Virus record (IMG/VR): IMGVR_UViG_3300005435_000009
Location: 1-45,765 of that record
Origin: a virus
Length of the DNA stretch: 45,765 bases
Strand: one strand, 5' to 3'
The translations under genes were made by a program, and so were the position numbers. The number at the start of each line of letters is the position of its first letter. The stretch's first letter is position 1. Shown here in pieces: positions 1 to 45,765 of this stretch. The notes below the pieces were generated by a model. The model ran no database searches, had not been told where the DNA came from, and saw only the letters and a program-made list of their open reading frames with translations.

Positions 1-60
1 CGCCTTACCGTAGGCCAGCGCCGCCGCGACGACGGCGCGCAGCTCCTCCATGTCGCCTAC
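1..60. repeat. Terminal 60-bp direct repeat, left copy
   Basis: The first 60 bases are identical to the last 60 (45706-45765). A reading frame runs without a break through the junction when the ends are joined. This is the usual sign of a circular assembly whose overlap was not trimmed, giving a molecule of 45,705 bp. A true short terminal repeat is possible but less likely, because the junction lies in the middle of a gene. Confidence 0.9.
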
Positions 61-306
61 CGAATGCGTGGTCGGTGAGACCGGAATGACGTTGTCCAGG
101 TTCGGGTACGTGCCATCGACCGGCGCGCCCGTCCTGACGTCCCACAGACCGGCCGCTAGGCCGGTCCCGGGAGCCCGGTGGACCCGGTAGCTGTCGCACC
201 CTTCCATGACCGTCTCGGTCACGTGGATCGCGCACAGAACCGGCCGCGCCTGGTCCGTGGACGCCGCGAGCTTGACCCAGTCGTGATTGGACATCTCTTT
301 GCCCAT
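1..306 (-). CDS. Sliding-clamp (DnaN-like) protein, N-terminal part, continues at 45765
   Basis: This is the first part of a 192-residue protein whose remainder lies at 45433-45705 after circular joining. The ATG at 306 follows GAGGAG with a 6-base gap. The protein has features of a bacterial DNA polymerase III beta clamp: a segment resembling the clamp's second domain (RPVLCAIHV, then DSYRVHR), the third-domain signature DGTYPNLDNVIP, and NAAYLTDML followed by VTVSVSAPSETKPVRFE near the end. Bacterial clamps have about 370 residues, so this one is about half length and may need a different ring stoichiometry or have another role. I see no phage DNA polymerase, so it would act with host replication proteins or modulate them. 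The family call comes from motif memory, not from an alignment. Confidence 0.6.
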   Translation of the reverse strand, partial: MGKEMSNHDWVKLAASTDQARPVLCAIHVTETVMEGCDSYRVHRAPGTGLAAGLWDVRTGAPVDGTYPNLDNVIPVSPTTHSVGDMEELRAVVAAALAYGKA

Positions 307-407
307 GTCGATCTCCTCATGTGTGTGATTCCCTATGCCAGCCGTGCCAGTCGGCGCGGCTCCCGTTGTCTCGGGTAGGTGCTGGCCCCGAAGGGCAGCA
401 GAGCGCG
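307..407 (-). promoter_or_regulatory. Intergenic cassette upstream of the clamp gene
   Basis: Read leftward, this gap holds the hairpin at the stop of the 408-965 gene (398-420), the sequence CACCTACCCGA, an imperfect hairpin, the box GGCATAGGGAATCA (at 327-340) and a CACACACA leader directly before the Shine-Dalgarno. The same order recurs at 966-1054 and 2259-2360. It could be a terminator followed by a promoter and leader for each gene. The box contains a -10-like CATAGG, but no convincing -35 is visible. Confidence 0.5.
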
Positions 408-420
408 CTATGCGCTCTGC
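398..420 (-). terminator. Stop-codon hairpin of the 408-965 gene
   Basis: GCAGAGCGC pairs with GCGCTCTGC, and the TAG stop lies in the loop. There is no T tract, which is common in high-GC genomes. A second short hairpin (CCCTTCGGGG) follows at once. Confidence 0.5.
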
Positions 421-965
421 TCAGTGGTGGACGGACGAATCTCGTTGGCGTACTCGCGCTCCCACAGATCGCACATGTACGCGGCGCCGGTTGCGTCGCA
501 GATCCGGTACTCCGTACCGGTGCTCGGGTTCACCTTGCCGCGCGTTCGGATCACGAACGTCGTGGCGCCGACGGCGTCAGCGAACCGTGCCACGTGCTGA
601 CCGAACGTCGTTACGTAGCCGTACTTCGCGTCGAGCTTGTCTAGCTTGCGCTGGAGTCCGCTCAGCGTCTTGTGCATGGTCTCAGCGCCGCGCGCGTCCA
701 CCGAGTAGACATCTCGGTACTCGGCACCGCGATTCCAGTAGGCAGGCGCCTCGATGTGGTCGGGCGTGTTCTGTGCGCTGATCTCCAGTCGGTGAAGTCC
801 GTGCTCCCGGTCATCGGTGCCGTACGCGGACGGCATCTCGACGTCGTGCCGTGCGTTCAGGTACACCGGCCGCGCGCGCAGCTTCAACCAGGGCCGATCG
901 CCTGACATGCTCGTGCGCTCCGTCTCCACCATGATCGCGAGGCTCCGCGTCTCTTTCGTATCCAT
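408..965 (-). CDS. Hypothetical phage protein, 185 aa
   Basis: I do not recognise this family. The ATG at 965 follows AAGGAGA with a 7-base gap. The protein is soluble and mixed in charge. Near the middle is a short helical, lysine- and leucine-rich stretch (LQRKLDKLDAKYGY), followed by a compact beta-rich end with FVIRTRGKVNP and two cysteines (ICDATG, YMCDLW). No signal peptide or membrane segment is seen. It stands alone between two copies of the intergenic cassette, in the array of small leftward genes that includes the clamp and Ku, so an early accessory or host-takeover role is an inference from position only. Confidence 0.7.
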   Translation of the reverse strand: MDTKETRSLAIMVETERTSMSGDRPWLKLRARPVYLNARHDVEMPSAYGTDDREHGLHRLEISAQNTPDHIEAPAYWNRGAEYRDVYSVDARGAETMHKTLSGLQRKLDKLDAKYGYVTTFGQHVARFADAVGATTFVIRTRGKVNPSTGTEYRICDATGAAYMCDLWEREYANEIRPSTTEQSA

Positions 966-1054
966 GTGAGTGTCTCCTTGATTCCCTATGCCACGGCGAT
1001 GATGTCGCCGTCCCGTTCTGTCGGGTAGGTGTCCGCCCGTGAGACGGGGCGCGC
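966..1054 (-). promoter_or_regulatory. Intergenic cassette upstream of the 408-965 gene
   Basis: Leftward order: strong stop-codon hairpin, CACCTACCCGA, a small perfect hairpin (GGCGA-CATCA-TCGCC), the box GGCATAGGGAATCA (979-992), then AAGGAGA and ATG. The conserved box and the CTACCCGA sequence match those upstream of the clamp gene. Confidence 0.5.
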
Positions 1055-1073
1055 TCAGGCGCCCGTCTCACGG
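1037..1073 (-). terminator. Hairpin starting at the stop codon of the 1055-1429 gene
   Basis: CCGTGAGACGGG pairs with CCCGTCTCACGG around a 12-base loop that contains the TGA stop. Hairpins with the same GAGACGGGC stem occur at 44241 and 45065, also at the 3' ends of genes. Confidence 0.6.
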
Positions 1074-1429
1074 TTGATGTCGATGCCTGTTGCCAGGCGC
1101 AGCCGAAGCGGCGTCAGCGGTACCGCGGTGCGCGTACGGCGCCAGAACCGGCCGTCGCGCCATTCCTCCGTCTCTCGGTAGAGACTGGCGGTATAGCTGA
1201 TCTCGACGTTCGGCTCATCGTCGCGCAGCCAACAGGAGCCGATCTCGTACGTGTCGCGCTCGTCCCACCATTGGGGATCGGAGATGTAGTTTCCGATCGC
1301 GCGTAGCGCGCTGGTCGCGTCTGGATAGGTGCGCTCCTCGCTGCCATCATCGCAAATGTCGATGTCGTCCGCCGGAGTGCGGCCCCAACAGATGACTGCG
1401 CGGTATGCGTGGATGCGGCGGATGATCAC
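1055..1429 (-). CDS. Hypothetical phage protein, 124 aa
   Basis: I do not recognise the family. The GTG at 1429 overlaps the TGA of the upstream gene (GTGA), which fixes the start, and AAAGGTG lies just before it. The protein begins with a beta-strand-like IIRRIHAYRAVICW. It is rich in aromatic and acidic residues (DPQWWDERDTYEIGSCW) and ends with a basic, leucine-rich tail. No membrane segment is seen. It is translationally coupled to the 83-residue gene at 1426-1677, so the two products probably act together or at the same time. Confidence 0.7.
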   Translation of the reverse strand: MIIRRIHAYRAVICWGRTPADDIDICDDGSEERTYPDATSALRAIGNYISDPQWWDERDTYEIGSCWLRDDEPNVEISYTASLYRETEEWRDGRFWRRTRTAVPLTPLRLRLATGIDINRETGA

Positions 1430-1677
1430 GCGCCCACCTTTGCCGCGATGAACTGACCGCGCGCGTCCACGTAACCGACGAACGCGCGGCGTCCGCGTGG
1501 ACTGCTGCCAGTAGTCGCGTAGATGTCGAACACGTCTCCGAGTTCGGCATCGTTGCGTCCGACCACTTCCACGCCGGCGGCCCATCCGCGAGTGTGGGAC
1601 TGGATGCCGCTGGATTTGGAGCCGAGGCGCGACGCCGGGCCGCGCGAACCGCTGATGTCTGCGATGAAATGGGCCAT
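1426..1677 (-). CDS. Small conserved phage protein (GSRG-SRLGSKSSG type), 83 aa
   Basis: The sequence MAHFIADISGSRGPASRLGS, followed by KSSG and later GWAAGVEVVGRND, matches a small family that I recall as common among actinobacteriophages, always uncharacterised. The ATG at 1677 follows CGGAG and an ACACAC leader. The protein is beta-rich, with no cysteines and no membrane helix. Its stop overlaps the GTG of the next gene. This family is one of the better hints that the phage belongs to the actinobacteriophage gene pool. The function is unknown. Confidence 0.75.
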   Translation of the reverse strand: MAHFIADISGSRGPASRLGSKSSGIQSHTRGWAAGVEVVGRNDAELGDVFDIYATTGSSPRGRRAFVGYVDARGQFIAAKVGA

Positions 1678-1772
1678 GTGTGTCTCCGATGGTTGGGTGG
1701 GAGTGTGTGACTTCCCTATTCGCGCTTGGCAGCGCGATTCGGCCGGTAGTCAGCCGGCCTCGTCAGTAGGGG
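1678..1772 (-). promoter_or_regulatory. Intergenic cassette with two hairpins and CA-rich leader
   Basis: Leftward this holds a hairpin GGCCGG-N7-CCGGCC (1741-1759), a second hairpin CGCGCT-GCCA-AGCGCG (1721-1736), a diverged box AATAGGGAAGTCA (1708-1720), a CACACAC run and CGGAG before ATG. It is a variant of the cassettes at 307 and 966. Confidence 0.45.
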
Positions 1773-2037
1773 TTAGGTGGAGTGGCGCGCGTCCGCCTGC
1801 CGGTCAGCGAACACATCGACTAGCACGCTCACGCGCGCTAGCGCATCCTCGACCGTTCTGGCATCTCCGATGCATTCGAGGATGTCCGTATCCTCCCAGC
1901 ACTCGACGATGACGTCCCATCCGCCATCGTTGTAGTGCTCCAGTGCGTACGCTTTGACGGCGTCCACGACTGAGTTACGCAAGTCGCGTGCCGCCGATGC
2001 CAGTCCGAACGATGGAGTCAAGCTCGCGCTTGCTCAC
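1773..2037 (-). pseudogene. Conserved small phage protein, apparently frameshifted near its start
   Basis: The long open frame starts only at a TTG (2021) without a good Shine-Dalgarno. It encodes about 82 residues with VVDAVKAYALEHYNDGGWDV and VECWEDTDILECIGDARTVE, a pattern I recall from small phage proteins. A GTG at 2037 overlaps the upstream TGA exactly like neighbouring starts and encodes MSKRELDSIVRTGIGG in another frame, stopping after about 20 codons. Joining the two frames by a +1 shift near 2000 gives a natural N-terminus (KRELDSIVR running into SAARDLRN). Either the gene is broken, the base call is wrong, or translation shifts frame or starts at TTG. A functional TTG-started protein is the alternative. 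Confidence 0.5.
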
Positions 2038-2258
2038 GACGCGGACTGCCCGTGAACACGAGCGAATCCCGCGTCACGCTCCGCAGTAGTCGCGGCGTGG
2101 AACGCATCGATGAGGTCGATGGTCTCGCCAGTGCGCGTCGCCGTTGCATCACTCGTCGCGACGAGCGGCCGCAAGCTGATGATGATGCTGTGCGCGATGC
2201 AGGCAGCCTCCGTATCGTTGCGCGCGTCGAACGATAGGCTGATGGTGTACTTGGTCAT
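2034..2258 (-). CDS. Hypothetical small phage protein, 74 aa
   Basis: The ATG at 2258 follows CGGGAGAC with a short gap, and a longer in-frame extension has no support. The protein starts MTKYTISLSFDARNDTEAAC and contains a short helix with AAATTERDAGF-like character. It is small, soluble and of unknown function. It is the first gene of the leftward accessory array and follows a full copy of the intergenic cassette. Its TGA overlaps the GTG of the next, frameshifted gene. Confidence 0.65.
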   Translation of the reverse strand: MTKYTISLSFDARNDTEAACIAHSIIISLRPLVATSDATATRTGETIDLIDAFHAATTAERDAGFARVHGQSAS

Positions 2259-2328
2259 TGGTGTCTCCCGTGATTCCCTATGCCGATCCACGTTGGGTGG
2301 ATCACGTTGCATCGGTCAGGTACGCGAA

Positions 2329-2357
2329 GTGGGAACGGACGTCATGTCCGCTCCCAC
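2329..2357 (-). terminator. Hairpin in the gene-free region
   Basis: GTGGGA-CGGAC pairs with GTCCG-TCCCAC around a 5-base loop, with one mismatch. It resembles the stop-codon hairpins of the accessory array, but no gene ends here. Confidence 0.4.
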
Positions 2358-2871
2358 TGTGCAGTGTGTTACCTCGCACACTTAGGAATCAGTTTGTCTT
2401 GCTCTGTATTTCGATCCGTTCCTACCCTGGGGCCGATCTAGCTTGTCGGGACGCACTCCAACTGTCAGTCGCTCCCTACGTACCTCTGCGGTACCATGGA
2501 CGTTCCAGCGCGATTCACCAGTTGGGCGGTATCTCCGGCCTACTGCTTACACAGCGCACTCGATGTACCGACCTTGGGGAGTTGATCTTCACTTTGAAAG
2601 GTGCCGTTGAACTGTCACTATCATCTGGCCCAGCCCCGTCGTCTCAGTTGCATGACAGAGACATATCGGAGTCGCGCTCTGTGCCAGGCTGGCGACATCT
2701 GCGGAGGCGCCCTTGCGTCCGTCAAGCGTGAACGGGACCACTCCCGACACCTTCTGTGAGGCGCTGAGAACCACTGAGAGACACCGTTTCCTGCTAGGCA
2801 AGGGATCGCATTGGCAGTGTCGGTTTCGCGTCACTCGGCGGACGTGCGGCGATTTGATGTCAGCGCGACCC

Positions 2872-2910
2872 TGACAGCATCGCGGCGCGACGCTGGTCCG
2901 ATGCCTGTCA
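2872..2910. repeat. Inverted repeat TGACAG-CATCG in the gene-free region
   Basis: TGACAGCATCG (2872-2882) is matched on the opposite strand by TGACAGGCATCG (2899-2910), one extra base, with 16 bases between. It is the most prominent structure in the gene-free stretch and could be a protein-binding site or a transcript hairpin. Confidence 0.5.
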
Positions 2911-3168
2911 GTCGGGGTTATGCCGCCGATCAGACGTGAAGCCGGCGATATGACGGCGTATAGCACTGATACGACGGGGATCGGACGGAGTGAGCCATGA
3001 CTGATGGCAGGTTCATCTCGGACTGTCGGCAAGATGACGTCGAATTGACGGAAGGCCCCACCCCGGAACAAGCGACCGACGGAGCTTAGGGGCGGGCCGT
3101 GGTAGATGTTCCGCCACCTCACTCGGCCTCGCAGGACCGCACGCCAGTCGTAACGGGTGCGGCCGACC

Positions 3169-3441
3169 TCAGTCATCGGTGGTACCGGCTCCTTCTGGCA
3201 GGATGCTCCCGTAGATGATGCTTAAGTCTTCGTTGGCGAGGATCATCGAGCCGGCCGGGAACATCAGCACCTCGCCGTCCGTGCAGCGGATCATCATCAT
3301 GTCTTTGGTGACGCCGTAGAGCACACCGTCGGGGAATCTGGCCTTGAGCTGGGCCAACAGGCCCGCAAGGTCTGACAGGGCCAGGATCTCGCCCACGCTT
3401 CCCGAGAGCACGTCTCCCGGCTCCAGTTTCTCGACCTTCAT
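3169..3441 (-). CDS. Hypothetical phage protein, 90 aa
   Basis: The ATG at 3441 overlaps the upstream TGA (ATGA), and GGAGAAG lies just before it, so longer in-frame starts are not needed. The protein starts MKVEKLEPGDVLSGSVGEI and continues with a short helix (LAGLLAQLKARFP), then beta strands DGVLYGVTKDMMMIRCTDGE and VLMFPAGSMILANE, ending in an acidic tail. No known motif is recognised. It is the last gene of the long early leftward operon, directly before the gene-free region. Confidence 0.65.
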   Translation of the reverse strand: MKVEKLEPGDVLSGSVGEILALSDLAGLLAQLKARFPDGVLYGVTKDMMMIRCTDGEVLMFPAGSMILANEDLSIIYGSILPEGAGTTDD

Positions 3442-3584
3442 CTTCTTCTCCGTAACCATGCGTGGACTATCGCGGTGAGGCCGTACCAGCACGAGAAGTA
3501 CCCGATTACCGCTGCCGTGAGCACCAGGACAAGGCGCGGGTCGTCGCGGATCGGCGTATTCAGCAGCCAGTGAACGGGAGTCAC
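3438..3584 (-). CDS. Small single-pass membrane protein, 48 aa
   Basis: A short gene that is fixed at both ends by overlaps: its GTG (3584) overlaps the TGA of the upstream gene and its TGA overlaps the ATG of the downstream gene. One hydrophobic segment (LVLVLTAAVIGYFSCWYGLT, about residues 17-37) is followed by a basic tail ending RRRR, which fits an inner-membrane protein with the C-terminus inside. The function is unknown. A holin-like role is conceivable, but its place in the early replication operon argues against that. Confidence 0.6.
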   Translation of the reverse strand: MTPVHWLLNTPIRDDPRLVLVLTAAVIGYFSCWYGLTAIVHAWLRRRR

Positions 3585-3874
3585 TTCTTCACGAACGGCC
3601 CCAGCCGGCCGTCGGGCGAAAGGATCTTGTACGCGAACGCGCCCTGGAGGTGGGCCAGGGTGACCAGCTCCTGGCAAGCCAGCTCGGCCGGGATGATCTC
3701 GTTCTCCTTCAGGGAGTCCGTGACCGGGCGGCAGTGCGGACAGACCCGCAGATGGCGCTCGATACGGCGATTGAGCGCCAGCATCTGCTGGACCACCACG
3801 GGGTTCACCCGTCCGGCCTTGATCAGCCGCATGACCTGCGAGGCGTGACTGACAACGGACTTGGACGGCTTCAT
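3581..3874 (-). CDS. Hypothetical protein with HxxxCxxC motif, 97 aa
   Basis: The ATG at 3874 overlaps the TGA of the upstream gene. The first 40 residues are helical and basic. In the middle is RRIERHLRVCPHCRPVTD, where His and two Cys could bind metal in the manner of anti-sigma-type zinc fingers, although the rest of that fold is not evident. The second half is helical (PAELACQELVTLAHLQGAF) and ends GPFVKK. It is probably soluble. It lies in a tight cluster of four overlapping small genes (3169-4095). Confidence 0.65.
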   Translation of the reverse strand: MKPSKSVVSHASQVMRLIKAGRVNPVVVQQMLALNRRIERHLRVCPHCRPVTDSLKENEIIPAELACQELVTLAHLQGAFAYKILSPDGRLGPFVKK

Positions 3875-4095
3875 CGGTCGCCCAGCTCCCGCAAGCCCGC
3901 CCGCCCCTCCGGGCTGTTGAGCCAGGCGTTTGCCTCCTCGCGCGGCGTGCGATCCACGGCGAATTCGATGAGCGGGGAGAAGAAATCGTCATAGAAGTTC
4001 TCCCGGGTCCGCCGGATCATGCCCGCCAGGTTCGGGTTGTCGCGCTCCTCCAGCGCCCGTGCCAGGCGCTCAGAGCTTGGCGTCGTCTCAGCCAT
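3871..4095 (-). CDS. Hypothetical phage protein, 74 aa
   Basis: The start at ATG 4095 follows GGAGC with a 5-base gap; the larger in-frame extension runs into a hairpin and is rejected. It is a small helical protein, MAETTPSSERLARALEERDN, with MIRRTRENFYDDFFSPLIEF and a charged end. No cysteines and no membrane helix are present. Its stop overlaps the start of the next gene. It is the first gene after a strong hairpin (4121-4167), so this four-gene set may have its own promoter. Confidence 0.6.
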   Translation of the reverse strand: MAETTPSSERLARALEERDNPNLAGMIRRTRENFYDDFFSPLIEFAVDRTPREEANAWLNSPEGRAGLRELGDR

Positions 4096-4120
4096 ACCGT
4101 GCTCCGTGGGGTAAAGGGGC

Positions 4121-4167
4121 GGGGAGCCCGTGGCCGTGCGTGTGACGGACCCGGCCCGGTGCTCCCC
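4121..4167 (-). terminator. Inverted repeat between 4175-4498 and the next gene
   Basis: GGGGAGC pairs with GCTCCCC, with more pairing inside (GGGCC with GGCC). It follows the stop of the 4175-4498 gene on the leftward strand and is a likely terminator or attenuator without a T tract. Confidence 0.5.
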
Positions 4168-4174
4168 GTGTCTT

Positions 4175-4498
4175 TCAGTGGCCGCCGACGACCACCATGC
4201 CGCCGCCCAGCTCCGCAGGGAGCAGGCGGCAAACAGGCAGGCCCGAGGCGTCGGTGGCCGCGAGCCAGCCCACATACGTGTCCGCGTAACGGCTGGGGAG
4301 GTACACGAGCCAGTCCCCGCTCTCGGGCCGGGCTGAGCGCTCGCGCAGCTCCTCGGGCGCGTGTGCGTAGGGCCAGACCGCGATCGGGCCCTCCTCCAGC
4401 TTCAGGCACAGCCGCTTCAAGCGAAGTGCCCGAGCCTCCTCGGGGTCGCTGACGCCGGTGATCGCCTCTCCTCTGACGGGCTGCCTAGCGGGAGGCAT
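4175..4498 (-). CDS. Hypothetical phage protein, 107 aa
   Basis: The ATG at 4498 overlaps the upstream TGA (TGATG). The N-terminal part is basic and helical (DPEEARALRLKRLCLKLEEG). The middle is rich in Trp and Tyr (IAVWPYAHAPEE, DWLVYLPSRYADTYVGW), and the end is glycine- and valine-rich (ELGGGMVVVGGH). No motif is recognised. It is coupled to the 4498-5049 gene. Confidence 0.65.
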   Translation of the reverse strand: MPPARQPVRGEAITGVSDPEEARALRLKRLCLKLEEGPIAVWPYAHAPEELRERSARPESGDWLVYLPSRYADTYVGWLAATDASGLPVCRLLPAELGGGMVVVGGH

Positions 4499-5049
4499 CA
4501 GCTCGCCACCGCTCCTGCCGCTCTTGCGGCGGCGATGTTCTCGGCCCGCCTGGCGCGGGCCCTGGAGAGCGCCTCACGCCGCTTCTGGAGCACCACGGGA
4601 TCGGTGATCGGGCGCCGCTGCCTGCCCGAGGGTGAGGTCTGCGCCGGCGTTGGAGCTGGTGCCGGCGCGGCGGCGGCAGCAGGGACCGCTGCCGCCTCGC
4701 CCGGCTCCTCCGGCTCCTGCTCGGAGACCTCGCCGCCCGCGGCGACGATGCGATCGTTGGCGAACCGGATCAGGGCGTCGGAGCGGCCCCGGCCCTCCGA
4801 CAGCCAAGCCCGAATCAGAGCCAGCGCCGGGATCAGCTCCTTGTCGGCCGCCAGCGCTAGGTTCTCGCTCGCGCTCCTGATCGCCAGTCGGCCAGCGATG
4901 AGGAGATGGAGCGGGACGTGGACGTAGCGGCTGTTGCGGGTCTCCAGCGCCGCGACGATGCGGCCCGCCGTCGCCTCGCCGACCTCGGCGGCCAGTACGG
5001 CGAGCAGTGCGGGGTCGTCGAGGCGGACGATGGTTCTCGTTGCAGGCAA
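4498..5049 (-). CDS. Hypothetical phage protein with basic C-terminal tail, 183 aa
   Basis: The frame opens at TTG 5049, which follows GGGGG with a 7-base gap. The N-terminal ~110 residues are helical with leucine-rich turns (DDPALLAVLAAEVGEATAGRI, LALAADKELIPALALIRAWL). A Pro/Ala-rich linker (about residues 115-145) follows, then a strongly basic helix (KRREALSRARARRAEN) that could bind nucleic acid. I do not recognise the family. It follows a hairpin at 5077-5098 and starts a small transcription unit downstream of the HicA-like/XRE regulator. Confidence 0.65.
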   Translation of the reverse strand: MPATRTIVRLDDPALLAVLAAEVGEATAGRIVAALETRNSRYVHVPLHLLIAGRLAIRSASENLALAADKELIPALALIRAWLSEGRGRSDALIRFANDRIVAAGGEVSEQEPEEPGEAAAVPAAAAAPAPAPTPAQTSPSGRQRRPITDPVVLQKRREALSRARARRAENIAAARAAGAVAS

Positions 5050-5076
5050 TTGTTATCCCCCTATCAGGACATGAAC

Positions 5077-5098
5077 GAGGGTGGGCGCCACCACCCTC
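5077..5098 (-). terminator. Hairpin downstream of the XRE regulator gene
   Basis: GAGGGTG pairs with CACCCTC around an 8-base loop, about 30 bases after the stop of the 5129-5821 gene on the leftward strand. Confidence 0.5.
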
Positions 5099-5128
5099 TG
5101 GCAGTACGTAGCAAAGGCTCCCCCGCAC

Positions 5129-5821
5129 TCATGCGGGCACCGACTGGCGCGTCGGCTGGGATTCGTACTGTGCGAGTCGCAAGGTTAGCAGCGCGTTCTC
5201 GCTCTTGAGCCGTCGTAGTTCGTCCATGACCTCGTGGACTCCCTTCATGAGCCACTGATAGCCGGTCAGCTCCTCCTCCTTGACGATGATGTCCGCCACG
5301 GTCACCGGCGGCTCCGGCTCCGGCTCCGGCTCGGGCAGCGTGCCGTAGAAGTCGGTCCAGCCGAGTCCGCGCTGAATGGCGTGGAGCGTGCTCATGGTGG
5401 GCTGGAGAACCATGGCTCGTTCGAGGAGACTGATCTGAGTCTGATGCAACCCCGTCATCTCGGCCACGTCGCGCTGCGAGAGGCCGAACCTGACTCGGTG
5501 CTCTGTCAGCGCGTCGCCCAGCCGCTTCACGTCAAGACGCAGGTTGCGAGGCAGCTCGTCTGATGTGTCAGCGACCCGGACCGGCCGCCGTTCTCGCTTC
5601 GCGATGGCTTCGTAGATGCCTGCCCGCTTCAGGTCGGCCAGGCAGTTCGGTATGGACCTCGTGTCGCTCGGCGTACTTGGCCACCCGATGGGGCGGACGG
5701 CACCGGGTGGCCAGGTACGCCAGTGGCCGTTGCTCTGCCGTTCGAGCGGCCAACCGGCCCGGCGGGTCAGGAGGACTAGCTCACGTACGTCTGCACGGTT
5801 CGGCAGTGAGTGTTTCCCCAT
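5129..5821 (-). CDS. Regulator with HicA-like N-terminus, XRE helix-turn-helix and coiled coil, 230 aa
   Basis: Start ATG 5821 follows GAGGAG with an 8-base gap. Residues ~8-65 resemble the HicA-like double-stranded-RNA-binding fold seen in phage and plasmid proteins (GWPLERQSNGHWRTWPPG, then STPSDTRSIPNCLADLKRAG). Residues ~98-155 form an XRE helix-turn-helix (LGDALTEHRVRFGLSQRDVA, then EMTGLHQTQISLLERA). An acidic (EP)n linker and a C-terminal coiled coil follow. It lies inside the early operon but has its own long upstream region with an inverted repeat (5847-5915), so it may autoregulate. It could be a second repressor or a regulator of the genes downstream. The HicA resemblance is an inference from motif. 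Confidence 0.75.
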   Translation of the reverse strand: MGKHSLPNRADVRELVLLTRRAGWPLERQSNGHWRTWPPGAVRPIGWPSTPSDTRSIPNCLADLKRAGIYEAIAKRERRPVRVADTSDELPRNLRLDVKRLGDALTEHRVRFGLSQRDVAEMTGLHQTQISLLERAMVLQPTMSTLHAIQRGLGWTDFYGTLPEPEPEPEPPVTVADIIVKEEELTGYQWLMKGVHEVMDELRRLKSENALLTLRLAQYESQPTRQSVPA

Positions 5822-5846
5822 AGCACTAACTCCTCGTGGGGTTGCG

Positions 5847-5915
5847 CTAGGGGCCGAGACCACGGATCTCCGGCGTGCTGAATCCTTGGACCGGCGTGCC
5901 CGGTCTCGCCCCTAG
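5847..5915. repeat. Long inverted repeat upstream of the XRE regulator gene
   Basis: CTAGGGGCCGAGACC (5847-5861) is matched in inverse orientation by CTAGGGGCGAGACC (5902-5915 on the other strand), one base different in length, separated by 40 bases. It lies 26 bases upstream of the regulator start and could be a paired operator or a transcript stem. Confidence 0.5.
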
Positions 5916-5968
5916 CCATAACTGTCCAGAACGATAGCAAACCGACCGAATTGCGTCCCTATTTGAAG

Positions 5969-6352
5969 CTAAGACGGGCCGCTGCCGCCGAACCAGTCCA
6001 TGAAGTCCTCCAGGCGCATGAACACGAGCGCGTGCCCGTACGGACTCCCCGTTTGATGGTAGATCCCGACCGGCAGCCGGTTGCCCTCGCCGCGTCGCTC
6101 GTACCATTCCGCCGCCTTGCGGGCCTGGTCCATCATCTCGGCCAGCAGCTTGAGCTGCGACTTGCGACTCTTGACCTCTATCGCGAGCCAGCGGTGGCGG
6201 ATGTCCGGCGCCCAGCCGCGCGTGCGACCGCTCACCGGCACCCGCTCACCGCCGACCAGGCCCGCGATGGCGCGCTCTACCGCCTTCCAACGGCTCCGCG
6301 AAGGGCCGCCCCGGCGCTTGATCGTCGGCGTCTCCTCCGCTGTGACCCTCAC
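5969..6352 (-). CDS. PDDEXK nuclease, Holliday-junction-resolvase-like, 127 aa
   Basis: GTG at 6352 overlaps the upstream TGA. After a basic N-terminus, the sequence GWAPDIRHRWLAIEVKSRK shows the PD...ExK active-site pattern (Asp of APDI, Glu and Lys of EVK) of the restriction-like nuclease fold. It is followed by a helix (LLAEMMDQARKAAEWYERRG) and a strand with LPVGIYHQTG. The small size and arrangement are like archaeal-type Hjc or phage resolvase-like proteins, which cut branched recombination or replication DNA. An alternative is a small VRR-NUC-type nuclease. It lies in the replication operon. Confidence 0.7.
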   Translation of the reverse strand: MRVTAEETPTIKRRGGPSRSRWKAVERAIAGLVGGERVPVSGRTRGWAPDIRHRWLAIEVKSRKSQLKLLAEMMDQARKAAEWYERRGEGNRLPVGIYHQTGSPYGHALVFMRLEDFMDWFGGSGPS

Positions 6353-6639
6353 GGCCGGCGTCCACCCGGTTGGCTGCCCTGCTTGGCGCGGCCGGGGTTG
6401 AAGGGCCGCAGCGTGACCCTCAGCGCCTCGTGGAGCAGCTCCCAGGGCCCTCGCGTCCGCTCGAATTGGGTCAGCAGCCCGGTCCGCTCCACGCTGTGGG
6501 GCTCGTTGCGCCGCGAGAGCGTCACGCGGTAGTCGCCGCGCTCGGGCGTGCCGCCGATGTTGACGATGCGAGCCACCGCAAGCGTGCGAGCTTTGCTCTC
6601 GTCGCCGTTGGGCAGCAGCTCGACGGTGACGCGGATCAT
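6349..6639 (-). CDS. Hypothetical phage protein, 96 aa
   Basis: ATG 6639 overlaps the upstream TGA (ATGA) and the stop overlaps the nuclease start, so both ends are firm. It begins with beta strands (MIRVTVELLPNGDESKARTL, AVARIVNIGGTP, DYRVTLSRRNEP), followed by a helix (WELLHEALRVTLRPF) and a basic tail. No recognised family. The strand-rich start resembles small phage proteins often found beside replication genes, but I cannot give a function. Confidence 0.65.
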   Translation of the reverse strand: MIRVTVELLPNGDESKARTLAVARIVNIGGTPERGDYRVTLSRRNEPHSVERTGLLTQFERTRGPWELLHEALRVTLRPFNPGRAKQGSQPGGRRP

Positions 6640-6902
6640 CCGTTCCTCCTGCGCCCGTACATCGGCTCCTCGGGCACCGACTCGTCCAGGCTCGTCTGCA
6701 CGCCCAGCAGCCGCCCGCAGTAGGAGCACAGCTTGCCCCGTCGAGGCTTGCCGCGGTGCTCCCACTCCACCCAGCCGTCCAGCACGCTGGGCTGGGCCCG
6801 CAAGGCGTGCAGCGGGCAGTAGTTCGCCCGTCGGACAAGAAACCCGCAGTACGGGTCCGGGTGGGCCGTCATGCTCGTGGGCCGGGTCAGGTAGACGATC
6901 AC
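6636..6902 (-). CDS. Small zinc-binding-type protein, 88 aa
   Basis: GTG 6902 overlaps the upstream TGA. Four candidate metal ligands lie in two pairs, one in the PYCGFL/NYCPLH region and one in LCSYCGRLLG, the second being a clear CxxCG knuckle. No further domain is recognised. It belongs to the run of overlapping small genes between the resolvase-like nuclease and the primase-helicase. Confidence 0.6.
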   Translation of the reverse strand: MIVYLTRPTSMTAHPDPYCGFLVRRANYCPLHALRAQPSVLDGWVEWEHRGKPRRGKLCSYCGRLLGVQTSLDESVPEEPMYGRRRNG

Positions 6903-7135
6903 GAGTGCATCCCGCCCTTGAGGGTCCAGACCAGGATCGGCTCGCGGACGTACTGAGTCTCCTCCAGGTAGCGGTTCCAGGTCGGCCGTGGCTCGTTCTC
7001 GAACACGATGCCGTAGACGCGCCGGCCCTCCAGGTTCGTGTACTCCACGATCACAGTCGCTCGCGGGCTCTCTGGCAGCCGACCCTTGCCGGCGATCAGC
7101 TTGTCAACGAAGTCCTTGGAGTCCACCGTCGCCAT
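6899..7135 (-). CDS. Hypothetical phage protein, 78 aa
   Basis: ATG 7135 overlaps the upstream TGA (TGATG). A small alternating strand/helix protein: MATVDSKDFVDKLIAGKGRL at the start, then ATVIVEYTNLEG and VYGIVFENEPRPTW. No cysteines, no membrane segment and no known motif. It is co-translated with its neighbours in the replication operon. Confidence 0.6.
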   Translation of the reverse strand: MATVDSKDFVDKLIAGKGRLPESPRATVIVEYTNLEGRRVYGIVFENEPRPTWNRYLEETQYVREPILVWTLKGGMHS

Positions 7136-7473
7136 CAGCCGGCCTCGTCATCGAGCGGCTGGGGCGGCTTGGGCGGCTTGGGCGGCGCGGGAGGCGTGTC
7201 CCCGGGCTCCGGCTCCTCGCCGTCGTCCGTGTCCTCGCCGGGCAGCATCACGAGGCAGAGCGGGCAGCCCTGCCGCTGCTCGCCGTCGTGCTCGCCCATG
7301 CGGTGCCGCAGCGCGAGCTGGCGGTCCTCCAGCTCCCAGGCCACGCTGTCGCCCACCACCGGCCTGCCCAGCCGGTCCACCCACCACTCCAGCGCCGAGC
7401 GGTCGCCGGCCAGGGCCGCAGCCTCGATCTGTCCCAGCGCCAGCGTGCGCTGGCTCGCAGCCATCGTCGTCAC
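7135..7473 (-). CDS. Hypothetical phage protein with Pro-rich tail, 112 aa
   Basis: GTG 7473 overlaps the upstream TGA; the in-frame extension further upstream is a shadow of the neighbouring gene. The start resembles MTTMAASQRTLALGQIEAAA, with a helix and LEWWVDRLGRPVVGDSVAW. In the middle is GCPLCLVMLPG, a single CxxC. The last 35 residues are acidic and then proline-rich (PAPPKPPKPPQPLDDEAG), probably disordered. The function is unknown. Confidence 0.6.
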   Translation of the reverse strand: MTTMAASQRTLALGQIEAAALAGDRSALEWWVDRLGRPVVGDSVAWELEDRQLALRHRMGEHDGEQRQGCPLCLVMLPGEDTDDGEEPEPGDTPPAPPKPPKPPQPLDDEAG

Positions 7474-7652
7474 GGGGTCGTCTCCTTCACGAGAACCAGG
7501 CGGACCAGCTCGGGGCGCCGGAGAGCGTCCGCGAGGCAGGCCCGCCCGCACAGCCATGCGGTGGTGAAGGTCAGCATCTCCACCACCAGGAAACAGCGCC
7601 GCCGCTGCCGGCAGCTCTCGCAGCAGCGGCGCATCTTGATCGCGCCGGTCAC
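7470..7652 (-). CDS. Small cysteine-rich protein, 60 aa
   Basis: GTG 7652 overlaps the upstream TGA. The sequence has MRRCCESCRQRRRCFLVVEM near the start and CGRACLADALRRPEL later, giving several Cys that could hold one zinc ion. The cluster of Arg suggests nucleic-acid contact. This is too short for a family call. Confidence 0.55.
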   Translation of the reverse strand: MTGAIKMRRCCESCRQRRRCFLVVEMLTFTTAWLCGRACLADALRRPELVRLVLVKETTP

Positions 7653-7864
7653 GGCGTCAGGCGGACCGACGGGCCGGTGTCCTGCCGGGCGCAGTCGGTG
7701 CAGCGGACCGGCAGGGAGCTGCGAAAGCGCCGCGGGACGAGGCAGATCCGGCGGCAGTCCTCGCAGGCGCAGGCGATCAGCTCGTCCCCGTGCTCGAAGC
7801 GGTGCGGCTGGGTAAGCGCGACAGCCTGGAGGTAGAACCGGGAAGGCGTGAGGGTCGGGTTCAT
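7649..7864 (-). CDS. Small zinc-ribbon-like protein, 71 aa
   Basis: ATG 7864 overlaps the TGA of the primase-helicase (ATGA). It has the pattern CACEDCRRICLVPRR...VRCTDC, four or more cysteines in two pairs, as in small treble-clef or zinc-ribbon proteins that bind DNA or RNA. It is translationally coupled to the primase-helicase, so a role in replication or regulation near it is plausible. This is an inference from position. Confidence 0.6.
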   Translation of the reverse strand: MNPTLTPSRFYLQAVALTQPHRFEHGDELIACACEDCRRICLVPRRFRSSLPVRCTDCARQDTGPSVRLTP

Positions 7865-10008
7865 GCGCTCGTCTCCTCGTCCTCGTTCCGCTGCGTGCGG
7901 TCGAGGTAGGTGTTGCCGCAGCCACGGCACTTGAGCATTGGCGCGAAGGTCGTCGGGCTCGGCCCGGCGGGCTCCCCGTCGCAACCGCACCTGGGACATT
8001 GGGACACCTGGGACATGGGTACGCCAGACCCCCCCTCCTGGGGTGGTTCTGACGCCCAAAACTGCCGTTGAAACGCTGTCGGAACCCCCCCTCCAGGCGT
8101 CCCAGGTGTCCCAGGCGAGTTCAACGGCGAGGATGGATGTCCCACCCCCCCTGGGACATCACCCACCCCCCCTGGGACATCACCCTGGGACACGTCCCAC
8201 CCCCCAACGGGCTGCCAGCCGGAGTCGTTGATCTTCACGAAGCCGTCCTCGGCCATGCGCCGGAGGAGCTTGCGGACGGCCTCGAATCCGCCCTCCACGG
8301 CCTCAGCGACCCGCCTCGCCGACATCGGCTCGCCGGCCCGGCGCAGGACGGTGAGAATCTGGCGGCGCCGCTCGCTCATCTCCAGCTCGGCCACGTCCCC
8401 CTCGATCAGGTCCCAGCGCATGGTGGCCTCGTCCAGCCTCAGCGCGAGCTTATCCTCGGGGATGTCGCGACCGGACGTGAGCAGTACGCCGTCCGCCTGG
8501 TTGCGAGCGCGGCGCAGCATCAGAATCCCGTCGGCCGCTCCGGTGTAGCCCTGCGTCCCGCTCACGGTGTGAAGCCAGTCGTCGGCGCTGGCCTTGCGGT
8601 CGTGGTGGACGATGATGGTGGCGCAGTCGTGCGCGCGCGCGAGCTTGCTCAGGCCGAAGACCTGGGCGTAGTCGATCGAGTAGGCGTCCCCGGTCCGGTG
8701 CCCGTCCTCAGCCTTGAACGCGACCAGGGTGTCCACGATCAGGAGCCGCACATCCGGGTGGCTCGCAAGCCACTCGTCCAACAGCTCCAGGCCACCCTTC
8801 GCCGCCGGGAGCCAGCTCGTGCTGTAGTAGAGGCCCGGCGGCGGACGCTCGCCGCCCAGCAGCTTCTTCAGGCGGCCGTGCAAGCGTCGGTCCGAGTCCT
8901 CCAGCGCGAGGTACATGACCGAGCACTTGGTCGTGCTGCGGCCGAAGAACGGTTCGCCGGCAGCTATCTGCAAGCCCATGAGCAGCGCGAGGAATGACTT
9001 GCCCAGCTTGGGGCTGCCCACCAGCAGCGTGCAACCCGTCGTCACGAGGTTGTACACGTGCCACCGCAACGCCTCGAACTCGCGGTCGAACAGGGTGTCG
9101 AGCGTGCCGATTCCCCGCAGCAGGTTCTCCCTGATCTCCTCCCGGGACGGCTGGGACGTCCGGGACGGCTGGGGCTCTTGGGACTCCTGGGATGGGTGGG
9201 ACATAAGACATGAATCAGCGAGGGATACGAGTTCAGCGGACGTGTGCTCGGCGTCGAGCCAGTCCGAGACGTCGCCCTTGTCCGGCAGGTCGGGCAGCGC
9301 GAGCACCCGTAGGTCGGCCACGGTGCCCGCCAGCGCCTTCGCGATGGTCTCGGCGTGCTCGCGCCCAGGGTCGTCGTTGTCGGGCAGCAGGACGACTCTG
9401 CGGCCCCGCAGCAGCTCGTTGTACTCGGACCTCCACTTTCCGGCGCCCATCGGCGAGGTGGTGGCCAGCAGGCCCAGGCCCGCGAGACGGTCGGCATCCT
9501 TCTCGCCCTCGACCAGGAACACGGTCTCCTCGGGACGGCTCACGAGGTCGGGCAGGCGGTAGAGGACGCGGCGCGTGTGGTGGAGATTCCAAGCCCAGCG
9601 TCCGCCCGCTCCCGGCCGGCGCTGGTTGAACCTTTTCCCGGCGAAGCGGCAGACCTGGAACAGGAGATTGCCGCTCTCGTCCGTGTAGTCGTAGACCGCC
9701 TCGGGCTCTCCGTTCGGCGGCGGGCTGGACGGCGGCGGGGTGATCGGCGCCGATCCGTTGGGCGGCTGGGGGTCGTCGGGGAACAGCACCGACCAGTTCA
9801 CGCCCCACGCCTTGAGCACGTCGCCGGTCGCGCAGCCGGCGTGGCAGTACAGCGCGAGCTTGCCGTCCTGGCCGATCTTGATGGCCAAGCTGGCCTTGCG
9901 GTCGGCGTGCGCCGGGCAACGGCACTTCCAGTTGGCGCCCTCCTTGACCATCGACTCGGGGCGGGCGGCGAGGACCAGGCGGGCCAGAGCGGCCGGGTAG
10001 CTGCTCAC
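7861..10008 (-). CDS. Bifunctional DNA primase / replicative helicase-type ATPase, 715 aa
   Basis: Start GTG 10008 overlaps the upstream TGA; open frame further upstream is a shadow. Residues ~27-60 form a CHC2-type zinc module (C29, C31, H34, then C55 and C59). Residues ~160-215 are a TOPRIM domain (VEGEKDADRL with Glu167/169, LLPDNDDPG with Asp210/212). A Ser/Gln-rich linker follows (~268-290). Then comes a RecA/RepA-like ATPase with Walker A GSPKLGKS (331-338), Walker B RLLIVDT (Asp426) and a TIIVHHDRK motif. A winged-helix-like segment, a glycine/valine repeat linker and a C-terminal zinc ribbon (CPRCG, CRGCG) end the protein. It would synthesise primers and unwind DNA. It is the central gene of the early operon. 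Confidence 0.9.
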   Translation of the reverse strand: MSSYPAALARLVLAARPESMVKEGANWKCRCPAHADRKASLAIKIGQDGKLALYCHAGCATGDVLKAWGVNWSVLFPDDPQPPNGSAPITPPPSSPPPNGEPEAVYDYTDESGNLLFQVCRFAGKRFNQRRPGAGGRWAWNLHHTRRVLYRLPDLVSRPEETVFLVEGEKDADRLAGLGLLATTSPMGAGKWRSEYNELLRGRRVVLLPDNDDPGREHAETIAKALAGTVADLRVLALPDLPDKGDVSDWLDAEHTSAELVSLADSCLMSHPSQESQEPQPSRTSQPSREEIRENLLRGIGTLDTLFDREFEALRWHVYNLVTTGCTLLVGSPKLGKSFLALLMGLQIAAGEPFFGRSTTKCSVMYLALEDSDRRLHGRLKKLLGGERPPPGLYYSTSWLPAAKGGLELLDEWLASHPDVRLLIVDTLVAFKAEDGHRTGDAYSIDYAQVFGLSKLARAHDCATIIVHHDRKASADDWLHTVSGTQGYTGAADGILMLRRARNQADGVLLTSGRDIPEDKLALRLDEATMRWDLIEGDVAELEMSERRRQILTVLRRAGEPMSARRVAEAVEGGFEAVRKLLRRMAEDGFVKINDSGWQPVGGWDVSQGDVPGGVGDVPGGVGHPSSPLNSPGTPGTPGGGVPTAFQRQFWASEPPQEGGSGVPMSQVSQCPRCGCDGEPAGPSPTTFAPMLKCRGCGNTYLDRTQRNEDEETSA
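8141..8182. repeat. Tandem 21-bp direct repeat inside the primase-helicase gene
   Basis: Two perfect head-to-tail copies of a 21-base unit (8141-8161, 8162-8182), each built of CCCACC, a C run and CTGGGACATCA. Further TGGGACA words lie at 7990-8020 and 8184-8192. In protein it is GDVPGGV twice, a disordered linker. It may be only a coding repeat, or an iteron-like origin element. Confidence 0.7.
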
Positions 10009-10265
10009 TCGTTGCCCTCCAGGTCGAGCGGGCCCGAGAGGTCGCCGTGCGCCGGTGCGTCCGGGTCCATGTCCACGGGCAGCTCGGCGGTCAGCGAGCC
10101 GGACAGCGGCTCGCGCCTGACCAGCGGGATGCGGACGGTGATCGCGAACGCGTACTCCCCGGGCTCCAAGTCCTGAAAGGACGGCTGCCGCTTGCGCAGC
10201 CGGACCCGTCCGTCGCGGTTCGCGAGCAGGTAGGTCGTGACGGTCGTGTACGAGACGGTCCCCAT
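10005..10265 (-). CDS. Hypothetical phage protein, 86 aa
   Basis: ATG 10265 follows GAGGAGCT with a 6-base gap. It starts MGTVSYTTVTTYLLANRDGR, continues with a basic stretch (VRLRKRQPSF) and a beta-rich centre (YAFAITVRIPLVRRE), and has an acidic end DLEGNE. It is soluble, with no cysteines. It sits between the Cas4/RecB-type exonuclease and the primase-helicase and is coupled to the latter by a GTGA overlap. The function is unknown. Confidence 0.6.
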   Translation of the reverse strand: MGTVSYTTVTTYLLANRDGRVRLRKRQPSFQDLEPGEYAFAITVRIPLVRREPLSGSLTAELPVDMDPDAPAHGDLSGPLDLEGNE

Positions 10266-10277
10266 AAGCCAAGCTCC

Positions 10278-11240
10278 TCAGAAGGGCAGGTCGATCAACT
10301 CGAAGAAGGGGCGGCCCCGCGCCGTCTCGTCCTCGCGGCAGCGGGCGACGTACGAGCAGTAGCGGCAGGCCAGGCCGGGCCGAGCTGGGTAGCGGCCCTC
10401 CTGGGCGGTGCGGGCCGCCTCCCCCAGGCGCTCCAGCAGCTCCCTGCCGCCCTCCTCCAGGCTCAGCAGCAGCTCCTTGACCTCGACCTGGGGCTTGCTC
10501 AGGCCGACCCGGTGGTAGGTCACGACCAGGCGCCCCAGGCCGCTCAGCGGCGGCGTCAGCGCCTCGCCGCGGCGCTTCTCCTCGGCCGCCCGGCTGAGCC
10601 AGTAAATGAGGAGCTGGTCCTGCCGCTCGGCGATCCAGTCGGCGTCCCAGGTGCCCGCCTTGTCCCACCGCGGCGAGCCGCTGAACTTGTGGTCCACCAG
10701 GGTGCCGTCGGCGTCCACGCGGTCCGAGTAGCCCACGATCGGCATCTCGTGGCGCTCGTCCAGCCGGAGCACGAACGTGTGCCGGTCCTGGATCAGCGCG
10801 GCCTCGCGCTCGCCCTCGACGTTGAGGAACGCCGCGAAGGCCGAGACCAGGACCCCTACGTACTGAGCGATGCGCTCCTCGACCCACTCGGGTTCGGGCC
10901 GCTCTCGCGCGCCGAGGACGTGCGCGGGGACGTCGCGTAGGGCGTCTTCCAGCATGGTGGTGGCGCGTTCGATTGCAGCGGCGGCGGCGTCCAGGGGACT
11001 GGCAGTCCCCTGGAGCCGTGCGACGAAATAGCGATTGGCGGCCTCGTCAAAGGCGCGGCCGGTCAGCAGCGCGGCCGACGCCTCGTCGGGCAGGCCGAGC
11101 CGGTAGCGGTATCCCCACTTGCGCGGGCAGGCGTAGCGGTACGCCGGGTGCAGCATCGTGAGCTGGGAGTAGCTGAGGTGCTCGGGAAGGTCGTGGACCT
11201 CCACGGCCTTCCCGGCTGACCCCACCGTCACGCGCGCCAT
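10278..11240 (-). CDS. Cas4/RecB-type Fe-S exonuclease (PD-(D/E)XK), 320 aa
   Basis: Start ATG 11240 overlaps the upstream TGA (TGATG). The protein starts with LSYSQLTMLHPAYRYACPRK (Cys38) and ends with CRYCSYVARC (Cys292, 295, 301 region), the four-cysteine pattern of the 4Fe-4S cluster found in Cas4, AddB and related nucleases. Between them VGYSDRVDADGTLVDHKFSG carries the PD-(D/E)xK acidic residues and Lys of the nuclease site. Length suits the PDDEXK_1 family. It probably resects double-stranded ends for recombination, together with the ParB-like and OB-like proteins encoded just upstream. Confidence 0.8.
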   Translation of the reverse strand: MARVTVGSAGKAVEVHDLPEHLSYSQLTMLHPAYRYACPRKWGYRYRLGLPDEASAALLTGRAFDEAANRYFVARLQGTASPLDAAAAAIERATTMLEDALRDVPAHVLGARERPEPEWVEERIAQYVGVLVSAFAAFLNVEGEREAALIQDRHTFVLRLDERHEMPIVGYSDRVDADGTLVDHKFSGSPRWDKAGTWDADWIAERQDQLLIYWLSRAAEEKRRGEALTPPLSGLGRLVVTYHRVGLSKPQVEVKELLLSLEEGGRELLERLGEAARTAQEGRYPARPGLACRYCSYVARCREDETARGRPFFELIDLPF

Positions 11241-12142
11241 CAGCGCGGCACGGGGAAGGCTTCGCGGAGCGAGCCGCCCTGCTTGTACGAGAGCACGCGG
11301 AGCGGCTGGCCCTGACGCCAGGCGTTCCACGCCTTGATCGTGAGCGCGTTCATGCGCGCCGCGTCCGGGCGCGGCTGGGAGCCGATGATGTAGCGCCGTA
11401 GCGCGTAGATCGGGTCGTCTTCGGTCAGCTCCAGCCCGGTCGCCAGCGCGTACATGAACGCGTCGGCGTCGGCGCTGGCGGTCTCGTCGGGCAGGCCCGC
11501 GAAGACGAAGTGCAGGGCGGCCGTGGCGCCGTGGCGCTTGGTCACCTTCATGCTGGCCAAGCGGGAGGCGGTGATGCTCGCCTTCAGGCCGGGCTCAGTC
11601 TCGTAGATCGCGAGGAGCGCCTGCGGCGTCGGGTACTGGTTCGGCGAGACGTTGGGTGAGCCGGTGCGGATGGCGTGTCGGAGCCGGTGCAGGGCGACCA
11701 GCATCGCGGACAGGCTGTTCGATTGCGCCTCGCCGCGGAGCTGGAGGACGTCGGAGAGGCGGCGCGCCAGACCGATGTCCGTGACCTCCTGGGAGTCGGC
11801 CGAAACGCCCGTGAGGATGATCAGGACGGCCGGCTGGTCGGCGTCCACGATGGCCGCCAGGCGGTGCTGGCCGTTGCGCAGCACGCCCTCGGTGTCGAAC
11901 ATGATGCAGTCCGGTGCAAGCCGCCAGTCGCCGTTGCGGATGGCGTTGGCGAGCTGGGTGACGCGGGGCAGCCGGAGCGAGCGGTTGTGCGTGTTGTGGG
12001 CCAGCATCGAGGCCGCCATCTCGGGGTTGATCTCGGCGATCTCGACGTGCGGCGTCTGTCGGATGTCGATGATCCCCAGCTCCGGCCGCGGGCCCGCAAT
12101 GGGGCCGGCGGCCGGTCGGTGGCGGGCCGTTGCTGTGTTCAA
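11240..12142 (-). CDS. ParB-like domain protein, 300 aa
   Basis: TTG 12142 overlaps the upstream TGA (TTGA), the only start that fits the coupling pattern. Residues ~25-120 match a ParB/sulfiredoxin-like phage family: NTHNRSLRLPRVTQLANAI, NGDWRLAPDCIMFDTEGVL and NGQHRLAAIVDADQ, where the NGQHR motif corresponds to the conserved DGQHR. The second half is helical (SLSAMLVALHRLRHAI and later LTIKAWNAWRQGQ). In phages, such proteins are widespread but unassigned; DNA binding, nicking or nucleotide-dependent clamping are possible. The family call is firm, the function is not. Confidence 0.75.
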   Translation of the reverse strand: MNTATARHRPAAGPIAGPRPELGIIDIRQTPHVEIAEINPEMAASMLAHNTHNRSLRLPRVTQLANAIRNGDWRLAPDCIMFDTEGVLRNGQHRLAAIVDADQPAVLIILTGVSADSQEVTDIGLARRLSDVLQLRGEAQSNSLSAMLVALHRLRHAIRTGSPNVSPNQYPTPQALLAIYETEPGLKASITASRLASMKVTKRHGATAALHFVFAGLPDETASADADAFMYALATGLELTEDDPIYALRRYIIGSQPRPDAARMNALTIKAWNAWRQGQPLRVLSYKQGGSLREAFPVPR

Positions 12143-12777
12143 ATCAGCTCCTGCTGCACCGGCGCCGCTGCTGGTGCAGGAACGGGTGCAGGAGCGGGCG
12201 GCGGTGGAGGTGGAGAGGAGGCCGCCAGGGGCACCCATGCGCTTCCGTCCCACTGATAGCGGCCGTCCGGCGACACCATCGGCGCCGGTGGTGCAGAAAC
12301 CTGCTGCGGAGAGCCCAGGTGGGCGCCGCCGTAGCGGTCCACGCGCAGGCGGTCGAACTTGTTCGAGTCCTGGATCACGTGGCCCTTCAGCGCCACCGCG
12401 GTGCCGGTCGAGATGCGGCCGGCGGGGATCTGCGCCTCGGCGTCGAAGCCGTACTCCAGGGTCTCGTCGTCGATCCAGGGCGTCTGCTCCTGCCGGGGGT
12501 CGCGGCCGGCCAGCGCGCAGATCAGCAGCTTGGCCTTGGCGTGGGTGCCGTCGGCCTGCTGGGAGACGGTGAGGCTGATCCAGTCGAAGATCCAGTCCTC
12601 GGGGTTCGTGTTGAGCTGCCAGGTCGCGATCAGCCGCGCGTGCTTGGTCGGCTGGCCCTTGTAGCCGGGCGTGCCCTTGGGCTCGATCTCCCACTCGCGC
12701 AGGGTCACGCCGTACCACGTGTCCTCTTGCCAGGCGGTCTCCGAGGCGGTGGCGGTGGACGGGGTGACTCTAGCCAA
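12139..12777 (-). CDS. Probable OB-fold-type (ssDNA-binding-like) phage protein, 212 aa
   Basis: TTG 12777 follows AGGAGG with a 6-base gap. The first ~140 residues alternate strands with aromatic residues (WYGVTLREWEIEPKG, HARLIATWQLNT, DWIFDWISLTVSQQ) and end in GRISTGTAVALKGHVI, a pattern like phage OB-fold ssDNA-binding or DUF669-type proteins. Then comes SPDGRYQWDGSAWVPL, a small WD-type motif found in actinobacterial membrane proteins, and a proline/alanine-rich tail ending VQQELI, reminiscent of the acidic tails of SSB. The OB call is an inference from composition and from its recombination neighbours. Confidence 0.55.
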   Translation of the reverse strand: MARVTPSTATASETAWQEDTWYGVTLREWEIEPKGTPGYKGQPTKHARLIATWQLNTNPEDWIFDWISLTVSQQADGTHAKAKLLICALAGRDPRQEQTPWIDDETLEYGFDAEAQIPAGRISTGTAVALKGHVIQDSNKFDRLRVDRYGGAHLGSPQQVSAPPAPMVSPDGRYQWDGSAWVPLAASSPPPPPPAPAPVPAPAAAPVQQELI

Positions 12778-13219
12778 GACGCGCCTCCTGTCGAGCGTGG
12801 TAGCGCTTGAGCGCTTGAACGCGAACGCACGTGCGGCAGTCGCGGCGCGTGCCTTCGTACTTCGTTCTTCGGTATCGCGTGTTCTCGGGGGTGAATGCGT
12901 GGCCGGCCGGGCAATGCGATGCGCGGCGCCGCATAGCAGCGGGAGAGGCGCCCCGGAGCATGTTCTCGCGGTACGTCACGGCTTCGAGGTGGTCGGGATT
13001 CACGCAGGGACGATGACGGCACAGATGGTCCAGACACGGGGGCGGTTCGCCCACGAGCAGAAGCCACGCCACCCTGTGGGCCTTGTCATAGAACTTGCCG
13101 TCCTGCCGGTACTTGACCTGTTCGTAGCCCTGTGCGTTGACGCTGCCGATCCACTCCCAGCAGTCCCCGCTGAAATCGATCCGCGCCCAGAACATCTCGG
13201 GCGTGACCTTGCGCGCCAT
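12770..13219 (-). CDS. HNH endonuclease, 149 aa
   Basis: ATG 13219 overlaps the upstream TGA. It begins MARKVTPEMFWARIDFSGDC, then WEWIGSVNAQGYEQVKY. The HNH core is AHRVAWLLLVGEPPPCLDHL followed by CRHRPCVNPDHLEAVTYREN, with the catalytic His in the LDHLC segment and Asn-His in NPDHLE. A C-terminal zinc-like segment (CPAGHAFTPENTRY, then RDCRTCVRVQALKRYHARQ) follows. This is the HNH_3 family, usually free-standing homing endonucleases in phages. It lies within the recombination gene cluster and overlaps its neighbours on both sides, so it has adapted to the operon. Confidence 0.85.
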   Translation of the reverse strand: MARKVTPEMFWARIDFSGDCWEWIGSVNAQGYEQVKYRQDGKFYDKAHRVAWLLLVGEPPPCLDHLCRHRPCVNPDHLEAVTYRENMLRGASPAAMRRRASHCPAGHAFTPENTRYRRTKYEGTRRDCRTCVRVQALKRYHARQEARLG

Positions 13220-13488
13220 CAGCCCAGCTCCGCGACGTGGTCGGCGATCTTGGTGCGCACGGCGGTCCAGAGCCGCTGTTCGAACGCGGCAGCCGAGACG
13301 CCAGGGTCCGGCGTCCCGTGGAAGGAGACGGTCACCTCCCACACCGTCGCGCCGCCGTCCTGGAGGTGGCCGCGCCGGCCCTGCACCCGGACCTCGGTCA
13401 CCGTGCCGGTGGCCTGCGGCGGGGCTGGTGCTGGAGGCGGCGGTCCAGCCGGGGGCGGCGGGACGGGGGAAACGTCGTAGTCAGCCAT
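13219..13488 (-). CDS. Hypothetical phage protein with Pro-rich start, 89 aa
   Basis: ATG 13488 follows AGGAGC with a 7-base gap. The first ~30 residues are proline-rich (MADYDVSPVPPPPAGPPPP), then comes a beta-rich part (GTVTEVRVQGRRGHLQDGGA, TVWEVTVSFHGTP) and a helix (AAAFEQRLWTAVRTKIADHV). No known motif. It is coupled to the HNH gene. Confidence 0.6.
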   Translation of the reverse strand: MADYDVSPVPPPPAGPPPPAPAPPQATGTVTEVRVQGRRGHLQDGGATVWEVTVSFHGTPDPGVSAAAFEQRLWTAVRTKIADHVAELG

Positions 13489-13508
13489 GCAGAACGCTCC
13501 TGTCAAAT

Positions 13509-13529
13509 GGGCGTGGAGCACCCACGCCC
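13509..13529 (-). terminator. Hairpin after the excisionase-like gene
   Basis: GGGCGTGG pairs with CCACGCCC around a 5-base loop, 23 bases after the stop of the 13552-13758 gene. It could attenuate the early leftward operon. Confidence 0.55.
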
Positions 13530-13551
13530 GTCGGTCGGGAGAGGGGGTGCG

Positions 13552-13758
13552 CTACGCCTGAGCGGCGCTAGGCTGCGTGCTGCGTTCGATGTACGCGAGC
13601 ACGCCTTCCAGGGTGGTGCGCGTTGCGGTGCGCAGCCTGATCAGCGGGATCTCGCCCTCCTGGGCGAGGCGCCGAGCCGTGTAGTGCGAGAGGTCCAGCA
13701 GCTCGCCGGCCTCCTCGAACGTGATCAGCTTCGGCGTTTTCGGATGGTCCTCAGCCAC
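13552..13758 (-). CDS. Excisionase-family helix-turn-helix protein, 68 aa
   Basis: GTG 13758 follows GGGAG with a 6-base gap; the longer frame would run into the operator region. The sequence KLITFEEAGELLDLSHYTAR RLAQEGEIPLIRLRTATRT is the MerR/excisionase-type HTH (helix_turn_helix_17), followed by LEGVLAYIERS. It is the first gene of the early leftward operon, divergent from the repressor and about 0.8 kb from integrase. It could therefore be the excisionase (directionality factor) or a Cro-like early regulator. Both would fit a protein made first on induction. Confidence 0.75.
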   Translation of the reverse strand: MAEDHPKTPKLITFEEAGELLDLSHYTARRLAQEGEIPLIRLRTATRTTLEGVLAYIERSTQPSAAQA

Positions 13759-13785
13759 AACGTGCTCCCTACAGCCAAACCCAAC

Positions 13786-13814
13786 TGCTGGTGGATCGCT
13801 CCACCGAATGGTGG
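13786..13814. promoter_or_regulatory. Palindromic half of the immunity operator region
   Basis: CCACCGAATGGTGG (13801-13814) is a palindrome, and a further GGTGG lies 11 bases to its left. It sits immediately upstream of the excisionase-like gene and is a candidate operator for the leftward early promoter. Confidence 0.45.
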
Positions 13815-13852
13815 ACAAGCCTACGCGGCCTGGCCCTCGCTCGCAAGTTCGG

Positions 13853-13908
13853 CCACCCCAGCTAGGGGTGGCTACCCCCAGCTAGCGGTGGGTCGCCCCA
13901 GGTAGACT
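13853..13908. promoter_or_regulatory. Tandem operators between excisionase-like and repressor genes
   Basis: Three related sites lie side by side: CCACCCCAGCTAGGGGTGG (13853-13871), TACCCCCAGCTAGCGGTGGG (13873-13892) and a weaker CGCCCCAGGTAGACT (13894-13908). The first two are dyads centred on AGCTA(G). The third overlaps a -10-like TAGACT (13903-13908) upstream of the repressor ATG. This layout fits a phage genetic switch in which the repressor controls both itself and the leftward early operon. Confidence 0.65.
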
Positions 13909-13919
13909 AGTTGGCCGCA

Positions 13920-14297
13920 ATGAGTCGGCTGAATGAGGCGGAACTGATCCAGCAGGTTGCCCTTCGTGCGCGAGGGGATGGGACGATCACGGAGCTGGTA
14001 GCAGCCCTGGAGCGCGAGGGGGTCGTCGGCGCTGATGGCCAGCGGCTGCCGGCGAACACGGTGGGGAACTGGTGCCGCGGCTTGGCCTCGCCGCCGTACC
14101 CGGCACTGTTCGCGCTGGCCCGCTTGGGCCGGACCAGCCTCGACTATCTGGCCGGGCTCTACGGCGAGCCGAGGCTGGTCGAGCCGCCCGAAGGCGACCT
14201 CGCGCCGGACATGGCCCGGATGCTGGCCGAAGCCAACGTGGCGCTCCGCGAGGTGTCGGCGGCGCTCAGGTCGGCCCGTAAGGGCCGTAGCGCCTAG
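13920..14297 (+). CDS. Immunity repressor, XRE/CI-like helix-turn-helix protein, 125 aa
   Basis: The ATG at 13920 lies 11 bases after TAGACT, so the mRNA may be almost leaderless; a TTG at 13911 is an alternative. The HTH is GTITELVAALEREGVVGADG, then LPANTVGNWCRGLASPPYPA and LFALARLGRTSLDYLAGLYG, like short XRE repressors of actinophages. The C-terminal part (DMARMLAEANVALREVSAAL) is a probable dimerisation helix. It is the only rightward gene here, facing the early operon across tandem operators. This makes it the best repressor candidate, but the roles of repressor and Cro are not proven. Confidence 0.75.
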   Translation: MSRLNEAELIQQVALRARGDGTITELVAALEREGVVGADGQRLPANTVGNWCRGLASPPYPALFALARLGRTSLDYLAGLYGEPRLVEPPEGDLAPDMARMLAEANVALREVSAALRSARKGRSA

Positions 14298-14437
14298 CTG
14301 ACGACCCGCAGCTCGGGCCGGTCGTCCGCGTCCCCCCCGGGCGGCTTCACCCGTCCCAGCACGAGCGCCCGGAGGTCCATCGCCAGGCGGTACAGGGCTT
14401 CGATCTCGCGCTGCATCTCGGGGTCCAGATCAGGCAT
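14294..14437 (-). CDS. Small helical protein, 47 aa
   Basis: A short frame with strong third-position GC: MPDLDPEMQREIEALYRLAM, then DLRALVLGRVKPPGG and an acidic end. The ATG at 14437 has GAGGAT 12 bases upstream, rather far. It converges on the repressor gene, and their stop codons overlap (TAG on both strands). It lies just downstream of integrase on the same strand, with a hairpin between them. The function is unknown; it may be an antisense-positioned partner of the repressor. Confidence 0.5.
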   Translation of the reverse strand: MPDLDPEMQREIEALYRLAMDLRALVLGRVKPPGGDADDRPELRVVS

Positions 14438-14586
14438 CGCACGCTGATATCCTCGTGTGGCTGTGGGAGGCTAGAACCACCCTCCCCTAGCCCGTGCGTT
14501 ATACGGCTTGCGGGGTCGAGCGGGCGATATCCGATCTTGCGTCACGGGGCCAGAACAGGGCCGGCCGCCCGAGCGGCCGGCGGGTT
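14438..14586. other. Gap between the small gene and integrase
   Basis: Apart from the integrase terminator hairpin (14560-14581), nothing gene-like is visible. A CCTCCC/GGGAGG pair and a TTATAC word occur near 14470-14510. Confidence 0.5.
14560..14581 (-). terminator. Integrase terminator hairpin
   Basis: GCCGGCCGC pairs perfectly with GCGGCCGGC around a 4-base loop, 5 bases after the integrase stop on the leftward strand. No T tract is present. Confidence 0.65.
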
Positions 14587-15825
14587 CTATGCCGCGTCGG
14601 GGTAGAGCCTGTCGATGGCGTCAACGGCCGCCTGTTGCATATCCGGCAAGACGTGGGAGTAGAGGTCGAGCGTGATCGCGATGGAGGCGTGGCCCAGCAT
14701 CTCGGACACGACCTTGACGTGGACGTTCTGGAGCAGGAGCAGCGTCGCCGCGGTGTGGCGCAGGTCGTGAACCCGCGTCTTCTCGGGCAGCCCGGCGCGC
14801 TTGCGGAGCGCCCACCAGGCGCGCGAGAGGCGATCCGCATCGAGCGGAAACGGAGTGCCCGGCCGGGTGAAGATGAAGGCGTCCCTGCTCGGGTTCTCGG
14901 CGCGCTGGCGGTGGCGTTCCAACGCCTTGAGCGCCACCGCCGAGAGGCGCACTTTGCGATTTCCCTTGTCCGTTTTCGGTTGGCCCAGCTCGTACTCGTT
15001 GACGCCCTTCGCGCGTGCCAACGAATGGGTGACCGAGACCATGTCGCCGGACGTGATGTTGCACCACCGGAGCGCGAGCAGTTCGCCCTCACGAAATCCG
15101 TGCGTGAGTGCGAGAATCCAGAACGCCTCCAGGTCGTCGTCGCGCGCAACTTCGCGGAGATGCTTCGCTTGCTCCGCGTCGAGCGGCTGGATGTTCACCT
15201 TGCGCAGCTTGGGCTTGACCACCCTGTCGGCTGGGTTCGCCGGGATCTTGCCCCACGCGACGGCCTGCTGGAGTGCTTTGTGCAGCGCGACATGGACGTG
15301 AACGATCGTGTTGTGCGCCCGGCAGGTGTGCAGCGCGCTGTAGAGATCGTCAATGAGCTTCGGCCTGGCGAACAAGTCCCCCAGCTTCCGGTTGCCGATG
15401 TACGGGACGCCCGGCACGGCGGCCTCACCCAAGACGTGGAGCCGTAGCAGCTCCTCGTTGCGTCGGTAGGCTGACGGCTTGTTGGAGGCCCGCTGGAGCA
15501 CCGGCAGGTACTCGGCGACGTGCGCGGCCAGAGTGTCCTTGCCGGCCTTGGGGCTGACGCCGTCCTTCACGTCGCCGCGGATGGTTGCGAGCTGGTCGCC
15601 TACCTCCCTCCGGGTGACTCCGTAGACGGTTGGCCGTTCGCTCTTGCCGGCGATCGTTACCCGGCGTCGGCCTTGGAACAGCGTCACGGTGCCCTCCAGG
15701 CCCTCCCTCCAGGGCACCACCCTGCCGTCGGCCAGCCGGATCTTGAACGGCCGGATCGTCCCCTCCCCCTCCGCCCTTGTCTTCCGTTGCGAGCCACCAC
15801 TAGCTGGAGCTATCACCCGTTTCAT
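14587..15825 (-). CDS. int: Tyrosine-recombinase integrase, 412 aa
   Basis: Site-specific recombinase for integration into the host chromosome. An N-terminal arm-binding part (residues ~1-95) and a SAM-like core-binding helix bundle (~96-205) precede the catalytic domain. The latter has Arg in HGFREGELLALRW, His353-Arg356 in HDLRHTAATLLL, His379 in LGHAS and the nucleophile Tyr389 in TLDLYSHV, the complete set. ATG 15825 lies 6 bases after TATGAT (15832-15837), so the message is probably leaderless. The gene is read away from attP, whose arm-type repeats overlap its promoter; integrase may therefore repress itself. Length fits the large, arm-binding integrases. Confidence 0.95.
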   Translation of the reverse strand: MKRVIAPASGGSQRKTRAEGEGTIRPFKIRLADGRVVPWREGLEGTVTLFQGRRRVTIAGKSERPTVYGVTRREVGDQLATIRGDVKDGVSPKAGKDTLAAHVAEYLPVLQRASNKPSAYRRNEELLRLHVLGEAAVPGVPYIGNRKLGDLFARPKLIDDLYSALHTCRAHNTIVHVHVALHKALQQAVAWGKIPANPADRVVKPKLRKVNIQPLDAEQAKHLREVARDDDLEAFWILALTHGFREGELLALRWCNITSGDMVSVTHSLARAKGVNEYELGQPKTDKGNRKVRLSAVALKALERHRQRAENPSRDAFIFTRPGTPFPLDADRLSRAWWALRKRAGLPEKTRVHDLRHTAATLLLLQNVHVKVVSEMLGHASIAITLDLYSHVLPDMQQAAVDAIDRLYPDAA

Positions 15826-15831
15826 GGGTGG

Positions 15832-15837
15832 ATCATA
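15832..15837 (-). promoter_or_regulatory. Integrase promoter -10 element
   Basis: TATGAT read leftward, 6 bases before the integrase ATG, predicts a leaderless transcript. The adjacent arm-type repeat (15845-15855) covers the spacer region. No good -35 is seen. Confidence 0.55.
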
Positions 15838-15844
15838 GCATCCG

Positions 15845-15868
15845 GTGGGGCTACAGCGTGGGGCTACA
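15845..15868. repeat. Integrase arm-type sites, left pair
   Basis: Two direct copies of GTGGGGCTACA, 13 bases apart start to start, between the integrase promoter and the att core. Confidence 0.8.
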
Positions 15869-15929
15869 CCTTGGGCTGCGGAGCGTTGGAGAGGCGGTGC
15901 GGGAGTCCGATTCGTATTCAGAATCGAGC

Positions 15930-15985
15930 TGGTGGGCCGGGAGGGAGTCGAACCCCCAAAGCTTTCGCGGCGGTTTTACAGACCC
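15930..15985 (-). other. attP core: 3' half of a tRNA-Tyr (GUA) gene
   Basis: Read leftward, it starts with GTCTGTAAAACCGC (anticodon loop CTGTAAA, anticodon GTA). It continues through a class-II variable arm (CGCGAAAGCTTTG), a T arm (GGGGG, TTCGACT, CCCTC) and the acceptor 3' strand CCGGCCC, and ends ACCA with CCA encoded. There is no D arm or 5' acceptor strand, so it is not a working tRNA gene. It would restore the 3' end of the host gene after integration. Confidence 0.85.
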
Positions 15986-16078
15986 ACGATATGGGTATTT
16001 CCACCACTTGCTGGAGCCAGCCAGGGTGGCATTTCGTATTCAAATCGCCCTTGCAGCGTACCCCTCCGTCGGCCCACG

Positions 16079-16123
16079 TGTAGCCCCTGTTTCAGGAGTG
16101 GTGGGGCTACACGTGGGGCTACA
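16079..16123. repeat. Integrase arm-type sites, right group
   Basis: One inverted copy, TGTAGCCCCTG (16079-16089), then two direct copies of GTGGGGCTACA (16101-16111 and 16113-16123), 12 bases apart. Confidence 0.8.
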
Positions 16124-16187
16124 CCGCGAGGCTTTGTGGCCAGCGGCCGGCTACTCTTGGGAAACGGCTTCGGCAGGCACGGGCTGG

Positions 16188-16218
16188 AGGGGAGGGGTCG
16201 GGTGACCGCCCCTCCCCT
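16188..16218. terminator. Strong hairpin between attP and portal gene
   Basis: AGGGGAGGGG pairs with CCCCTCCCCT around an 11-base interior. It lies 45 bases upstream of the portal gene. In the prophage it would stand near the end, next to host DNA, and could insulate phage genes from host transcription; it could also be a terminator or part of a cohesive-end region. Confidence 0.5.
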
Positions 16219-16262
16219 GAACCCATCTCGTGGTGGCGACCCCTACCATGTGGGGGCAAGGC

Positions 16263-17828
16263 ATGGTGCTCGATCCAACCCTGCTGGAGATCAACCCTCC
16301 AGGTCCAGGGCTATTCACGCAGCTCCCCAGCGATCTCCCCGCCGGTGAGCAGCTCCTGTGGTACTGGCTGCCGCGCCGGCCGCTCGATCAGCTCCACGCC
16401 CACCTCTCGGTCGCGCTCCTCAACATCCAGGCCAAGCGCGAGCGCCTGGACTGGCGCTGGAGCTACTACCTGGGCCGCCACTCCGAGCGCGTGCTGTCGC
16501 CCAAGTTGCGCGACGTCATGCTCAAGTCCGAGCCCATCTCCAGCATGTTCACGAACTACTGCGCGCTCGCCGTCGAGGCGCCTCTCTCGCGGCTGGCCAT
16601 CAACGGCTGGAAGGGCGACGACAGCGCGTGCAGCATGGCCGAGGAGCTGTGGGAGGACAACGACCTCGACGTCGAGGGTGAGGAGGTCCACCGGCACGTG
16701 CTCCTGGCCGGCGAGGCGTACGTCATCGTCTGGCCCTCCGACGAGGCCATGCCGGCGGGCGCCGAGCCGGTCCAGAGCGACCTGGAGGCCGCCTACGACA
16801 TCCTCTTGCAGGACGCCCGCAACATGTACGTCCACTACACGAGCAGGCGGCGCCGGGACCGCGCTTGGGCGGCCAAGGTCTGGCTGGACGAGGACGCGAA
16901 TACCGCCACTCGAACCTGGCGCGCCACGCTGTTCTACCCCGACGAGATCGTGCGCATGATGGTGCCCGGCGACATCACGATTCCGAGCTTCGCGCCGCGC
17001 AATCCGCTGGCCTTCCAGATCGACCCTTTCGACCCCGGCGGACCGCACGCTTTCGGCCAGGTTCCGGTCATCCGCTTCTCGCGCTCCTGGGATGGGCGTA
17101 GCAAGCTGGACGACCTGATTCCGATCCAGGACCGGATCAACAAGCTGACCGCGGACAAGATCGTCGCGGCCGAGTTCGGTGCCTTCCCCCAGCGCTGGGC
17201 GTTGACGAACGATGACCCGCCCCAGGAGGCGCTGCGCGCCGGGCCCGGTGCCGTGTGGGTGATCCCGCCGGTCAGCACCTCGCCCGATAGCAATCAGGAC
17301 GCGCCGACCGCCGTGGGCCAGTTCGCCACCACCGAGCTGGGGAACTACGACAACACGATCCTGGGCGAGGTCCAAGCCCTGTTCACGGTCGGCCAGCTCC
17401 CCCGCCACCTCCTCGTGAACCCCGGCGTGGCGCCCAGCGCTGAGGCCGTGGTCGCCGACGAGGGGCCGATGGTCGCCAACGTGCGCGGCTATCTGCGCAG
17501 CCTGGCCGCCTCCTGGCGCGACGTCATGCAGCTCTGCGGATGCGACGTGGAGCCGGTCTGGCAGGACCCCGAGGCCCACAACGAGCTGACCAGCGCGCAG
17601 ACCTTCCAGGCGCTCACCGTCTCGGGGATGCCGCTGGACATGGCCGGCCGCCTGGCGATGGACCTGGCGCAGGAGGATCTGAACACGCTGGGCAAGCTCC
17701 CGCTGCCGCCGCAGCCGGGTGCGGCCGTGCCCGGTCAGCAGGCGGGCGTCTCCGGGGGTGGCGGCTCGCCTGATCCCGACGCCGGCACCCCGCCCGCCCG
17801 CAAGCAGGGGGCCAAGAGTGGACGCTGA
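16263..17828 (+). CDS. Portal protein (SPP1 gp6-like), 521 aa
   Basis: Forms the dodecameric ring at one capsid vertex through which DNA enters. Sequence hallmarks of the gp6-like family: LSVALLNIQAKRERLDWRWS near the start, YYLGRHSERVLSPKLRD, MFTNYCALAVEAPLSRLAIN, then DDLIPIQDRINKLTADKIV, the conserved helix near the wing/stem, and a C-terminal Gly/Pro-rich tail. Length (~520) is typical. ATG 16263 follows GGGGG with a 6-base gap; ATG 16248 and GTG 16230 are in frame and possible. It is the first gene of a short rightward head unit with the small terminase. The large terminase and capsid genes are on the other strand. Confidence 0.9.
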   Translation: MVLDPTLLEINPPGPGLFTQLPSDLPAGEQLLWYWLPRRPLDQLHAHLSVALLNIQAKRERLDWRWSYYLGRHSERVLSPKLRDVMLKSEPISSMFTNYCALAVEAPLSRLAINGWKGDDSACSMAEELWEDNDLDVEGEEVHRHVLLAGEAYVIVWPSDEAMPAGAEPVQSDLEAAYDILLQDARNMYVHYTSRRRRDRAWAAKVWLDEDANTATRTWRATLFYPDEIVRMMVPGDITIPSFAPRNPLAFQIDPFDPGGPHAFGQVPVIRFSRSWDGRSKLDDLIPIQDRINKLTADKIVAAEFGAFPQRWALTNDDPPQEALRAGPGAVWVIPPVSTSPDSNQDAPTAVGQFATTELGNYDNTILGEVQALFTVGQLPRHLLVNPGVAPSAEAVVADEGPMVANVRGYLRSLAASWRDVMQLCGCDVEPVWQDPEAHNELTSAQTFQALTVSGMPLDMAGRLAMDLAQEDLNTLGKLPLPPQPGAAVPGQQAGVSGGGGSPDPDAGTPPARKQGAKSGR

Positions 17829-17925
17829 TCCCGCTCCCGAGGCTGTGGACGAGGAGGCTCTGCCGCCGCCACCTCCTCGCCTGCCGACCATGATCCTCCG
17901 GCAGGACGTGGTGGTGCTGCCGTGA
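17818..17925 (+). CDS. Very small acidic/proline-rich protein, 35 aa
   Basis: GTG 17818 overlaps the end of the portal gene and follows GGGGG with a 6-base gap; the TGA overlaps the GTG of the small terminase. The sequence starts MDADPAPEAVDEEALPPPPP and ends MILRQDVVVLP. It is too short for a family call. It bridges two coupled genes exactly, so it may be a real peptide or only a translational link. Confidence 0.45.
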   Translation: MDADPAPEAVDEEALPPPPPRLPTMILRQDVVVLP

Positions 17926-18614
17926 CACGAGAGGGCGGCAAGATCGTGCCCCTGCGCAGCGGCGGACGGGTCCGCTACACGCCCCAGCTCGCCGATCAGA
18001 TCGTGGGCCTGGCGCAGGCCGGCAAGTCGATGCGCCAGATCGCGGCCGAGCTGGGCATCGCCTACCGCACGCTCTACCTCTGGCAGACCGAGGTTCCTGC
18101 CTTCGCCGAGCGGATGCGCCTGGCCCGCAAGCAGGCGGCCGGCAGCGGGCTGCGGCCGGGCTTCGGACCGGGGGTCAGCTCGCGGTCAGACGAGCGCGAG
18201 GCGATCATCCTGGAGGCCCTGGAGGGTGGCGCTGGGCGGGCTCACGCGGCGGCTGCCGCCGGTGTTCATCCCGGCACGCTGGAGGGCTGGATCGAGCAGG
18301 ACCAGGAGCTTGAGCTGCGCGTGGTGGCGGCCGAGTCGCGCTGCCAGCAGACGCACCTCGCGATCGTGCGGGCGGCCGGCGCCAAGACGTGGCAGGCGGC
18401 GGCCTGGATGCTGGAGCGGCGTTTCCCCGAGCTGTACGCGAGGCGGTTCGAGCTGCCCTACCAGGAGCGCATGAAGATCGCCAAGAAGATGGGCGGCGAC
18501 CTGGCCGACCTGCTGGTCAAGGGACTGGCCGAGGCGGACCTGCCGCAGGAGCAGCAGGAGCTGGTGCGGGCCAAGATGGTCGAGGCCCTGGAGCGCGCCG
18601 CCCAGGGAGCTTAA
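17922..18614 (+). CDS. Terminase small subunit-like protein with two HTH domains, 230 aa
   Basis: Recognises the packaging site and guides the large terminase. The first HTH is YTPQLADQIVGLAQAGKSMR, QIAAELGIAYRTLYLWQTE (~residues 19-58). The second spans ~88-130 (EALEGGAGRAHAAAAAGVHP, GTLEGWIEQDQELE). Then AAAWMLERRFPELYARR, a signature I know from actinophage and Firmicutes phage small terminases, and a helical C-terminus for oligomerisation. GTG 17922 overlaps the TGA of the preceding small gene. The gene lies beside portal but 5 kb from, and opposite to, the large terminase. Confidence 0.75.
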   Translation: MTREGGKIVPLRSGGRVRYTPQLADQIVGLAQAGKSMRQIAAELGIAYRTLYLWQTEVPAFAERMRLARKQAAGSGLRPGFGPGVSSRSDEREAIILEALEGGAGRAHAAAAAGVHPGTLEGWIEQDQELELRVVAAESRCQQTHLAIVRAAGAKTWQAAAWMLERRFPELYARRFELPYQERMKIAKKMGGDLADLLVKGLAEADLPQEQQELVRAKMVEALERAAQGA

Positions 18615-18712
18615 GGGTGAGCGGGGGTCTGCGGTCTCTCCGCCGGCTTCCCCTTCCCGGTCGCCATCTCCGGCGCCCACCGTCGGCCTCTCGCCTGGTA
18701 CGTCACGCGAGT

Positions 18713-18976
18713 CTACGGGGATAGCTCCTCCAGAACGTCGCCGGGCACCAGGCCCAGCGGCGCCAGGATGGCCGCCAACATGGAGATGCTGGCCCCTCGT
18801 CCGGCCAGCAGGCGAGAGATGGTCGAGCGGTGGACGTGGGCGGTCTCGGCCAGCTCGTTAACGCTGAAGGCCAGCTCCACCATGCTCGCCCTGATCCGGC
18901 GCAGGTTGAGGCGGTAGCGCACGTCCAGGTTGTAGACCTCCGCGTAGTCGGGCCGCTGACGCGGACGCCGGCTCAC
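18713..18976 (-). CDS. Small Cro/CI-type helix-turn-helix regulator, 87 aa
   Basis: GTG 18976 overlaps the TGA of the upstream regulator. A single HTH: LRRIRASMVELAFSVNELAE, TAHVHRSTISRLLAGRGASI, then a leucine-rich helix (SMLAAILAPLGLVPGDVLEE). It has a typical XRE size without an effector domain. It is the second gene of a two-gene leftward regulator unit inserted between small and large terminase, and probably works with the XRE/TPR-like protein. Confidence 0.75.
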   Translation of the reverse strand: MSRRPRQRPDYAEVYNLDVRYRLNLRRIRASMVELAFSVNELAETAHVHRSTISRLLAGRGASISMLAAILAPLGLVPGDVLEELSP

Positions 18977-20193
18977 CCGGCCAGGAGCGCGTCCAGCTCG
19001 CGAGTGGCGCGACAGTCGGGAAGGTGCCGGCGGGCCGCCTCGATGCGCACCACGTTGTGGCCGGCGCCCAGATCGAGGCTGGACGTCCAGGCCGCGATCA
19101 GCTCGCGGCAGGCGCCCTCGACTTCGCCCAGGGCGGCCATGGCCACAGCCCGGTCGATGCCGATGGTGGCGGCCCAGGAGGCTCGACCCTCGCGCTCCAT
19201 GGTGGCCCTGGCCGCGTCCAGCGTCGGGATGGCGTTCGCTCGCCGGAGCATCCCCAGCCGGTTGCCGTCGATGGCCTGCATCTCGAACGGGAAGCGCGGC
19301 GAGGCGGCGGCCGTGGGCCAGGGCCCGCGCTGGTCCATCAGCTCCACGGCCGCCGCGAAATCGCGATCGGAGCCAGGCCCATCGTCAGCGCCGGCCCGTT
19401 GCTCTGAACGCAGCGCCAGTACGTAGGTCCGGGTCTGATCGTCGCCGTGCAGGCGGACGCGCTCCCAGGCCGCGTCCAGCATCGCCACGCCCAAACGCGA
19501 GTCGCCCCGGCCGCCGCTGTTGGCGCTGAACAGGCCAGCCCGGATGGCCGTGACGCGTGCCACCGTGGTGGCGGCGCCGGCTTCCTCGCCGAGGTCGCGG
19601 GCCATCTCCAAGAAGGCGGTCGCGCCGCCCCGGTTGCCCAGCGTGTTGGAGTTCCGGCCGGCCAGGATCGCGGTCTCCGCCGCGAGGCCCAATACTTGAC
19701 GCCTGAGCCCGGCCGTCATGGGCTGCGTCAGGTGGTCGCGCAGCCGCGCCAGGTGGGCGACCACGGCCGGCTGGAGAGCCGCTACGCGCATCGTCTCGCG
19801 GAGCCGGAGGTACTGGTGGGTGAGTTCGGTGAGGCCGGGCAGCAGCTCGGCCTCGATCTGCGGGGCCATGAGGTGCTCCAGGTCCAGGGCCCCGAGCACG
19901 CCGGCCGCCATCATCGTTAAGAGCTGCCTGCGTCGCATGTCGTCAATGATGTCATGTGCCTTGGTACTTGACGGTGCCGGGTCGCTCGCGAACATGCCCG
20001 GCGGGAGGTCGAACAGGGCTCCGAGGAGCCGTTGGTAGCGAGGCGTCGGGTGGCGTAGGCCGCGCTCCCAGCGTCCGACGCTGTGGGCGTCCACGGCTAT
20101 CTCGTCCTCGGTGAGTTGTTGCAGCCGGGTGGCCACCTCCTCGCAGCTCCAGCCGCGTTCCCGGCGCAGACGGCGCAGAAGCGATTCCCCCAT
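18973..20193 (-). CDS. XRE-family regulator with TPR-like C-terminal domain, 406 aa
   Basis: The N-terminal HTH (SLLRRLRRERGWSCEEVATR, then VDAHSVGRWERGLRHPTPRY) is followed by a hydrophobic helix (RRQLLTMMAAGVLGALDLEH). About 280 residues of helical repeats come next, with alanine-rich pairs such as LAAETAILAGRNSNTLG and ATIGIDRAVAMAALGEVEGA. This is the layout of the large XRE/TPR regulators abundant in Streptomyces and some other high-GC bacteria, unusual for a phage. ATG 20193 is the better HTH start; a GTG at 20235 is in frame and lies in the palindrome TCCACGTGGA. It could sense a host signal and regulate lysogeny or host genes (moron). Confidence 0.75.
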   Translation of the reverse strand: MGESLLRRLRRERGWSCEEVATRLQQLTEDEIAVDAHSVGRWERGLRHPTPRYQRLLGALFDLPPGMFASDPAPSSTKAHDIIDDMRRRQLLTMMAAGVLGALDLEHLMAPQIEAELLPGLTELTHQYLRLRETMRVAALQPAVVAHLARLRDHLTQPMTAGLRRQVLGLAAETAILAGRNSNTLGNRGGATAFLEMARDLGEEAGAATTVARVTAIRAGLFSANSGGRGDSRLGVAMLDAAWERVRLHGDDQTRTYVLALRSEQRAGADDGPGSDRDFAAAVELMDQRGPWPTAAASPRFPFEMQAIDGNRLGMLRRANAIPTLDAARATMEREGRASWAATIGIDRAVAMAALGEVEGACRELIAAWTSSLDLGAGHNVVRIEAARRHLPDCRATRELDALLAG

Positions 20194-20401
20194 AGCCGAC
20201 GTCAAGTCTGGACAGGTGGCGCCGCATTTGTCCACGTGGAACTGGCGTCTGGCCCCGTTGCAGGGCCAGCCTGGCCCTGGCAGTGGGTTGCAGGCGTTTG
20301 CCAGTGTTGCGTCATGGACGGCGCGGCCGAAGCGGAAAGGGGAGAGTGGTTGCTCCCTGGCGGTAACCCCAAGGCTTGCGTCGTCCTGTGGGGGTACAGG
20401 A
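20194..20401. promoter_or_regulatory. Divergent promoter region of the regulator island
   Basis: This gap separates the leftward XRE/TPR regulator from a rightward gene. It contains the palindrome TCCACGTGGA near 20232, two TTGCAGG words, and the inverted pair GGGCCAG/CTGGCCC near 20262-20275. These are candidate operators. No promoter matches the consensus well. Confidence 0.4.
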
Positions 20402-20722
20402 ATGCCCGGCGCCGGACCTGACCCAAATTCACACCCGGGGACGGGGCCGTCCTGCGGGACGGCCCCTGACTCGTACGCGACCTCGCTGCGGGTGGCGGCG
20501 CTGTTCGACGCCAGCGTCCACCTCGACGGCCGCTGTCGCGCCTTTCTGATGGAGCTGGAGCACTACGCGGAGGAGGTCCGGGCGGCCCAGGACCCGCGTG
20601 CCGCTCAGCTACTCGCCTCGCTGGAGGCGACCGGGGCGATGCCGCCGGTGCCGGGCACGGTTCGCCATATCCAACTCGCGGCCAAGGCTCTGCGCCGCGA
20701 GATCGGGATGGGTCGGCGGTAG
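20402..20722 (+). CDS. Hypothetical protein of the regulator island, 106 aa
   Basis: The coding bias is strong from about 20470 to the stop: SYATSLRVAALFDASVHLDG, FLMELEHYAEEVRAAQDPRA, AQLLASLEATGAMPPVPGTV, ending ALRREIGMGRR. It is helical and soluble. ATG 20402 follows GGGGG with a 7-base gap, but the frame then crosses a perfect hairpin (20443-20466), so a GTG at about 20492 may be the real start. It is read divergently from the XRE/TPR regulator, as target or antagonist genes often are. Confidence 0.55.
   Translation: MPGAGPDPNSHPGTGPSCGTAPDSYATSLRVAALFDASVHLDGRCRAFLMELEHYAEEVRAAQDPRAAQLLASLEATGAMPPVPGTVRHIQLAAKALRREIGMGRR
20443..20466. terminator. Perfect 10-bp hairpin near the 5' end of the 20402-20722 gene
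   Basis: GGGGCCGTCC pairs with GGACGGCCCC around a TGCG loop. It may attenuate rightward transcription into this gene, or be the 5' part of its transcript leader. Confidence 0.5.
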
Positions 20723-20731
20723 CGTCCCCCG

Positions 20732-21013
20732 CTACTGGACGGGGTCCGGGGGTTCGTGCCCCTGGACCCCTGGCCGGCACTCGGCCCAGGGTCGGAGGAG
20801 TTGCAGGCGCTCCGGCTGGACCGGGTGCCTCGTCTCCTCCAGCGCCGCGATCATGCCGGCGATCACGTCCCGTGCCAGCGCGTCGCCGTCCAGGCGGGCA
20901 AGGACCCGAGCCCGCAGGATGGTCAGCCAGCCGAGCGCGACGTCGCCGCGGATGAACAGGCCCGGCCAGTCGTCGCCGAAACGCATCGGTGCGGTCTCAG
21001 GTCTCTCGGTCAT
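20732..21013 (-). CDS. Hypothetical phage protein, 93 aa
   Basis: ATG 21013 overlaps the upstream TGA (ATGA). The protein has MRFGDDWPGLFIRGDVALGW, then a helix (LTILRARVLARLDGDALARD) and VIAGMIAALEETRHPVQPER, ending in a proline-rich tail. It resembles short helical phage proteins without known function. It forms a two-gene leftward unit with the zinc-ribbon gene and converges on the 20402-20722 gene. Confidence 0.6.
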   Translation of the reverse strand: MTERPETAPMRFGDDWPGLFIRGDVALGWLTILRARVLARLDGDALARDVIAGMIAALEETRHPVQPERLQLLRPWAECRPGVQGHEPPDPVQ

Positions 21014-21243
21014 CCGAACAGTGCTCCCTCGGGGTATTCCTCGGTCCAGAACTGTTCCCGGTGCCCGCACTTGGGACAGATCAGCACGATGACCCAGGAC
21101 CCGTCCGAGGTGGATTCGTTGGAGACCTCGATGTTGTCCGCGTCGAGGCCGTCGAACTCGTGGCGGCATTTCGAGCAGACCGTCAGGTGGGCCAACGCCC
21201 TGCCCAAGTCCTCGGGTGACGTGATACGACGCTCTGCTGCCAT
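21010..21243 (-). CDS. Zinc-ribbon protein, 77 aa
   Basis: ATG 21243 follows GGGAGAG. Two CxxC pairs, TVCSKCRHEF and LICPKCGHREQFW, about 38 residues apart, form a typical zinc ribbon with a beta hairpin between (SDGSWVIVLI). It could bind DNA or act as a small adaptor. An earlier in-frame ATG at 21261 is possible. It is coupled to the 20732-21013 gene. Confidence 0.65.
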   Translation of the reverse strand: MAAERRITSPEDLGRALAHLTVCSKCRHEFDGLDADNIEVSNESTSDGSWVIVLICPKCGHREQFWTEEYPEGALFG

Positions 21244-21334
21244 GCCAGCGCTCTCCCACATGCCATGCTCGGGTGACGACCCAAGCTTGGACGTGGGAGT
21301 GTGCGCGAAAGTCGCGCTGTGGTCAAGCTGGTCC

Positions 21335-21340
21335 TAGACT
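21335..21340 (+). promoter_or_regulatory. Candidate -10 box upstream of the HTH gene at 21349
   Basis: TAGACT, 8 bases before the ATG and without a Shine-Dalgarno between, suggests a leaderless or near-leaderless message. The same hexamer precedes the repressor gene at 13903. Confidence 0.4.
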
Positions 21341-21348
21341 GACCATCC

Positions 21349-21642
21349 ATGGTTGCGGAGCGCAGACCGCCGACGCGGGACGACCTGATCTCGGTCGAGC
21401 AGGCCGCTCGCGAGTACCGCATCTCCCGCTCGGCCCTGTTCGACCGCCTCCGGGTGGGCGCGCTGCGGCGTTGGAACGTCCAGGGTGACCGGCGGACCCT
21501 GCTGGACATCCGCGAGCTGGACGAGCTGTTCATGCCTCGCGAGGTGCCGGCGCTGGTGCCGCCGCCGGTGCGCTTGCGCCGGGCCCGTGCCGCCGAGGAG
21601 GCGGCTCGTCAACTCAAGCTGGCTGATCGTCGGGAAAGGTAG
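21349..21642 (+). CDS. Excisionase/MerR-type helix-turn-helix protein, 97 aa
   Basis: The HTH is DDLISVEQAAREYRISRSAL FDRLRVGALRRWNVQGDRR, then LLDIRELDELF, as in DNA-binding excisionase-family proteins, followed by a proline patch and a basic helix (RLRRARAAEEAARQLKLADR). It converges on the large terminase gene with 10 bases between stops. It is a second excisionase candidate besides 13552-13758, but its distance from attP favours a regulatory role. Confidence 0.65.
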   Translation: MVAERRPPTRDDLISVEQAAREYRISRSALFDRLRVGALRRWNVQGDRRTLLDIRELDELFMPREVPALVPPPVRLRRARAAEEAARQLKLADRRER

Positions 21643-21652
21643 CCCAGCGACG

Positions 21653-23767
21653 CTACGCGTAGACGCGCCAGCCGCGCGACTGCTGCGGGTCTCGCGTGAG
21701 CTGGAGTTCGGCGGCGCCGACCACCAGCGCGTCCACCCGGTCGTCAGCCTCGTTGGACTGGCCCATGCCGGTGAACTCGTACATCTGATTCTCCAGGGCC
21801 GGGAACAGGCCCACGTGGTGGAAGCGGCCTTGCTCGTAGAGGCCGACCAGCGGCAGCGCCCGGCCGTACTTGCTCAGCTTCGTGTGGACCCCGCGCACCG
21901 GCACCCGGTCATCCGCGTTGCGGACCTGCTGGATCACCAGCTCGCCCGCGATGTTCGTCTCGGCGACCACGTAGGCCGCCTCGAAGCGGTCGTACGCCCC
22001 GACCGCCTTGGCCGCCCACTGCTGCGGCGTGTAGCGGCCGGAGAGGTCGGCCAGCACGTAGCCGTGGTTGTCGTGCAGCCCACGCCCCACCACGATGATG
22101 CCGGTCAGGTCCGACTCGCGATTACTGGTCCGGGCCGGGTCCAGCGCCACCACGACCTTGAGCAGCTCGGGCGCCTCGGGCACCCGGTAGGGGTCGATCA
22201 TCGGACTCGACCACAGCGCTCCCTCCACGTCGTCCAGCAGCTCGCCCTCCAGCTCCTGGCGGCCCAGCCGCGTGCCCTCGTACTCCTCATAGAGGCGGGC
22301 CCGCACGCCGGGCGCCAGGTGCGGGTTGTCGCGAGTGCTGGCCTTGGTGATCCGGGTCCGGGGGTCGGCGATCAGCTTGCGCAACCGCTCCTTGGGCTTG
22401 GGCGTCGTGGTCACGATCGAGCGCGGATGCGCGCCCAGCCGCAGGCCGAAGCTGGCTTGCGCGTAGGTCTCGTCCAGCTTGGGCCAGGCCGCCAGCTCCT
22501 CCAGCCAGTCCACATGGCTTTGGGCGGCCAGGATGCCCTCGCAGAAAACCTCGTGGCGGCCCTCGACGGTGACGTCAAACAGCTCGGCGCTGGCGATAGG
22601 CGTACACCGCCGTACACGATCGCGAACAAGTCGCGGCGCCAGATCGGGTACGGAACCCGGCGCCACAAACCACGCACTCAGCCTCGACGTATCGCCGGCC
22701 GGTGCCGGTCCGGCGGTAGTGCCGGTCAGCGCAGGCAGGGGAGCAGAAGCGGGGCCGCGCTGAACCTCGCGAGCGGTAGGCGCTGCCGCACTCCTCGCAG
22801 GTCGCCTCCACGCCCTCGTAGGTGGCCCAGCGAGCCCGCGAGGCGGCGATGGCGGCATCGGGACGGCGGGCGTGTAGGCGGCGGTGCTCTCCGACCGGCA
22901 GGCACTCCAGATTCGCCAGGCGGTTGTCCCCGCGATCGAAGTTGCGGTGATGGATCTCGTGTCCCGAGGGGATCGGACCGTGGGCTGTCGTCCAGACCGC
23001 TTGATGAAGCAGGCCCCGGCGCGAGTTCGAGTAGTAGCCGGACGCCCGTCGGTACCATCGCACGCCATTCCATTCGATCCGCTCCACGCCCACAGCACGT
23101 CCTCCGTCGTGAGCTGGTCGAGCGCCACGAAGCCGCGCTCGGTCCAGACCTTGTGCTCCGCAGTCGCGCGGAGCCGGCGCCCTCCCGTCGTTTCCAGCTC
23201 CCACACCGTGCCCTGTCCGGTTCGCCCGCTCCAGACCACCGGCCGCAGGCCGTCGCGCGTCCAGACCCGTTCGCCCGCCTCCAGCTCCTCGATGGGCCGC
23301 CAGCCCTGCTCGCCGCGCACGCGCTGGCCGCGAGCGAAGCAGTTGCCGCCGGCCCGCAGCCGCTCCACGTCCTCGGGCGTGAAGGCCCCGTACAGGCGGG
23401 CCCGCGAGCCGTTGGGCCAGAACACCGACGCCTCGTTGATCTTCCACTGGACCTTGGGGTTGATCGCCTTCAGGCCCGAGGCGCCGAGCACGCACTCCCT
23501 GGCGTCGCGGACGGTGGGCGCGATGATGCGGGCCTGCCAGCCCCGGTGCCGGCTCATGAGCTGGTCGATCCAGTACGAGGCCGCCAGCGTCTTGCCGGTG
23601 CCCCGGCCGGCCAGCATCAGCCAGACGTCCCAGCTCGGGTCATCCCAGGAGGGCATGAGCTGGTGGGCCTCCGGCTTGAACCCCGGGCGGGGCACAGGAG
23701 CGTCCCGCAGACGCTCTACGGCGGCATGGAGGCCCAGCGCCCGCAGATCCCCGCCGCCGGCCGCCAC
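21653..23767 (-). CDS. terL: Terminase large subunit, interrupted by an intein (704-aa frame)
   Basis: ATP-driven DNA packaging motor and nuclease. Walker A is AGRGTGKT (residues 53-60). After removal of residues 143-416 the halves join as ERLRAGGN|SHVDWLEELAAW, restoring the Walker B region. The RNase-H-like nuclease part follows, with VVALDPARTSNRESD, VVAETNIAGELV and DDRVDALVVGAAEL giving the acidic residues. The spliced protein would have 430 residues, normal for the family. The frame stays open across the intein, but its middle third is not the intein's own coding frame (see the nested HNH gene). GTG 23767 is 7 bases from the upstream stop; ribosome binding is weak. Confidence 0.9.
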   Translation of the reverse strand: MAAGGGDLRALGLHAAVERLRDAPVPRPGFKPEAHQLMPSWDDPSWDVWLMLAGRGTGKTLAASYWIDQLMSRHRGWQARIIAPTVRDARECVLGASGLKAINPKVQWKINEASVFWPNGSRARLYGAFTPEDVERLRAGGNCFARGQRVRGEQGWRPIEELEAGERVWTRDGLRPVVWSGRTGQGTVWELETTGGRRLRATAEHKVWTERGFVALDQLTTEDVLWAWSGSNGMACDGTDGRPATTRTRAGACFIKRSGRQPTVRSPRDTRSITATSIAGTTAWRIWSACRSESTAAYTPAVPMPPSPPRGLAGPPTRAWRRPARSAAAPTAREVQRGPASAPLPALTGTTAGPAPAGDTSRLSAWFVAPGSVPDLAPRLVRDRVRRCTPIASAELFDVTVEGRHEVFCEGILAAQSHVDWLEELAAWPKLDETYAQASFGLRLGAHPRSIVTTTPKPKERLRKLIADPRTRITKASTRDNPHLAPGVRARLYEEYEGTRLGRQELEGELLDDVEGALWSSPMIDPYRVPEAPELLKVVVALDPARTSNRESDLTGIIVVGRGLHDNHGYVLADLSGRYTPQQWAAKAVGAYDRFEAAYVVAETNIAGELVIQQVRNADDRVPVRGVHTKLSKYGRALPLVGLYEQGRFHHVGLFPALENQMYEFTGMGQSNEADDRVDALVVGAAELQLTRDPQQSRGWRVYA
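22520..23341 (-). other. Intein in the large terminase, inserted at Walker B
   Basis: Starts at Cys143 with CFARGQRVRGEQGWRPIEEL, the N-terminal splicing block, followed by GERVWTRDG and a block-B-like TAEHKVWTERGFVALDQL. The C-terminal blocks are AELFDVTVEGRHEVFCEGIL AAQ, then Ser of the C-extein. The last residue is Gln rather than Asn and the penultimate one is Ala instead of His, both departures from the common HN ending. In frame it spans 274 residues, but residues ~85-250 of it are read in a frame that gives no recognisable domain; the HNH lies in the -1 frame there. Splicing activity is therefore uncertain. Confidence 0.8.
22575..23093 (-). CDS. HNH homing endonuclease nested out of frame in the intein, 172 aa
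   Basis: This frame lies entirely inside the intein, shifted by -1 (or +2) from the terminase frame. It begins with a GTG (23093) preceded by GGAGG and a 7-base gap, so it can be translated on its own. Residues: ERIEWNGVRWYRRASGYYSN, then the HNH motif GHEIHHRNFDRGDNRLANLE CLPVGEHRRLH. Two cysteine knuckles follow (CEECGSAYRSRG...CSPAC and CVVCGAGFRTRSG...CSRSC). It ends in TGA within the intein's C-terminal block. It would cut intein-less terminase genes and promote homing. Whether it arose from two compensating frameshifts in an ordinary intein or as a separate gene is open. Confidence 0.8.
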   Translation of the reverse strand: MGVERIEWNGVRWYRRASGYYSNSRRGLLHQAVWTTAHGPIPSGHEIHHRNFDRGDNRLANLECLPVGEHRRLHARRPDAAIAASRARWATYEGVEATCEECGSAYRSRGSARPRFCSPACADRHYRRTGTGRRYVEAECVVCGAGFRTRSGAATCSRSCTAVYAYRQRRAV

Positions 23768-23774
23768 GAGGCTC

Positions 23775-24200
23775 TCAGGCGGTCGAGGAGCGCACGACGA
23801 GGAGTGCGTCTACGACAACGCGAGGGAAGTCATCGAGCGTGGGGTCGGGCTGGAACAGCCAGAGCGTGACCTGGGCCTGGAGCGCGACCAGGGTGTCGCC
23901 CATCGGCGTCTGCTCGACGGCCTGGATCGCGTTGGCCACCGCCTCGGCGAGCTGGGAGGCCAGCAGCCGGGTCCGGCCGTAGCACTGGAAGGTGACCAGG
24001 GGCTGGTCCAGCGGCGTGTTGCCCAGCAGCGGCGCACCGCCGATCCGCCGGATCGTCAGCCACTGCGCCGGCCGCTCGGCCACGTCCGGCGCCGAGAAGT
24101 AGACGTAGCGGCCGGCCGCGGTCAGGTCGGCGATGCTGGGGACCGTCTTGCACCACGCCTTGATCGGGCCCTCGACCTCGGGGTAGAGCGTGGTGGTCAC
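23775..24200 (-). CDS. Tail terminator / tail completion-like protein, 141 aa
   Basis: GTG 24200 overlaps the upstream TGA. The protein (TTTLYPEVEGPIKAWCKTVP, RYVYFSAPDVAERPAQWLTI, FQCYGRTRLLASQLAEAVAN) resembles the small alpha/beta tail terminator proteins of long-tailed phages, which cap the tail tube at the head side. Its place directly after the HK97 gp10-like gene is canonical. The next gene in this unit is the large terminase, which is not canonical. Confidence 0.65.
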   Translation of the reverse strand: MTTTLYPEVEGPIKAWCKTVPSIADLTAAGRYVYFSAPDVAERPAQWLTIRRIGGAPLLGNTPLDQPLVTFQCYGRTRLLASQLAEAVANAIQAVEQTPMGDTLVALQAQVTLWLFQPDPTLDDFPRVVVDALLVVRSSTA

Positions 24201-24613
24201 CCGGCCCTCCTGCCGACGGCGCCGGTCCGGCTGAAGGTCCGGCCGGCATTGGCGACGGTGGTCAGCGCGCCGCGCAGAAAGCCGCCCACGCGAGGATGGA
24301 GTTCGATGCGGGCCGCGTACACGAGATCGGAGCCGACCAGCCAGATGATCCCGCCCGCCTCCGACTCGCGGACCACCTTCAGGGAGTCGTGGAGCCGGCC
24401 CGAGTAGCGCAGACCCAGCGGCGCGGGGTCCATGCGGCCCACGTAGCGCGAGGTCGGGTCCTCTCGGGGGCAGTGCTCTTGGGCGTAGCGCAGGACGCCG
24501 CCCGCGATCGTGTCCATGCCCACCGCCAGCGGACCGTCCTCGCTCGTGAACAGCGCGGTGGCGGCGGCGCCCAGGACCTCGACTCGCGTGGAGACGACGG
24601 TGAAGCCGGCCAT
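24197..24613 (-). CDS. HK97 gp10-like neck/tail protein, 138 aa
   Basis: ATG 24613 overlaps the upstream TGA (TGATG). It starts MAGFTVVSTRVEVLGAAATA, has TRYVG-like TSRYVGRMDPAPLGLRYSGR LHDSLKVV and VGSDLVYAARIELHPRVGGF, the pattern SGRLxxSL...Y(A)xxxE of the HK97 gp10 family. Such proteins connect head completion to the tail. The C-terminus is basic and Gly-rich. Confidence 0.75.
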   Translation of the reverse strand: MAGFTVVSTRVEVLGAAATALFTSEDGPLAVGMDTIAGGVLRYAQEHCPREDPTSRYVGRMDPAPLGLRYSGRLHDSLKVVRESEAGGIIWLVGSDLVYAARIELHPRVGGFLRGALTTVANAGRTFSRTGAVGRRAG

Positions 24614-24966
24614 CAGCTCGTCAGCGGCTCCAGCGCCTCGACCGGCGCCACCGTCTCTACGCAGACGCCGGCCATGTGCGCCAGGGTTCCGAAGCCAGGC
24701 CGGGGCTGGACCCATTCCACGTTCCAGACCGTGCCGGTCACGTCGTCGCGTACGAGATCGAAGGCCAGCACATCGCAGGGATCGCAGACGAAGCGGCTGC
24801 GGGAGATGGCCTCCTCGAACGGCTGCGAGGTGGGCCGCTCGTACAGCTCGAAGTTCGCCCGCACCCCGCTCACCACCACTGCGTACACGGGCTCGGCGTC
24901 GGGGTAGCCGTCGTCGGGCGGCGGCCGGCGCAGCACGGTCAGGGTGGTGGTCGAGATCGGGATCAT
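24613..24966 (-). CDS. Head closure (stopper)-like protein, 117 aa
   Basis: ATG 24966. A small beta-barrel-like protein, MIPISTTTLTVLRRPPPDDG, VVVSGVRANFELYE, RSRFVCDPCDVLAFDLVRDD, TGTVWNVEWVQPRPGF, of the size and position of phage head-tail stoppers (SPP1 gp16/HK97 family). Its function is to close the portal channel after packaging and offer the tail interface. The call rests on position and general pattern. Confidence 0.6.
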   Translation of the reverse strand: MIPISTTTLTVLRRPPPDDGYPDAEPVYAVVVSGVRANFELYERPTSQPFEEAISRSRFVCDPCDVLAFDLVRDDVTGTVWNVEWVQPRPGFGTLAHMAGVCVETVAPVEALEPLTS

Positions 24967-25089
24967 CCGGGATCAGCCTTGCAGCTCAGAGCTTACCCAG
25001 CAGGTGGGGAAAGCCCCTGGATAGTGGGGAAAACCCTCCCTCACGCCGGAGCCGGGCGGCGACGCGTTAGCGATCGGCCCGCGCGACGC

Positions 25090-25179
25090 CTACAGCCGCC
25101 GCCGAGCCTGCACGATCCACCATCCCGCGAGTCCGGCCAGCACGAGCCCGCACGCCAGCTCGACCCACGTCGCGGCCAT
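25090..25179 (-). CDS. Possible tiny membrane peptide, 29 aa
   Basis: The frame from ATG 25179 to TAG has MAATWVELACGLVLAGLAGW followed by WIVQARRRL: one transmembrane helix and a positively charged end. The ribosome site is weak (GTAGG, 11 bases upstream). It could be a holin-like or regulatory peptide, or chance. Confidence 0.35.
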   Translation of the reverse strand: MAATWVELACGLVLAGLAGWWIVQARRRL

Positions 25180-25228
25180 CCGCCGAAGCCTACCCGAGCG
25201 GCCCGATTTGTACCCTCCGAAGGGGTGT

Positions 25229-25258
25229 GACCCGGCCGGCCGTCGGGCCGACCGGGTC
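25229..25258 (-). terminator. Hairpin downstream of the connector gene
   Basis: GACCCGG-CGGCC pairs with GGCCG-CCGGGTC around a 4-base loop, about 22 bases after the connector stop. It probably reduces transcription from the capsid gene into the neck and terminase genes. Confidence 0.55.
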
Positions 25259-25280
25259 GGGTAGCCAAGTGGCGTTGGCG

Positions 25281-25745
25281 TCAGTGGGAGTCGATGCCGA
25301 AGCCGGGGCCGTTGATCGCGATCCCTGAGTGCGGCCAGAGCAGCAGAGCGTGGCGCCGGGCGCTGTGGACGCTCAGCGTCCGCCAGCCAGAGGGATGCAT
25401 GAGCGCCCGGTTGGCCGGGCACGCCTGCCGCCAATAGCGCTTGATGTACGTGCGCAGCAGCCAGGTCGATCCGCCGGTCTCGTGGTACTCGATCACGGCA
25501 TCGCCCGAGCGGGCCTGCTGCACGCCCGTGGTCGGGACCTGGAGAGCCGCCAGCAGGCGACCCTCCAGCACCATCGCCGCCGCCGCCCAGCGGTCCAGCG
25601 TCACCGTCCCGTCGTCGTCGTCGGTGCAGGTCCACTGCTCCATGACGGCGGTGAGCTGGCTGTCGTCGTACTCGGTTGCGCCGTTGGTCTGAGCGCGGAC
25701 CCACGCCAGATCATCCGAGCTGGGGGTGGGCGGCGGGCTGCTCAC
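25281..25745 (-). CDS. Head-tail connector (adaptor)-like protein, 154 aa
   Basis: GTG 25745 overlaps the TGA of the LamG gene. The start SSDDLAWVRAQTNGATEYDD SQLTAVMEQW is a pattern I associate with short helical head-tail adaptors that bind the portal. The middle has LDRWAAAAMVLEGRLLAALQ and GDAVIEYHETGGSTWLLRTY. The last third is basic and aromatic. The adaptor role is inferred from this and from its place between capsid and stopper genes. Confidence 0.55.
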   Translation of the reverse strand: MSSPPPTPSSDDLAWVRAQTNGATEYDDSQLTAVMEQWTCTDDDDGTVTLDRWAAAAMVLEGRLLAALQVPTTGVQQARSGDAVIEYHETGGSTWLLRTYIKRYWRQACPANRALMHPSGWRTLSVHSARRHALLLWPHSGIAINGPGFGIDSH

Positions 25746-26647
25746 GAGCGGCCCTGGTTCCAGGCCGCCGAGGCGGCGGCGCGGGCTTCCACGTGGAAGG
25801 GGTTGCGCTCCCACCAGCCGGCCATGTCGGACTCCCACCAGAGCGCGAAGACGTCGTCCTCGGCTCCGGTGTCCTGCGCGCCGGGCTGGAAGGTATTGGG
25901 GCCGTAGCCGCGTCCGAGATCGTCGCCATGGGACAGGGTGGCGCTGACCGGGACGTAGGGCACCAGGCCCGCGTTGTAATGCGCGAGCACGCGGCCCGCG
26001 GAGAGCTGCGTGTTGTAGAGCGAGACCTGCGAGATCCGGCCGGCGAACAGCACGTCGCTGCCCGCGTTGGGGTTTCCGCCGATCGAGAGGTCGGTCTGCG
26101 CGTGGTAGGTCCCGGCCGCCACGGTGGCCGCCTGGGCGCCGTCGATGTACACGATGTACTGCCCGCCCGTCTTGCGCGTGATCACGAGCTGGTGGACGCC
26201 CTTGGCCGGGATGGTCGCGAGCGCGTCGTGCCGGGTGCTCTCGCAGAACCCGGTGTAGGACTTGCCGTCTCCGTTCAGGCGGTCGATCTCGTCGCCGACC
26301 GTGGAGAAGTGCTGCACGCTCCACTGCACGGTGCTGCTGACCGCCTCGTACCACAGCTCGATGCTCTGGCCGTTCGTGTCATTGATCAGCGAGCCGACGC
26401 CGGCCACTCTCGCGAGGTAGACGTGGCGCGCGAAGAACAGGAGGCTGCTGCCTGGCCCCGCGTTGGGGACCAGGCTGCCGTTGGACCACTGCGGCGCGGT
26501 GCCGCCCGGGTTGGAGCCGTCGCCCGCGTCGATGGTGCCGTCGTGCCCGTTGCCGCTGGAATCGGCGAAGGTGGCTCCAGTCCCGTCGTCCAGCTTCCAG
26601 TAGCCGACCGGGCTATCCGCCAGCACCGTGTCCGCGTAGGTGGTCAT
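25742..26647 (-). CDS. LamG/concanavalin-like domain protein of the head cluster, 301 aa
   Basis: ATG 26647. Residues ~1-225 are a laminin-G-like jelly roll (YADTVLADSPVGYWKLDDGT, ADSSGNGHDGTID, SIELWYEA, HQLVITRKTGGQYIVYIDG, GRISQVSLYNTQLSAGRVLA HYNAG), a fold that usually binds carbohydrate or protein. The C-terminal ~75 residues (VSATLSHGDDLGRGYGPNTF to WWERNPFHVEARAAASAAWN) look like a separate virion-attachment part. A protein with the same domain is encoded in the tail cluster (35873-37036). Here, behind the capsid gene, a capsid decoration or head fibre role is likely. Confidence 0.7.
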   Translation of the reverse strand: MTTYADTVLADSPVGYWKLDDGTGATFADSSGNGHDGTIDAGDGSNPGGTAPQWSNGSLVPNAGPGSSLLFFARHVYLARVAGVGSLINDTNGQSIELWYEAVSSTVQWSVQHFSTVGDEIDRLNGDGKSYTGFCESTRHDALATIPAKGVHQLVITRKTGGQYIVYIDGAQAATVAAGTYHAQTDLSIGGNPNAGSDVLFAGRISQVSLYNTQLSAGRVLAHYNAGLVPYVPVSATLSHGDDLGRGYGPNTFQPGAQDTGAEDDVFALWWESDMAGWWERNPFHVEARAAASAAWNQGRS

Positions 26648-26651
26648 GGGC

Positions 26652-27026
26652 TCAGAGAGCGGTGACCGACGCCGCCAGGGTCACGTTGCCCAGGGGGCTG
26701 AGGACGATCACGTCGTAGGTGCCGGCCGCCTTGACCGGCGCGATGCACCGGATCAGGCCATCGTTCACCACCACGACGCCGGTGCAGGCCGTGCCGCCGA
26801 TCGTCACGCCCGTGGCCCCGGTGAAGTTCGAGCCGCGGATCTCGATGACGCTGCCGCCCTCGATCTCGATGAGAGCGGGCCGCACCGAGTTGACGACCAC
26901 GATGCCCATGCACTGCGCCACCGCGTCCATGGCGAGCTGCACGGCCTGGGCGCCCACCGGCGAGCGCTGCCAGAACAGCTCCTGGGCCGAGCCGACAAAG
27001 AACGTGTTGAAGGTCTCCGTCGCCAT
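26652..27026 (-). CDS. IPT/TIG Ig-like domain protein, probable capsid decoration, 124 aa
   Basis: ATG 27026, 8 bases after the capsid stop. The N-terminal helix (ELFWQRSPVGAQAVQLAMDA) is followed by RPALIEIEGGSVIEIRGSNF TGATGVTIGGTACTGVVVVN and GTYDVIVLSPLGNVTL, the classic IPT/TIG immunoglobulin-like fold (GxxFTxATxVxxG). Such domains often decorate phage capsids or tails and bind weakly to cell surfaces. Placement directly after the capsid gene favours a decoration protein. Confidence 0.7.
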   Translation of the reverse strand: MATETFNTFFVGSAQELFWQRSPVGAQAVQLAMDAVAQCMGIVVVNSVRPALIEIEGGSVIEIRGSNFTGATGVTIGGTACTGVVVVNDGLIRCIAPVKAAGTYDVIVLSPLGNVTLAASVTAL

Positions 27027-27034
27027 CTCCTACC

Positions 27035-27982
27035 TCAGCTCTTGAGTGCCGCGAACGGGTAGGGGTGCGCCATGTTCGCCGACCTGCGCTTGACCGGGTT
27101 GCCCACGGTCACGCCCAGCCTCATGGTCATGCGCAGCGCGCGGCTGTCCTGCTGCATGAGGTTGAACAGCACCTTGCCGTTGTCGTCGGTGATGACGCCC
27201 TCGCGGAAGACTTCCCAGGTCACGTCCCGGCGGATGCCCACGATGATGTTGGACATGTCGCCGCCGATCGTGTGCCAGGTGTCATTCCAGGCTCCGTTGT
27301 TGAGGTAGCGGAAGGGCCGCCCGAGCAGGCCCGCCACGCCGCCCACCGTGGGCGCCGGCACGAACAGCGGCCGGCCCAGTGTGTCCACCACGCCCAGCAG
27401 GTCGTACTCGTACAGCGTGTCCGCCATCCAGCTCGTGAAGGGGTGACCGTCCTCGGCCACCTTGCGCATGGTGGCCACGAGGTCCGCCCACACCGAGGCG
27501 GTGGCCGTGACCGTGTTGCCGACCGCATCGCAGACCTGGGCCAGGCCCTGCGCGGGGTCGGTGCCTCCGAGATCCCAGGACAGTGGCTTGCCGACGCCGA
27601 ACAGGACCGCGGCGTCGATCTTGGCGCCCAGCGCCTCGATGATGAGCGGCTGCACGGCGGCCAGGATGTCGGTGTCGATGTCCTCCACGACCGCGTCCGG
27701 GATGGGGACGATGACCGCCAGCTCCTCGACGTTCAGGAACTTGTTCTGCCAGGCCGCCCGGGTGGTCTCCTTGAGGCCCGTGTCGCCGTTGACGAAGTAC
27801 GCCTCGGGCAGCACGGAGAGGACCGGCATCCGGGTCTGCGCCCGAGCCATCGTCACCCGGCGGGGACCAGCTCCGAGCAGCAGCGAAGCCTCGGGCAGGC
27901 CCTGGAGGATGGCGTTGGTGATGACCTGCTCGACAGGCTGCGGGGTGTCACCACGCACGACCTGTGAGGTGTAGTTGGCCAC
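27035..27982 (-). CDS. Major capsid protein, HK97 fold, 315 aa
   Basis: GTG 27982 follows CGGAGGAG with a 4-base gap. Features of the HK97-type capsid: an N-arm (SQVVRGDTPQPVEQVITNAI), MARAQTRMPVLSVLPEAYFV for the E-loop region, AVIVPIPDAVVEDIDTDILA for the spine helix, LGAKIDAAVLFGVGKP, GRPFRYLNNGAWND and a C-terminal beta-rich domain with NIIVGIRRDVTWEVFREGVI and LRMTMRLGVTVGNPVK. There is no long delta domain and no protease gene nearby, so assembly may depend on the separate scaffold-like protein (39550-40071). It heads the leftward head operon. Confidence 0.85.
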   Translation of the reverse strand: MANYTSQVVRGDTPQPVEQVITNAILQGLPEASLLLGAGPRRVTMARAQTRMPVLSVLPEAYFVNGDTGLKETTRAAWQNKFLNVEELAVIVPIPDAVVEDIDTDILAAVQPLIIEALGAKIDAAVLFGVGKPLSWDLGGTDPAQGLAQVCDAVGNTVTATASVWADLVATMRKVAEDGHPFTSWMADTLYEYDLLGVVDTLGRPLFVPAPTVGGVAGLLGRPFRYLNNGAWNDTWHTIGGDMSNIIVGIRRDVTWEVFREGVITDDNGKVLFNLMQQDSRALRMTMRLGVTVGNPVKRRSANMAHPYPFAALKS

Positions 27983-27983
27983 G

Positions 27984-27999
27984 AAACTCCTCCGAGTTT
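27984..27999 (-). promoter_or_regulatory. Hairpin containing the capsid gene Shine-Dalgarno
   Basis: AAACTCGGAGGAGTTT is a perfect 6-bp stem with loop GGAG, ending one base before the GTG start. Folding would hide the ribosome site, or present it in the loop; it may tune capsid translation. Confidence 0.5.
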
Positions 28000-28106
28000 T
28001 GAGGGTTCAGTGGCGCCTCAGCGGCCTCATCCGGCGGGCCGTATCCGCTGCGCCCGCCGGGGTCGGGTCTCCGGCCTCAGCCTGGAGGAGCCGACGGCAG
28101 GAGATC

Positions 28107-28364
28107 CTACGCGGCTATGGCCACGACGGGTACCTGGGGATTGTGGCCGAGCAGCGCGGCGATACCGATCAGTACCAGGGTCAGGTCGGTGATCCCGCCC
28201 ACACCGTGGACCAGCGCGCTGTTGAACACCCAAGCGTCCAGCAGGCCGATCACGATCGCCGACATGCAGCCGGTAAAGGTCGTGATGGTGCCCGCCGTCA
28301 GTGACCCCAACAGGCGGACCCAGGGCCGGATCGGAACTATGACCGCCGGTATCTCGCTGCCCAC
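28107..28364 (-). CDS. Small membrane protein with two hydrophobic segments, 85 aa
   Basis: Two probable membrane helices: LLGSLTAGTITTFTGCMSAI plus VIGLLDAWVF, and DLTLVLIGIAALLGHNPQVP. Charged residues are few. The GTG at 28364 lies 6 bases after TACGCT, a possible -10 for a leaderless message; no Shine-Dalgarno is seen, and longer in-frame starts exist. The gene is read leftward, between the tail operon (divergent) and the capsid gene. The size and two-helix topology suit a holin, but no endolysin is next to it. Confidence 0.5.
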   Translation of the reverse strand: MGSEIPAVIVPIRPWVRLLGSLTAGTITTFTGCMSAIVIGLLDAWVFNSALVHGVGGITDLTLVLIGIAALLGHNPQVPVVAIAA

Positions 28365-28524
28365 AGCCTGAGCGTAACCGGCTGCGATGCGTGCCTCCGA
28401 GAGTGATCCTGGGGCAGCCTGACGGATTGCGGTTCTCCTGGTCAGGTGTGCGTTCCAGGCTGGCCCTACTGCGCGGGTGGCCCGCGCGGCTGTGGGTGCC
28501 GGCCCCGGAGTCGGCAGGAGACGC
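28365..28524. promoter_or_regulatory. Divergent region upstream of the tail operon
   Basis: This contains a perfect 7-bp hairpin (GCGCGGG-TGG-CCCGCGC, 28471-28487) in the leader of the tail tube gene and no other frame with coding bias. The late rightward promoter should be here, but no consensus is visible. Confidence 0.4.
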
Positions 28525-29118
28525 ATGGCTGTTCCGGTTCCGAACCGCAACGCAGCCCAGGTCGAGATCGGCCCTGGCCTGCTCTACATCGCCAAGCTCG
28601 GCACCGCGGAGCCGTCGGGCCTGACGGACACGGATTGGGGCGCCTCGTGGGTGGAGCTGGGCTACACCGACAAGGGCTCGCAGTTCAAGATCGCGCCCAC
28701 CGTCGATGACGTGAACGTGGCCGAGGAGCGCGAGCCTGTGCAGCAGGTCGTGAGCACGGTCAAGTCCACGCTCACGATGGAGCTGGCGCAGATCACCGCG
28801 TTCAACTTCGGGGTGGCCATGGGCGGCGGCACCATCGTTACCGCCTCCGGCCTGACCACCTTCGAGCCGCCCGAGGCGGGCACCGAGCAGGAGGTCATGC
28901 TGGGCTGGCGCAGCGTCAAGCTGGACGAGGCCATGCTCTGGCGGCGCTGCAAGTCGGATGGCGCCCTCGACCTCTCGCGGACCAGCGGCAACACGAAGGC
29001 GCTGATCCCCGCCAACTTCTCCATCCTGGTCCCGGCCACGCCGGGCGTGGCGAGCTGGAAGTGGTTTGGCGTTGATCCGGCCAAGACGGGCCCGGCGCTG
29101 ACTGAGATTTACGCGTGA
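28525..29118 (+). CDS. Major tail (tube) protein, 197 aa
   Basis: ATG 28525 follows AGGAG with a 4-5 base gap. The protein (AQVEIGPGLLYIAKLGTAEP, WVELGYTDKGSQFKIAPTVD, VNVAEEREPVQQVVSTVKST LTMELAQITAFNF, then a long beta-rich part) matches the tail tube fold of siphoviruses, in which rings of this beta-barrel protein form the DNA channel. It comes first in the tail operon, just before the assembly chaperones and the tape measure, the canonical place. Confidence 0.8.
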   Translation: MAVPVPNRNAAQVEIGPGLLYIAKLGTAEPSGLTDTDWGASWVELGYTDKGSQFKIAPTVDDVNVAEEREPVQQVVSTVKSTLTMELAQITAFNFGVAMGGGTIVTASGLTTFEPPEAGTEQEVMLGWRSVKLDEAMLWRRCKSDGALDLSRTSGNTKALIPANFSILVPATPGVASWKWFGVDPAKTGPALTEIYA

Positions 29119-29561
29119 GCGGCGAGCTGACCGCGTTCGACGCGGCAGCCCGCGAGGTCCAGGGAGAGCCGCTGACGTTCTCCCTGGGCGGGCGGGAGTG
29201 GCGCACGCGCAAGCGGATGCCCTTCGCCCTGCTCGCGACGCTGGCCAAGGAGGCCACCCGGGGCGGCATCGAGTTCTTCGACGCCTTCTCGGACCTCGTG
29301 ATCAACGCCGTGGCCCAGGACCAGCGCGAGGAGTTCCGGGCCATGCTCTACGCCCTCCCCGAGGACGACGAGGGCGAGGCGGTGATCGAGTTCGCGGACC
29401 TGGCCGCAGTCGCGAGGGAGTTGGTCACCCGGCTCACCGGCAGCCCTTTCGATGCGCCCTCCGGCTCGCCGGAGTTGCCGTTGAGGAATGGCACCTTGTC
29501 GAGGGGACCTGCCGGCTCCGCGGCTACCGTCTCGCATCCGCCCCGGCGCGTGAAGCTCTAA
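29115..29561 (+). CDS. Tail assembly chaperone, short form (G-like), 148 aa
   Basis: GTG 29115 overlaps the TGA of the tail tube gene. It has TFSLGGREWRTRKRMPFALL, then an acidic helix region (EDDEGEAVIEFADLAAVARE), the general look of lambda gpG-type chaperones. A C CCT TTC slippery heptamer at 29444-29450 allows a -1 shift into the frame that ends at 29704, producing a longer G-T-like fusion. Ribosomes that do not shift make this 148-residue form, whose last 36 residues are low in complexity. Confidence 0.75.
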   Translation: MSGELTAFDAAAREVQGEPLTFSLGGREWRTRKRMPFALLATLAKEATRGGIEFFDAFSDLVINAVAQDQREEFRAMLYALPEDDEGEAVIEFADLAAVARELVTRLTGSPFDAPSGSPELPLRNGTLSRGPAGSAATVSHPPRRVKL

Positions 29562-29704
29562 GCGTTCTGTGGGCGCTCCTCATGGAGAACCAGGACGCGG
29601 ACGGCCGGCGCCGGCTGGAGGAGCTGCTGCTGGAGGAGCCGCGAGCTGAGTCGCGGCTAGCTCAGATGGCCCGTATGGGCGCTGAGATCGCCCTGGTGGG
29701 GTGA
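29115..29704 (+). CDS. Tail assembly chaperone, -1 frameshift product (GT-like), about 196 aa
   Basis: Shares its first 112 residues with the short chaperone, then after slipping on CCCTTTC continues RCALRLAGVAVEEWHLVEGT, LASAPAREALSVLWALLMEN, RRRLEELLLEEPRAESRLAQ and ends at the TGA at 29704. The second part has good coding bias and no start codon of its own in a suitable place. Two overlapping products related by frameshifting, directly before the tape measure gene, are a widely conserved feature of long-tailed phages; the fusion bridges tube protein and tape measure during assembly. Confidence 0.75.
29444..29450 (+). other. Slippery heptamer for -1 frameshifting
   Basis: C CCT TTC in the short chaperone's frame follows the X XXY YYZ rule (CCC, TTT, C). 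Slipping by -1 enters the frame that runs to 29704. Confidence 0.7.
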
Positions 29705-29712
29705 GCTGACGC

Positions 29713-32700
29713 ATGGCCGGCGAAGGCATCATCGGCGAAGCGTTCGTCAAGATCGCGCCCGACACGAGCGGCTTTCAGGAGCTGCTCGTCCAGGGCGTGC
29801 GGCGTGCCCTGGGGGCTCTGAGTCGCGAGGCTCAGGCCGAGCTGCCGATCCAGCCCAGGGTTCCGCAGGCGCTGATCACCGACGCGGTCAACAACGCCCT
29901 CGGCAACGTGCGCTGGGACGAGGCGGCCAAGCGCTTTCGCACCGCCATCGGGAACCAGTTCACGTCAATTGACCGCGAGCTGGCCAAGAGCCTGGAAACC
30001 TCGCTGCGGCAGTTCAGGCCGCAGGCGTCGGTGGCGCTGCCTGGCGTGCCCAACTTCTCCTCCATCGCGCTGGCCGGCGCGGAGGCTTTTCGGGGCGCTT
30101 TCGGCGGGGTCGCGAGCAAGTTCGGCAGCCAGATGGACGAGGCGGGCGTGGCCGCCGCGACCGAGATCGGCGACAAGGCCAAGCTCTCTCTGAAGGGGGC
30201 GGCCGAGTCCTTCGGTGCCGCGTTGCGTTCGGCGAGCAGCAGCCTGGACTCGGTCGCCGCCGGCATCTCGCGCGGCATCCGAGGCGGGGCCGGCGCCATC
30301 ACCGGGGCGCTCTCCGGCGTCATGCAGAGCGCCGGCCTGGCGGCCGGGCTGGTGGGCGGCCTGGTGATCACCGACGTCATGCGCAAGGTGCTGGCGGGCT
30401 TCAGCGCCGGTTCGGCCCTGGAGGGGTCGCGAGCCACCCTGACCGCCCTCACCGGCAGCGTGGACGTCGCCAACCTCTCGATCCAGACCCTCCAGCGGAC
30501 CAGCGCCGCGACCGGCCAGGCCATGCAGCCGCTGCTCGACGCGGCCAAGCAGCTCACCGCGGTCGGCATCGGGACCGGTCAGGCCGTCCAGGCCCTCTCG
30601 GCGGTCGCGCAGTACATCACCGTGTTCACGCACGGCACCAGCTCGTCGGTGACTCAGATCCAGCGGGCGACGCTGGCCCTCCAGGAGATGGGCACGCAGG
30701 GCTACGTCCAGGCCAAGTTCCTGCGCCAGCTCGTTAACGACGGGGTGCCGGCCTACAAGATCCTGGTCACGGCGGCCAAGAACGCCGGCATCTCGCTCAC
30801 CGGCCAGGACGCCGCGTTCCTGGACGTGAGCAAGGCCCAGGACCGCGTTACCAAGGCCACGCTCGCGCTCCAGACCGCCTCGCAGAACCAGGCCACCGCC
30901 CTGGCCAAGAGCGGCGCCGCCAGCGCGCAGTACGCGAACGCGACGCGCGCGGTGGAGTCGGCCCAGCTCAGCCTGTCGGAGGCCGGCGTGGCCCTCTCGG
31001 CGGCCATGGACAAGGCCGACAACAGCCACGGCAACCTGATGGCCGCGCTGCGGGCCGGGAAGATCACGACCCAGGAGTTCCTGGACGCCCTCTCCGCGCC
31101 CGAGAACTTGCAGCCGGTCACCACCGCCCTGGGTGCCCTGACCGACAACCTCGTGCTCAGCCTGAACAAGCTGAAGGCGTCGATCGCCATCGGCGCGGCC
31201 CAGCTTTTCGAGCCGATCCAAAAGCCCCTGGCGAACGCGGTCTCCGGCCTGGTGAAGCCGATCCAGGATCTCGTCGGGGCGGGGCTGGGCGAGAACACGC
31301 CGCTGGGCAAGCTGGGCCAGCAGATCGCGGCCGTGATCCCGGTCGATTCGATCCAGCGCATGGCCGACGCCATCGGGCGGGCAGTGACTGCGCTCAGCAA
31401 GGCGGCGGACAGCGGCGCGGTCTCCAAGTTCATGGACAAGCTGAAGGAGTTGGAGCCGGTGATCGGCGCCGTGGTCGGCGTCTTCGCGGCCCTGGCCCTG
31501 AGCTTTGGCGCCGGCCTGCCGCTGATCGGTGGCCTGTTCATCCCGCTGAACCCGCTTCTGGGCCTGTTCGCCGGCCTCGCGATCACCATCCCGGGGGTCC
31601 GCAAGGACTTCGAGGAGCTGGCCGTGGGGGTGGCCGATGGCGTCCGCCGGCTGGGTAACGCGCTCTCCCCGCTGCTGGAGCCCATCGAGAACTGGCTGAC
31701 CAGGATCGCCGATGCCGCCAAGCCGGTGGCGCGTGCCCTGGGCGTCGATCTCGTGGGTGGCGTGGAGGCGGCTCGGCCTTTCCTGCGCTCTCTCATCGAC
31801 CTCCTGGGCCGAGCGGCGCTGATCGTCGAGAAGACGCTCCTGGTCGCCTTCCAGCAGCTAGAGCGCTCGGGGCTGGGCGACACCCTGAATTCCCTGATCG
31901 GCTTGACCACCAGGCTGGGTGACGCCTTCAACCGGCTGGCGCCGATCCTGGGCACGCTGGTCACGCAGACGCTCATCGACTTCGTGCGCGATCTCACCGG
32001 CCTGGCAGAGGGGGCCGGTCGGTTGGTGGACGAGTTCTCGCGGACGCTCCAGCCGAGCAAGCAGCTCAACGACAACCTCGGCGCTCTGGCCAAGGGCTTG
32101 GCCGGAGGCGCGCTGGCGCTGCTCGGCTGGCAAGTCCTGGGCCCCGTGGTGGACTCGCTGTGGGGCATGGGAAAGGCCATCGCGGCTGTCCTCGGGGCCG
32201 TTGGCCTGGCGACGGGCGGTGAGGCGCTGGCTGTGGCGTTGGCCGTGATGCTGGGCTTGGGAGTGGCGGCGGCCGTCCTGGTCACTCACTGGCAGGACGT
32301 GGTGAGCTTGGCCGGCCAGGTTGCCAGCGCGATCTCCGATGTCTGGAAGTTCTTGAACGCTGACCTTGTCACCTCGCAATTCCTGCCCGCCTGGAATGAC
32401 CTTGTGGCGGGCTTTGAGGCGTTGTGGAAGGCTTTGGGGCCGCTCCAGCCGGCGGTCAAGCTGCTGGGCGAACTCCTGGCCGCCATCGTGATCCTGGCCG
32501 TCCTGTCGAGCCTGGGCGCGCTGATCGGGCTCATGTACGGTTTGGCGGCAGCGGCGACGGCTGCGGCTTGGTTCGTCAAGCTGCTGGTGGGCGGGGTCAA
32601 CACGGAGCTGATCCCGGCGATCAAGATCCTGGTCGGGGACTTCGGCCAGATTTACCACGCGATCGTGGACCCCTTTCAGTGGGCCTGGAACATCCTGTTC

Positions 32701-33153
32701 GGCAGTTCCATCGTGCCCGACATCGTCCACGGCTTTGAGCGCTGGTTCGGCAGCTTGCCAGGCAAGGTCAAGGACTGGTTCAACGCGGTCAGTGACAACG
32801 TCATCGCGGAGCTGCGGACCCTCGCGATCAACGTGGTCCCCGAGTCGATCAAGATCGGCCAGAACATCGGCGCGGGCATCCTGTCCGGGATTCGTCAGGG
32901 CCTTGGTCCGGCCGGCCTGGGGGCGCTCGGGCTGGCCGGCGGTGGCGTGGCCGGCGCGGCGGCCGGTGCGGCCGTCGGCTCAGGGCTGAACCTTGACCTG
33001 GGGCACGACATCGCCCTCGGCAAGCAGGCGTTGTCCTCTGCCGGCCGCGGTGCGGTCCACGTGACCATCAACGTCCTCGGGACCAACGCCTCGCCGGACG
33101 ACATCGCCAGCGCGCTGAGCTGGCGGCTTTCGCGGATGGGGGTGACGGCGTGA
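29713..33153 (+). CDS. Tail tape measure protein, 1146 aa
   Basis: Sets tail length and is ejected with the DNA. The N-terminal part (EGIIGEAFVKIAPDTSGFQE) is typical of actinophage tape measures, followed by a long helical, alanine-rich body. Residues ~195-225 and ~590-650 are hydrophobic (GLAAGLVGGLVITDVM; FAALALSFGAGLPLIGGLFI), with further hydrophobic segments around 830-860 and 910-960. The C-terminus is Gly/Ala-rich and ends VHVTINVLGTNASPDD. By the usual rule of about 0.15 nm per residue the tail would be about 170 nm long. ATG 29713 lies 8 bases after the chaperone stop. Confidence 0.9.
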   Translation: MAGEGIIGEAFVKIAPDTSGFQELLVQGVRRALGALSREAQAELPIQPRVPQALITDAVNNALGNVRWDEAAKRFRTAIGNQFTSIDRELAKSLETSLRQFRPQASVALPGVPNFSSIALAGAEAFRGAFGGVASKFGSQMDEAGVAAATEIGDKAKLSLKGAAESFGAALRSASSSLDSVAAGISRGIRGGAGAITGALSGVMQSAGLAAGLVGGLVITDVMRKVLAGFSAGSALEGSRATLTALTGSVDVANLSIQTLQRTSAATGQAMQPLLDAAKQLTAVGIGTGQAVQALSAVAQYITVFTHGTSSSVTQIQRATLALQEMGTQGYVQAKFLRQLVNDGVPAYKILVTAAKNAGISLTGQDAAFLDVSKAQDRVTKATLALQTASQNQATALAKSGAASAQYANATRAVESAQLSLSEAGVALSAAMDKADNSHGNLMAALRAGKITTQEFLDALSAPENLQPVTTALGALTDNLVLSLNKLKASIAIGAAQLFEPIQKPLANAVSGLVKPIQDLVGAGLGENTPLGKLGQQIAAVIPVDSIQRMADAIGRAVTALSKAADSGAVSKFMDKLKELEPVIGAVVGVFAALALSFGAGLPLIGGLFIPLNPLLGLFAGLAITIPGVRKDFEELAVGVADGVRRLGNALSPLLEPIENWLTRIADAAKPVARALGVDLVGGVEAARPFLRSLIDLLGRAALIVEKTLLVAFQQLERSGLGDTLNSLIGLTTRLGDAFNRLAPILGTLVTQTLIDFVRDLTGLAEGAGRLVDEFSRTLQPSKQLNDNLGALAKGLAGGALALLGWQVLGPVVDSLWGMGKAIAAVLGAVGLATGGEALAVALAVMLGLGVAAAVLVTHWQDVVSLAGQVASAISDVWKFLNADLVTSQFLPAWNDLVAGFEALWKALGPLQPAVKLLGELLAAIVILAVLSSLGALIGLMYGLAAAATAAAWFVKLLVGGVNTELIPAIKILVGDFGQIYHAIVDPFQWAWNILFGSSIVPDIVHGFERWFGSLPGKVKDWFNAVSDNVIAELRTLAINVVPESIKIGQNIGAGILSGIRQGLGPAGLGALGLAGGGVAGAAAGAAVGSGLNLDLGHDIALGKQALSSAGRGAVHVTINVLGTNASPDDIASALSWRLSRMGVTA

Positions 33154-33731
33154 GCTTCTCGGACTACCTCGTCGCGGGCGGCATCGCCGGCCAGTGGGTG
33201 CGGTTGGTCCGCAACTCCGACGCGAGCGAGTACATCAGCCTGGGGCCGACCGACGGCAACGGCTTGTGGGCGTTGGTGGATACGCCGCTGGCCGGCACCT
33301 ACACCGTCTACGTGGGGCCGACCGCCGTCGGACCCTGGACTTCGACCGGCAATACGGGCTACACGCCCACAGGAGCCACCGGGGCGCCTGGGGCAACCGG
33401 GCCGGCTGGCCCGACCGGGGCAACGGGTCCTGCGGGCCCTACGGGCCCTCCTGTGGCCCTGGAGACCGATCCCTCGAAGATCCTCCCGCTGGCCGCCTCG
33501 GCCAACGCTGGTGCCGACGGCCTGGCCGCCGACGCCAGCCACGTCCATGCCTACACCGGCCTCGCGCTGAGCGGCCATACGCACGCCGGCCTGGTGGCCC
33601 TCACGGTGGGCGTCGGAGCGCCGGCCGACGCGGACGGGGCGGACGGCTCGTACTACCTCCGGAGCGATGCCGGCAGCGGCGGGCCCTCGATCTTCCACAA
33701 GATCGCCGGCCATTGGGTGACGGTGGTCTAG
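33150..33731 (+). CDS. Collagen-like minor tail protein, 193 aa
   Basis: GTG 33150 overlaps the tape measure stop. The N-terminal ~65 residues (SDYLVAGGIAGQWVRLVRNS, GTYTVYVGPTAVGPW) look like a virion-binding module. Residues ~70-100 are collagen-like Gly-X-Y triplets rich in Pro, Ala and Thr (GATGAPGATGPAGPTGATGP). The C-terminal part has HVHAYTGLALSGHTHAGLVA, a pattern of tail fibre shafts, and YYLRSDAGSGGPSIFHKIAG. It is probably a trimeric, fibrous tail component. Confidence 0.75.
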   Translation: MSFSDYLVAGGIAGQWVRLVRNSDASEYISLGPTDGNGLWALVDTPLAGTYTVYVGPTAVGPWTSTGNTGYTPTGATGAPGATGPAGPTGATGPAGPTGPPVALETDPSKILPLAASANAGADGLAADASHVHAYTGLALSGHTHAGLVALTVGVGAPADADGADGSYYLRSDAGSGGPSIFHKIAGHWVTVV

Positions 33732-33733
33732 CC

Positions 33734-34546
33734 GTGCCCATCGTCTTCCCTGCCGGCGTCACTCCGCTGGGCTCGGTCCGGCCCTACCCGCTCGGCAACG
33801 GCAGCTACAACGGCATCGGCTGGGGACCCGGCCAGCAGATCCAGATCGTCTCCCACACCGGCATCGAGGAGACGCCGGCCATGCGTACCGACCAGCAGGA
33901 TCGCGGTCAGGCACACGGTGCCTGGGCCGGCCCCGACTGGTTCAGCCCGCGCACGGTCCAGATCACGTTCGTGGTGCTGGGCCGGGACAACACGGACCTG
34001 CGCACCCTGCTCGCGAGCGTCGAGCGGGCCTGGCTGCCCGATTCGACCGATCGGCCGATGGCCCTGTACGACGGCCATCGGTTTCTCACCGCGCGCGTCC
34101 GGCAGCGGGCTTTCGAGCATTTCTTGGGCGGGCGCGAGAGGACGAGCAAGGGCATCGTCCAGTGGTTCGCGCGAGACCCGTTCTACTACTCGCCGACCAG
34201 CATCGCGTCGATCGGCGCCGGGGCCGCTACGCACCTCGCGAATGACGGCACGCTGCCCTCCCCCGTGCGCATTCAGATGGTCGGCCCGCTGACCGACCCC
34301 ACGCTGACGAACGCGGCGCTGGGCGCCTCGCTGTTCGTGAACGGCGAGCTGGCGCCCGGCGATGTCCTGCTGCTCGATTCCGATGCCCGCACGGTGACGC
34401 TGAACGGCAGTCCGTCCGACATCTCGCTGGACCCCAGCTCGCGCTGGTGGGACCTGCTGCCCGGCGACAACCCGATCACCTACAGCAGCCTCAGCGCGGG
34501 CAGCGGCGAGCGGGCGGCCATCTCGTACGCGAGCGCCTGGCCCTGA
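33734..34546 (+). CDS. Distal tail (Dit)-like protein, 270 aa
   Basis: GTG 33734, two bases after the preceding stop. The N-terminal domain (LGSVRPYPLGNGSYNGIGWG, HTGIEETPAMRTDQQDRGQA, SPRTVQITFVVLGRDNTDLR TLLASVERAW) and a galectin-like C-terminal domain (SPVRIQMVGPLTDPTLTNAA, VLLLDSDARTVTLNGS, YSSLSAGSGERAAISYASAW) are the two domains of Dit-type baseplate hubs, which link tube and tail tip. Length is right for the family. Its place after the tape measure is canonical. Confidence 0.75.
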   Translation: MPIVFPAGVTPLGSVRPYPLGNGSYNGIGWGPGQQIQIVSHTGIEETPAMRTDQQDRGQAHGAWAGPDWFSPRTVQITFVVLGRDNTDLRTLLASVERAWLPDSTDRPMALYDGHRFLTARVRQRAFEHFLGGRERTSKGIVQWFARDPFYYSPTSIASIGAGAATHLANDGTLPSPVRIQMVGPLTDPTLTNAALGASLFVNGELAPGDVLLLDSDARTVTLNGSPSDISLDPSSRWWDLLPGDNPITYSSLSAGSGERAAISYASAWP

Positions 34547-35757
34547 TGGCGAGCTGGAGGTACCTGTTCTTCACGCTGCTGGGCAACCGCTTTGTGGGCG
34601 AGCTGCCGCTGACCAACGTGGACCTGGAGCGCAAGATGGCGGCGGCCGGGCCGGGGAACTTCACCGCCGATCTCGTGCTGACCGACGAGCGGGTGCAGCG
34701 CACGAACTGGCGCGAGGCGGCCTACCCGCGCTACTGCGTCTGCTGCTCAGAGCTGGACGGCGAGCTGTTCAGCGCGCACATCGTGTGGGACACGACGTAC
34801 GAGGTCGCGAGCGGCATCCTGCATCTGGCCGGCGCCGAGCTGTGGTCGTACTTCCACCACCGGATCATCACCTACGACCGCCAGTACGGGGGCTGGGATC
34901 AGATCGACATCGTGCGCGACCTGCTCCGCCAGGAGTTCCGCGAGCCGAACGGGGACATCGGCGTGGCGGTGGACCCGGTCGGCACCCGGCCGCTCTCGGG
35001 CATCACCCGGCCGCTGGTCACCTACGCGGCCATAGAGGGGAAGGATCTGGCGGCGGCCGTCGAGGAGCAGGCCAGCCCCATCGACGGCTTCGACTTCGAC
35101 GTCCAGGTCAGCTACAACGCGGATCACGTCCCTCAGCGTCGATTCGTGACCGGGTTTCCCCGCCTGGGCACCGACTCCACCTCCCTGGCCTTCCGGATGC
35201 CGGGCAACATCACCGCGGATCTACGCTGGCCCCAGGTCGGCTCGGCGTCCGTCTCGCGGGCCATCGCCATCGGCGCCTCCGGCCTGCGCCAGGATTGGGC
35301 CGACCCCGAGCAGTTGGAGATCGGCTGCGCGCTCCTGGAGGCGGTCACCAGCCACAGCAGCGTGACCGACGGCAACGTGCTGCTGGCGCTGGCCAAGTCG
35401 GACCTCGCCCGCCAGCGCTGGCCGGCCGAGCCGGTCAAGACGCCCGCGATCACGCGGCCCAGCCTGCCCCGGAGCTGGGGCCGCTCGACCCGGCCGGCCT
35501 CCACGCCGGTCATCCCGGTCCGGCTCGATCAGGTGAACCTCGGGCTGCTGGCCGCGAGTGTGGGGTCCACGGTGCAGGTCAACATCGAGGAGCCGGGCTA
35601 CTTCGCTGGGCCCTGGGACTCGCCCGATGGTCTCGACCATCGCGTAGCCGATCTCTATCGGCTGGTCGGCGTTCACGTTGTGCCAGCCTCTCAGAAGGTG
35701 GAGCTTGAATTGAACTCACTCGACGGCGTGGACGCGCGAGTGGCGGCGGTGAGCTGA
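34546..35757 (+). CDS. Tail-tip/baseplate (Tal-like) minor tail protein, 403 aa
   Basis: ATG 34546 overlaps the upstream TGA (TGATG). The start ASWRYLFFTLLGNRFVGELP LTNVDLERKM and GNFTADLVLTDERVQRTNWR match the Siphovirus ReqiPepy6-type tail proteins (gp37-like) common in actinophages. A beta-rich, aromatic body follows (YEVASGILHLAGAELWSYFH HRIITYD; SPIDGFDFDVQVSYNADHV). It probably forms the tail hub below Dit. The C-terminal VHVVPASQKVELELNSL resembles the end of such hub proteins. Confidence 0.75.
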   Translation: MASWRYLFFTLLGNRFVGELPLTNVDLERKMAAAGPGNFTADLVLTDERVQRTNWREAAYPRYCVCCSELDGELFSAHIVWDTTYEVASGILHLAGAELWSYFHHRIITYDRQYGGWDQIDIVRDLLRQEFREPNGDIGVAVDPVGTRPLSGITRPLVTYAAIEGKDLAAAVEEQASPIDGFDFDVQVSYNADHVPQRRFVTGFPRLGTDSTSLAFRMPGNITADLRWPQVGSASVSRAIAIGASGLRQDWADPEQLEIGCALLEAVTSHSSVTDGNVLLALAKSDLARQRWPAEPVKTPAITRPSLPRSWGRSTRPASTPVIPVRLDQVNLGLLAASVGSTVQVNIEEPGYFAGPWDSPDGLDHRVADLYRLVGVHVVPASQKVELELNSLDGVDARVAAVS

Positions 35758-35876
35758 TGCCACAGCCGGACATCCTCGTGCTGCTCAAGCGCATTCAGGA
35801 CGAGCTGCGGTCGCTGGCAGCGCGAGTCTCCATCCTGGAGCAGCGCGCCAACGGGAACGGAGGACGGCTGCGGTGA
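35757..35876 (+). CDS. Small coiled-coil protein, 39 aa
   Basis: ATG 35757 overlaps the stop of the hub gene (TGATG) and its own TGA overlaps the GTG of the fibre gene, so both ends are fixed by coupling. The sequence PDILVLLKRIQDELRSLAAR VSILEQRANGNGG is a regular leucine heptad helix. It may form the neck of the fibre trimer or help fibre folding. Confidence 0.6.
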   Translation: MPQPDILVLLKRIQDELRSLAARVSILEQRANGNGGRLR

Positions 35877-37036
35877 CGCTGACCGATCCCGATCCTCCCG
35901 ATCTAACTGCGGCGTTTGAGGCGCTCGCCGATCAGTTCCGGCTGCTGTCCACCCGGATCGGCGCTGTCGAGGGGACTGTGGCTGGCGCGGTGGGCGCGGG
36001 CTCGGGCCTGGTGGGTACGCCGGGGCCCGCGGGCCCTCCTGGCCCTCCTGGCGCCGACGGCTCGGCCGGCGCCGGGACGGCCAGCATCGTCTCCTCCCAC
36101 TCGACGCTGCCCAGCAGCCCGGCCACGGGCCAGCTCGCGTACGCGAGCGACACCGGTCATCTGTGGGTCTACGACGGCGGTGCCTGGCACGACACGGATT
36201 CGGGCGTGGGCGGCACGCCGGGCGGTGCCAGCTCCTACGCGGCGCTGGTCCTGCGCGATGGCCCGGTAGGCTACTGGCCGCTCAACGATCCGCTCGGGTC
36301 CTCGTCCTTCGCTGACCTCTCGGGCAACAATCTGATCGGCCGCATCGACAGCGGTATCCCGGTCGGTGGCTCGATGCTCACGCCGCCGTCGCCCGGCGCA
36401 GTGCTGGGCGCCCCGTCGGTGCTGCCCGCGCTGCCCGACGAGACCTCGATGGCTTTCGACGGGCGGATGGACGTGGGTGCTCACGTGCCCGGTCTGACCG
36501 CCCTCATCACCGACCACATCGGTCAGAGCCTGGAGTGGTGGGTCTACATCGACCCCTACCTGTGGGTGCCGGCGAGGCCGTCAGACGTTCCGCCGTACCC
36601 GGGCGCGACCCGCGAGGGGTCGGGCATCGCGTACTGCTATGTCGCCTTCGCGGGCTCTGGCAACGCGACCAATAACATGGACGGGGATTTCTCGGGACAC
36701 TTTGAGACGGGTGACCGCTCGGGTTCCTTCCCCGATCAGTTCATCGGGCTGCCGATGTCCGGCTCTCATCACTTCTGTGTGACGCGGCGGACTGGCGGGA
36801 AGTACCGGCTGTACGTGGACGGCGAGCCCATGCAGACCAACTACACCTCGCTGACGCACGTGGACCCCGACGGCCGTAACGCGGTCACGTTCGCCACCTC
36901 GTCCATCCTCTACTTGGGTAAGCAGCGGGCAACCACGCCGGCCACCTTCGTGGGGCGTCTGGCTCACGTCGCCATCTACAGCAAGGAGCTGAGCCCGGAT
37001 CAGGTTCTGGCCCACTACAACGCGGGCCACCCCTAG
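35873..37036 (+). CDS. Tail fibre with collagen-like and LamG domains, 387 aa
   Basis: GTG 35873 overlaps the preceding stop. Layout: an N-terminal helix (DLTAAFEALADQFRLLSTRI), a short collagen-like run (GPAGPPGPPGADGSAG, about residues 49-64), a small beta hairpin (YASDTGHLWVYDGGAWHDTD), then a LamG-like jelly roll (~125-385: LVLRDGPVGYWPLNDPLGSS, SLEWWVYIDP, HHFCVTRRTGGKYRLYVDGE, GRLAHVAIYSKELSPDQVLA HYNAG). The LamG part is a clear paralogue of the head-cluster protein 25742-26647. It is the last tail gene and the best receptor-binding candidate. Confidence 0.8.
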   Translation: MTLTDPDPPDLTAAFEALADQFRLLSTRIGAVEGTVAGAVGAGSGLVGTPGPAGPPGPPGADGSAGAGTASIVSSHSTLPSSPATGQLAYASDTGHLWVYDGGAWHDTDSGVGGTPGGASSYAALVLRDGPVGYWPLNDPLGSSSFADLSGNNLIGRIDSGIPVGGSMLTPPSPGAVLGAPSVLPALPDETSMAFDGRMDVGAHVPGLTALITDHIGQSLEWWVYIDPYLWVPARPSDVPPYPGATREGSGIAYCYVAFAGSGNATNNMDGDFSGHFETGDRSGSFPDQFIGLPMSGSHHFCVTRRTGGKYRLYVDGEPMQTNYTSLTHVDPDGRNAVTFATSSILYLGKQRATTPATFVGRLAHVAIYSKELSPDQVLAHYNAGHP

Positions 37037-37060
37037 ACCCCTCCTTTTCCCTCCCGACGA

Positions 37061-37093
37061 GAGGCCCGGAGCGCGTGCTCCGGGCCTCCTTTT
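37061..37093 (+). terminator. Rho-independent terminator of the tail operon
   Basis: GAGGCCCGGAGC pairs with GCTCCGGGCCTC around GCGT, followed by CTTTT. It is the only clear stem plus T-tract terminator in the window and separates convergent operons. Confidence 0.85.
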
Positions 37094-37108
37094 CTGGGGG
37101 GGAGTGGC

Positions 37109-37774
37109 TCAGTGGGTACGGAAGACGGCTATGGCAATGGCCGTAGCAGTCGCGATCAAGAGCGCTACCAAGGTCACGAGCTGGCTGGCGGCCCACTGTG
37201 TGCCCATCCGTCCCTCGCTGCGCTGAATCTCACGGCCGCCGCTCTGATACTGGCGTTGCTCCACGTCCGAGAGCCGCTTGTCCAGGGACTCCCGAAGTGT
37301 GGCGATGGCGGCCGTCGTCTGCGCGGCGGTGGCCGCCACGGCCGCGCGCAGGGCCTCGGCGCTGGAAGTGACCTGGGCGGCCAGTGTGGCGGCCTGGGCG
37401 GCCTGCTTCTCGCTGGCCAGGGCCACGTTCTGCGTGGCCGCCGCGAGCAGAGCATCAATGCGCCGGCTCTCGGCCAGGGCCTGGGCGTCGATACGGTTCG
37501 ACTCGGCCAGGCGCAGCCGCTCGTTGGAGGCGTCGAAACGCTCGTTGAAGTACCGCTCCAGCCGGCGCAGGTCGTCCACCCGTTGCGCTTCGGCCAGGCG
37601 GAGATCGTCGGTCCGCTGATCCTGGGCTGCCCGCAGGTCGTCCTGCCGGCGGATGGCCGCTTCGACCAGCGAGAGGACGTTGGCGGTCGGGTCCTGGAAC
37701 CACGGCCGCCAGCTTGGCTCGTTCTCCTTCGGCCCCGACCCCAGCCCCGACCCCAGCCCCGGCTCCTGGCTCAC
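37109..37774 (-). CDS. Coiled-coil protein with C-terminal membrane anchor, 221 aa
   Basis: GTG 37774 overlaps the TGA of the beta-helix gene. The N-terminus has a Gly-Ser run and SWRPWFQDPTANVLSLVEAA; then a long helical part with heptads and repeats (RRQDDLRAAQDQRTDDLRLA EAQRVDDLRRLE). An alanine-rich helix and one hydrophobic segment near the end (VTLVALLIATATAIAIAVF) follow, with a short FRTH tail. Similar coiled-coil plus membrane-anchor proteins near tail or lysis genes of actinophages are sometimes labelled holin-like. I cannot decide between a lysis role and a membrane-anchored virion factor. Confidence 0.65.
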   Translation of the reverse strand: MSQEPGLGSGLGSGPKENEPSWRPWFQDPTANVLSLVEAAIRRQDDLRAAQDQRTDDLRLAEAQRVDDLRRLERYFNERFDASNERLRLAESNRIDAQALAESRRIDALLAAATQNVALASEKQAAQAATLAAQVTSSAEALRAAVAATAAQTTAAIATLRESLDKRLSDVEQRQYQSGGREIQRSEGRMGTQWAASQLVTLVALLIATATAIAIAVFRTH

Positions 37775-38544
37775 AGGGGACTGCCGTCGTCCCAGCGGTT
37801 GCCCGACCAGGCCACCAGGCCCTCGTAGTTCCGGGGTCCGTACACGAACCCTCTGCCGAACACGTTGCTCGTGAACTGAACGCCGGTGGGCGGCGTCTTG
37901 TGGTCCCAATACCCGACCACCGAGTAGACCGTGTAGTTGCCGCCCTCCAGCCAGTTGTGATCCACGATCACGTCCTGGACCGGTCCCTGGTCAGTCTTGA
38001 TGAACACGACCGCGGTCTGGCTGTGCAGGTTCTCCATGCGGTTGTGCCGGATCACCGAGTGAGTGGGCGTCTCCGATCCGAAGATGCCGACCGGCTCAGT
38101 GTGCGAGCTGCCGCCGATGTAGGGGTCGTGAATCCAACAGTCGAAGACCATGACGCTGTCGCCGATCTGGACTGACTTCATGGCCCCGTGGATGTTGCAG
38201 CCCTGAATGACGTAGTTGGCGTAGCCGATCCCGGTGCCGGCCTCGCACATGTTCATGTCGATCTCGCAACGCGTGACCTGAGTACCGACCTTGCCGTCCA
38301 TCACCCGGATGCCGATCGGCGAGACCGCGCCGCTGGGCGCCTTGATCCGACAGCGCGTGACCATGACGTGGTTGTGGCGGATCAGGATGCCGCCGCCCTG
38401 CACGTCCACGGCGTCGATGATCTGATAGTCCTGGGTGGTCGCGAGATCGCCCTTGTGGGGCGTCAGCACGGTCCCCGCCGGCACCCCGGTCGTCGTCGCG
38501 GACGGCCAGAGGGTGGCGTCGGGTGCTGTGTAGATGGCAGCCAT
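37771..38544 (-). CDS. Right-handed beta-helix (pectate-lyase-like) tail spike or depolymerase, 257 aa
   Basis: ATG 38544 follows GGTGAG. The body shows repeated beta-helix turns with Asn/His/Val ladders: GGGILIRHNHVMVTRCRIKA, GIGYANYVIQGCNIHGAMKS, VQIGDSVMVFDCWIHDPYIG, THSVIRHNRMENLHSQTAVV, VQDVIVDHNWLEGGNYTVYS. This is the parallel beta-helix fold of virion-associated polysaccharide-degrading spikes (Beta_helix/NosD or Pectate_lyase_3). It probably binds or degrades host surface glycans. It lies on the strand opposite the tail fibre, beyond a terminator, so it belongs to the leftward unit. Confidence 0.75.
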   Translation of the reverse strand: MAAIYTAPDATLWPSATTTGVPAGTVLTPHKGDLATTQDYQIIDAVDVQGGGILIRHNHVMVTRCRIKAPSGAVSPIGIRVMDGKVGTQVTRCEIDMNMCEAGTGIGYANYVIQGCNIHGAMKSVQIGDSVMVFDCWIHDPYIGGSSHTEPVGIFGSETPTHSVIRHNRMENLHSQTAVVFIKTDQGPVQDVIVDHNWLEGGNYTVYSVVGYWDHKTPPTGVQFTSNVFGRGFVYGPRNYEGLVAWSGNRWDDGSPL

Positions 38545-38608
38545 GGGTCTCACCAGTACGACGCCGGAGGCAGCGGCCCCCGGCGTCTCCGAACATGAGG
38601 GGAGGAAA

Positions 38609-38917
38609 TCAGGAGGGGCCGTAGCCGCTGGCCGGGAACAGCGGCGTCGGCTGGACCCGAGGCGGCGGCGGGGTGGCGACCGGCGTCGGCGCCGGAGTCG
38701 CAATGGGAGGGGTCGGAGTCGGCTCTGTCGTCGGCGTCGGCCGCGGGCTGTGGGACGGACTCGGGTAGGGCCGGTGGCTGGGCGTCGGCGTCGGCTTGCA
38801 CCACTGCGCGTCCGTCTGGCAGGGCTGGTCCTTGGCCTCCACGGCCGCTCCGATCACGAACAGCGAGGCCACCAGGACCCCGGCCGCCACGACTCCGTAC
38901 GTGAACCGGTGCGTCAA
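38609..38917 (-). CDS. Secreted or anchored Pro/Thr-rich protein, 102 aa
   Basis: TTG 38917 overlaps the TGA of the upstream, frameshifted gene (TTGA). The N-terminus is a signal or membrane anchor (THRFTYGVVAAGVLVASLFV IGAAVEA). Then come two cysteines (QPCQTDAQWCKP) and a long Pro/Thr/Ser-rich stretch (PTPTPSHRPYPSPSHSPRPT), likely extended and glycosylatable, as in cell-wall spanning proteins of Gram-positive bacteria. It could act in lysis or superinfection exclusion; this is speculative. Confidence 0.6.
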   Translation of the reverse strand: MTHRFTYGVVAAGVLVASLFVIGAAVEAKDQPCQTDAQWCKPTPTPSHRPYPSPSHSPRPTPTTEPTPTPPIATPAPTPVATPPPPRVQPTPLFPASGYGPS

Positions 38918-39194
38918 CTTGCGCTCGGCTGCGGAGGCTGGTCCTCCGGGTAGGGCGTCGGATAGAACTCAGACTCGAAGTCGCCGCCGACCTCGACGCT
39001 GTGGCGGTCGCCGTCGTACACGAGGTAGTCGCCCGCCGAGGCGTGGACCACCTCGCCGTCGTCCAGCGTATGGTCGCGTCCTCGGGCAGCCGGTAGGCGT
39101 CGATGGTCTCGGGCCGCAGCCGGTAGACCGTGTAGGTCGGCTCGGGACCGGCGCCCTGGCCGTCGGGCGAGAAGTTCATGACGATGCCGGTCAC
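38914..39194 (-). pseudogene. Small conserved phage protein with a frameshift near 39072
   Basis: ATG 39194 opens MTGIVMNFSPDGQGAGPEPT YTVYRLRPETIDAYRLPEDA TI, then the frame turns into non-coding composition. One base away, the frame LDDGEVVHASAGDYLVYDGD RHSVEVGGDFESEFYPTPYP continues with strong coding bias to a TGA at 38914 that overlaps the next start. Joined, this matches a small phage family whose proteins read ...LPEDATxTLDDGEVVHA. One base seems to be missing around 39072 (ATACGCTG where ATxACGCTG is expected). It may be a real lesion, a sequencing error or a programmed shift. Confidence 0.6.
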
Positions 39195-39553
39195 GAGCCC
39201 GGCGGCGGCGTGGGGGCGGGCGGGGCGGGCGGCGTCAGGGCCGCCTGCGCCTCGGCGGCGTCGGCCTGGATCTGGCCGTGGACGTTCTGGAGCTTGTTGA
39301 TGGCGTCCGCCAGCGCGGCCTGGTCGGCCGGCGTGAATCCGCCCTGCTGGGCGGCCTCGAAGGCAGCCGCCAGCGCGTCCAGCGATACCTTGAACGGCCC
39401 CAGGTCGTCGGCGACCTGGCCCACGACGTCAGTGAGCAGCGTCATGTCTGCCATCAGTTCGGTCTCCACAGCCACTCCGCGCTGGTGCGCGGAGGTATTG
39501 CGATCGAGCGCGTCCGCCAGCCGGTAGAGCGCGGTGACCAGCGAGTTGATCAT
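39191..39553 (-). CDS. Helical phage protein, 120 aa
   Basis: ATG 39553 overlaps the TGA of the scaffold-like gene (ATGA). Helical throughout: MINSLVTALYRLADALDRNT, DMTLLTDVVGQVADDLGPFK, LDALAAAFEAAQQGGFTPAD, AINKLQNVHGQIQADAAEAQ, with a proline-rich end. It resembles coiled-coil virion-assembly proteins without a specific name. Because it directly follows the scaffold-like gene, a role in head or tail assembly is a reasonable guess. Confidence 0.6.
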   Translation of the reverse strand: MINSLVTALYRLADALDRNTSAHQRGVAVETELMADMTLLTDVVGQVADDLGPFKVSLDALAAAFEAAQQGGFTPADQAALADAINKLQNVHGQIQADAAEAQAALTPPAPPAPTPPPGS

Positions 39554-40071
39554 CGGCCGCCGACGAGCTTGTCGCGCAGCCAGTCCGAGGGGGTCTGGCC
39601 GGTGGCCGGCCCGGTCGAGCGGTGACCGGGGTCCGTGCGCGGGCGCTGGTGCTGCTGAGCCGGCGGCGCCAGCGTCCGCATCAGCTCCTCGGCGTCCGCC
39701 TCCAGTTCCTCGCGCGTGGCGCCCTGAAGGCGGCCGGCGATGTTGGCGGGCAGGCCCTTGGCCGCCGCCACCTCGACGCGCAGCGCCCGCAGCTCGGCAG
39801 CCTCCGCGCGGGCAGCCGCTTGGGCCGCCGCGCTTGTCGCCCGCTCCAGCTCGGAGCGGCCGGCGTTGCGGAGCTGGGCCAGCTCCTCCTCGGCCTTGGC
39901 CGCTCCCTGGTAGCGCAGCCGCCAGCTCCGGGCCTCGGCGCGGAGCTGGCGGACGTCGGCGATCGTCGGCGGCCGTTCCTCCTGCTGCGGCTCAGCGGGA
40001 GCGGCGCCCTCGCCGCCCTGCTGACCAGCGTCGTCCCCGCCCGGGGAGAGTGCAGATCCGTCCACAGCCAT
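39550..40071 (-). CDS. Scaffolding-like protein, 173 aa
   Basis: ATG 40071 lies 7 bases after CATAAT and has no Shine-Dalgarno, so it may be leaderless. Composition is that of capsid scaffolds: a disordered acidic start (GGDDAGQQGGEGAAPAEPQQ), a long charged helix (LRAEARSWRLRYQGAAKAEE ELAQLRN, RAEAAELRALRVEVAAAKGL), then GATREELEADAEELMRTLAP and a C-terminal SDWLRDKLVGGR of the sort that binds capsid subunits. If correct, it is 12 kb away from the capsid gene, which is unusual. A different helical virion protein is the alternative. Confidence 0.6.
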   Translation of the reverse strand: MAVDGSALSPGGDDAGQQGGEGAAPAEPQQEERPPTIADVRQLRAEARSWRLRYQGAAKAEEELAQLRNAGRSELERATSAAAQAAARAEAAELRALRVEVAAAKGLPANIAGRLQGATREELEADAEELMRTLAPPAQQHQRPRTDPGHRSTGPATGQTPSDWLRDKLVGGR

Positions 40072-40195
40072 GCAGCGGATTATGCCTCAGTGGCTGAGAT
40101 GTCGATTTCCCAAGTGGCGTTCGGTTGCGGCACAGTGGTGGAGCACACGGTCCTGTTGGACTGGCCGGGAGCATGGCCCCGGCCAGTCCGTTCGG
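40072..40195 (-). promoter_or_regulatory. Promoter region of the scaffold-like gene
   Basis: CATAAT (40082-40087 region, leftward) ends 7 bases before the ATG at 40071 and is a fair -10. Upstream, a strong hairpin (GGACTGGCCGGG with CCCGGCCAGTCC, 40158-40189) would end the accessory-gene transcript. Confidence 0.45.
40158..40189 (-). terminator. Hairpin ending the accessory array
   Basis: GGACTGGCCGGG pairs with CCCGGCCAGTCC, about 8 bases after the stop of the 40196-40564 gene on the leftward strand. No T tract. Confidence 0.6.
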
Positions 40196-40564
40196 CTACT
40201 CGCCCAGGAGTCGCCGGGCTTCCAGGATGGCGCCCGGGTAGTGCTCCTCGATGGTCTCGATCAGCTTCTGCATGACCGTGGCCGGGACGCACACCTTGTC
40301 CCCGGGCTGGGCGCTGGCCAGGCGGCGCTGGCTGACGCTCGTGATGACGTCGATGGCGCGAGCGGTGATGTTGCGCTTGCCGTCGATGCGGCGTAGGCGT
40401 TCGGGTCCGTTGATGCCGCTTCGGACCCCGATCTCGTGGTGGACCGTCGTTGGCTCGCCGCTGCTGGCGGCCACGGCGTGATCGGCGCCGTCGTTATCCG
40501 CGGCGGTCTCGGTGTCGCGGCTGGGGCCTTCCCAGCCGCACGTCTTGCAGTACGCAGAGTGCAT
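40196..40564 (-). CDS. Hypothetical protein with N-terminal zinc knuckle, 122 aa
   Basis: ATG 40564 follows AAAGGAG with a 7-base gap. It starts MHSAYCKTCGWEGPSRDTET, a half zinc ribbon, followed by DHAVAASSGEPTTVHHEIG, where two His could complete the site. The second half is helical and basic (RRIDGKRNITARAIDVITSV, then VPATVMQKLIETIEEHYPGA). It lies directly downstream of Ku, so a link to DNA-end handling or regulation is possible but unproved. Confidence 0.6.
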   Translation of the reverse strand: MHSAYCKTCGWEGPSRDTETAADNDGADHAVAASSGEPTTVHHEIGVRSGINGPERLRRIDGKRNITARAIDVITSVSQRRLASAQPGDKVCVPATVMQKLIETIEEHYPGAILEARRLLGE

Positions 40565-40623
40565 GTTCGTTCTCCTTTGGGGGCTCTCGCCCGGCTTGAT
40601 CAGCGATCGTGACGTGGGTCGGC

Positions 40624-41556
40624 TCACCGGGCCGCCGTTCTTGTGCGCTTGGCCTCGTCTACGCTCTCGCGCAGCTTGGCCATCAGGTCGATGACCGTCG
40701 CCGTCGCGGCGACCGGCGGGGCCACCGTCTTGGCGTCCAGGCGCGCGTTCAGCGCCTCGGCGTAAGGGTCGTGGTAGCGGTTCGCGTCGAAGATCGGTTG
40801 CCGCATCCCGCGCACCAGCAGGCGCGCCATCCCCAGCTCGTCGGCGTTCACCGCCGCCTCCCCGTAGAGGTTGGGCAGCGATGCGTCCGAGCGCACCTCG
40901 GACGGCCAGTGCAGCAGCACCAGCACCAGCCGGCCGTGCTCCGCACGGACCATGCACAGGTGCCGGCGCTCGCGCATGGTGACCTGCCCGATGGCGACCG
41001 TCCGCGTCCGCCTCAGCGTCTCCGCGAGCAGGTCGTACGGGCGCCGGCCCTGCTTGTCCGGCGCGATGTAGTAGGTGCGGTCGTGGTAGACCGCTGGCAC
41101 GCTGCCGGCGGGCACGAACTCCTCGACCGCTATCGCCTTGGGGCCCGTCTGCTCGCGCAGCTCGACCAGCTCGGCCGGCGTCACGGTGGCCGGGCCGCCG
41201 GCCGTCTCGATTCCCCGCACGATGTCGGTGCTGGCCAGCTCGTGGCCCTCGCCGTGGTCGCACCAGCGGCGCATCCGCAGCCGGGTGCCGTGGTGCTTGC
41301 AGAACTGATGTAGGGCCGGTGTCCCGTCCTCGGTGGCCGTGTAGAGGCGCACCGGGGCGGTGACCATGCCGAAGGCAATGGTGCCCGTCCACATGGCCCT
41401 GGTGGCCAGCGGCGGGTCCGCCCGCTCCGGCTTGCCCTCCCAGCGGACGGCCTCGGTCTCGGGCAGGCTCCGCGCGTAGGCGCTCGCCTCGCCGTCGGTC
41501 GCGAACTCGCGCTCGTGGCCGGGCTGGCCGGGCGCTGCGTGTCGGATCGTGATCAT
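40624..41556 (-). CDS. Ku-like protein of bacterial NHEJ, 310 aa
   Basis: Binds DNA double-strand ends and recruits the NHEJ ligase. After ~55 residues of N-terminal extension, RAMWTGTIAFGMVTAPVRLY TATED is the hallmark start of bacterial Ku. Then come a degenerate zinc-finger region (CKHHGTRLRMRRWCDHGEGH), DIVRGIE, AIAVEEFVPAGSVPAVYHDR TYYIAPDKQGRRPYDLLAET LRRTRTVAIGQVTMRERRHL and VLVLLHWPSEVR. These match Ku in order. ATG 41556 follows GGAGGT with a 7-base gap and a (CA)6 leader. Mycobacteriophages Omega and Corndog are known to carry Ku and to use host LigD to close their short-ended genomes; this phage also lacks a visible ligase. Confidence 0.9.
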   Translation of the reverse strand: MITIRHAAPGQPGHEREFATDGEASAYARSLPETEAVRWEGKPERADPPLATRAMWTGTIAFGMVTAPVRLYTATEDGTPALHQFCKHHGTRLRMRRWCDHGEGHELASTDIVRGIETAGGPATVTPAELVELREQTGPKAIAVEEFVPAGSVPAVYHDRTYYIAPDKQGRRPYDLLAETLRRTRTVAIGQVTMRERRHLCMVRAEHGRLVLVLLHWPSEVRSDASLPNLYGEAAVNADELGMARLLVRGMRQPIFDANRYHDPYAEALNARLDAKTVAPPVAATATVIDLMAKLRESVDEAKRTRTAAR

Positions 41557-41561
41557 CGGGG

Positions 41562-42068
41562 TTACCTCCGGGTCGGTGTGTGTGTGTGGTTGCGGGCTCG
41601 CTGTCGGTTGATGAACATAGCGACGGCCTTGGTCGCGACAAGGTCCAGAGCCCGTGCTAGGGCCTCCGGGTTGGCATGGCCGAGGGATGGCAGTCCGATG
41701 CGGTCTCGGGCCTCGTCGCGGGAGATGACGCCGGCCCGGTAGAGGCTGGCGATTTCCGTTGGCCCCGCGTCCGCCGTCACCGACCGCGAGGGATCGGGCG
41801 GGCTCGTCTGCCACTCCTGGGGCTCGGCCTCCAGCATGTCGCGAGACTCCGCGCGGCTGATGACCTTGGCGCGGCAGAGCGCCGCGATCTCGGTCGCCTT
41901 GAGCTGGGAGTGGTCGCCGGCTTGAATGGCGCAGCGCCGGTCGTGTTCGGCTACGGCCGCCCGCGCCTTGCTCTCGGCTCCTCGCTCCGCGCGCGAGCGG
42001 ACGGGCCACCAGTCCGGCCGGTCGTCTTCGGGTTCGAGCCCACCATCGGGCTCGTACGTGTCTGTCAC
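41562..42068 (-). CDS. Hypothetical protein with two internal repeats, 168 aa
   Basis: GTG 42068 follows GGAGG with a 4-base gap. Two repeats of a short helix-turn-helix-like unit are seen: EIAALCRAKVISRAESRDML and EIASLYRAGVISRDEARDRI GL, the kind of 'ARVISRDEAR' module seen in phage virion or portal-associated proteins. The N-terminus is acidic and basic mixed. The C-terminal HTHTPTRR is encoded by the (CA)n leader of Ku, whose start is only 5 bases beyond this stop. The function is unknown. Confidence 0.65.
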   Translation of the reverse strand: MTDTYEPDGGLEPEDDRPDWWPVRSRAERGAESKARAAVAEHDRRCAIQAGDHSQLKATEIAALCRAKVISRAESRDMLEAEPQEWQTSPPDPSRSVTADAGPTEIASLYRAGVISRDEARDRIGLPSLGHANPEALARALDLVATKAVAMFINRQRARNHTHTPTRR

Positions 42069-42125
42069 TTTGCCTCCGTGCGTGTGTGTGAGTGGATTGT
42101 CGATGCGGCGGACGTCATCTCGGCG

Positions 42126-42341
42126 TCAGCGCACCTCCAAATAGATCGCGGTCCGGGTGCAGCGGTCGCACGCCTCCGGGTTGGTCGGGTCCCAGGCCGG
42201 GGCCTGGTCGGTGACCGGCCGTACGCGAGCACCGCAAACGCCATGGGGCTTTCCCGGGCGGGCGGCGTGGAGCTTTGAGGGGGTGGCGCGGCTGCGGTTC
42301 GCGATGGCCGCGCGGGCAGCGTGGAGCGGGACGGCGGGCAT
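42126..42341 (-). CDS. Small protein with Cys motif, 71 aa
   Basis: ATG 42341 follows GGAGGT with a 6-base gap. The first half is basic (PLHAARAAIANRSRATPSKL), the second has HGVCGARVRPVTDQAPAWDP and EACDRCTRTAIYLEVR, three cysteines with a CxxC. It may be a small nucleic-acid-binding or metal-binding protein. It stands alone, between two intergenic stretches that each carry a CACACACA run. Confidence 0.6.
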   Translation of the reverse strand: MPAVPLHAARAAIANRSRATPSKLHAARPGKPHGVCGARVRPVTDQAPAWDPTNPEACDRCTRTAIYLEVR

Positions 42342-42530
42342 GGTTGGACCTCCAGTGGGCTAGGATGGGCGGCACGGCGCCGTCTCCGACGTCGTGTGTG
42401 TGAGGGACCGTCAGCGCAAGCCGACGGTCTCTCGCGCGTTTTGGGCGGTTACCCAAAAATGAGTAGCGCGCAAAAGGCTCCCTGCTTCCCCGTCAGGCCG
42501 GGGATTCGACCGGGTGCCAGCCGGCTCTCG
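42342..42530 (-). promoter_or_regulatory. Intergenic region with two hairpins and a CA run
   Basis: Leftward order: hairpin TTTTGGG-TAACCG-CCCAAAA (42439-42458), which likely ends the upstream gene; hairpin GACCGTC-N10-GACGGTC (42406-42429); a CACACACA run (42395-42402); then GGAGGT before the small gene at 42341. It is a cassette-like arrangement similar to those in the 0.3-2.3 kb area. Confidence 0.5.
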
Positions 42531-42731
42531 TCAGGCAGGCTTGACAGTAACGTGGACTCGTCCGCGTTGGCGCTTGCCAGGTTCACCGTTGATCGGTGGG
42601 ACCGCGAGGTTGAGGTACGCGGCAGGGTCGGTCCTGATCTCCGTGCTGATGGCTTGGGCCAGAGCCGGCCATGCGGTGTCGGGCGGGAGCGGGTATTCCT
42701 CGTCGAACGCGAGGATGATCTTGAAGCGCAT
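42531..42731 (-). CDS. Hypothetical protein from an internal start, 66 aa
   Basis: ATG 42731 follows AGAGGAAAG with an 8-base gap and the (CA)10 leader, exactly like the separate genes of this array. It starts MRFKIILAFDEEYPLP, then a helix (WPALAQAISTEIRTDPAAYL) and a basic strand end (GRVHVTVKPA). It is a small strand-helix-strand protein of unknown function, in the same frame as the zinc-ribbon gene. Confidence 0.6.
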   Translation of the reverse strand: MRFKIILAFDEEYPLPPDTAWPALAQAISTEIRTDPAAYLNLAVPPINGEPGKRQRGRVHVTVKPA

Positions 42732-42941
42732 TACGTTGTCTTTCCTCTGTGTGTGTGTGTGTGTGTGTCCGAGTTCTGCCAGCAGTGCGTCAGTCGCCGG
42801 CTGGCCGGTCAGGTTGTTGTACCAGGCGCCGCAACTCGGGCACTCAGCGGTGCCCGGCTTGCGGTGGAGCTGGACGCGGGAGCCGCATACGGTGCAGGCT
42901 CCCACGCGGTACGAATCGCCGGGGATTCCCCGAAGCTTCAC
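42531..42941 (-). CDS. Zinc-ribbon protein fused in frame, through a (CA)10 tract, to a second gene, 136 aa
   Basis: GTG 42941 overlaps the upstream TGA. The first half (KLRGIPGDSYRVGACTVCGS, CPSCGAWYNN) is a clear zinc ribbon with two CxxC pairs. Then the frame reads through a (CA)10 run as GHTHTHTQ into MRFKIILAFDEEYPLPPDTA WPALAQAISTEIRTDPAAYL. The latter part has its own ATG at 42731 after AGAGGAAAG, so 42531-42731 is probably also, or mainly, a separate 66-residue gene. A change of one CA unit would separate the two frames. Whether fused or separate products are made is open. Confidence 0.6.
   Translation of the reverse strand: MKLRGIPGDSYRVGACTVCGSRVQLHRKPGTAECPSCGAWYNNLTGQPATDALLAELGHTHTHTQRKDNVMRFKIILAFDEEYPLPPDTAWPALAQAISTEIRTDPAAYLNLAVPPINGEPGKRQRGRVHVTVKPA
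42748..42768. repeat. Dinucleotide microsatellite (GT)10 / (CA)10
   Basis: Ten uninterrupted GT units on the + strand, the longest of several CA runs in leaders of the accessory array. It lies inside an open frame, where a two-base slip changes the reading frame. Confidence 0.9.
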
Positions 42942-43165
42942 TCCTCCTCCCGTACGTACGGCCGGGTGCCCTGGCCGTCGGTCACCATGACCACCCGGTC
43001 ACAGTAGGCGTTCTCGCCGTGGCCCCGCTTGATGGCCCGGTCCACGCTCTCGATGCAGGCCCGCGCCGCAGCCGGCGTCCGGTGCCGGTGCGGGCACTCG
43101 CCCGTCACGTTGCCCGGTAGGTTGGTGCCGGGCAAGAACGGCGCGCCGCCGAGGTAGTACCTCAT
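42938..43165 (-). CDS. Hypothetical phage protein, 75 aa
   Basis: ATG 43165 overlaps the upstream TGA and the stop overlaps the GTG of the zinc-ribbon gene. The sequence MRYYLGGAPFLPGTNLPGNV TGECPHRHRTPAAARACIES VDRAIKRGHGENAYCDRVVM has a His/Cys group (CPHRH, later C) that could bind metal, then VTDGQGTRPYVREEE. No family is recognised. It is part of a three-gene coupled set. Confidence 0.6.
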   Translation of the reverse strand: MRYYLGGAPFLPGTNLPGNVTGECPHRHRTPAAARACIESVDRAIKRGHGENAYCDRVVMVTDGQGTRPYVREEE

Positions 43166-43764
43166 GACGTGCGCTCCAGCAGGGTAGCGATGCAGCGCGC
43201 CAGCTCGGGCGCTAGCGCGAGGCTCACGCGCAGCGTGAACTTGACCTCGTCGCCCATGACCTCCAGGTCGCCGTGGACCGGGTTGCCGTAGCGCCCGATG
43301 CGGGCCTCGACGGTCTCCCGGCCGTGGCGCTGTGTCACGGCCTCCCCGTGCCCTCCCAGGGCCTCTAGGACGGCTGCTAGTGTCGTCTGCCGGCCAGCCT
43401 CGTACTCGTCGCTCTGCGCCTTGCGCTCCCGGAGCGTGTAGAGCAGGTTTCGCAGGTCGGGCAGCAGCCGCCGCTCGATGTCGCGAGCGATGACTGCCGC
43501 CGACTTCGCCTGGCTGACCGTGATCTCCGCGCGCTTGGCGTTGTACGGCATGTGCGGTCGCAGATCGGCGCCGTAGCTCGCGCTGAGGTTCAGCCGGCCC
43601 GCCATCGCGGGCGGCCAAGTCGGCATCGTGACGTGGATCTCCTCGCCTTCCGGGCCAATCAGGCGCGCGTCGCGCACGGTCGGCCCTTCGTACCAGCCCG
43701 GCGCGGCCTTCCAGCCGTCGCCCAGCGCCGCCGCGATCTCGCGCGTGATCGTCTTGATGTCCAT
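43162..43764 (-). CDS. Hypothetical phage protein, 200 aa
   Basis: ATG 43764 follows GAGGAG and a (CA)6 leader. The N-terminal domain alternates strands and turns (DIKTITREIAAALGDGWKAA PGWYEG, EEIHVTMPTWPPAMAGRLNL SASYGADLRPH). The central helix is long and charged (VIARDIERRLLPDLRNLLYT LRERKAQSDEYEAGRQ). The end is strand-helix (DEVKFTLRVSLALAPELARC IATLLERTS). It is probably a soluble two-domain protein of unknown role, and heads a three-gene coupled set. Confidence 0.65.
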   Translation of the reverse strand: MDIKTITREIAAALGDGWKAAPGWYEGPTVRDARLIGPEGEEIHVTMPTWPPAMAGRLNLSASYGADLRPHMPYNAKRAEITVSQAKSAAVIARDIERRLLPDLRNLLYTLRERKAQSDEYEAGRQTTLAAVLEALGGHGEAVTQRHGRETVEARIGRYGNPVHGDLEVMGDEVKFTLRVSLALAPELARCIATLLERTS

Positions 43765-43797
43765 TGCGTTGTCTCCTCGTGTGTGTGTGGTTGCTGT

Positions 43798-44160
43798 CTA
43801 GGTCGGCCGGTGGATCTCGGCCGGGTGGACGATCTCGCCGTCCCTGTTCGCGTAGGGCAGGCACGCCATGCCGTTACCCCGGTCGCGCCAGTCAGTGCCG
43901 GCCCACTCGATGTCCTGACCGCAGACGACGCACGTTCGCCGGGTGCCGATCGGCCACGTGCGGTACAGAACGCGGTCCTCGCCGCCCTGCCCGTACGGAG
44001 GCAGCTCGCGCAGCTCCAGGGTCCCGTTCGTGTCCAGGTACAACTCGTACACTGGCGCGTTGCCACCCAAGGACAGGCGGGCGCGAGCCTGGCCCGCGCA
44101 CTTGTGCGTATGCCAGTGCAGGCCGCCGCCGTCCGTGGTGACCATGATCGTCTTGGGCAT
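43798..44160 (-). CDS. Hypothetical protein with Cys/His motif, 120 aa
   Basis: ATG 44160 follows GAGGAG and an ACACAAACAC leader. It begins with MPKTIMVTTDGGGLHWHTHK CAGQAR, later ARLSLGGNAPVYELYLDTNG and TCVVCGQDIEWAGTDWRDRG, a CxxC and nearby aromatic residues. It is beta-rich, with no membrane segment. It might be a small metal-binding protein; the family is unknown. Confidence 0.65.
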   Translation of the reverse strand: MPKTIMVTTDGGGLHWHTHKCAGQARARLSLGGNAPVYELYLDTNGTLELRELPPYGQGGEDRVLYRTWPIGTRRTCVVCGQDIEWAGTDWRDRGNGMACLPYANRDGEIVHPAEIHRPT

Positions 44161-44240
44161 GGCTTCTCCTCGTGTTTGTGTCGGGACGGCGCCTCACTGC
44201 CGTCAGTGCCGGCCCTTGAACCACATGGCCGGTATCGGGC

Positions 44241-44261
44241 GAGACGGGCGCGGCCCGTCTC
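44241..44261 (-). terminator. GAGACGGGC stop-codon hairpin, second copy
   Basis: GAGACGGGC pairs with GCCCGTCTC around a short CGC loop, starting directly at the TGA of the 44260-44364 frame. The same stem occurs at 1037-1073 and 45065-45087. Confidence 0.6.
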
Positions 44262-44364
44262 ACTTCTCCGCGTCGATCTCCGCGTACCGCTCTGCCCAGG
44301 TCGCCGCGTCGAACGTTTCGCGCACCAGTGCTCGCAACGCGCGCCGGCTGCCGGTAGCCGTCAT
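44260..44364 (-). CDS. Small or broken gene, 34 aa from ATG
   Basis: The frame from ATG 44364, MTATGSRRALRALVRETFDA ATWAERYAEIDAEK, has strong coding bias in its last 22 codons and ends in the cassette hairpin. Upstream, a different frame starting about 44422 reads RPGIKALDVQFIPRAGSYND GYRQPARVA with good bias. The two may be parts of one gene with a frameshift near 44330, or this may be a short real gene. The interval 44365-44478 has no other feature. Confidence 0.4.
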   Translation of the reverse strand: MTATGSRRALRALVRETFDAATWAERYAEIDAEK

Positions 44365-44478
44365 TGTAGCTACCGGCGCGCGGGATGAACTGAACGTCGA
44401 GAGCTTTGATGCCCGGCCGCACGGTCCACTGGTGCCTGCCAGGAGCGACGCTCGCGCCCGTGGCCGCGACAGTGCCGG

Positions 44479-45000
44479 CTATGCCGGCCCTGTCAGCCCT
44501 AGCTCATTGGCTAGGTCACGGACGACTTCGGCCAGGTACTCAGGGTCGTAGTCGCTCTCGATGCGCCACAGGCTTTGCGCCTTGGTAACGATCGGGCGGT
44601 TGTAGGCGTCCGTGCCGTCGAGCACTTCTAGGATGACACCCACGTACCCAAACTCCAGCAGCGCCTGTAGGTGCTCGCTCATCTTGTCGAACTCGGGCGT
44701 TCCCGGCGTTGGACCGTCGGTCGGAGGCTGCCACCAAACCCGGTCGCCGTGCCTGTTGGCAAGGAGCTTGCGGGCAGTCCCACCGAATCCGGCCGGGCGC
44801 GTCTTGTCATAGCCGGTGTCCCTGTCGCGCTCGACCCACGCGACGGTTCCATAGAACTCGTCAGGATCGTCCATGTAGTTGGTATCGTCCGGCTCGATCC
44901 GCAGTCGCAGAGTGCGACCGTCACGCAGCTCTAGCGTGTCGCCGTCGTGCTGGAGCGCGCCCAGGTCGAGCGCGCTCTCGTTTGGTTGCTGGGTGGTCAT
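44479..45000 (-). CDS. Conserved actinophage-type protein of unknown function, 173 aa
   Basis: ATG 45000 follows CGGAG and an ACACACAC leader. The run GDTLELRDGRTLRLRIEPDD, DPDEFYGTVAWVERDRDTGY, RPAGFGGTARKLLANRHGDR VWWQPPTDG, LQALLEFGYVGVILEVLDGT DAYNRPIV, SLWRIESDYDPEYLAEVVRD matches a family I recall from many Mycobacterium, Gordonia and Streptomyces phages, never characterised. It is soluble, alpha/beta. It supports an actinobacterial gene pool for this array. Confidence 0.7.
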   Translation of the reverse strand: MTTQQPNESALDLGALQHDGDTLELRDGRTLRLRIEPDDTNYMDDPDEFYGTVAWVERDRDTGYDKTRPAGFGGTARKLLANRHGDRVWWQPPTDGPTPGTPEFDKMSEHLQALLEFGYVGVILEVLDGTDAYNRPIVTKAQSLWRIESDYDPEYLAEVVRDLANELGLTGPA

Positions 45001-45064
45001 GTGTGTGTCTCCGTTTCGGCCGTACTGCGACCGTCGTCAGCAACGCGCGAAGCGTTGGACGGAG

Positions 45065-45087
45065 GAGACGGGCGCGCGGCCCGTCTC
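45065..45087 (-). terminator. GAGACGGGC stop-codon hairpin, third copy
   Basis: GAGACGGGC pairs with GCCCGTCTC (middle GCGCG), starting at the TGA of the 45086-45436 gene. A second hairpin, AACGC-TTCGC-GCGTT, lies just downstream in the leader of the next gene. Confidence 0.6.
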
Positions 45088-45436
45088 AGAACGAGTAGTC
45101 GTGGTACTGGTTGCGGACCCCTATCAGCAGGCCGAGCCCGCCGCGCATGGTTTCGCCTTCGCGGACCCACTTGCCGTTGCGGCGCCGTGTGTAGCGCACC
45201 CGAGCCGCGTCCGGGTTGGGCGCGTACTCGTACTGCTGCGCGTCGGACATGCCGTAGCTGTCCGTGCGCGTCGCCGTATCCTCTTTGACGTCGAGTGCTG
45301 CGCCCGTCGTGCTGACCCACACTATGGTTGCGGCGCGCCTGTCAGTCCACAGAAGGATGGTGGCGCCCATGCCGACGGTCGGTACGGGCGCGCTGCTGTT
45401 GTCCATGATCGAGTTGACGAGCGATCCGGTTTTCAC
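45086..45436 (-). CDS. Hypothetical phage protein, 116 aa
   Basis: GTG 45436 overlaps the TGA of the clamp-like gene and follows GGAGGT with a 6-base gap. Beta-rich N-terminal half (GMGATILLWTDRRAATIVWV STTGAALDVKED), then SDAQQYEYAPNPDAARVRYT RRRNGKWVREGE and a hydrophobic, Gly-rich end (GGLGLLIGVRNQYHDYSF). Proteins ending in a similar VRxQYxDxSF are known to me from actinophages, without function. It is coupled to the clamp-like protein, so a joint role in replication control is possible. Confidence 0.65.
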   Translation of the reverse strand: MKTGSLVNSIMDNSSAPVPTVGMGATILLWTDRRAATIVWVSTTGAALDVKEDTATRTDSYGMSDAQQYEYAPNPDAARVRYTRRRNGKWVREGETMRGGLGLLIGVRNQYHDYSF

Positions 45437-45765
45437 GCTGCTACCTCCGCAGTAGCGTTCACCGTGAGGCACTCCGAGACGTCGAACCGCTTGCTACGGC
45501 TGCTGTCAGGCTTGCGAATCGACATCAGCAGCGCGACGCGGTCTCCCATCTCGAACCGTACCGGCTTGGTCTCAGACGGAGCCGACACGCTGACCGTCAC
45601 GTACGGTCCGACGCCACGCAGCATGTCAGTCAGGTACGCGGCGTTCAGCGCGACTACTGTTCCGTCGGCGCCCGTGAACGTCACGGGTGAGACGGTCATC
45701 CGCTTCGCCTTACCGTAGGCCAGCGCCGCCGCGACGACGGCGCGCAGCTCCTCCATGTCGCCTAC
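45433..45765 (-). CDS. Sliding-clamp (DnaN-like) protein, C-terminal part, begins at 306 after circular joining
   Basis: This is the continuation of the gene at 1-306. It encodes DMEELRAVVAAALAYGKAKR MTVSPVTFTGADGTVVALNA AYLTDMLRGVGPYVTVSVSA PSETKPVRFE and an end not seen in standard clamps (MGDRVALLMSIRKPDSSRSK RFDVSECLTVNATAEVAA). Within this window it is cut at the contig end; the ATG at 45756 (an internal Met) is not the real start. The stop TGA overlaps the GTG of the 45086-45436 gene. Confidence 0.6.
   Translation of the reverse strand, partial: VGDMEELRAVVAAALAYGKAKRMTVSPVTFTGADGTVVALNAAYLTDMLRGVGPYVTVSVSAPSETKPVRFEMGDRVALLMSIRKPDSSRSKRFDVSECLTVNATAEVAA
45706..45765. repeat. Terminal 60-bp direct repeat, right copy
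   Basis: Identical to bases 1-60. See the left copy. Confidence 0.9.

Follow-up and report, generated by a model that had tools for sequence, protein, structure and literature searches.

A putative HNH homing endonuclease gene nested out of frame within an intein of a phage large terminase, with relatives in many phages

Inteins that bear an endonuclease, such as PI-SceI and other inteins of the LAGLIDADG or HNH type, carry it as an in-frame domain of the same polypeptide, and in the textbook view this domain and the host protein are expressed together. As in the terminase intein described here, the Hint domain of these inteins is interrupted between its N- and C-terminal blocks, and the insertion lies at conserved active-site motifs of the host protein; their endonuclease is an in-frame domain, whereas here it is a separate overlapping gene. 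In the fractured genes with split inteins reportedly found by Dassa et al. in 2009, an endonuclease gene is interposed between Hint-N and Hint-C. Four loci of the present set (L040, L075, L085, and L007), which have stops between the two halves, resemble that arrangement, whereas in the 78 viral or phage and 18 genome-contig loci discussed below the intein frame is continuous and the intein is unsplit. Freestanding HNH genes beside terL in phages PAE1, SN1, BP10, and FBPa53 belong to the same HNH family, have the two cysteine knuckles, and adjoin terminase genes, but they are not nested, and the same relative frame contains stops.

An out-of-frame HNH has been described in the ShiLan domain and the Pacc40 gp60 insertion of phage DNA methylases, where neither a splicing domain nor a ribosome-binding site was detected (Arsenault, Gosselin and Gogarten 2025, PMC11855218), and a phage announcement cites such a methylase (PMC12613952). 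These insertions share several features with the present locus: they occur in phages, the HNH with its zinc fingers is out of frame (in the third frame), the host frame is open across the insertion, and a GTG start and a stop lie inside it. The ShiLan type has no detectable intein or intron splicing domain, whereas a recognisable Hint domain flanks the HNH here, which sets the present locus apart from that type. The host is the essential TerL instead of a methylase, Shine–Dalgarno (SD) matches are enriched, and about 100 diverse loci have the arrangement. The earlier note on this DNA had regarded a nested out-of-frame intein nuclease as not established. This still holds for inteins, for which no paper on out-of-frame endonucleases was found in the literature searched, but an out-of-frame HNH as such had been published in 2025 for the methylase insertion. 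Inteins of actinobacteriophages with "non-canonical architecture" are the subject of a preprint from that group (10.1101/2025.01.02.630785), which may report such cases. Inteins and out-of-frame HNHs in phage insertions are therefore known kinds, and what may be new, a prior report being possible, is the out-of-frame endonuclease inside a Hint intein.

The DNA analyzed here (the window) is one single virus record of 45,765 bases, IMGVR_UViG_3300005435_000009. It also encodes a major head protein (27035-27982, PHROG 10) and a DNA primase/helicase (7861-10887, PHROG 239), as expected in a tailed phage genome. Table 1 lists the features of the terminase locus. The TerL frame, claimed to stay open for 704 codons, was confirmed at its coordinates to run without a stop, and the Pfam matches to Terminase_6N, Terminase_6C, and Hint_2 are confined to it. 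The insertion is in frame, and the extein is intact once the insert is removed: the joined exteins match intein-less TerLs of Streptomyces phages mu1/6 and OnionKnight and Desulfofustis phage MD02 in one piece (276 bits, versus 209 + 73 bits as two pieces), and the printed alignment with mu1/6 is gapless at GGN/SHVDW. The intein terminus is Ala-Gln followed by Ser417. A C-terminal Gln before Cys, Ser, or Thr is accepted for inteins besides Asn, but both this Gln and a penultimate residue other than His are unusual; 77 of 78 members of the family described below have Asn. Because the end is Ala-Gln instead of the usual His-Asn, the splicing efficiency in the window is uncertain. By every feature that can be tested in the sequence, the insert is an intein, although not a canonical one with an in-frame endonuclease, and splicing itself is predicted. 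A group I intron with a nested HNH was considered and rejected, as there is no Rfam match up to an E value of 1 in the window region 21000-24500 and the frame is open across the insert. No Rfam introns were found near 13 relatives without a Hint match.

Table 1. Features of the terminase locus in the window
Feature	Position	Strand	Evidence and remarks
TerL ORF including the intein	21653..23767	minus	704 aa, GTG start; Pfam Terminase_6N 1.9e-16, Terminase_6C 7.8e-18, Hint_2 9e-8
N-extein, Walker A side of the TerL ATPase	23342..23767	minus	alignment to intein-less TerL of Streptomyces phage mu1/6
Intein, C143 to Q416, 274 aa, +1 residue Ser417	22520..23341	minus	predicted splice junction GGN/SHVDW
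Hint N-terminal part: block A Cys1, block B TAEH	23078..23341	minus	AF2 pLDDT mostly 97-98; TM 0.83 to the Mtu RecA intein splicing domain
Intein-frame spacer (HNH gene read out of frame), predicted disordered linker	22649..23074	minus	AF2 pLDDT about 41-57, residues 90-230
Hint C-terminal part, blocks F and G, end ...GILAAQ / S	22520..22648	minus	AF2 pLDDT 96-98, residues 241-274
Nested HNH homing endonuclease ORF (putative), 172 aa	22575..23093	minus, -1 frame relative to TerL/intein	Pfam HNH_3 8e-15; AF2 mean pLDDT 91
Shine–Dalgarno-like GGAGG	23101..23105	minus	7 nt before the HNH GTG, within the codons of Hint-N 'TTEDV'
HNH_3 core, invariant HH, N, N, H	22881..23009	minus	Pfam and homologue alignment
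First CxxC...CxxxC zinc knuckle	22731..22799	minus	invariant in 25 aligned relatives
Second CxxC...CxxxC knuckle	22614..22676	minus	nearly invariant in relatives
HNH stop TGA	22575..22577	minus	within the intein codons for block F (ELF-DV)

The earlier note had placed the HNH domain and its two cysteine knuckles in a different frame from the intein, between a GTG with GGAGG 7 bases upstream and a TGA inside the C-terminal block of the intein. All of these elements were found as described: HNH_3 is matched solely in the -1 frame, both knuckles are conserved in homologues, and the entire ORF, which starts with the GTG at 23093-23091 (-), lies within the intein. The HNH catalytic motif and the DNA-binding zinc knuckles, with their conserved His, Asn, and Cys, are those expected of an HNH homing endonuclease. 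The GC content at the wobble position follows the intein phase (0.91–0.95), changes to the HNH phase across most of the HNH ORF, and returns to the intein phase downstream; that is, the highest GC is at intein position 3 on either side and at HNH position 3, which is intein position 2, over most of the ORF. Such a switch and return is expected where two genes use different frames of the same DNA. Taken by itself, the stop-free intein frame of the window lacks significance, since the probability of no stop is 0.64 under synonymous codon permutation at 71% GC. No close relatives of the window were found in viral contigs with the HNH protein, the whole TerL, or Hint-N as query.

The predicted structures agree with this division. 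In the AF2 model of the intein frame, residues 1–88 and about 235–274 fold (pLDDT mostly 96–98), and residues 90–230 are disordered. The Hint model matches PDB mini-inteins with TM scores of about 0.8. The HNH frame, modeled from an alignment of 25 relatives (the window and rows from viral contigs), is itself predicted to fold with high confidence. The best match in a fold search with this model is I-HmuI, an HNH endonuclease of a group I intron (PDB 1U3E), a weak structural match (prob 0.91, E 0.05); I-HmuI is intron-encoded, whereas no intron RNA family was found here.

Homologues were sought first by tblastn against phage records. A wider set, obtained by frame-agnostic HNH-alignment searches of viral contigs and including phage records and the window, comprises 120 distinct HNH loci, in 91 of which both Hint halves flank the HNH. 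The HNH is at -1 to both halves with a stop-free intein frame in 78 of these loci and at -1 with intein-frame stops in four; two loci are +1 with an open frame, three are +1 with stops, and the Hint halves are in differing frames in the remaining four. A scan of genome contigs gave 18 open -1 loci and one open +1 locus among 28 with both Hint halves, filed under Frankia, Nitrospiraceae, Prevotella, candidate phyla, and archaea; many of these contigs are metagenome bins, and the host names are loose. In total, 96 loci are open at -1 (78 viral or phage loci including the window, and 18 from genome contigs) and three are open at +1. In none of the 91 viral or phage loci and none of the 28 genome-contig loci is the HNH in frame with both Hint halves, as the endonuclease of a canonical intein would be with its splicing domain. 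The earlier note had proposed to look in related terminase inteins for the frame of the HNH, and had named homologues with the same HNH in frame as evidence that would overturn its reading; no such homologue was found among these loci.

The terL gene of Tetrasphaera phage TJE1 contains the same HNH in the -1 frame of an intein that occupies a different TerL site from that in the window. A -1 nested HNH was also found in Acinetobacter phage Highwayman (about 40% GC), Rhodobacteraceae phage MD07, and a human-gut phage contig, and the same arrangement occurs in phages of 31–45% GC, where stops would be frequent. In the public annotation of TJE1 (L002), Highwayman (L009), and MD07 (L012), terL is a single gene and the HNH gene is unlisted, indicating that such endonucleases escape gene callers. 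Among the host ORFs, Pfam Intein_splicing was matched in 48 of 57, and the families matched besides Hint are, with few exceptions, terminase families. Cys1 and the His of block B (TxxH), which mark a Hint domain, are invariant in the 57 host ORFs. The inteins occupy several conserved sites of TerL, among them the Walker B region and the nuclease Asp motifs; their ends are nearly always Asn/Cys or Asn/Ser, so that Ala-Gln/Ser in the window is unusual. The HNH and Hint identities are correlated across members (Mantel r 0.48, 0 of 999 permutations as high), which indicates that both parts tend to travel together.

The +1-phase loci with an open intein frame (L093:2125-3003, L167:2173-3051, and L184:2302-3048) suggest a separate origin of the nesting. 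The DNA of L093 and L167 is AT-rich (39–42% GC), and because the +1 frame is open at this composition, the nesting of an HNH in an intein probably arose more than once. The HNH tree has many open forks, with the window on a long branch and the nested, freestanding, and split states interspersed, and does not fix how many origins there were. In ten loci (L040, L075, L085, L063, L007, L006, L179, L185, L191, and L192), stops separate Hint-N from Hint-C with the HNH bridging them; these appear to be split-intein or decaying versions of the same locus. In a further group (L014:1670-2687, L031, L069, L149, L174, and L176), the Hint halves differ in frame or Hint-N stops just before the HNH; Lactobacillus phage CL2 contributes one of the loci of this kind.

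Over the overlap, the 78 loci have zero intein-frame stops, compared with about 1.9 expected per locus under synonymous codon permutation, and the third frame contains 1254 stops. Since the 78 loci were chosen for having zero stops, the count free of this choice is 78 out of all 82 viral loci in which the HNH is at -1 to both Hint halves. The loci are related by descent, so the probability summed over them (log10 about -98) is approximate. The same relative frame contains about 7 stops in each of 20 relatives without a Hint match, one of which has none. A Met followed by a residue with only A-initial codons in the HNH would force a TGA in the intein frame. None of the 132 Met residues in nested HNHs precedes such a residue, compared with 22 of 57 in relatives without Hint; therefore, the constraint against stops reaches the protein sequence of the HNH. 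The comparison of changes in both frames that the earlier note had suggested was made with close pairs of members other than the window. In the overlap, the differences by HNH codon position are 26/11/61 for L112/L159 and 42/27/90 for L054/L062, most of them at position 3, which is intein position 2. In Hint-N of the same pairs, they are 10/5/36 and 18/15/46, most at intein position 3. These patterns indicate purifying selection on the HNH and on the Hint halves. The constraint in the overlap tracks the HNH frame, and the flanking constraint on both sides tracks the intein frame. For the HNH gene read in the intein frame, avoiding stops appears to be almost the only constraint.

A start codon (ATG, GTG, or TTG) in the HNH frame is present near the end of Hint-N in all 78 viral loci. 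An SD match of at least 4 nt lies upstream of the HNH start in 63% of the homologues versus 25% of control starts; the chosen start has no SD match or a 3-nt match only in 29 of the 78. In many loci, an HNH-frame stop lies just 3–12 nt upstream of the start, whereas the HNH frame of the window is open for 546 nt upstream. Slippery X_XXY_YYZ heptamers positioned so that a -1 shift could fuse Hint-N with the HNH are present in 3 of 78 loci. The HNH stops within the intein in 78 of 78, and in 47 of them at two conserved positions of block F, the Asn/Asp of V-Y-N/D and the Glu/Asp of V-E/D. From these starts, SD matches, near-upstream stops, scarce heptamers, and stops inside the intein, we infer that the HNH is independently initiated at an internal start.

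Here, we propose that the window terL contains a mini-intein with a complete nested HNH gene, in the -1 frame and with its own SD, start, and stop, and that the intein splices while the HNH homes; we put the probability of this reading at about 0.88. Ribosomes from the TerL start would translate the full 704-codon frame. The Hint domain would then fold from both ends, the roughly 140 aa read out of frame from the HNH gene would serve as a disordered linker in which no stop can be allowed, and the intein would excise itself to leave TerL. Initiation at the internal GTG would yield the HNH enzyme; its presumed targets are terL alleles without the intein, and their cleavage would allow the intein-plus-HNH cassette to be copied in. 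Homing is suggested by the HNH family, the placement of the gene, and the existence of empty sites. Beyond the window, we consider it likely that these loci represent a widespread, undescribed class of inteins, in which selection maintains an independently translated out-of-frame endonuclease in the terminases of phages with many different hosts, and which evolved in more than one phase.

An independently translated HNH had been weighed in the earlier note against two frameshift alternatives, and the recurrence, the constraint on both frames, and the separate starts and stops favor it over both. The window is a single record, and one -1 plus one +1 change would join its frames, as if an ordinary in-frame HNH intein had been broken by two compensating indels through sequencing error or decay. 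Such accidents cannot recur in about 100 records including named phages, nor do they agree with the lack of any relative in frame with both Hint halves and with the maintenance of both frames, and this explanation is very improbable. Programmed frameshifting in and out of the HNH frame, which would yield a Hint-HNH-Hint fusion and thus a conventional intein via recoding, is somewhat less so but still far from probable. It would account for the nearly constant -1 phase and for the long upstream opening in the window. However, slippery sites are too scarce, stops often block the HNH frame directly before the start, every locus provides a start codon of its own, and three loci are in the +1 phase. 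A second, +1 shift would also be required downstream, yet every HNH has its own stop.

An unlikely alternative, although the least so among these rivals, is that the HNH is expressed from an intein that no longer splices or works only in pieces, the cassette being a selfish insertion tolerated in TerL. The Ala-Gln end in the window is compatible with such a loss, as are the related loci with stops between the Hint halves (L006, L007, L040, L063, L075, and L085, and also genome-contig loci). Against it, the two Hint residues noted above, Cys1 and the block B His, are invariant, Asn-Cys ends prevail in the family, TerL is essential, the Hint codons are under purifying selection, and an open frame would serve no purpose without splicing. 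A chance ORF in G+C-rich DNA would be conceivable from the composition of the window region and its stop probability taken alone, but the strength of the HNH_3 match, the confident fold, and the same arrangement in AT-richer phages leave it next to no credibility.

If the proposed nested, separately started gene is real, the level of the endonuclease could be set independently, with the splicing domain remaining a mini-intein that has a disordered linker; this would explain how the cassette can sit in an essential gene. Gene callers miss these endonucleases, and some apparent mini-inteins may be active homing elements. The loci would also make up a large natural collection of gene overlaps: one frame has to preserve a fold, and the other has to do little, within the overlap, beyond avoiding stops.

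Related HNHs also occur near terL outside Hint domains. In Exiguobacterium phage EauM-23 (L011:2246-3200), a Hint-less HNH lies between the TerL body (...NNH) and its tail (CDATRY), at the site occupied by inteins elsewhere; an Rfam intron was not found there. In L037 and L045, freestanding HNH relatives lie directly downstream of an intact terL with an uninterrupted intein site, and these are possible progenitors of the nested form.

Follow-up and report, generated by a model that had tools for sequence, protein, structure and literature searches.

The window (the whole 45,765-nt stretch of viral DNA analysed here) carries an array of accessory genes on the minus strand that passes unbroken over the contig ends, which bear a 60-bp repeat. 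Gene models were taken from our own codon-plus-SD script, not from an annotation. The transcript is 69% GC, and distant relatives suggest that the host is probably an actinobacterium. The genes, the CA runs in their leaders and the associated blocks and hairpins are as follows (OC, own gene call).

45433..45765 (3' part) to start at 306, minus: accessory gene across the contig ends, 192 aa (OC)
320..327 (-21..-14), minus: CA run CACACACA, leader of gene 45433..306
326..338, minus: shared block GCATAGGGAATCA, overlapping the CA run of the 306 leader, with exact copies elsewhere
340..361, minus: imperfect hairpin upstream of the shared block (fold prediction)
361..381, minus: repeated block CACCTACCCGAnAnAACGGGA, copy 1 (0 mismatches; 0.01 expected)
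408..965, minus: accessory gene, 185 aa, no family in profile searches
966..973, minus: degenerate CA spacer ACACTCAC, between SD and ATG
979..991, minus: shared block GCATAGGGAATCA, copy 2, exact
993..1011, minus: hairpin ACGGCGA/TCGCCGT before the shared block
1011..1031, minus: repeated block CACCTACCCGAnAnAACGGGA, copy 2
1426..1677, minus: accessory gene, 83 aa (OC)
1678..1683, minus: CA run ACACAC, between SD and ATG of the 1677 gene
1703..1709 (-32..-26), minus: second CA run CACACAC, 1677 leader
1720..1737, minus: hairpin TCGCGCT/AGCGCGA, 1677 leader
2034..2258, minus: accessory gene, 74 aa (OC)
2259..2264, minus: degenerate CA spacer ACACCA, 2258 leader
2271..2283, minus: shared block GCATAGGGAATCA, copy 3, exact
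2285..2303, minus: hairpin GATCCAC/GTGGATC before the shared block
40624..41556, minus: Ku DNA-end-binding protein, 310 aa (PF02735, 1.9e-33; phrog_4873, 3.2e-52)
41576..41588, minus: 13-nt CA run, Ku gene leader, within the 3' end of the preceding ORF
41562..42068, minus: accessory gene, 168 aa (OC)
42082..42090, minus: 9-nt CA run, leader of the 42068 gene
42126..42341, minus: accessory gene, 71 aa (OC)
42394..42402 (-61..-53), minus: 9-nt CA run, far upstream of gene 42126..42341
42531..42731, minus: accessory gene, 66 aa (OC)
42748..42768, minus: 21-nt CA run, the contig's longest, leader of the 42731 gene
43162..43764, minus: accessory gene, 200 aa, no family above cut-off (OC)
43779..43789, minus: 11-nt CA run adjoining GAGGAG, leader of the 43764 gene
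43798..44160, minus: accessory gene, 120 aa (OC)
44172..44181, minus: near-variant CA ACACAAACAC adjoining GAGGAG, 44160 leader
44479..45000, minus: accessory gene, 173 aa, no PHROG (OC)
45001..45008 (-8..-1), minus: CA run ACACACAC, between SD and ATG

Counting overlaps, the coding strand of the array has 27 copies of CACACA and the opposite strand none. Enrichment over shuffled sequence was found at both scales: in the array region TGTGTG was counted 25 times, whereas 300 shuffles gave 3.8 on average and 11 at most, and the gene strand of the whole contig holds 27 against 11.6 +/- 3.6 in dinucleotide shuffles (maximum 22 in 200), while its non-gene strand has 0 against 6.6. A CA run of at least 7 nt lies no more than 60 nt upstream of the start in 8/16 array genes and in 0/58 others (Fisher 8.5e-7), which agrees with the first-pass annotation, where no such runs were seen before early-operon or structural genes. 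Its further claim that they mark one gene class partly reflects gene layout, as many of the other genes overlap a neighbour; the contrast nevertheless holds for genes preceded by a gap of at least 30 nt (7/12 array genes versus 0/27 others, p = 5e-5). No CA run precedes the array genes with starts at 1429, 43165 and 45436, which overlap their neighbour, and TG, CT or GA runs precede none of the 16 array genes. The start-associated runs occur only at accessory-array genes that have a leader, and they lie on the mRNA strand.

Inspection of each of the nine leaders originally named (those of 306, 1677, 41556, 42068, 42341, 42731, 43764, 44160 and 45000) found a CA run or near variant in all of them, and two more leaders, 965 and 2258, have degenerate CA in the SD-to-ATG spacer. 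Runs of at least 7 nt are present in 8 of these 11 leaders. Their siting is looser than had been described: most lie upstream of the SD, but at 45000 and for part of 1677 the run sits between SD and ATG, and that of 42341 is not adjacent to the SD. Run positions span -61 to -1, and length, position and side of the SD all differ among leaders.

What the leaders have in common is composition. Over the 11 leaders, A+C makes up 77% of the 18 nt preceding the SD and 80% of the SD-to-ATG spacer, and pairwise identity is 0.36 against 0.33 expected from composition. The CA runs had been proposed to stay unstructured, and the predicted unpaired probability around the RBS is indeed higher for array genes (0.54 versus 0.39 for the others, p = 1.4e-5) and for run-bearing genes (0.62, p = 2e-7); this is however not independent proof, since openness follows almost by construction from C/A-only sequence.

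The explanation we favour, with a probability of roughly 0.62, is that the CA runs represent the far end of a type of 5' leader that is rich in C and A, poor in G and U, and keeps the RBS open, in the manner of known ACA enhancers (PMC3879156). Lying immediately before the SD and in many cases running on through the SD-to-ATG spacer, such a leader would be unable to pair with itself or with the SD in a 69% GC transcript, and would therefore leave the RBS open and offer a landing stretch for the 30S subunit. The run would then act in the mRNA to raise translation, perhaps by standby binding or anchoring, with protein S1 or direct contacts to the 30S subunit as possible means. With a C/A leader of its own, each gapped accessory gene would have a self-sufficient, strong translation start. 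Selection would favour a composition high in A and C and low in G and U, not any one sequence, and exact CA alternation would be one simple solution, which may lengthen via strand slippage. Counting against this, besides the control and locus counts with GAGGAG given below, are the perfect CA repeat of 21 nt, whose order exceeds what composition demands, and the 42341 run, which lies about 40 nt away from its SD.

The C/A-leader arrangement recurs in unrelated phages. The mycobacteriophage Breeniome, a Bixzunavirus, has 15 starts at which a promoter with a conserved TATA(C/G)T box precedes the leader; A+C in these leaders is 83% (A.35, C.48, G.09, T.09). Sequence conservation is seen in the promoter segment (identity 0.60 versus 0.26), whereas the leaders reach only 0.43 against 0.40 from composition; as in the window, identity close to the compositional expectation indicates that composition is common and sequence is not. 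At GenBank starts of this phage, runs of at least 6 nt precede 9/23 gapped and 1/47 ungapped genes. The arrangement is also present in Streptomyces phage Samy and in the contigs L207, L294, L283 and L189.

Searches of viral loci indicate that strict CA alternation is not special, since ACC runs are nearly as frequent at starts: among the matches listed, a pre-SD ACC run lies at called starts in 83/119 viral loci and a CA run in 95/119. The idea that CA as such is special was dropped in favour of C/A richness because the ACC control (at least 120 matches) also fell mostly at starts. Further CA-led genes numbered 108/1459 in loci chosen by a CA-AAGGAG leader versus 25/1598 in ACC-chosen loci, a contrast whose Fisher value is overstated as it ignores contig kinship (L283/L294 and L012/L015 look related); they were few (4/176) in 14 viral loci with CA-GAGGAG. 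The composition-matched control CCAACACCA + GAGGAG gave 25 viral matches against 14 for CA + GAGGAG, with 6/24 and 9/13 respectively at called starts, although this permuted C/A control is a poor one that reads as coding DNA. A CT control gave 2 matches. Scanning genome contigs with a longer CA run gave no match, and with a shorter run 58 matches, 33 of them at called starts. CA-led genes in the viral loci are slightly smaller, a difference that is gone among gapped genes (p = 0.41).

No close relative of the window was found by megablast of 24 kb against phages, by searching two proteins against viral contigs, or with Ku; distant matches were obtained only for the primase, portal, Ku and one array protein. 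When the primase was searched for in 396 genomes from a single phylum, 24 had a distant match, and 17 stretches around distant primase matches, used as background only, have CA runs before 1/234 genes. No prior paper on CA-rich leaders in phages was found in the open-licence literature.

It is a bolder and rather doubtful extension that C/A leader arrays form a recurrent, convergent phage expression system, with the G/U-poor leader as a common handle for accessory genes. If so, the array would still be translated at a high level when the phage, or a factor of its own, changes initiation globally (by way of RNA folding, RNA decay or S1, for example), and host and structural messages would drop.

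The first-pass annotation had suggested a shared regulon, of which the restriction to leadered array genes stands; a run-recognising factor is not supported, the leaders being alike in composition only. In its post-transcriptional form, the CA stretch would be bound by a protein of the phage or the host, or by a GU-rich small RNA, that co-switches the accessory genes. Confinement of the runs to one array fits this, as do the 13-nt block GCATAGGGAATCA, identical in three leaders, and the precedent of GcvB, which acts on ACA enhancers in enteric bacteria (PMC3879156). We nevertheless consider it unlikely: beyond composition the leaders are conserved neither in the window nor in Breeniome, run length and placement vary as above, no Rfam match was obtained, and, as the plus strand has no CACACA, UGUGUG cannot occur in minus-strand transcripts of the contig. 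A sequence-specific regulon is not supported.

Barely behind it in probability, and likewise improbable, is an effect at the level of DNA or transcription, in which the block GGCATAGGGAATCA would serve as a promoter and the CA stretch as a transcript start region or regulator site. The block is repeated exactly at 326, 979 and 2271, and in Breeniome a promoter-like box stands directly before the C/A leader. Most CA-led genes lack the block, however, no sigma-70-type promoters were found in either array region and no TATA(C/G)T...GGAG unit in the window, and CA runs reach into the SD-to-ATG spacer. A hairpin before every leader was also considered and is unsupported (11 leaders versus 58 other genes, p = 0.13; 3' hairpins in the same comparison, p = 0.07). 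A hairpin with a changing stem is kept only at 965, 1677 and 2258, and weakly at 306, four sequences being too few for covariation.

Less probable still is that the runs are neutral microsatellites or recombination joints, slippage-grown CA providing short homologies for gene swapping, perhaps with the array-encoded Ku. The 21-nt perfect repeat and the Ku gene within the array would suit such an origin, but the full strand bias and tight siting at starts are not expected from slippage or end joining, and no other dinucleotide runs precede array genes. Chance or a composition artefact, although dinucleotide shuffles of the whole contig already reach 11.6 on the gene strand, is refuted by the shuffle maxima and the gene-start counts.

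If C/A-rich leaders keep the RBS open, a laboratory result, that ACA or CA near the SD boosts translation, is linked to natural, array-wide use in phages, and many natural leader variants become available for testing what ribosomes need upstream of the SD. C/A-rich leaders are also an easily recognised mark by which small accessory genes of phages, mostly without a family, can be found and their starts placed correctly. With about 190 related Bixzunavirus records, the idea is testable in Mycobacterium smegmatis.

Several known systems resemble these leaders in part. CA multimers downstream of the start enhance translation (PMC4611024), and CA repeats near the start do so in E. coli (Martin-Farmer and Janssen 1999, cited in PMC4611024 and PMC9031893). 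The window likewise has CA dinucleotide repeats near the start, but upstream of the start codon and not downstream of it. The SAS/ESAS elements of cluster K mycobacteriophages and Microbacterium cluster EF phages (PMC3203893, PMC7302621) are similarly recurrent, placed at non-structural gene starts in one orientation and in some cases accompanied by upstream inverted repeats. SAS is however an invariant 13-bp sequence containing the SD, whereas the window leaders share mainly composition, and ESAS has conserved 17-bp inverted repeats with a consensus, whereas 7-bp stems, each of a different sequence, were found in three window leaders. In the Bixzunavirus units (Breeniome, Tonenili, DTDevon and Rabinovish), accessory genes also have their own A/C-rich leaders directly before the SD; these mix CCA, CAC and ACA, unlike the pure CA of the window, which has no TATA(C/G)T box (0 matches of TATASTN{12,42}GGAG). 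Finally, ACA motifs upstream of the SD are position-tolerant translation enhancers in yifK, dppA and gltI, and replacing all four motifs of dppA lowers expression over 100-fold (PMC3879156). Those experiments were done in enteric bacteria, unlike the probable actinobacterial host here, and the window differs in its long CA repeats, in their spread over many genes of one array in a 69% GC phage, and in that no GcvB-like partner was found for its leaders. It shares with the ACA enhancers a C/A-rich, ACA-containing stretch near the SD that is mostly upstream and tolerant of position.

The window has 27 occurrences of CACACA, all of them on the minus strand. Every CA run of at least 7 nt sits in the leader (the stretch upstream of a start) of a gene in the minus-strand accessory array, and outside these leaders there are just two 6-nt runs, at 36776 and 37197. 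Using our own gene calls (74 genes; 16 in the array and 58 others), a run of at least 7 nt was found within 60 nt upstream of 8/16 array genes and 0/58 others, or 7/12 and 0/27 when gapped genes alone were compared; none of the three array genes overlapping an upstream gene had one. TG, CT and GA runs of at least 6 nt were upstream of 0, 0 and 0 of the 16 array genes. In a shuffle test of the array region, 25 occurrences were observed against a mean of 3.8 and a maximum of 11 in 300 shuffles. The CA runs reported at array starts by the first-pass annotation are therefore a real pattern, enriched over shuffled sequence.

The last 60 bases of the record copy the first 60 (1-60 and 45706-45765 are identical); it is a closed circle or a terminally redundant phage with a short terminal repeat, of 45,705 unique bases, and because the ends are identical the gene from 45433 to 306 spans them. 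The window has a GC content of 69% and encodes an integrase, portal, terminase, major head protein and primase/helicase, and the phage is therefore placed among the temperate tailed phages. For its primase and portal, the nearest named relatives are remote, and most of these are phages that infect Actinobacteria. The array is a single block that spans the ends, one part lying between 40.6 kb and the contig end and the other between position 1 and 2.26 kb; about 0.9 kb with no called gene (2313-3168) separates it from the early genes. A GTG with its own GGAG directly follows the CA run at 42394-42402 and opens a minus-strand frame (42115-42375) in a different phase from gene 42126-42341; the two overlap, and the frame may be a small overlapping ORF. 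Among the array proteins scanned, one belongs to a named family:

40624-41556, minus strand: Ku protein of the temperate phage accessory array, ~37% identity to Ku of mycobacteriophages, e.g. Pound and Lucky2013

The placement of the runs relative to the Shine-Dalgarno (SD) is loose:

43764 leader: CA run abuts GAGGAG
306, 41556, 42068 and 42731 leaders: CA run a few bases upstream of the SD
45000 leader and part of the 1677 leader: CA run within the SD-ATG spacer
42341 leader: CA run far from the SD

The earlier description of the runs as usually just upstream of the SD holds for the first five of these leaders, and not for 45000, part of 1677 or 42341.

What the window leaders have in common is composition. 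Their A+C content is 77% in the 18 nt before the SD and 80% in the SD-ATG spacer, and their pairwise identity is 0.36 against 0.33 from composition alone. Between -40 and -9, A+C is 60% in the array and 50% elsewhere (p = 0.007), and the predicted openness of the ribosome-binding site is 0.54 against 0.39 for other genes (p = 1.4e-5), which follows from the C/A composition itself. The suggestion that the runs bind a specific factor is not supported, as composition is shared and sequence is not. Since composition is kept without sequence conservation, an unstructured landing stretch is favoured, and the best explanation, to which we give a probability of roughly 0.6, is that the leaders are open, unstructured landing stretches for the ribosome. 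According to PMC3879156, ACA motifs that lie shortly before the SD are translation enhancers of no strict position, for which a 30S anchor, perhaps S1, is proposed; PMC4611024 and PMC9031893 describe enhancement of translation by CA multimers close to the start. An open C/A leader would in this way give more protein.

Leaders with an exact GCATAGGGAATCA block, or with a hairpin of differing stem, form a sub-family:

326-338: GCATAGGGAATCA block, 306 leader
979-991: GCATAGGGAATCA block, 965 leader
2271-2283: GCATAGGGAATCA block, 2258 leader
361-381: further 21-nt block, 306 leader
1011-1031: the same 21-nt block, 965 leader

In 965, 1677 and 2258 the block, or a variant of it, is immediately preceded by a perfect 7-bp stem, different in sequence each time; across all leaders no hairpin enrichment was found. 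Two nearly identical hairpin and CA leader units were seen in a 6.3-kb viral contig (L007, 240-330 and 780-850), among Gly/Ser/Asp-rich repeat genes.

Among the viral contigs scanned, the pattern CA(9)-GAGGAG-ATG matched at 14 loci (GC 34-71%), compared with 2 when CT replaced CA and 25 for a permuted C/A string; at called starts were 9 of the 13 evaluated of 14 CA loci and 6 of the 24 evaluated of 25 permuted ones. With AAGGAG, CA gave 119 loci (95/119 at starts) and ACC at least 120 (83 at starts out of 119 evaluated among the matches listed). Phages having one CA-AAGGAG leader tend to carry more: further CA-led genes numbered 108/1459 in these loci and 25/1598 in ACC-picked loci, and at least two were present in 28/119 and 5/120 loci respectively (the latter among the matches listed). 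The same 1459 genes included 30 TG, 24 CT and 53 GA leaders. Further CA-led genes were few in the CA-GAGGAG viral set (4/176). An upstream gap of at least 25 nt preceded 88% of CA-led genes and 55% of others. Rows of CA-type leaders occur in the viral contigs L207, L294, L283 and L189, with the SD-ACACAC-ATG form of the window in L294 and L283, and Streptomyces phage Samy (a relative of G006) also has several C/A-rich leaders. In cellular genes, from bacteria of several phyla, CA(9)-GAGGAG-ATG was at called starts in 33/58 matches (L043-L100).

One scan match is Mycobacterium phage Breeniome (Bixzunavirus, a genus with 190 matching records), where CACACACN{0,12}GGAG had 10 matches on one strand and 0 on the other, and its reversed control 0. 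Using GenBank starts in the first 22.5 kb (the first CDS, without 60 nt upstream, was dropped), CA runs of at least 6 nt preceded 9/23 gapped and 1/47 ungapped genes. Upstream of fifteen starts stands a TATA(C/G)T box, followed by a leader whose base composition is A.35, C.48, G.09 and T.09; the promoter part of these units is conserved (identity 0.60 against 0.26 expected), whereas the leader is alike in composition only (0.43 against 0.40). In Tonenili, DTDevon and Rabinovish the leader letters vary, mostly remaining C/A-rich. A unit that combines a GGGAATGAATCCC-like palindrome, a TTATA(C/G)T box and a C/A leader recurs in Breeniome 1-22500 (L138; e.g. 10228, 11122, 11843, 14446); in Bixzunavirus it precedes accessory genes, and no report of it was found in the literature searched. 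By analogy with these promoter-like boxes, the CA runs of the window would be part of the mRNA; no promoter was recognised in the window.

The window leaders resemble the published C/A-rich ACA enhancer in the features visible from sequence, and are treated as candidates for that class, not as members of it. They are unlike the Start Associated Sequence of cluster K mycobacteriophages, having no fixed 13-bp sequence, and unlike the Bixzunavirus unit, whose promoter box is absent from them. In the literature searched, no paper was found that describes CA-rich leaders of phage genes. The mechanism is known in kind, and the array-wide use of C/A leaders across several unrelated phages seems to be new.
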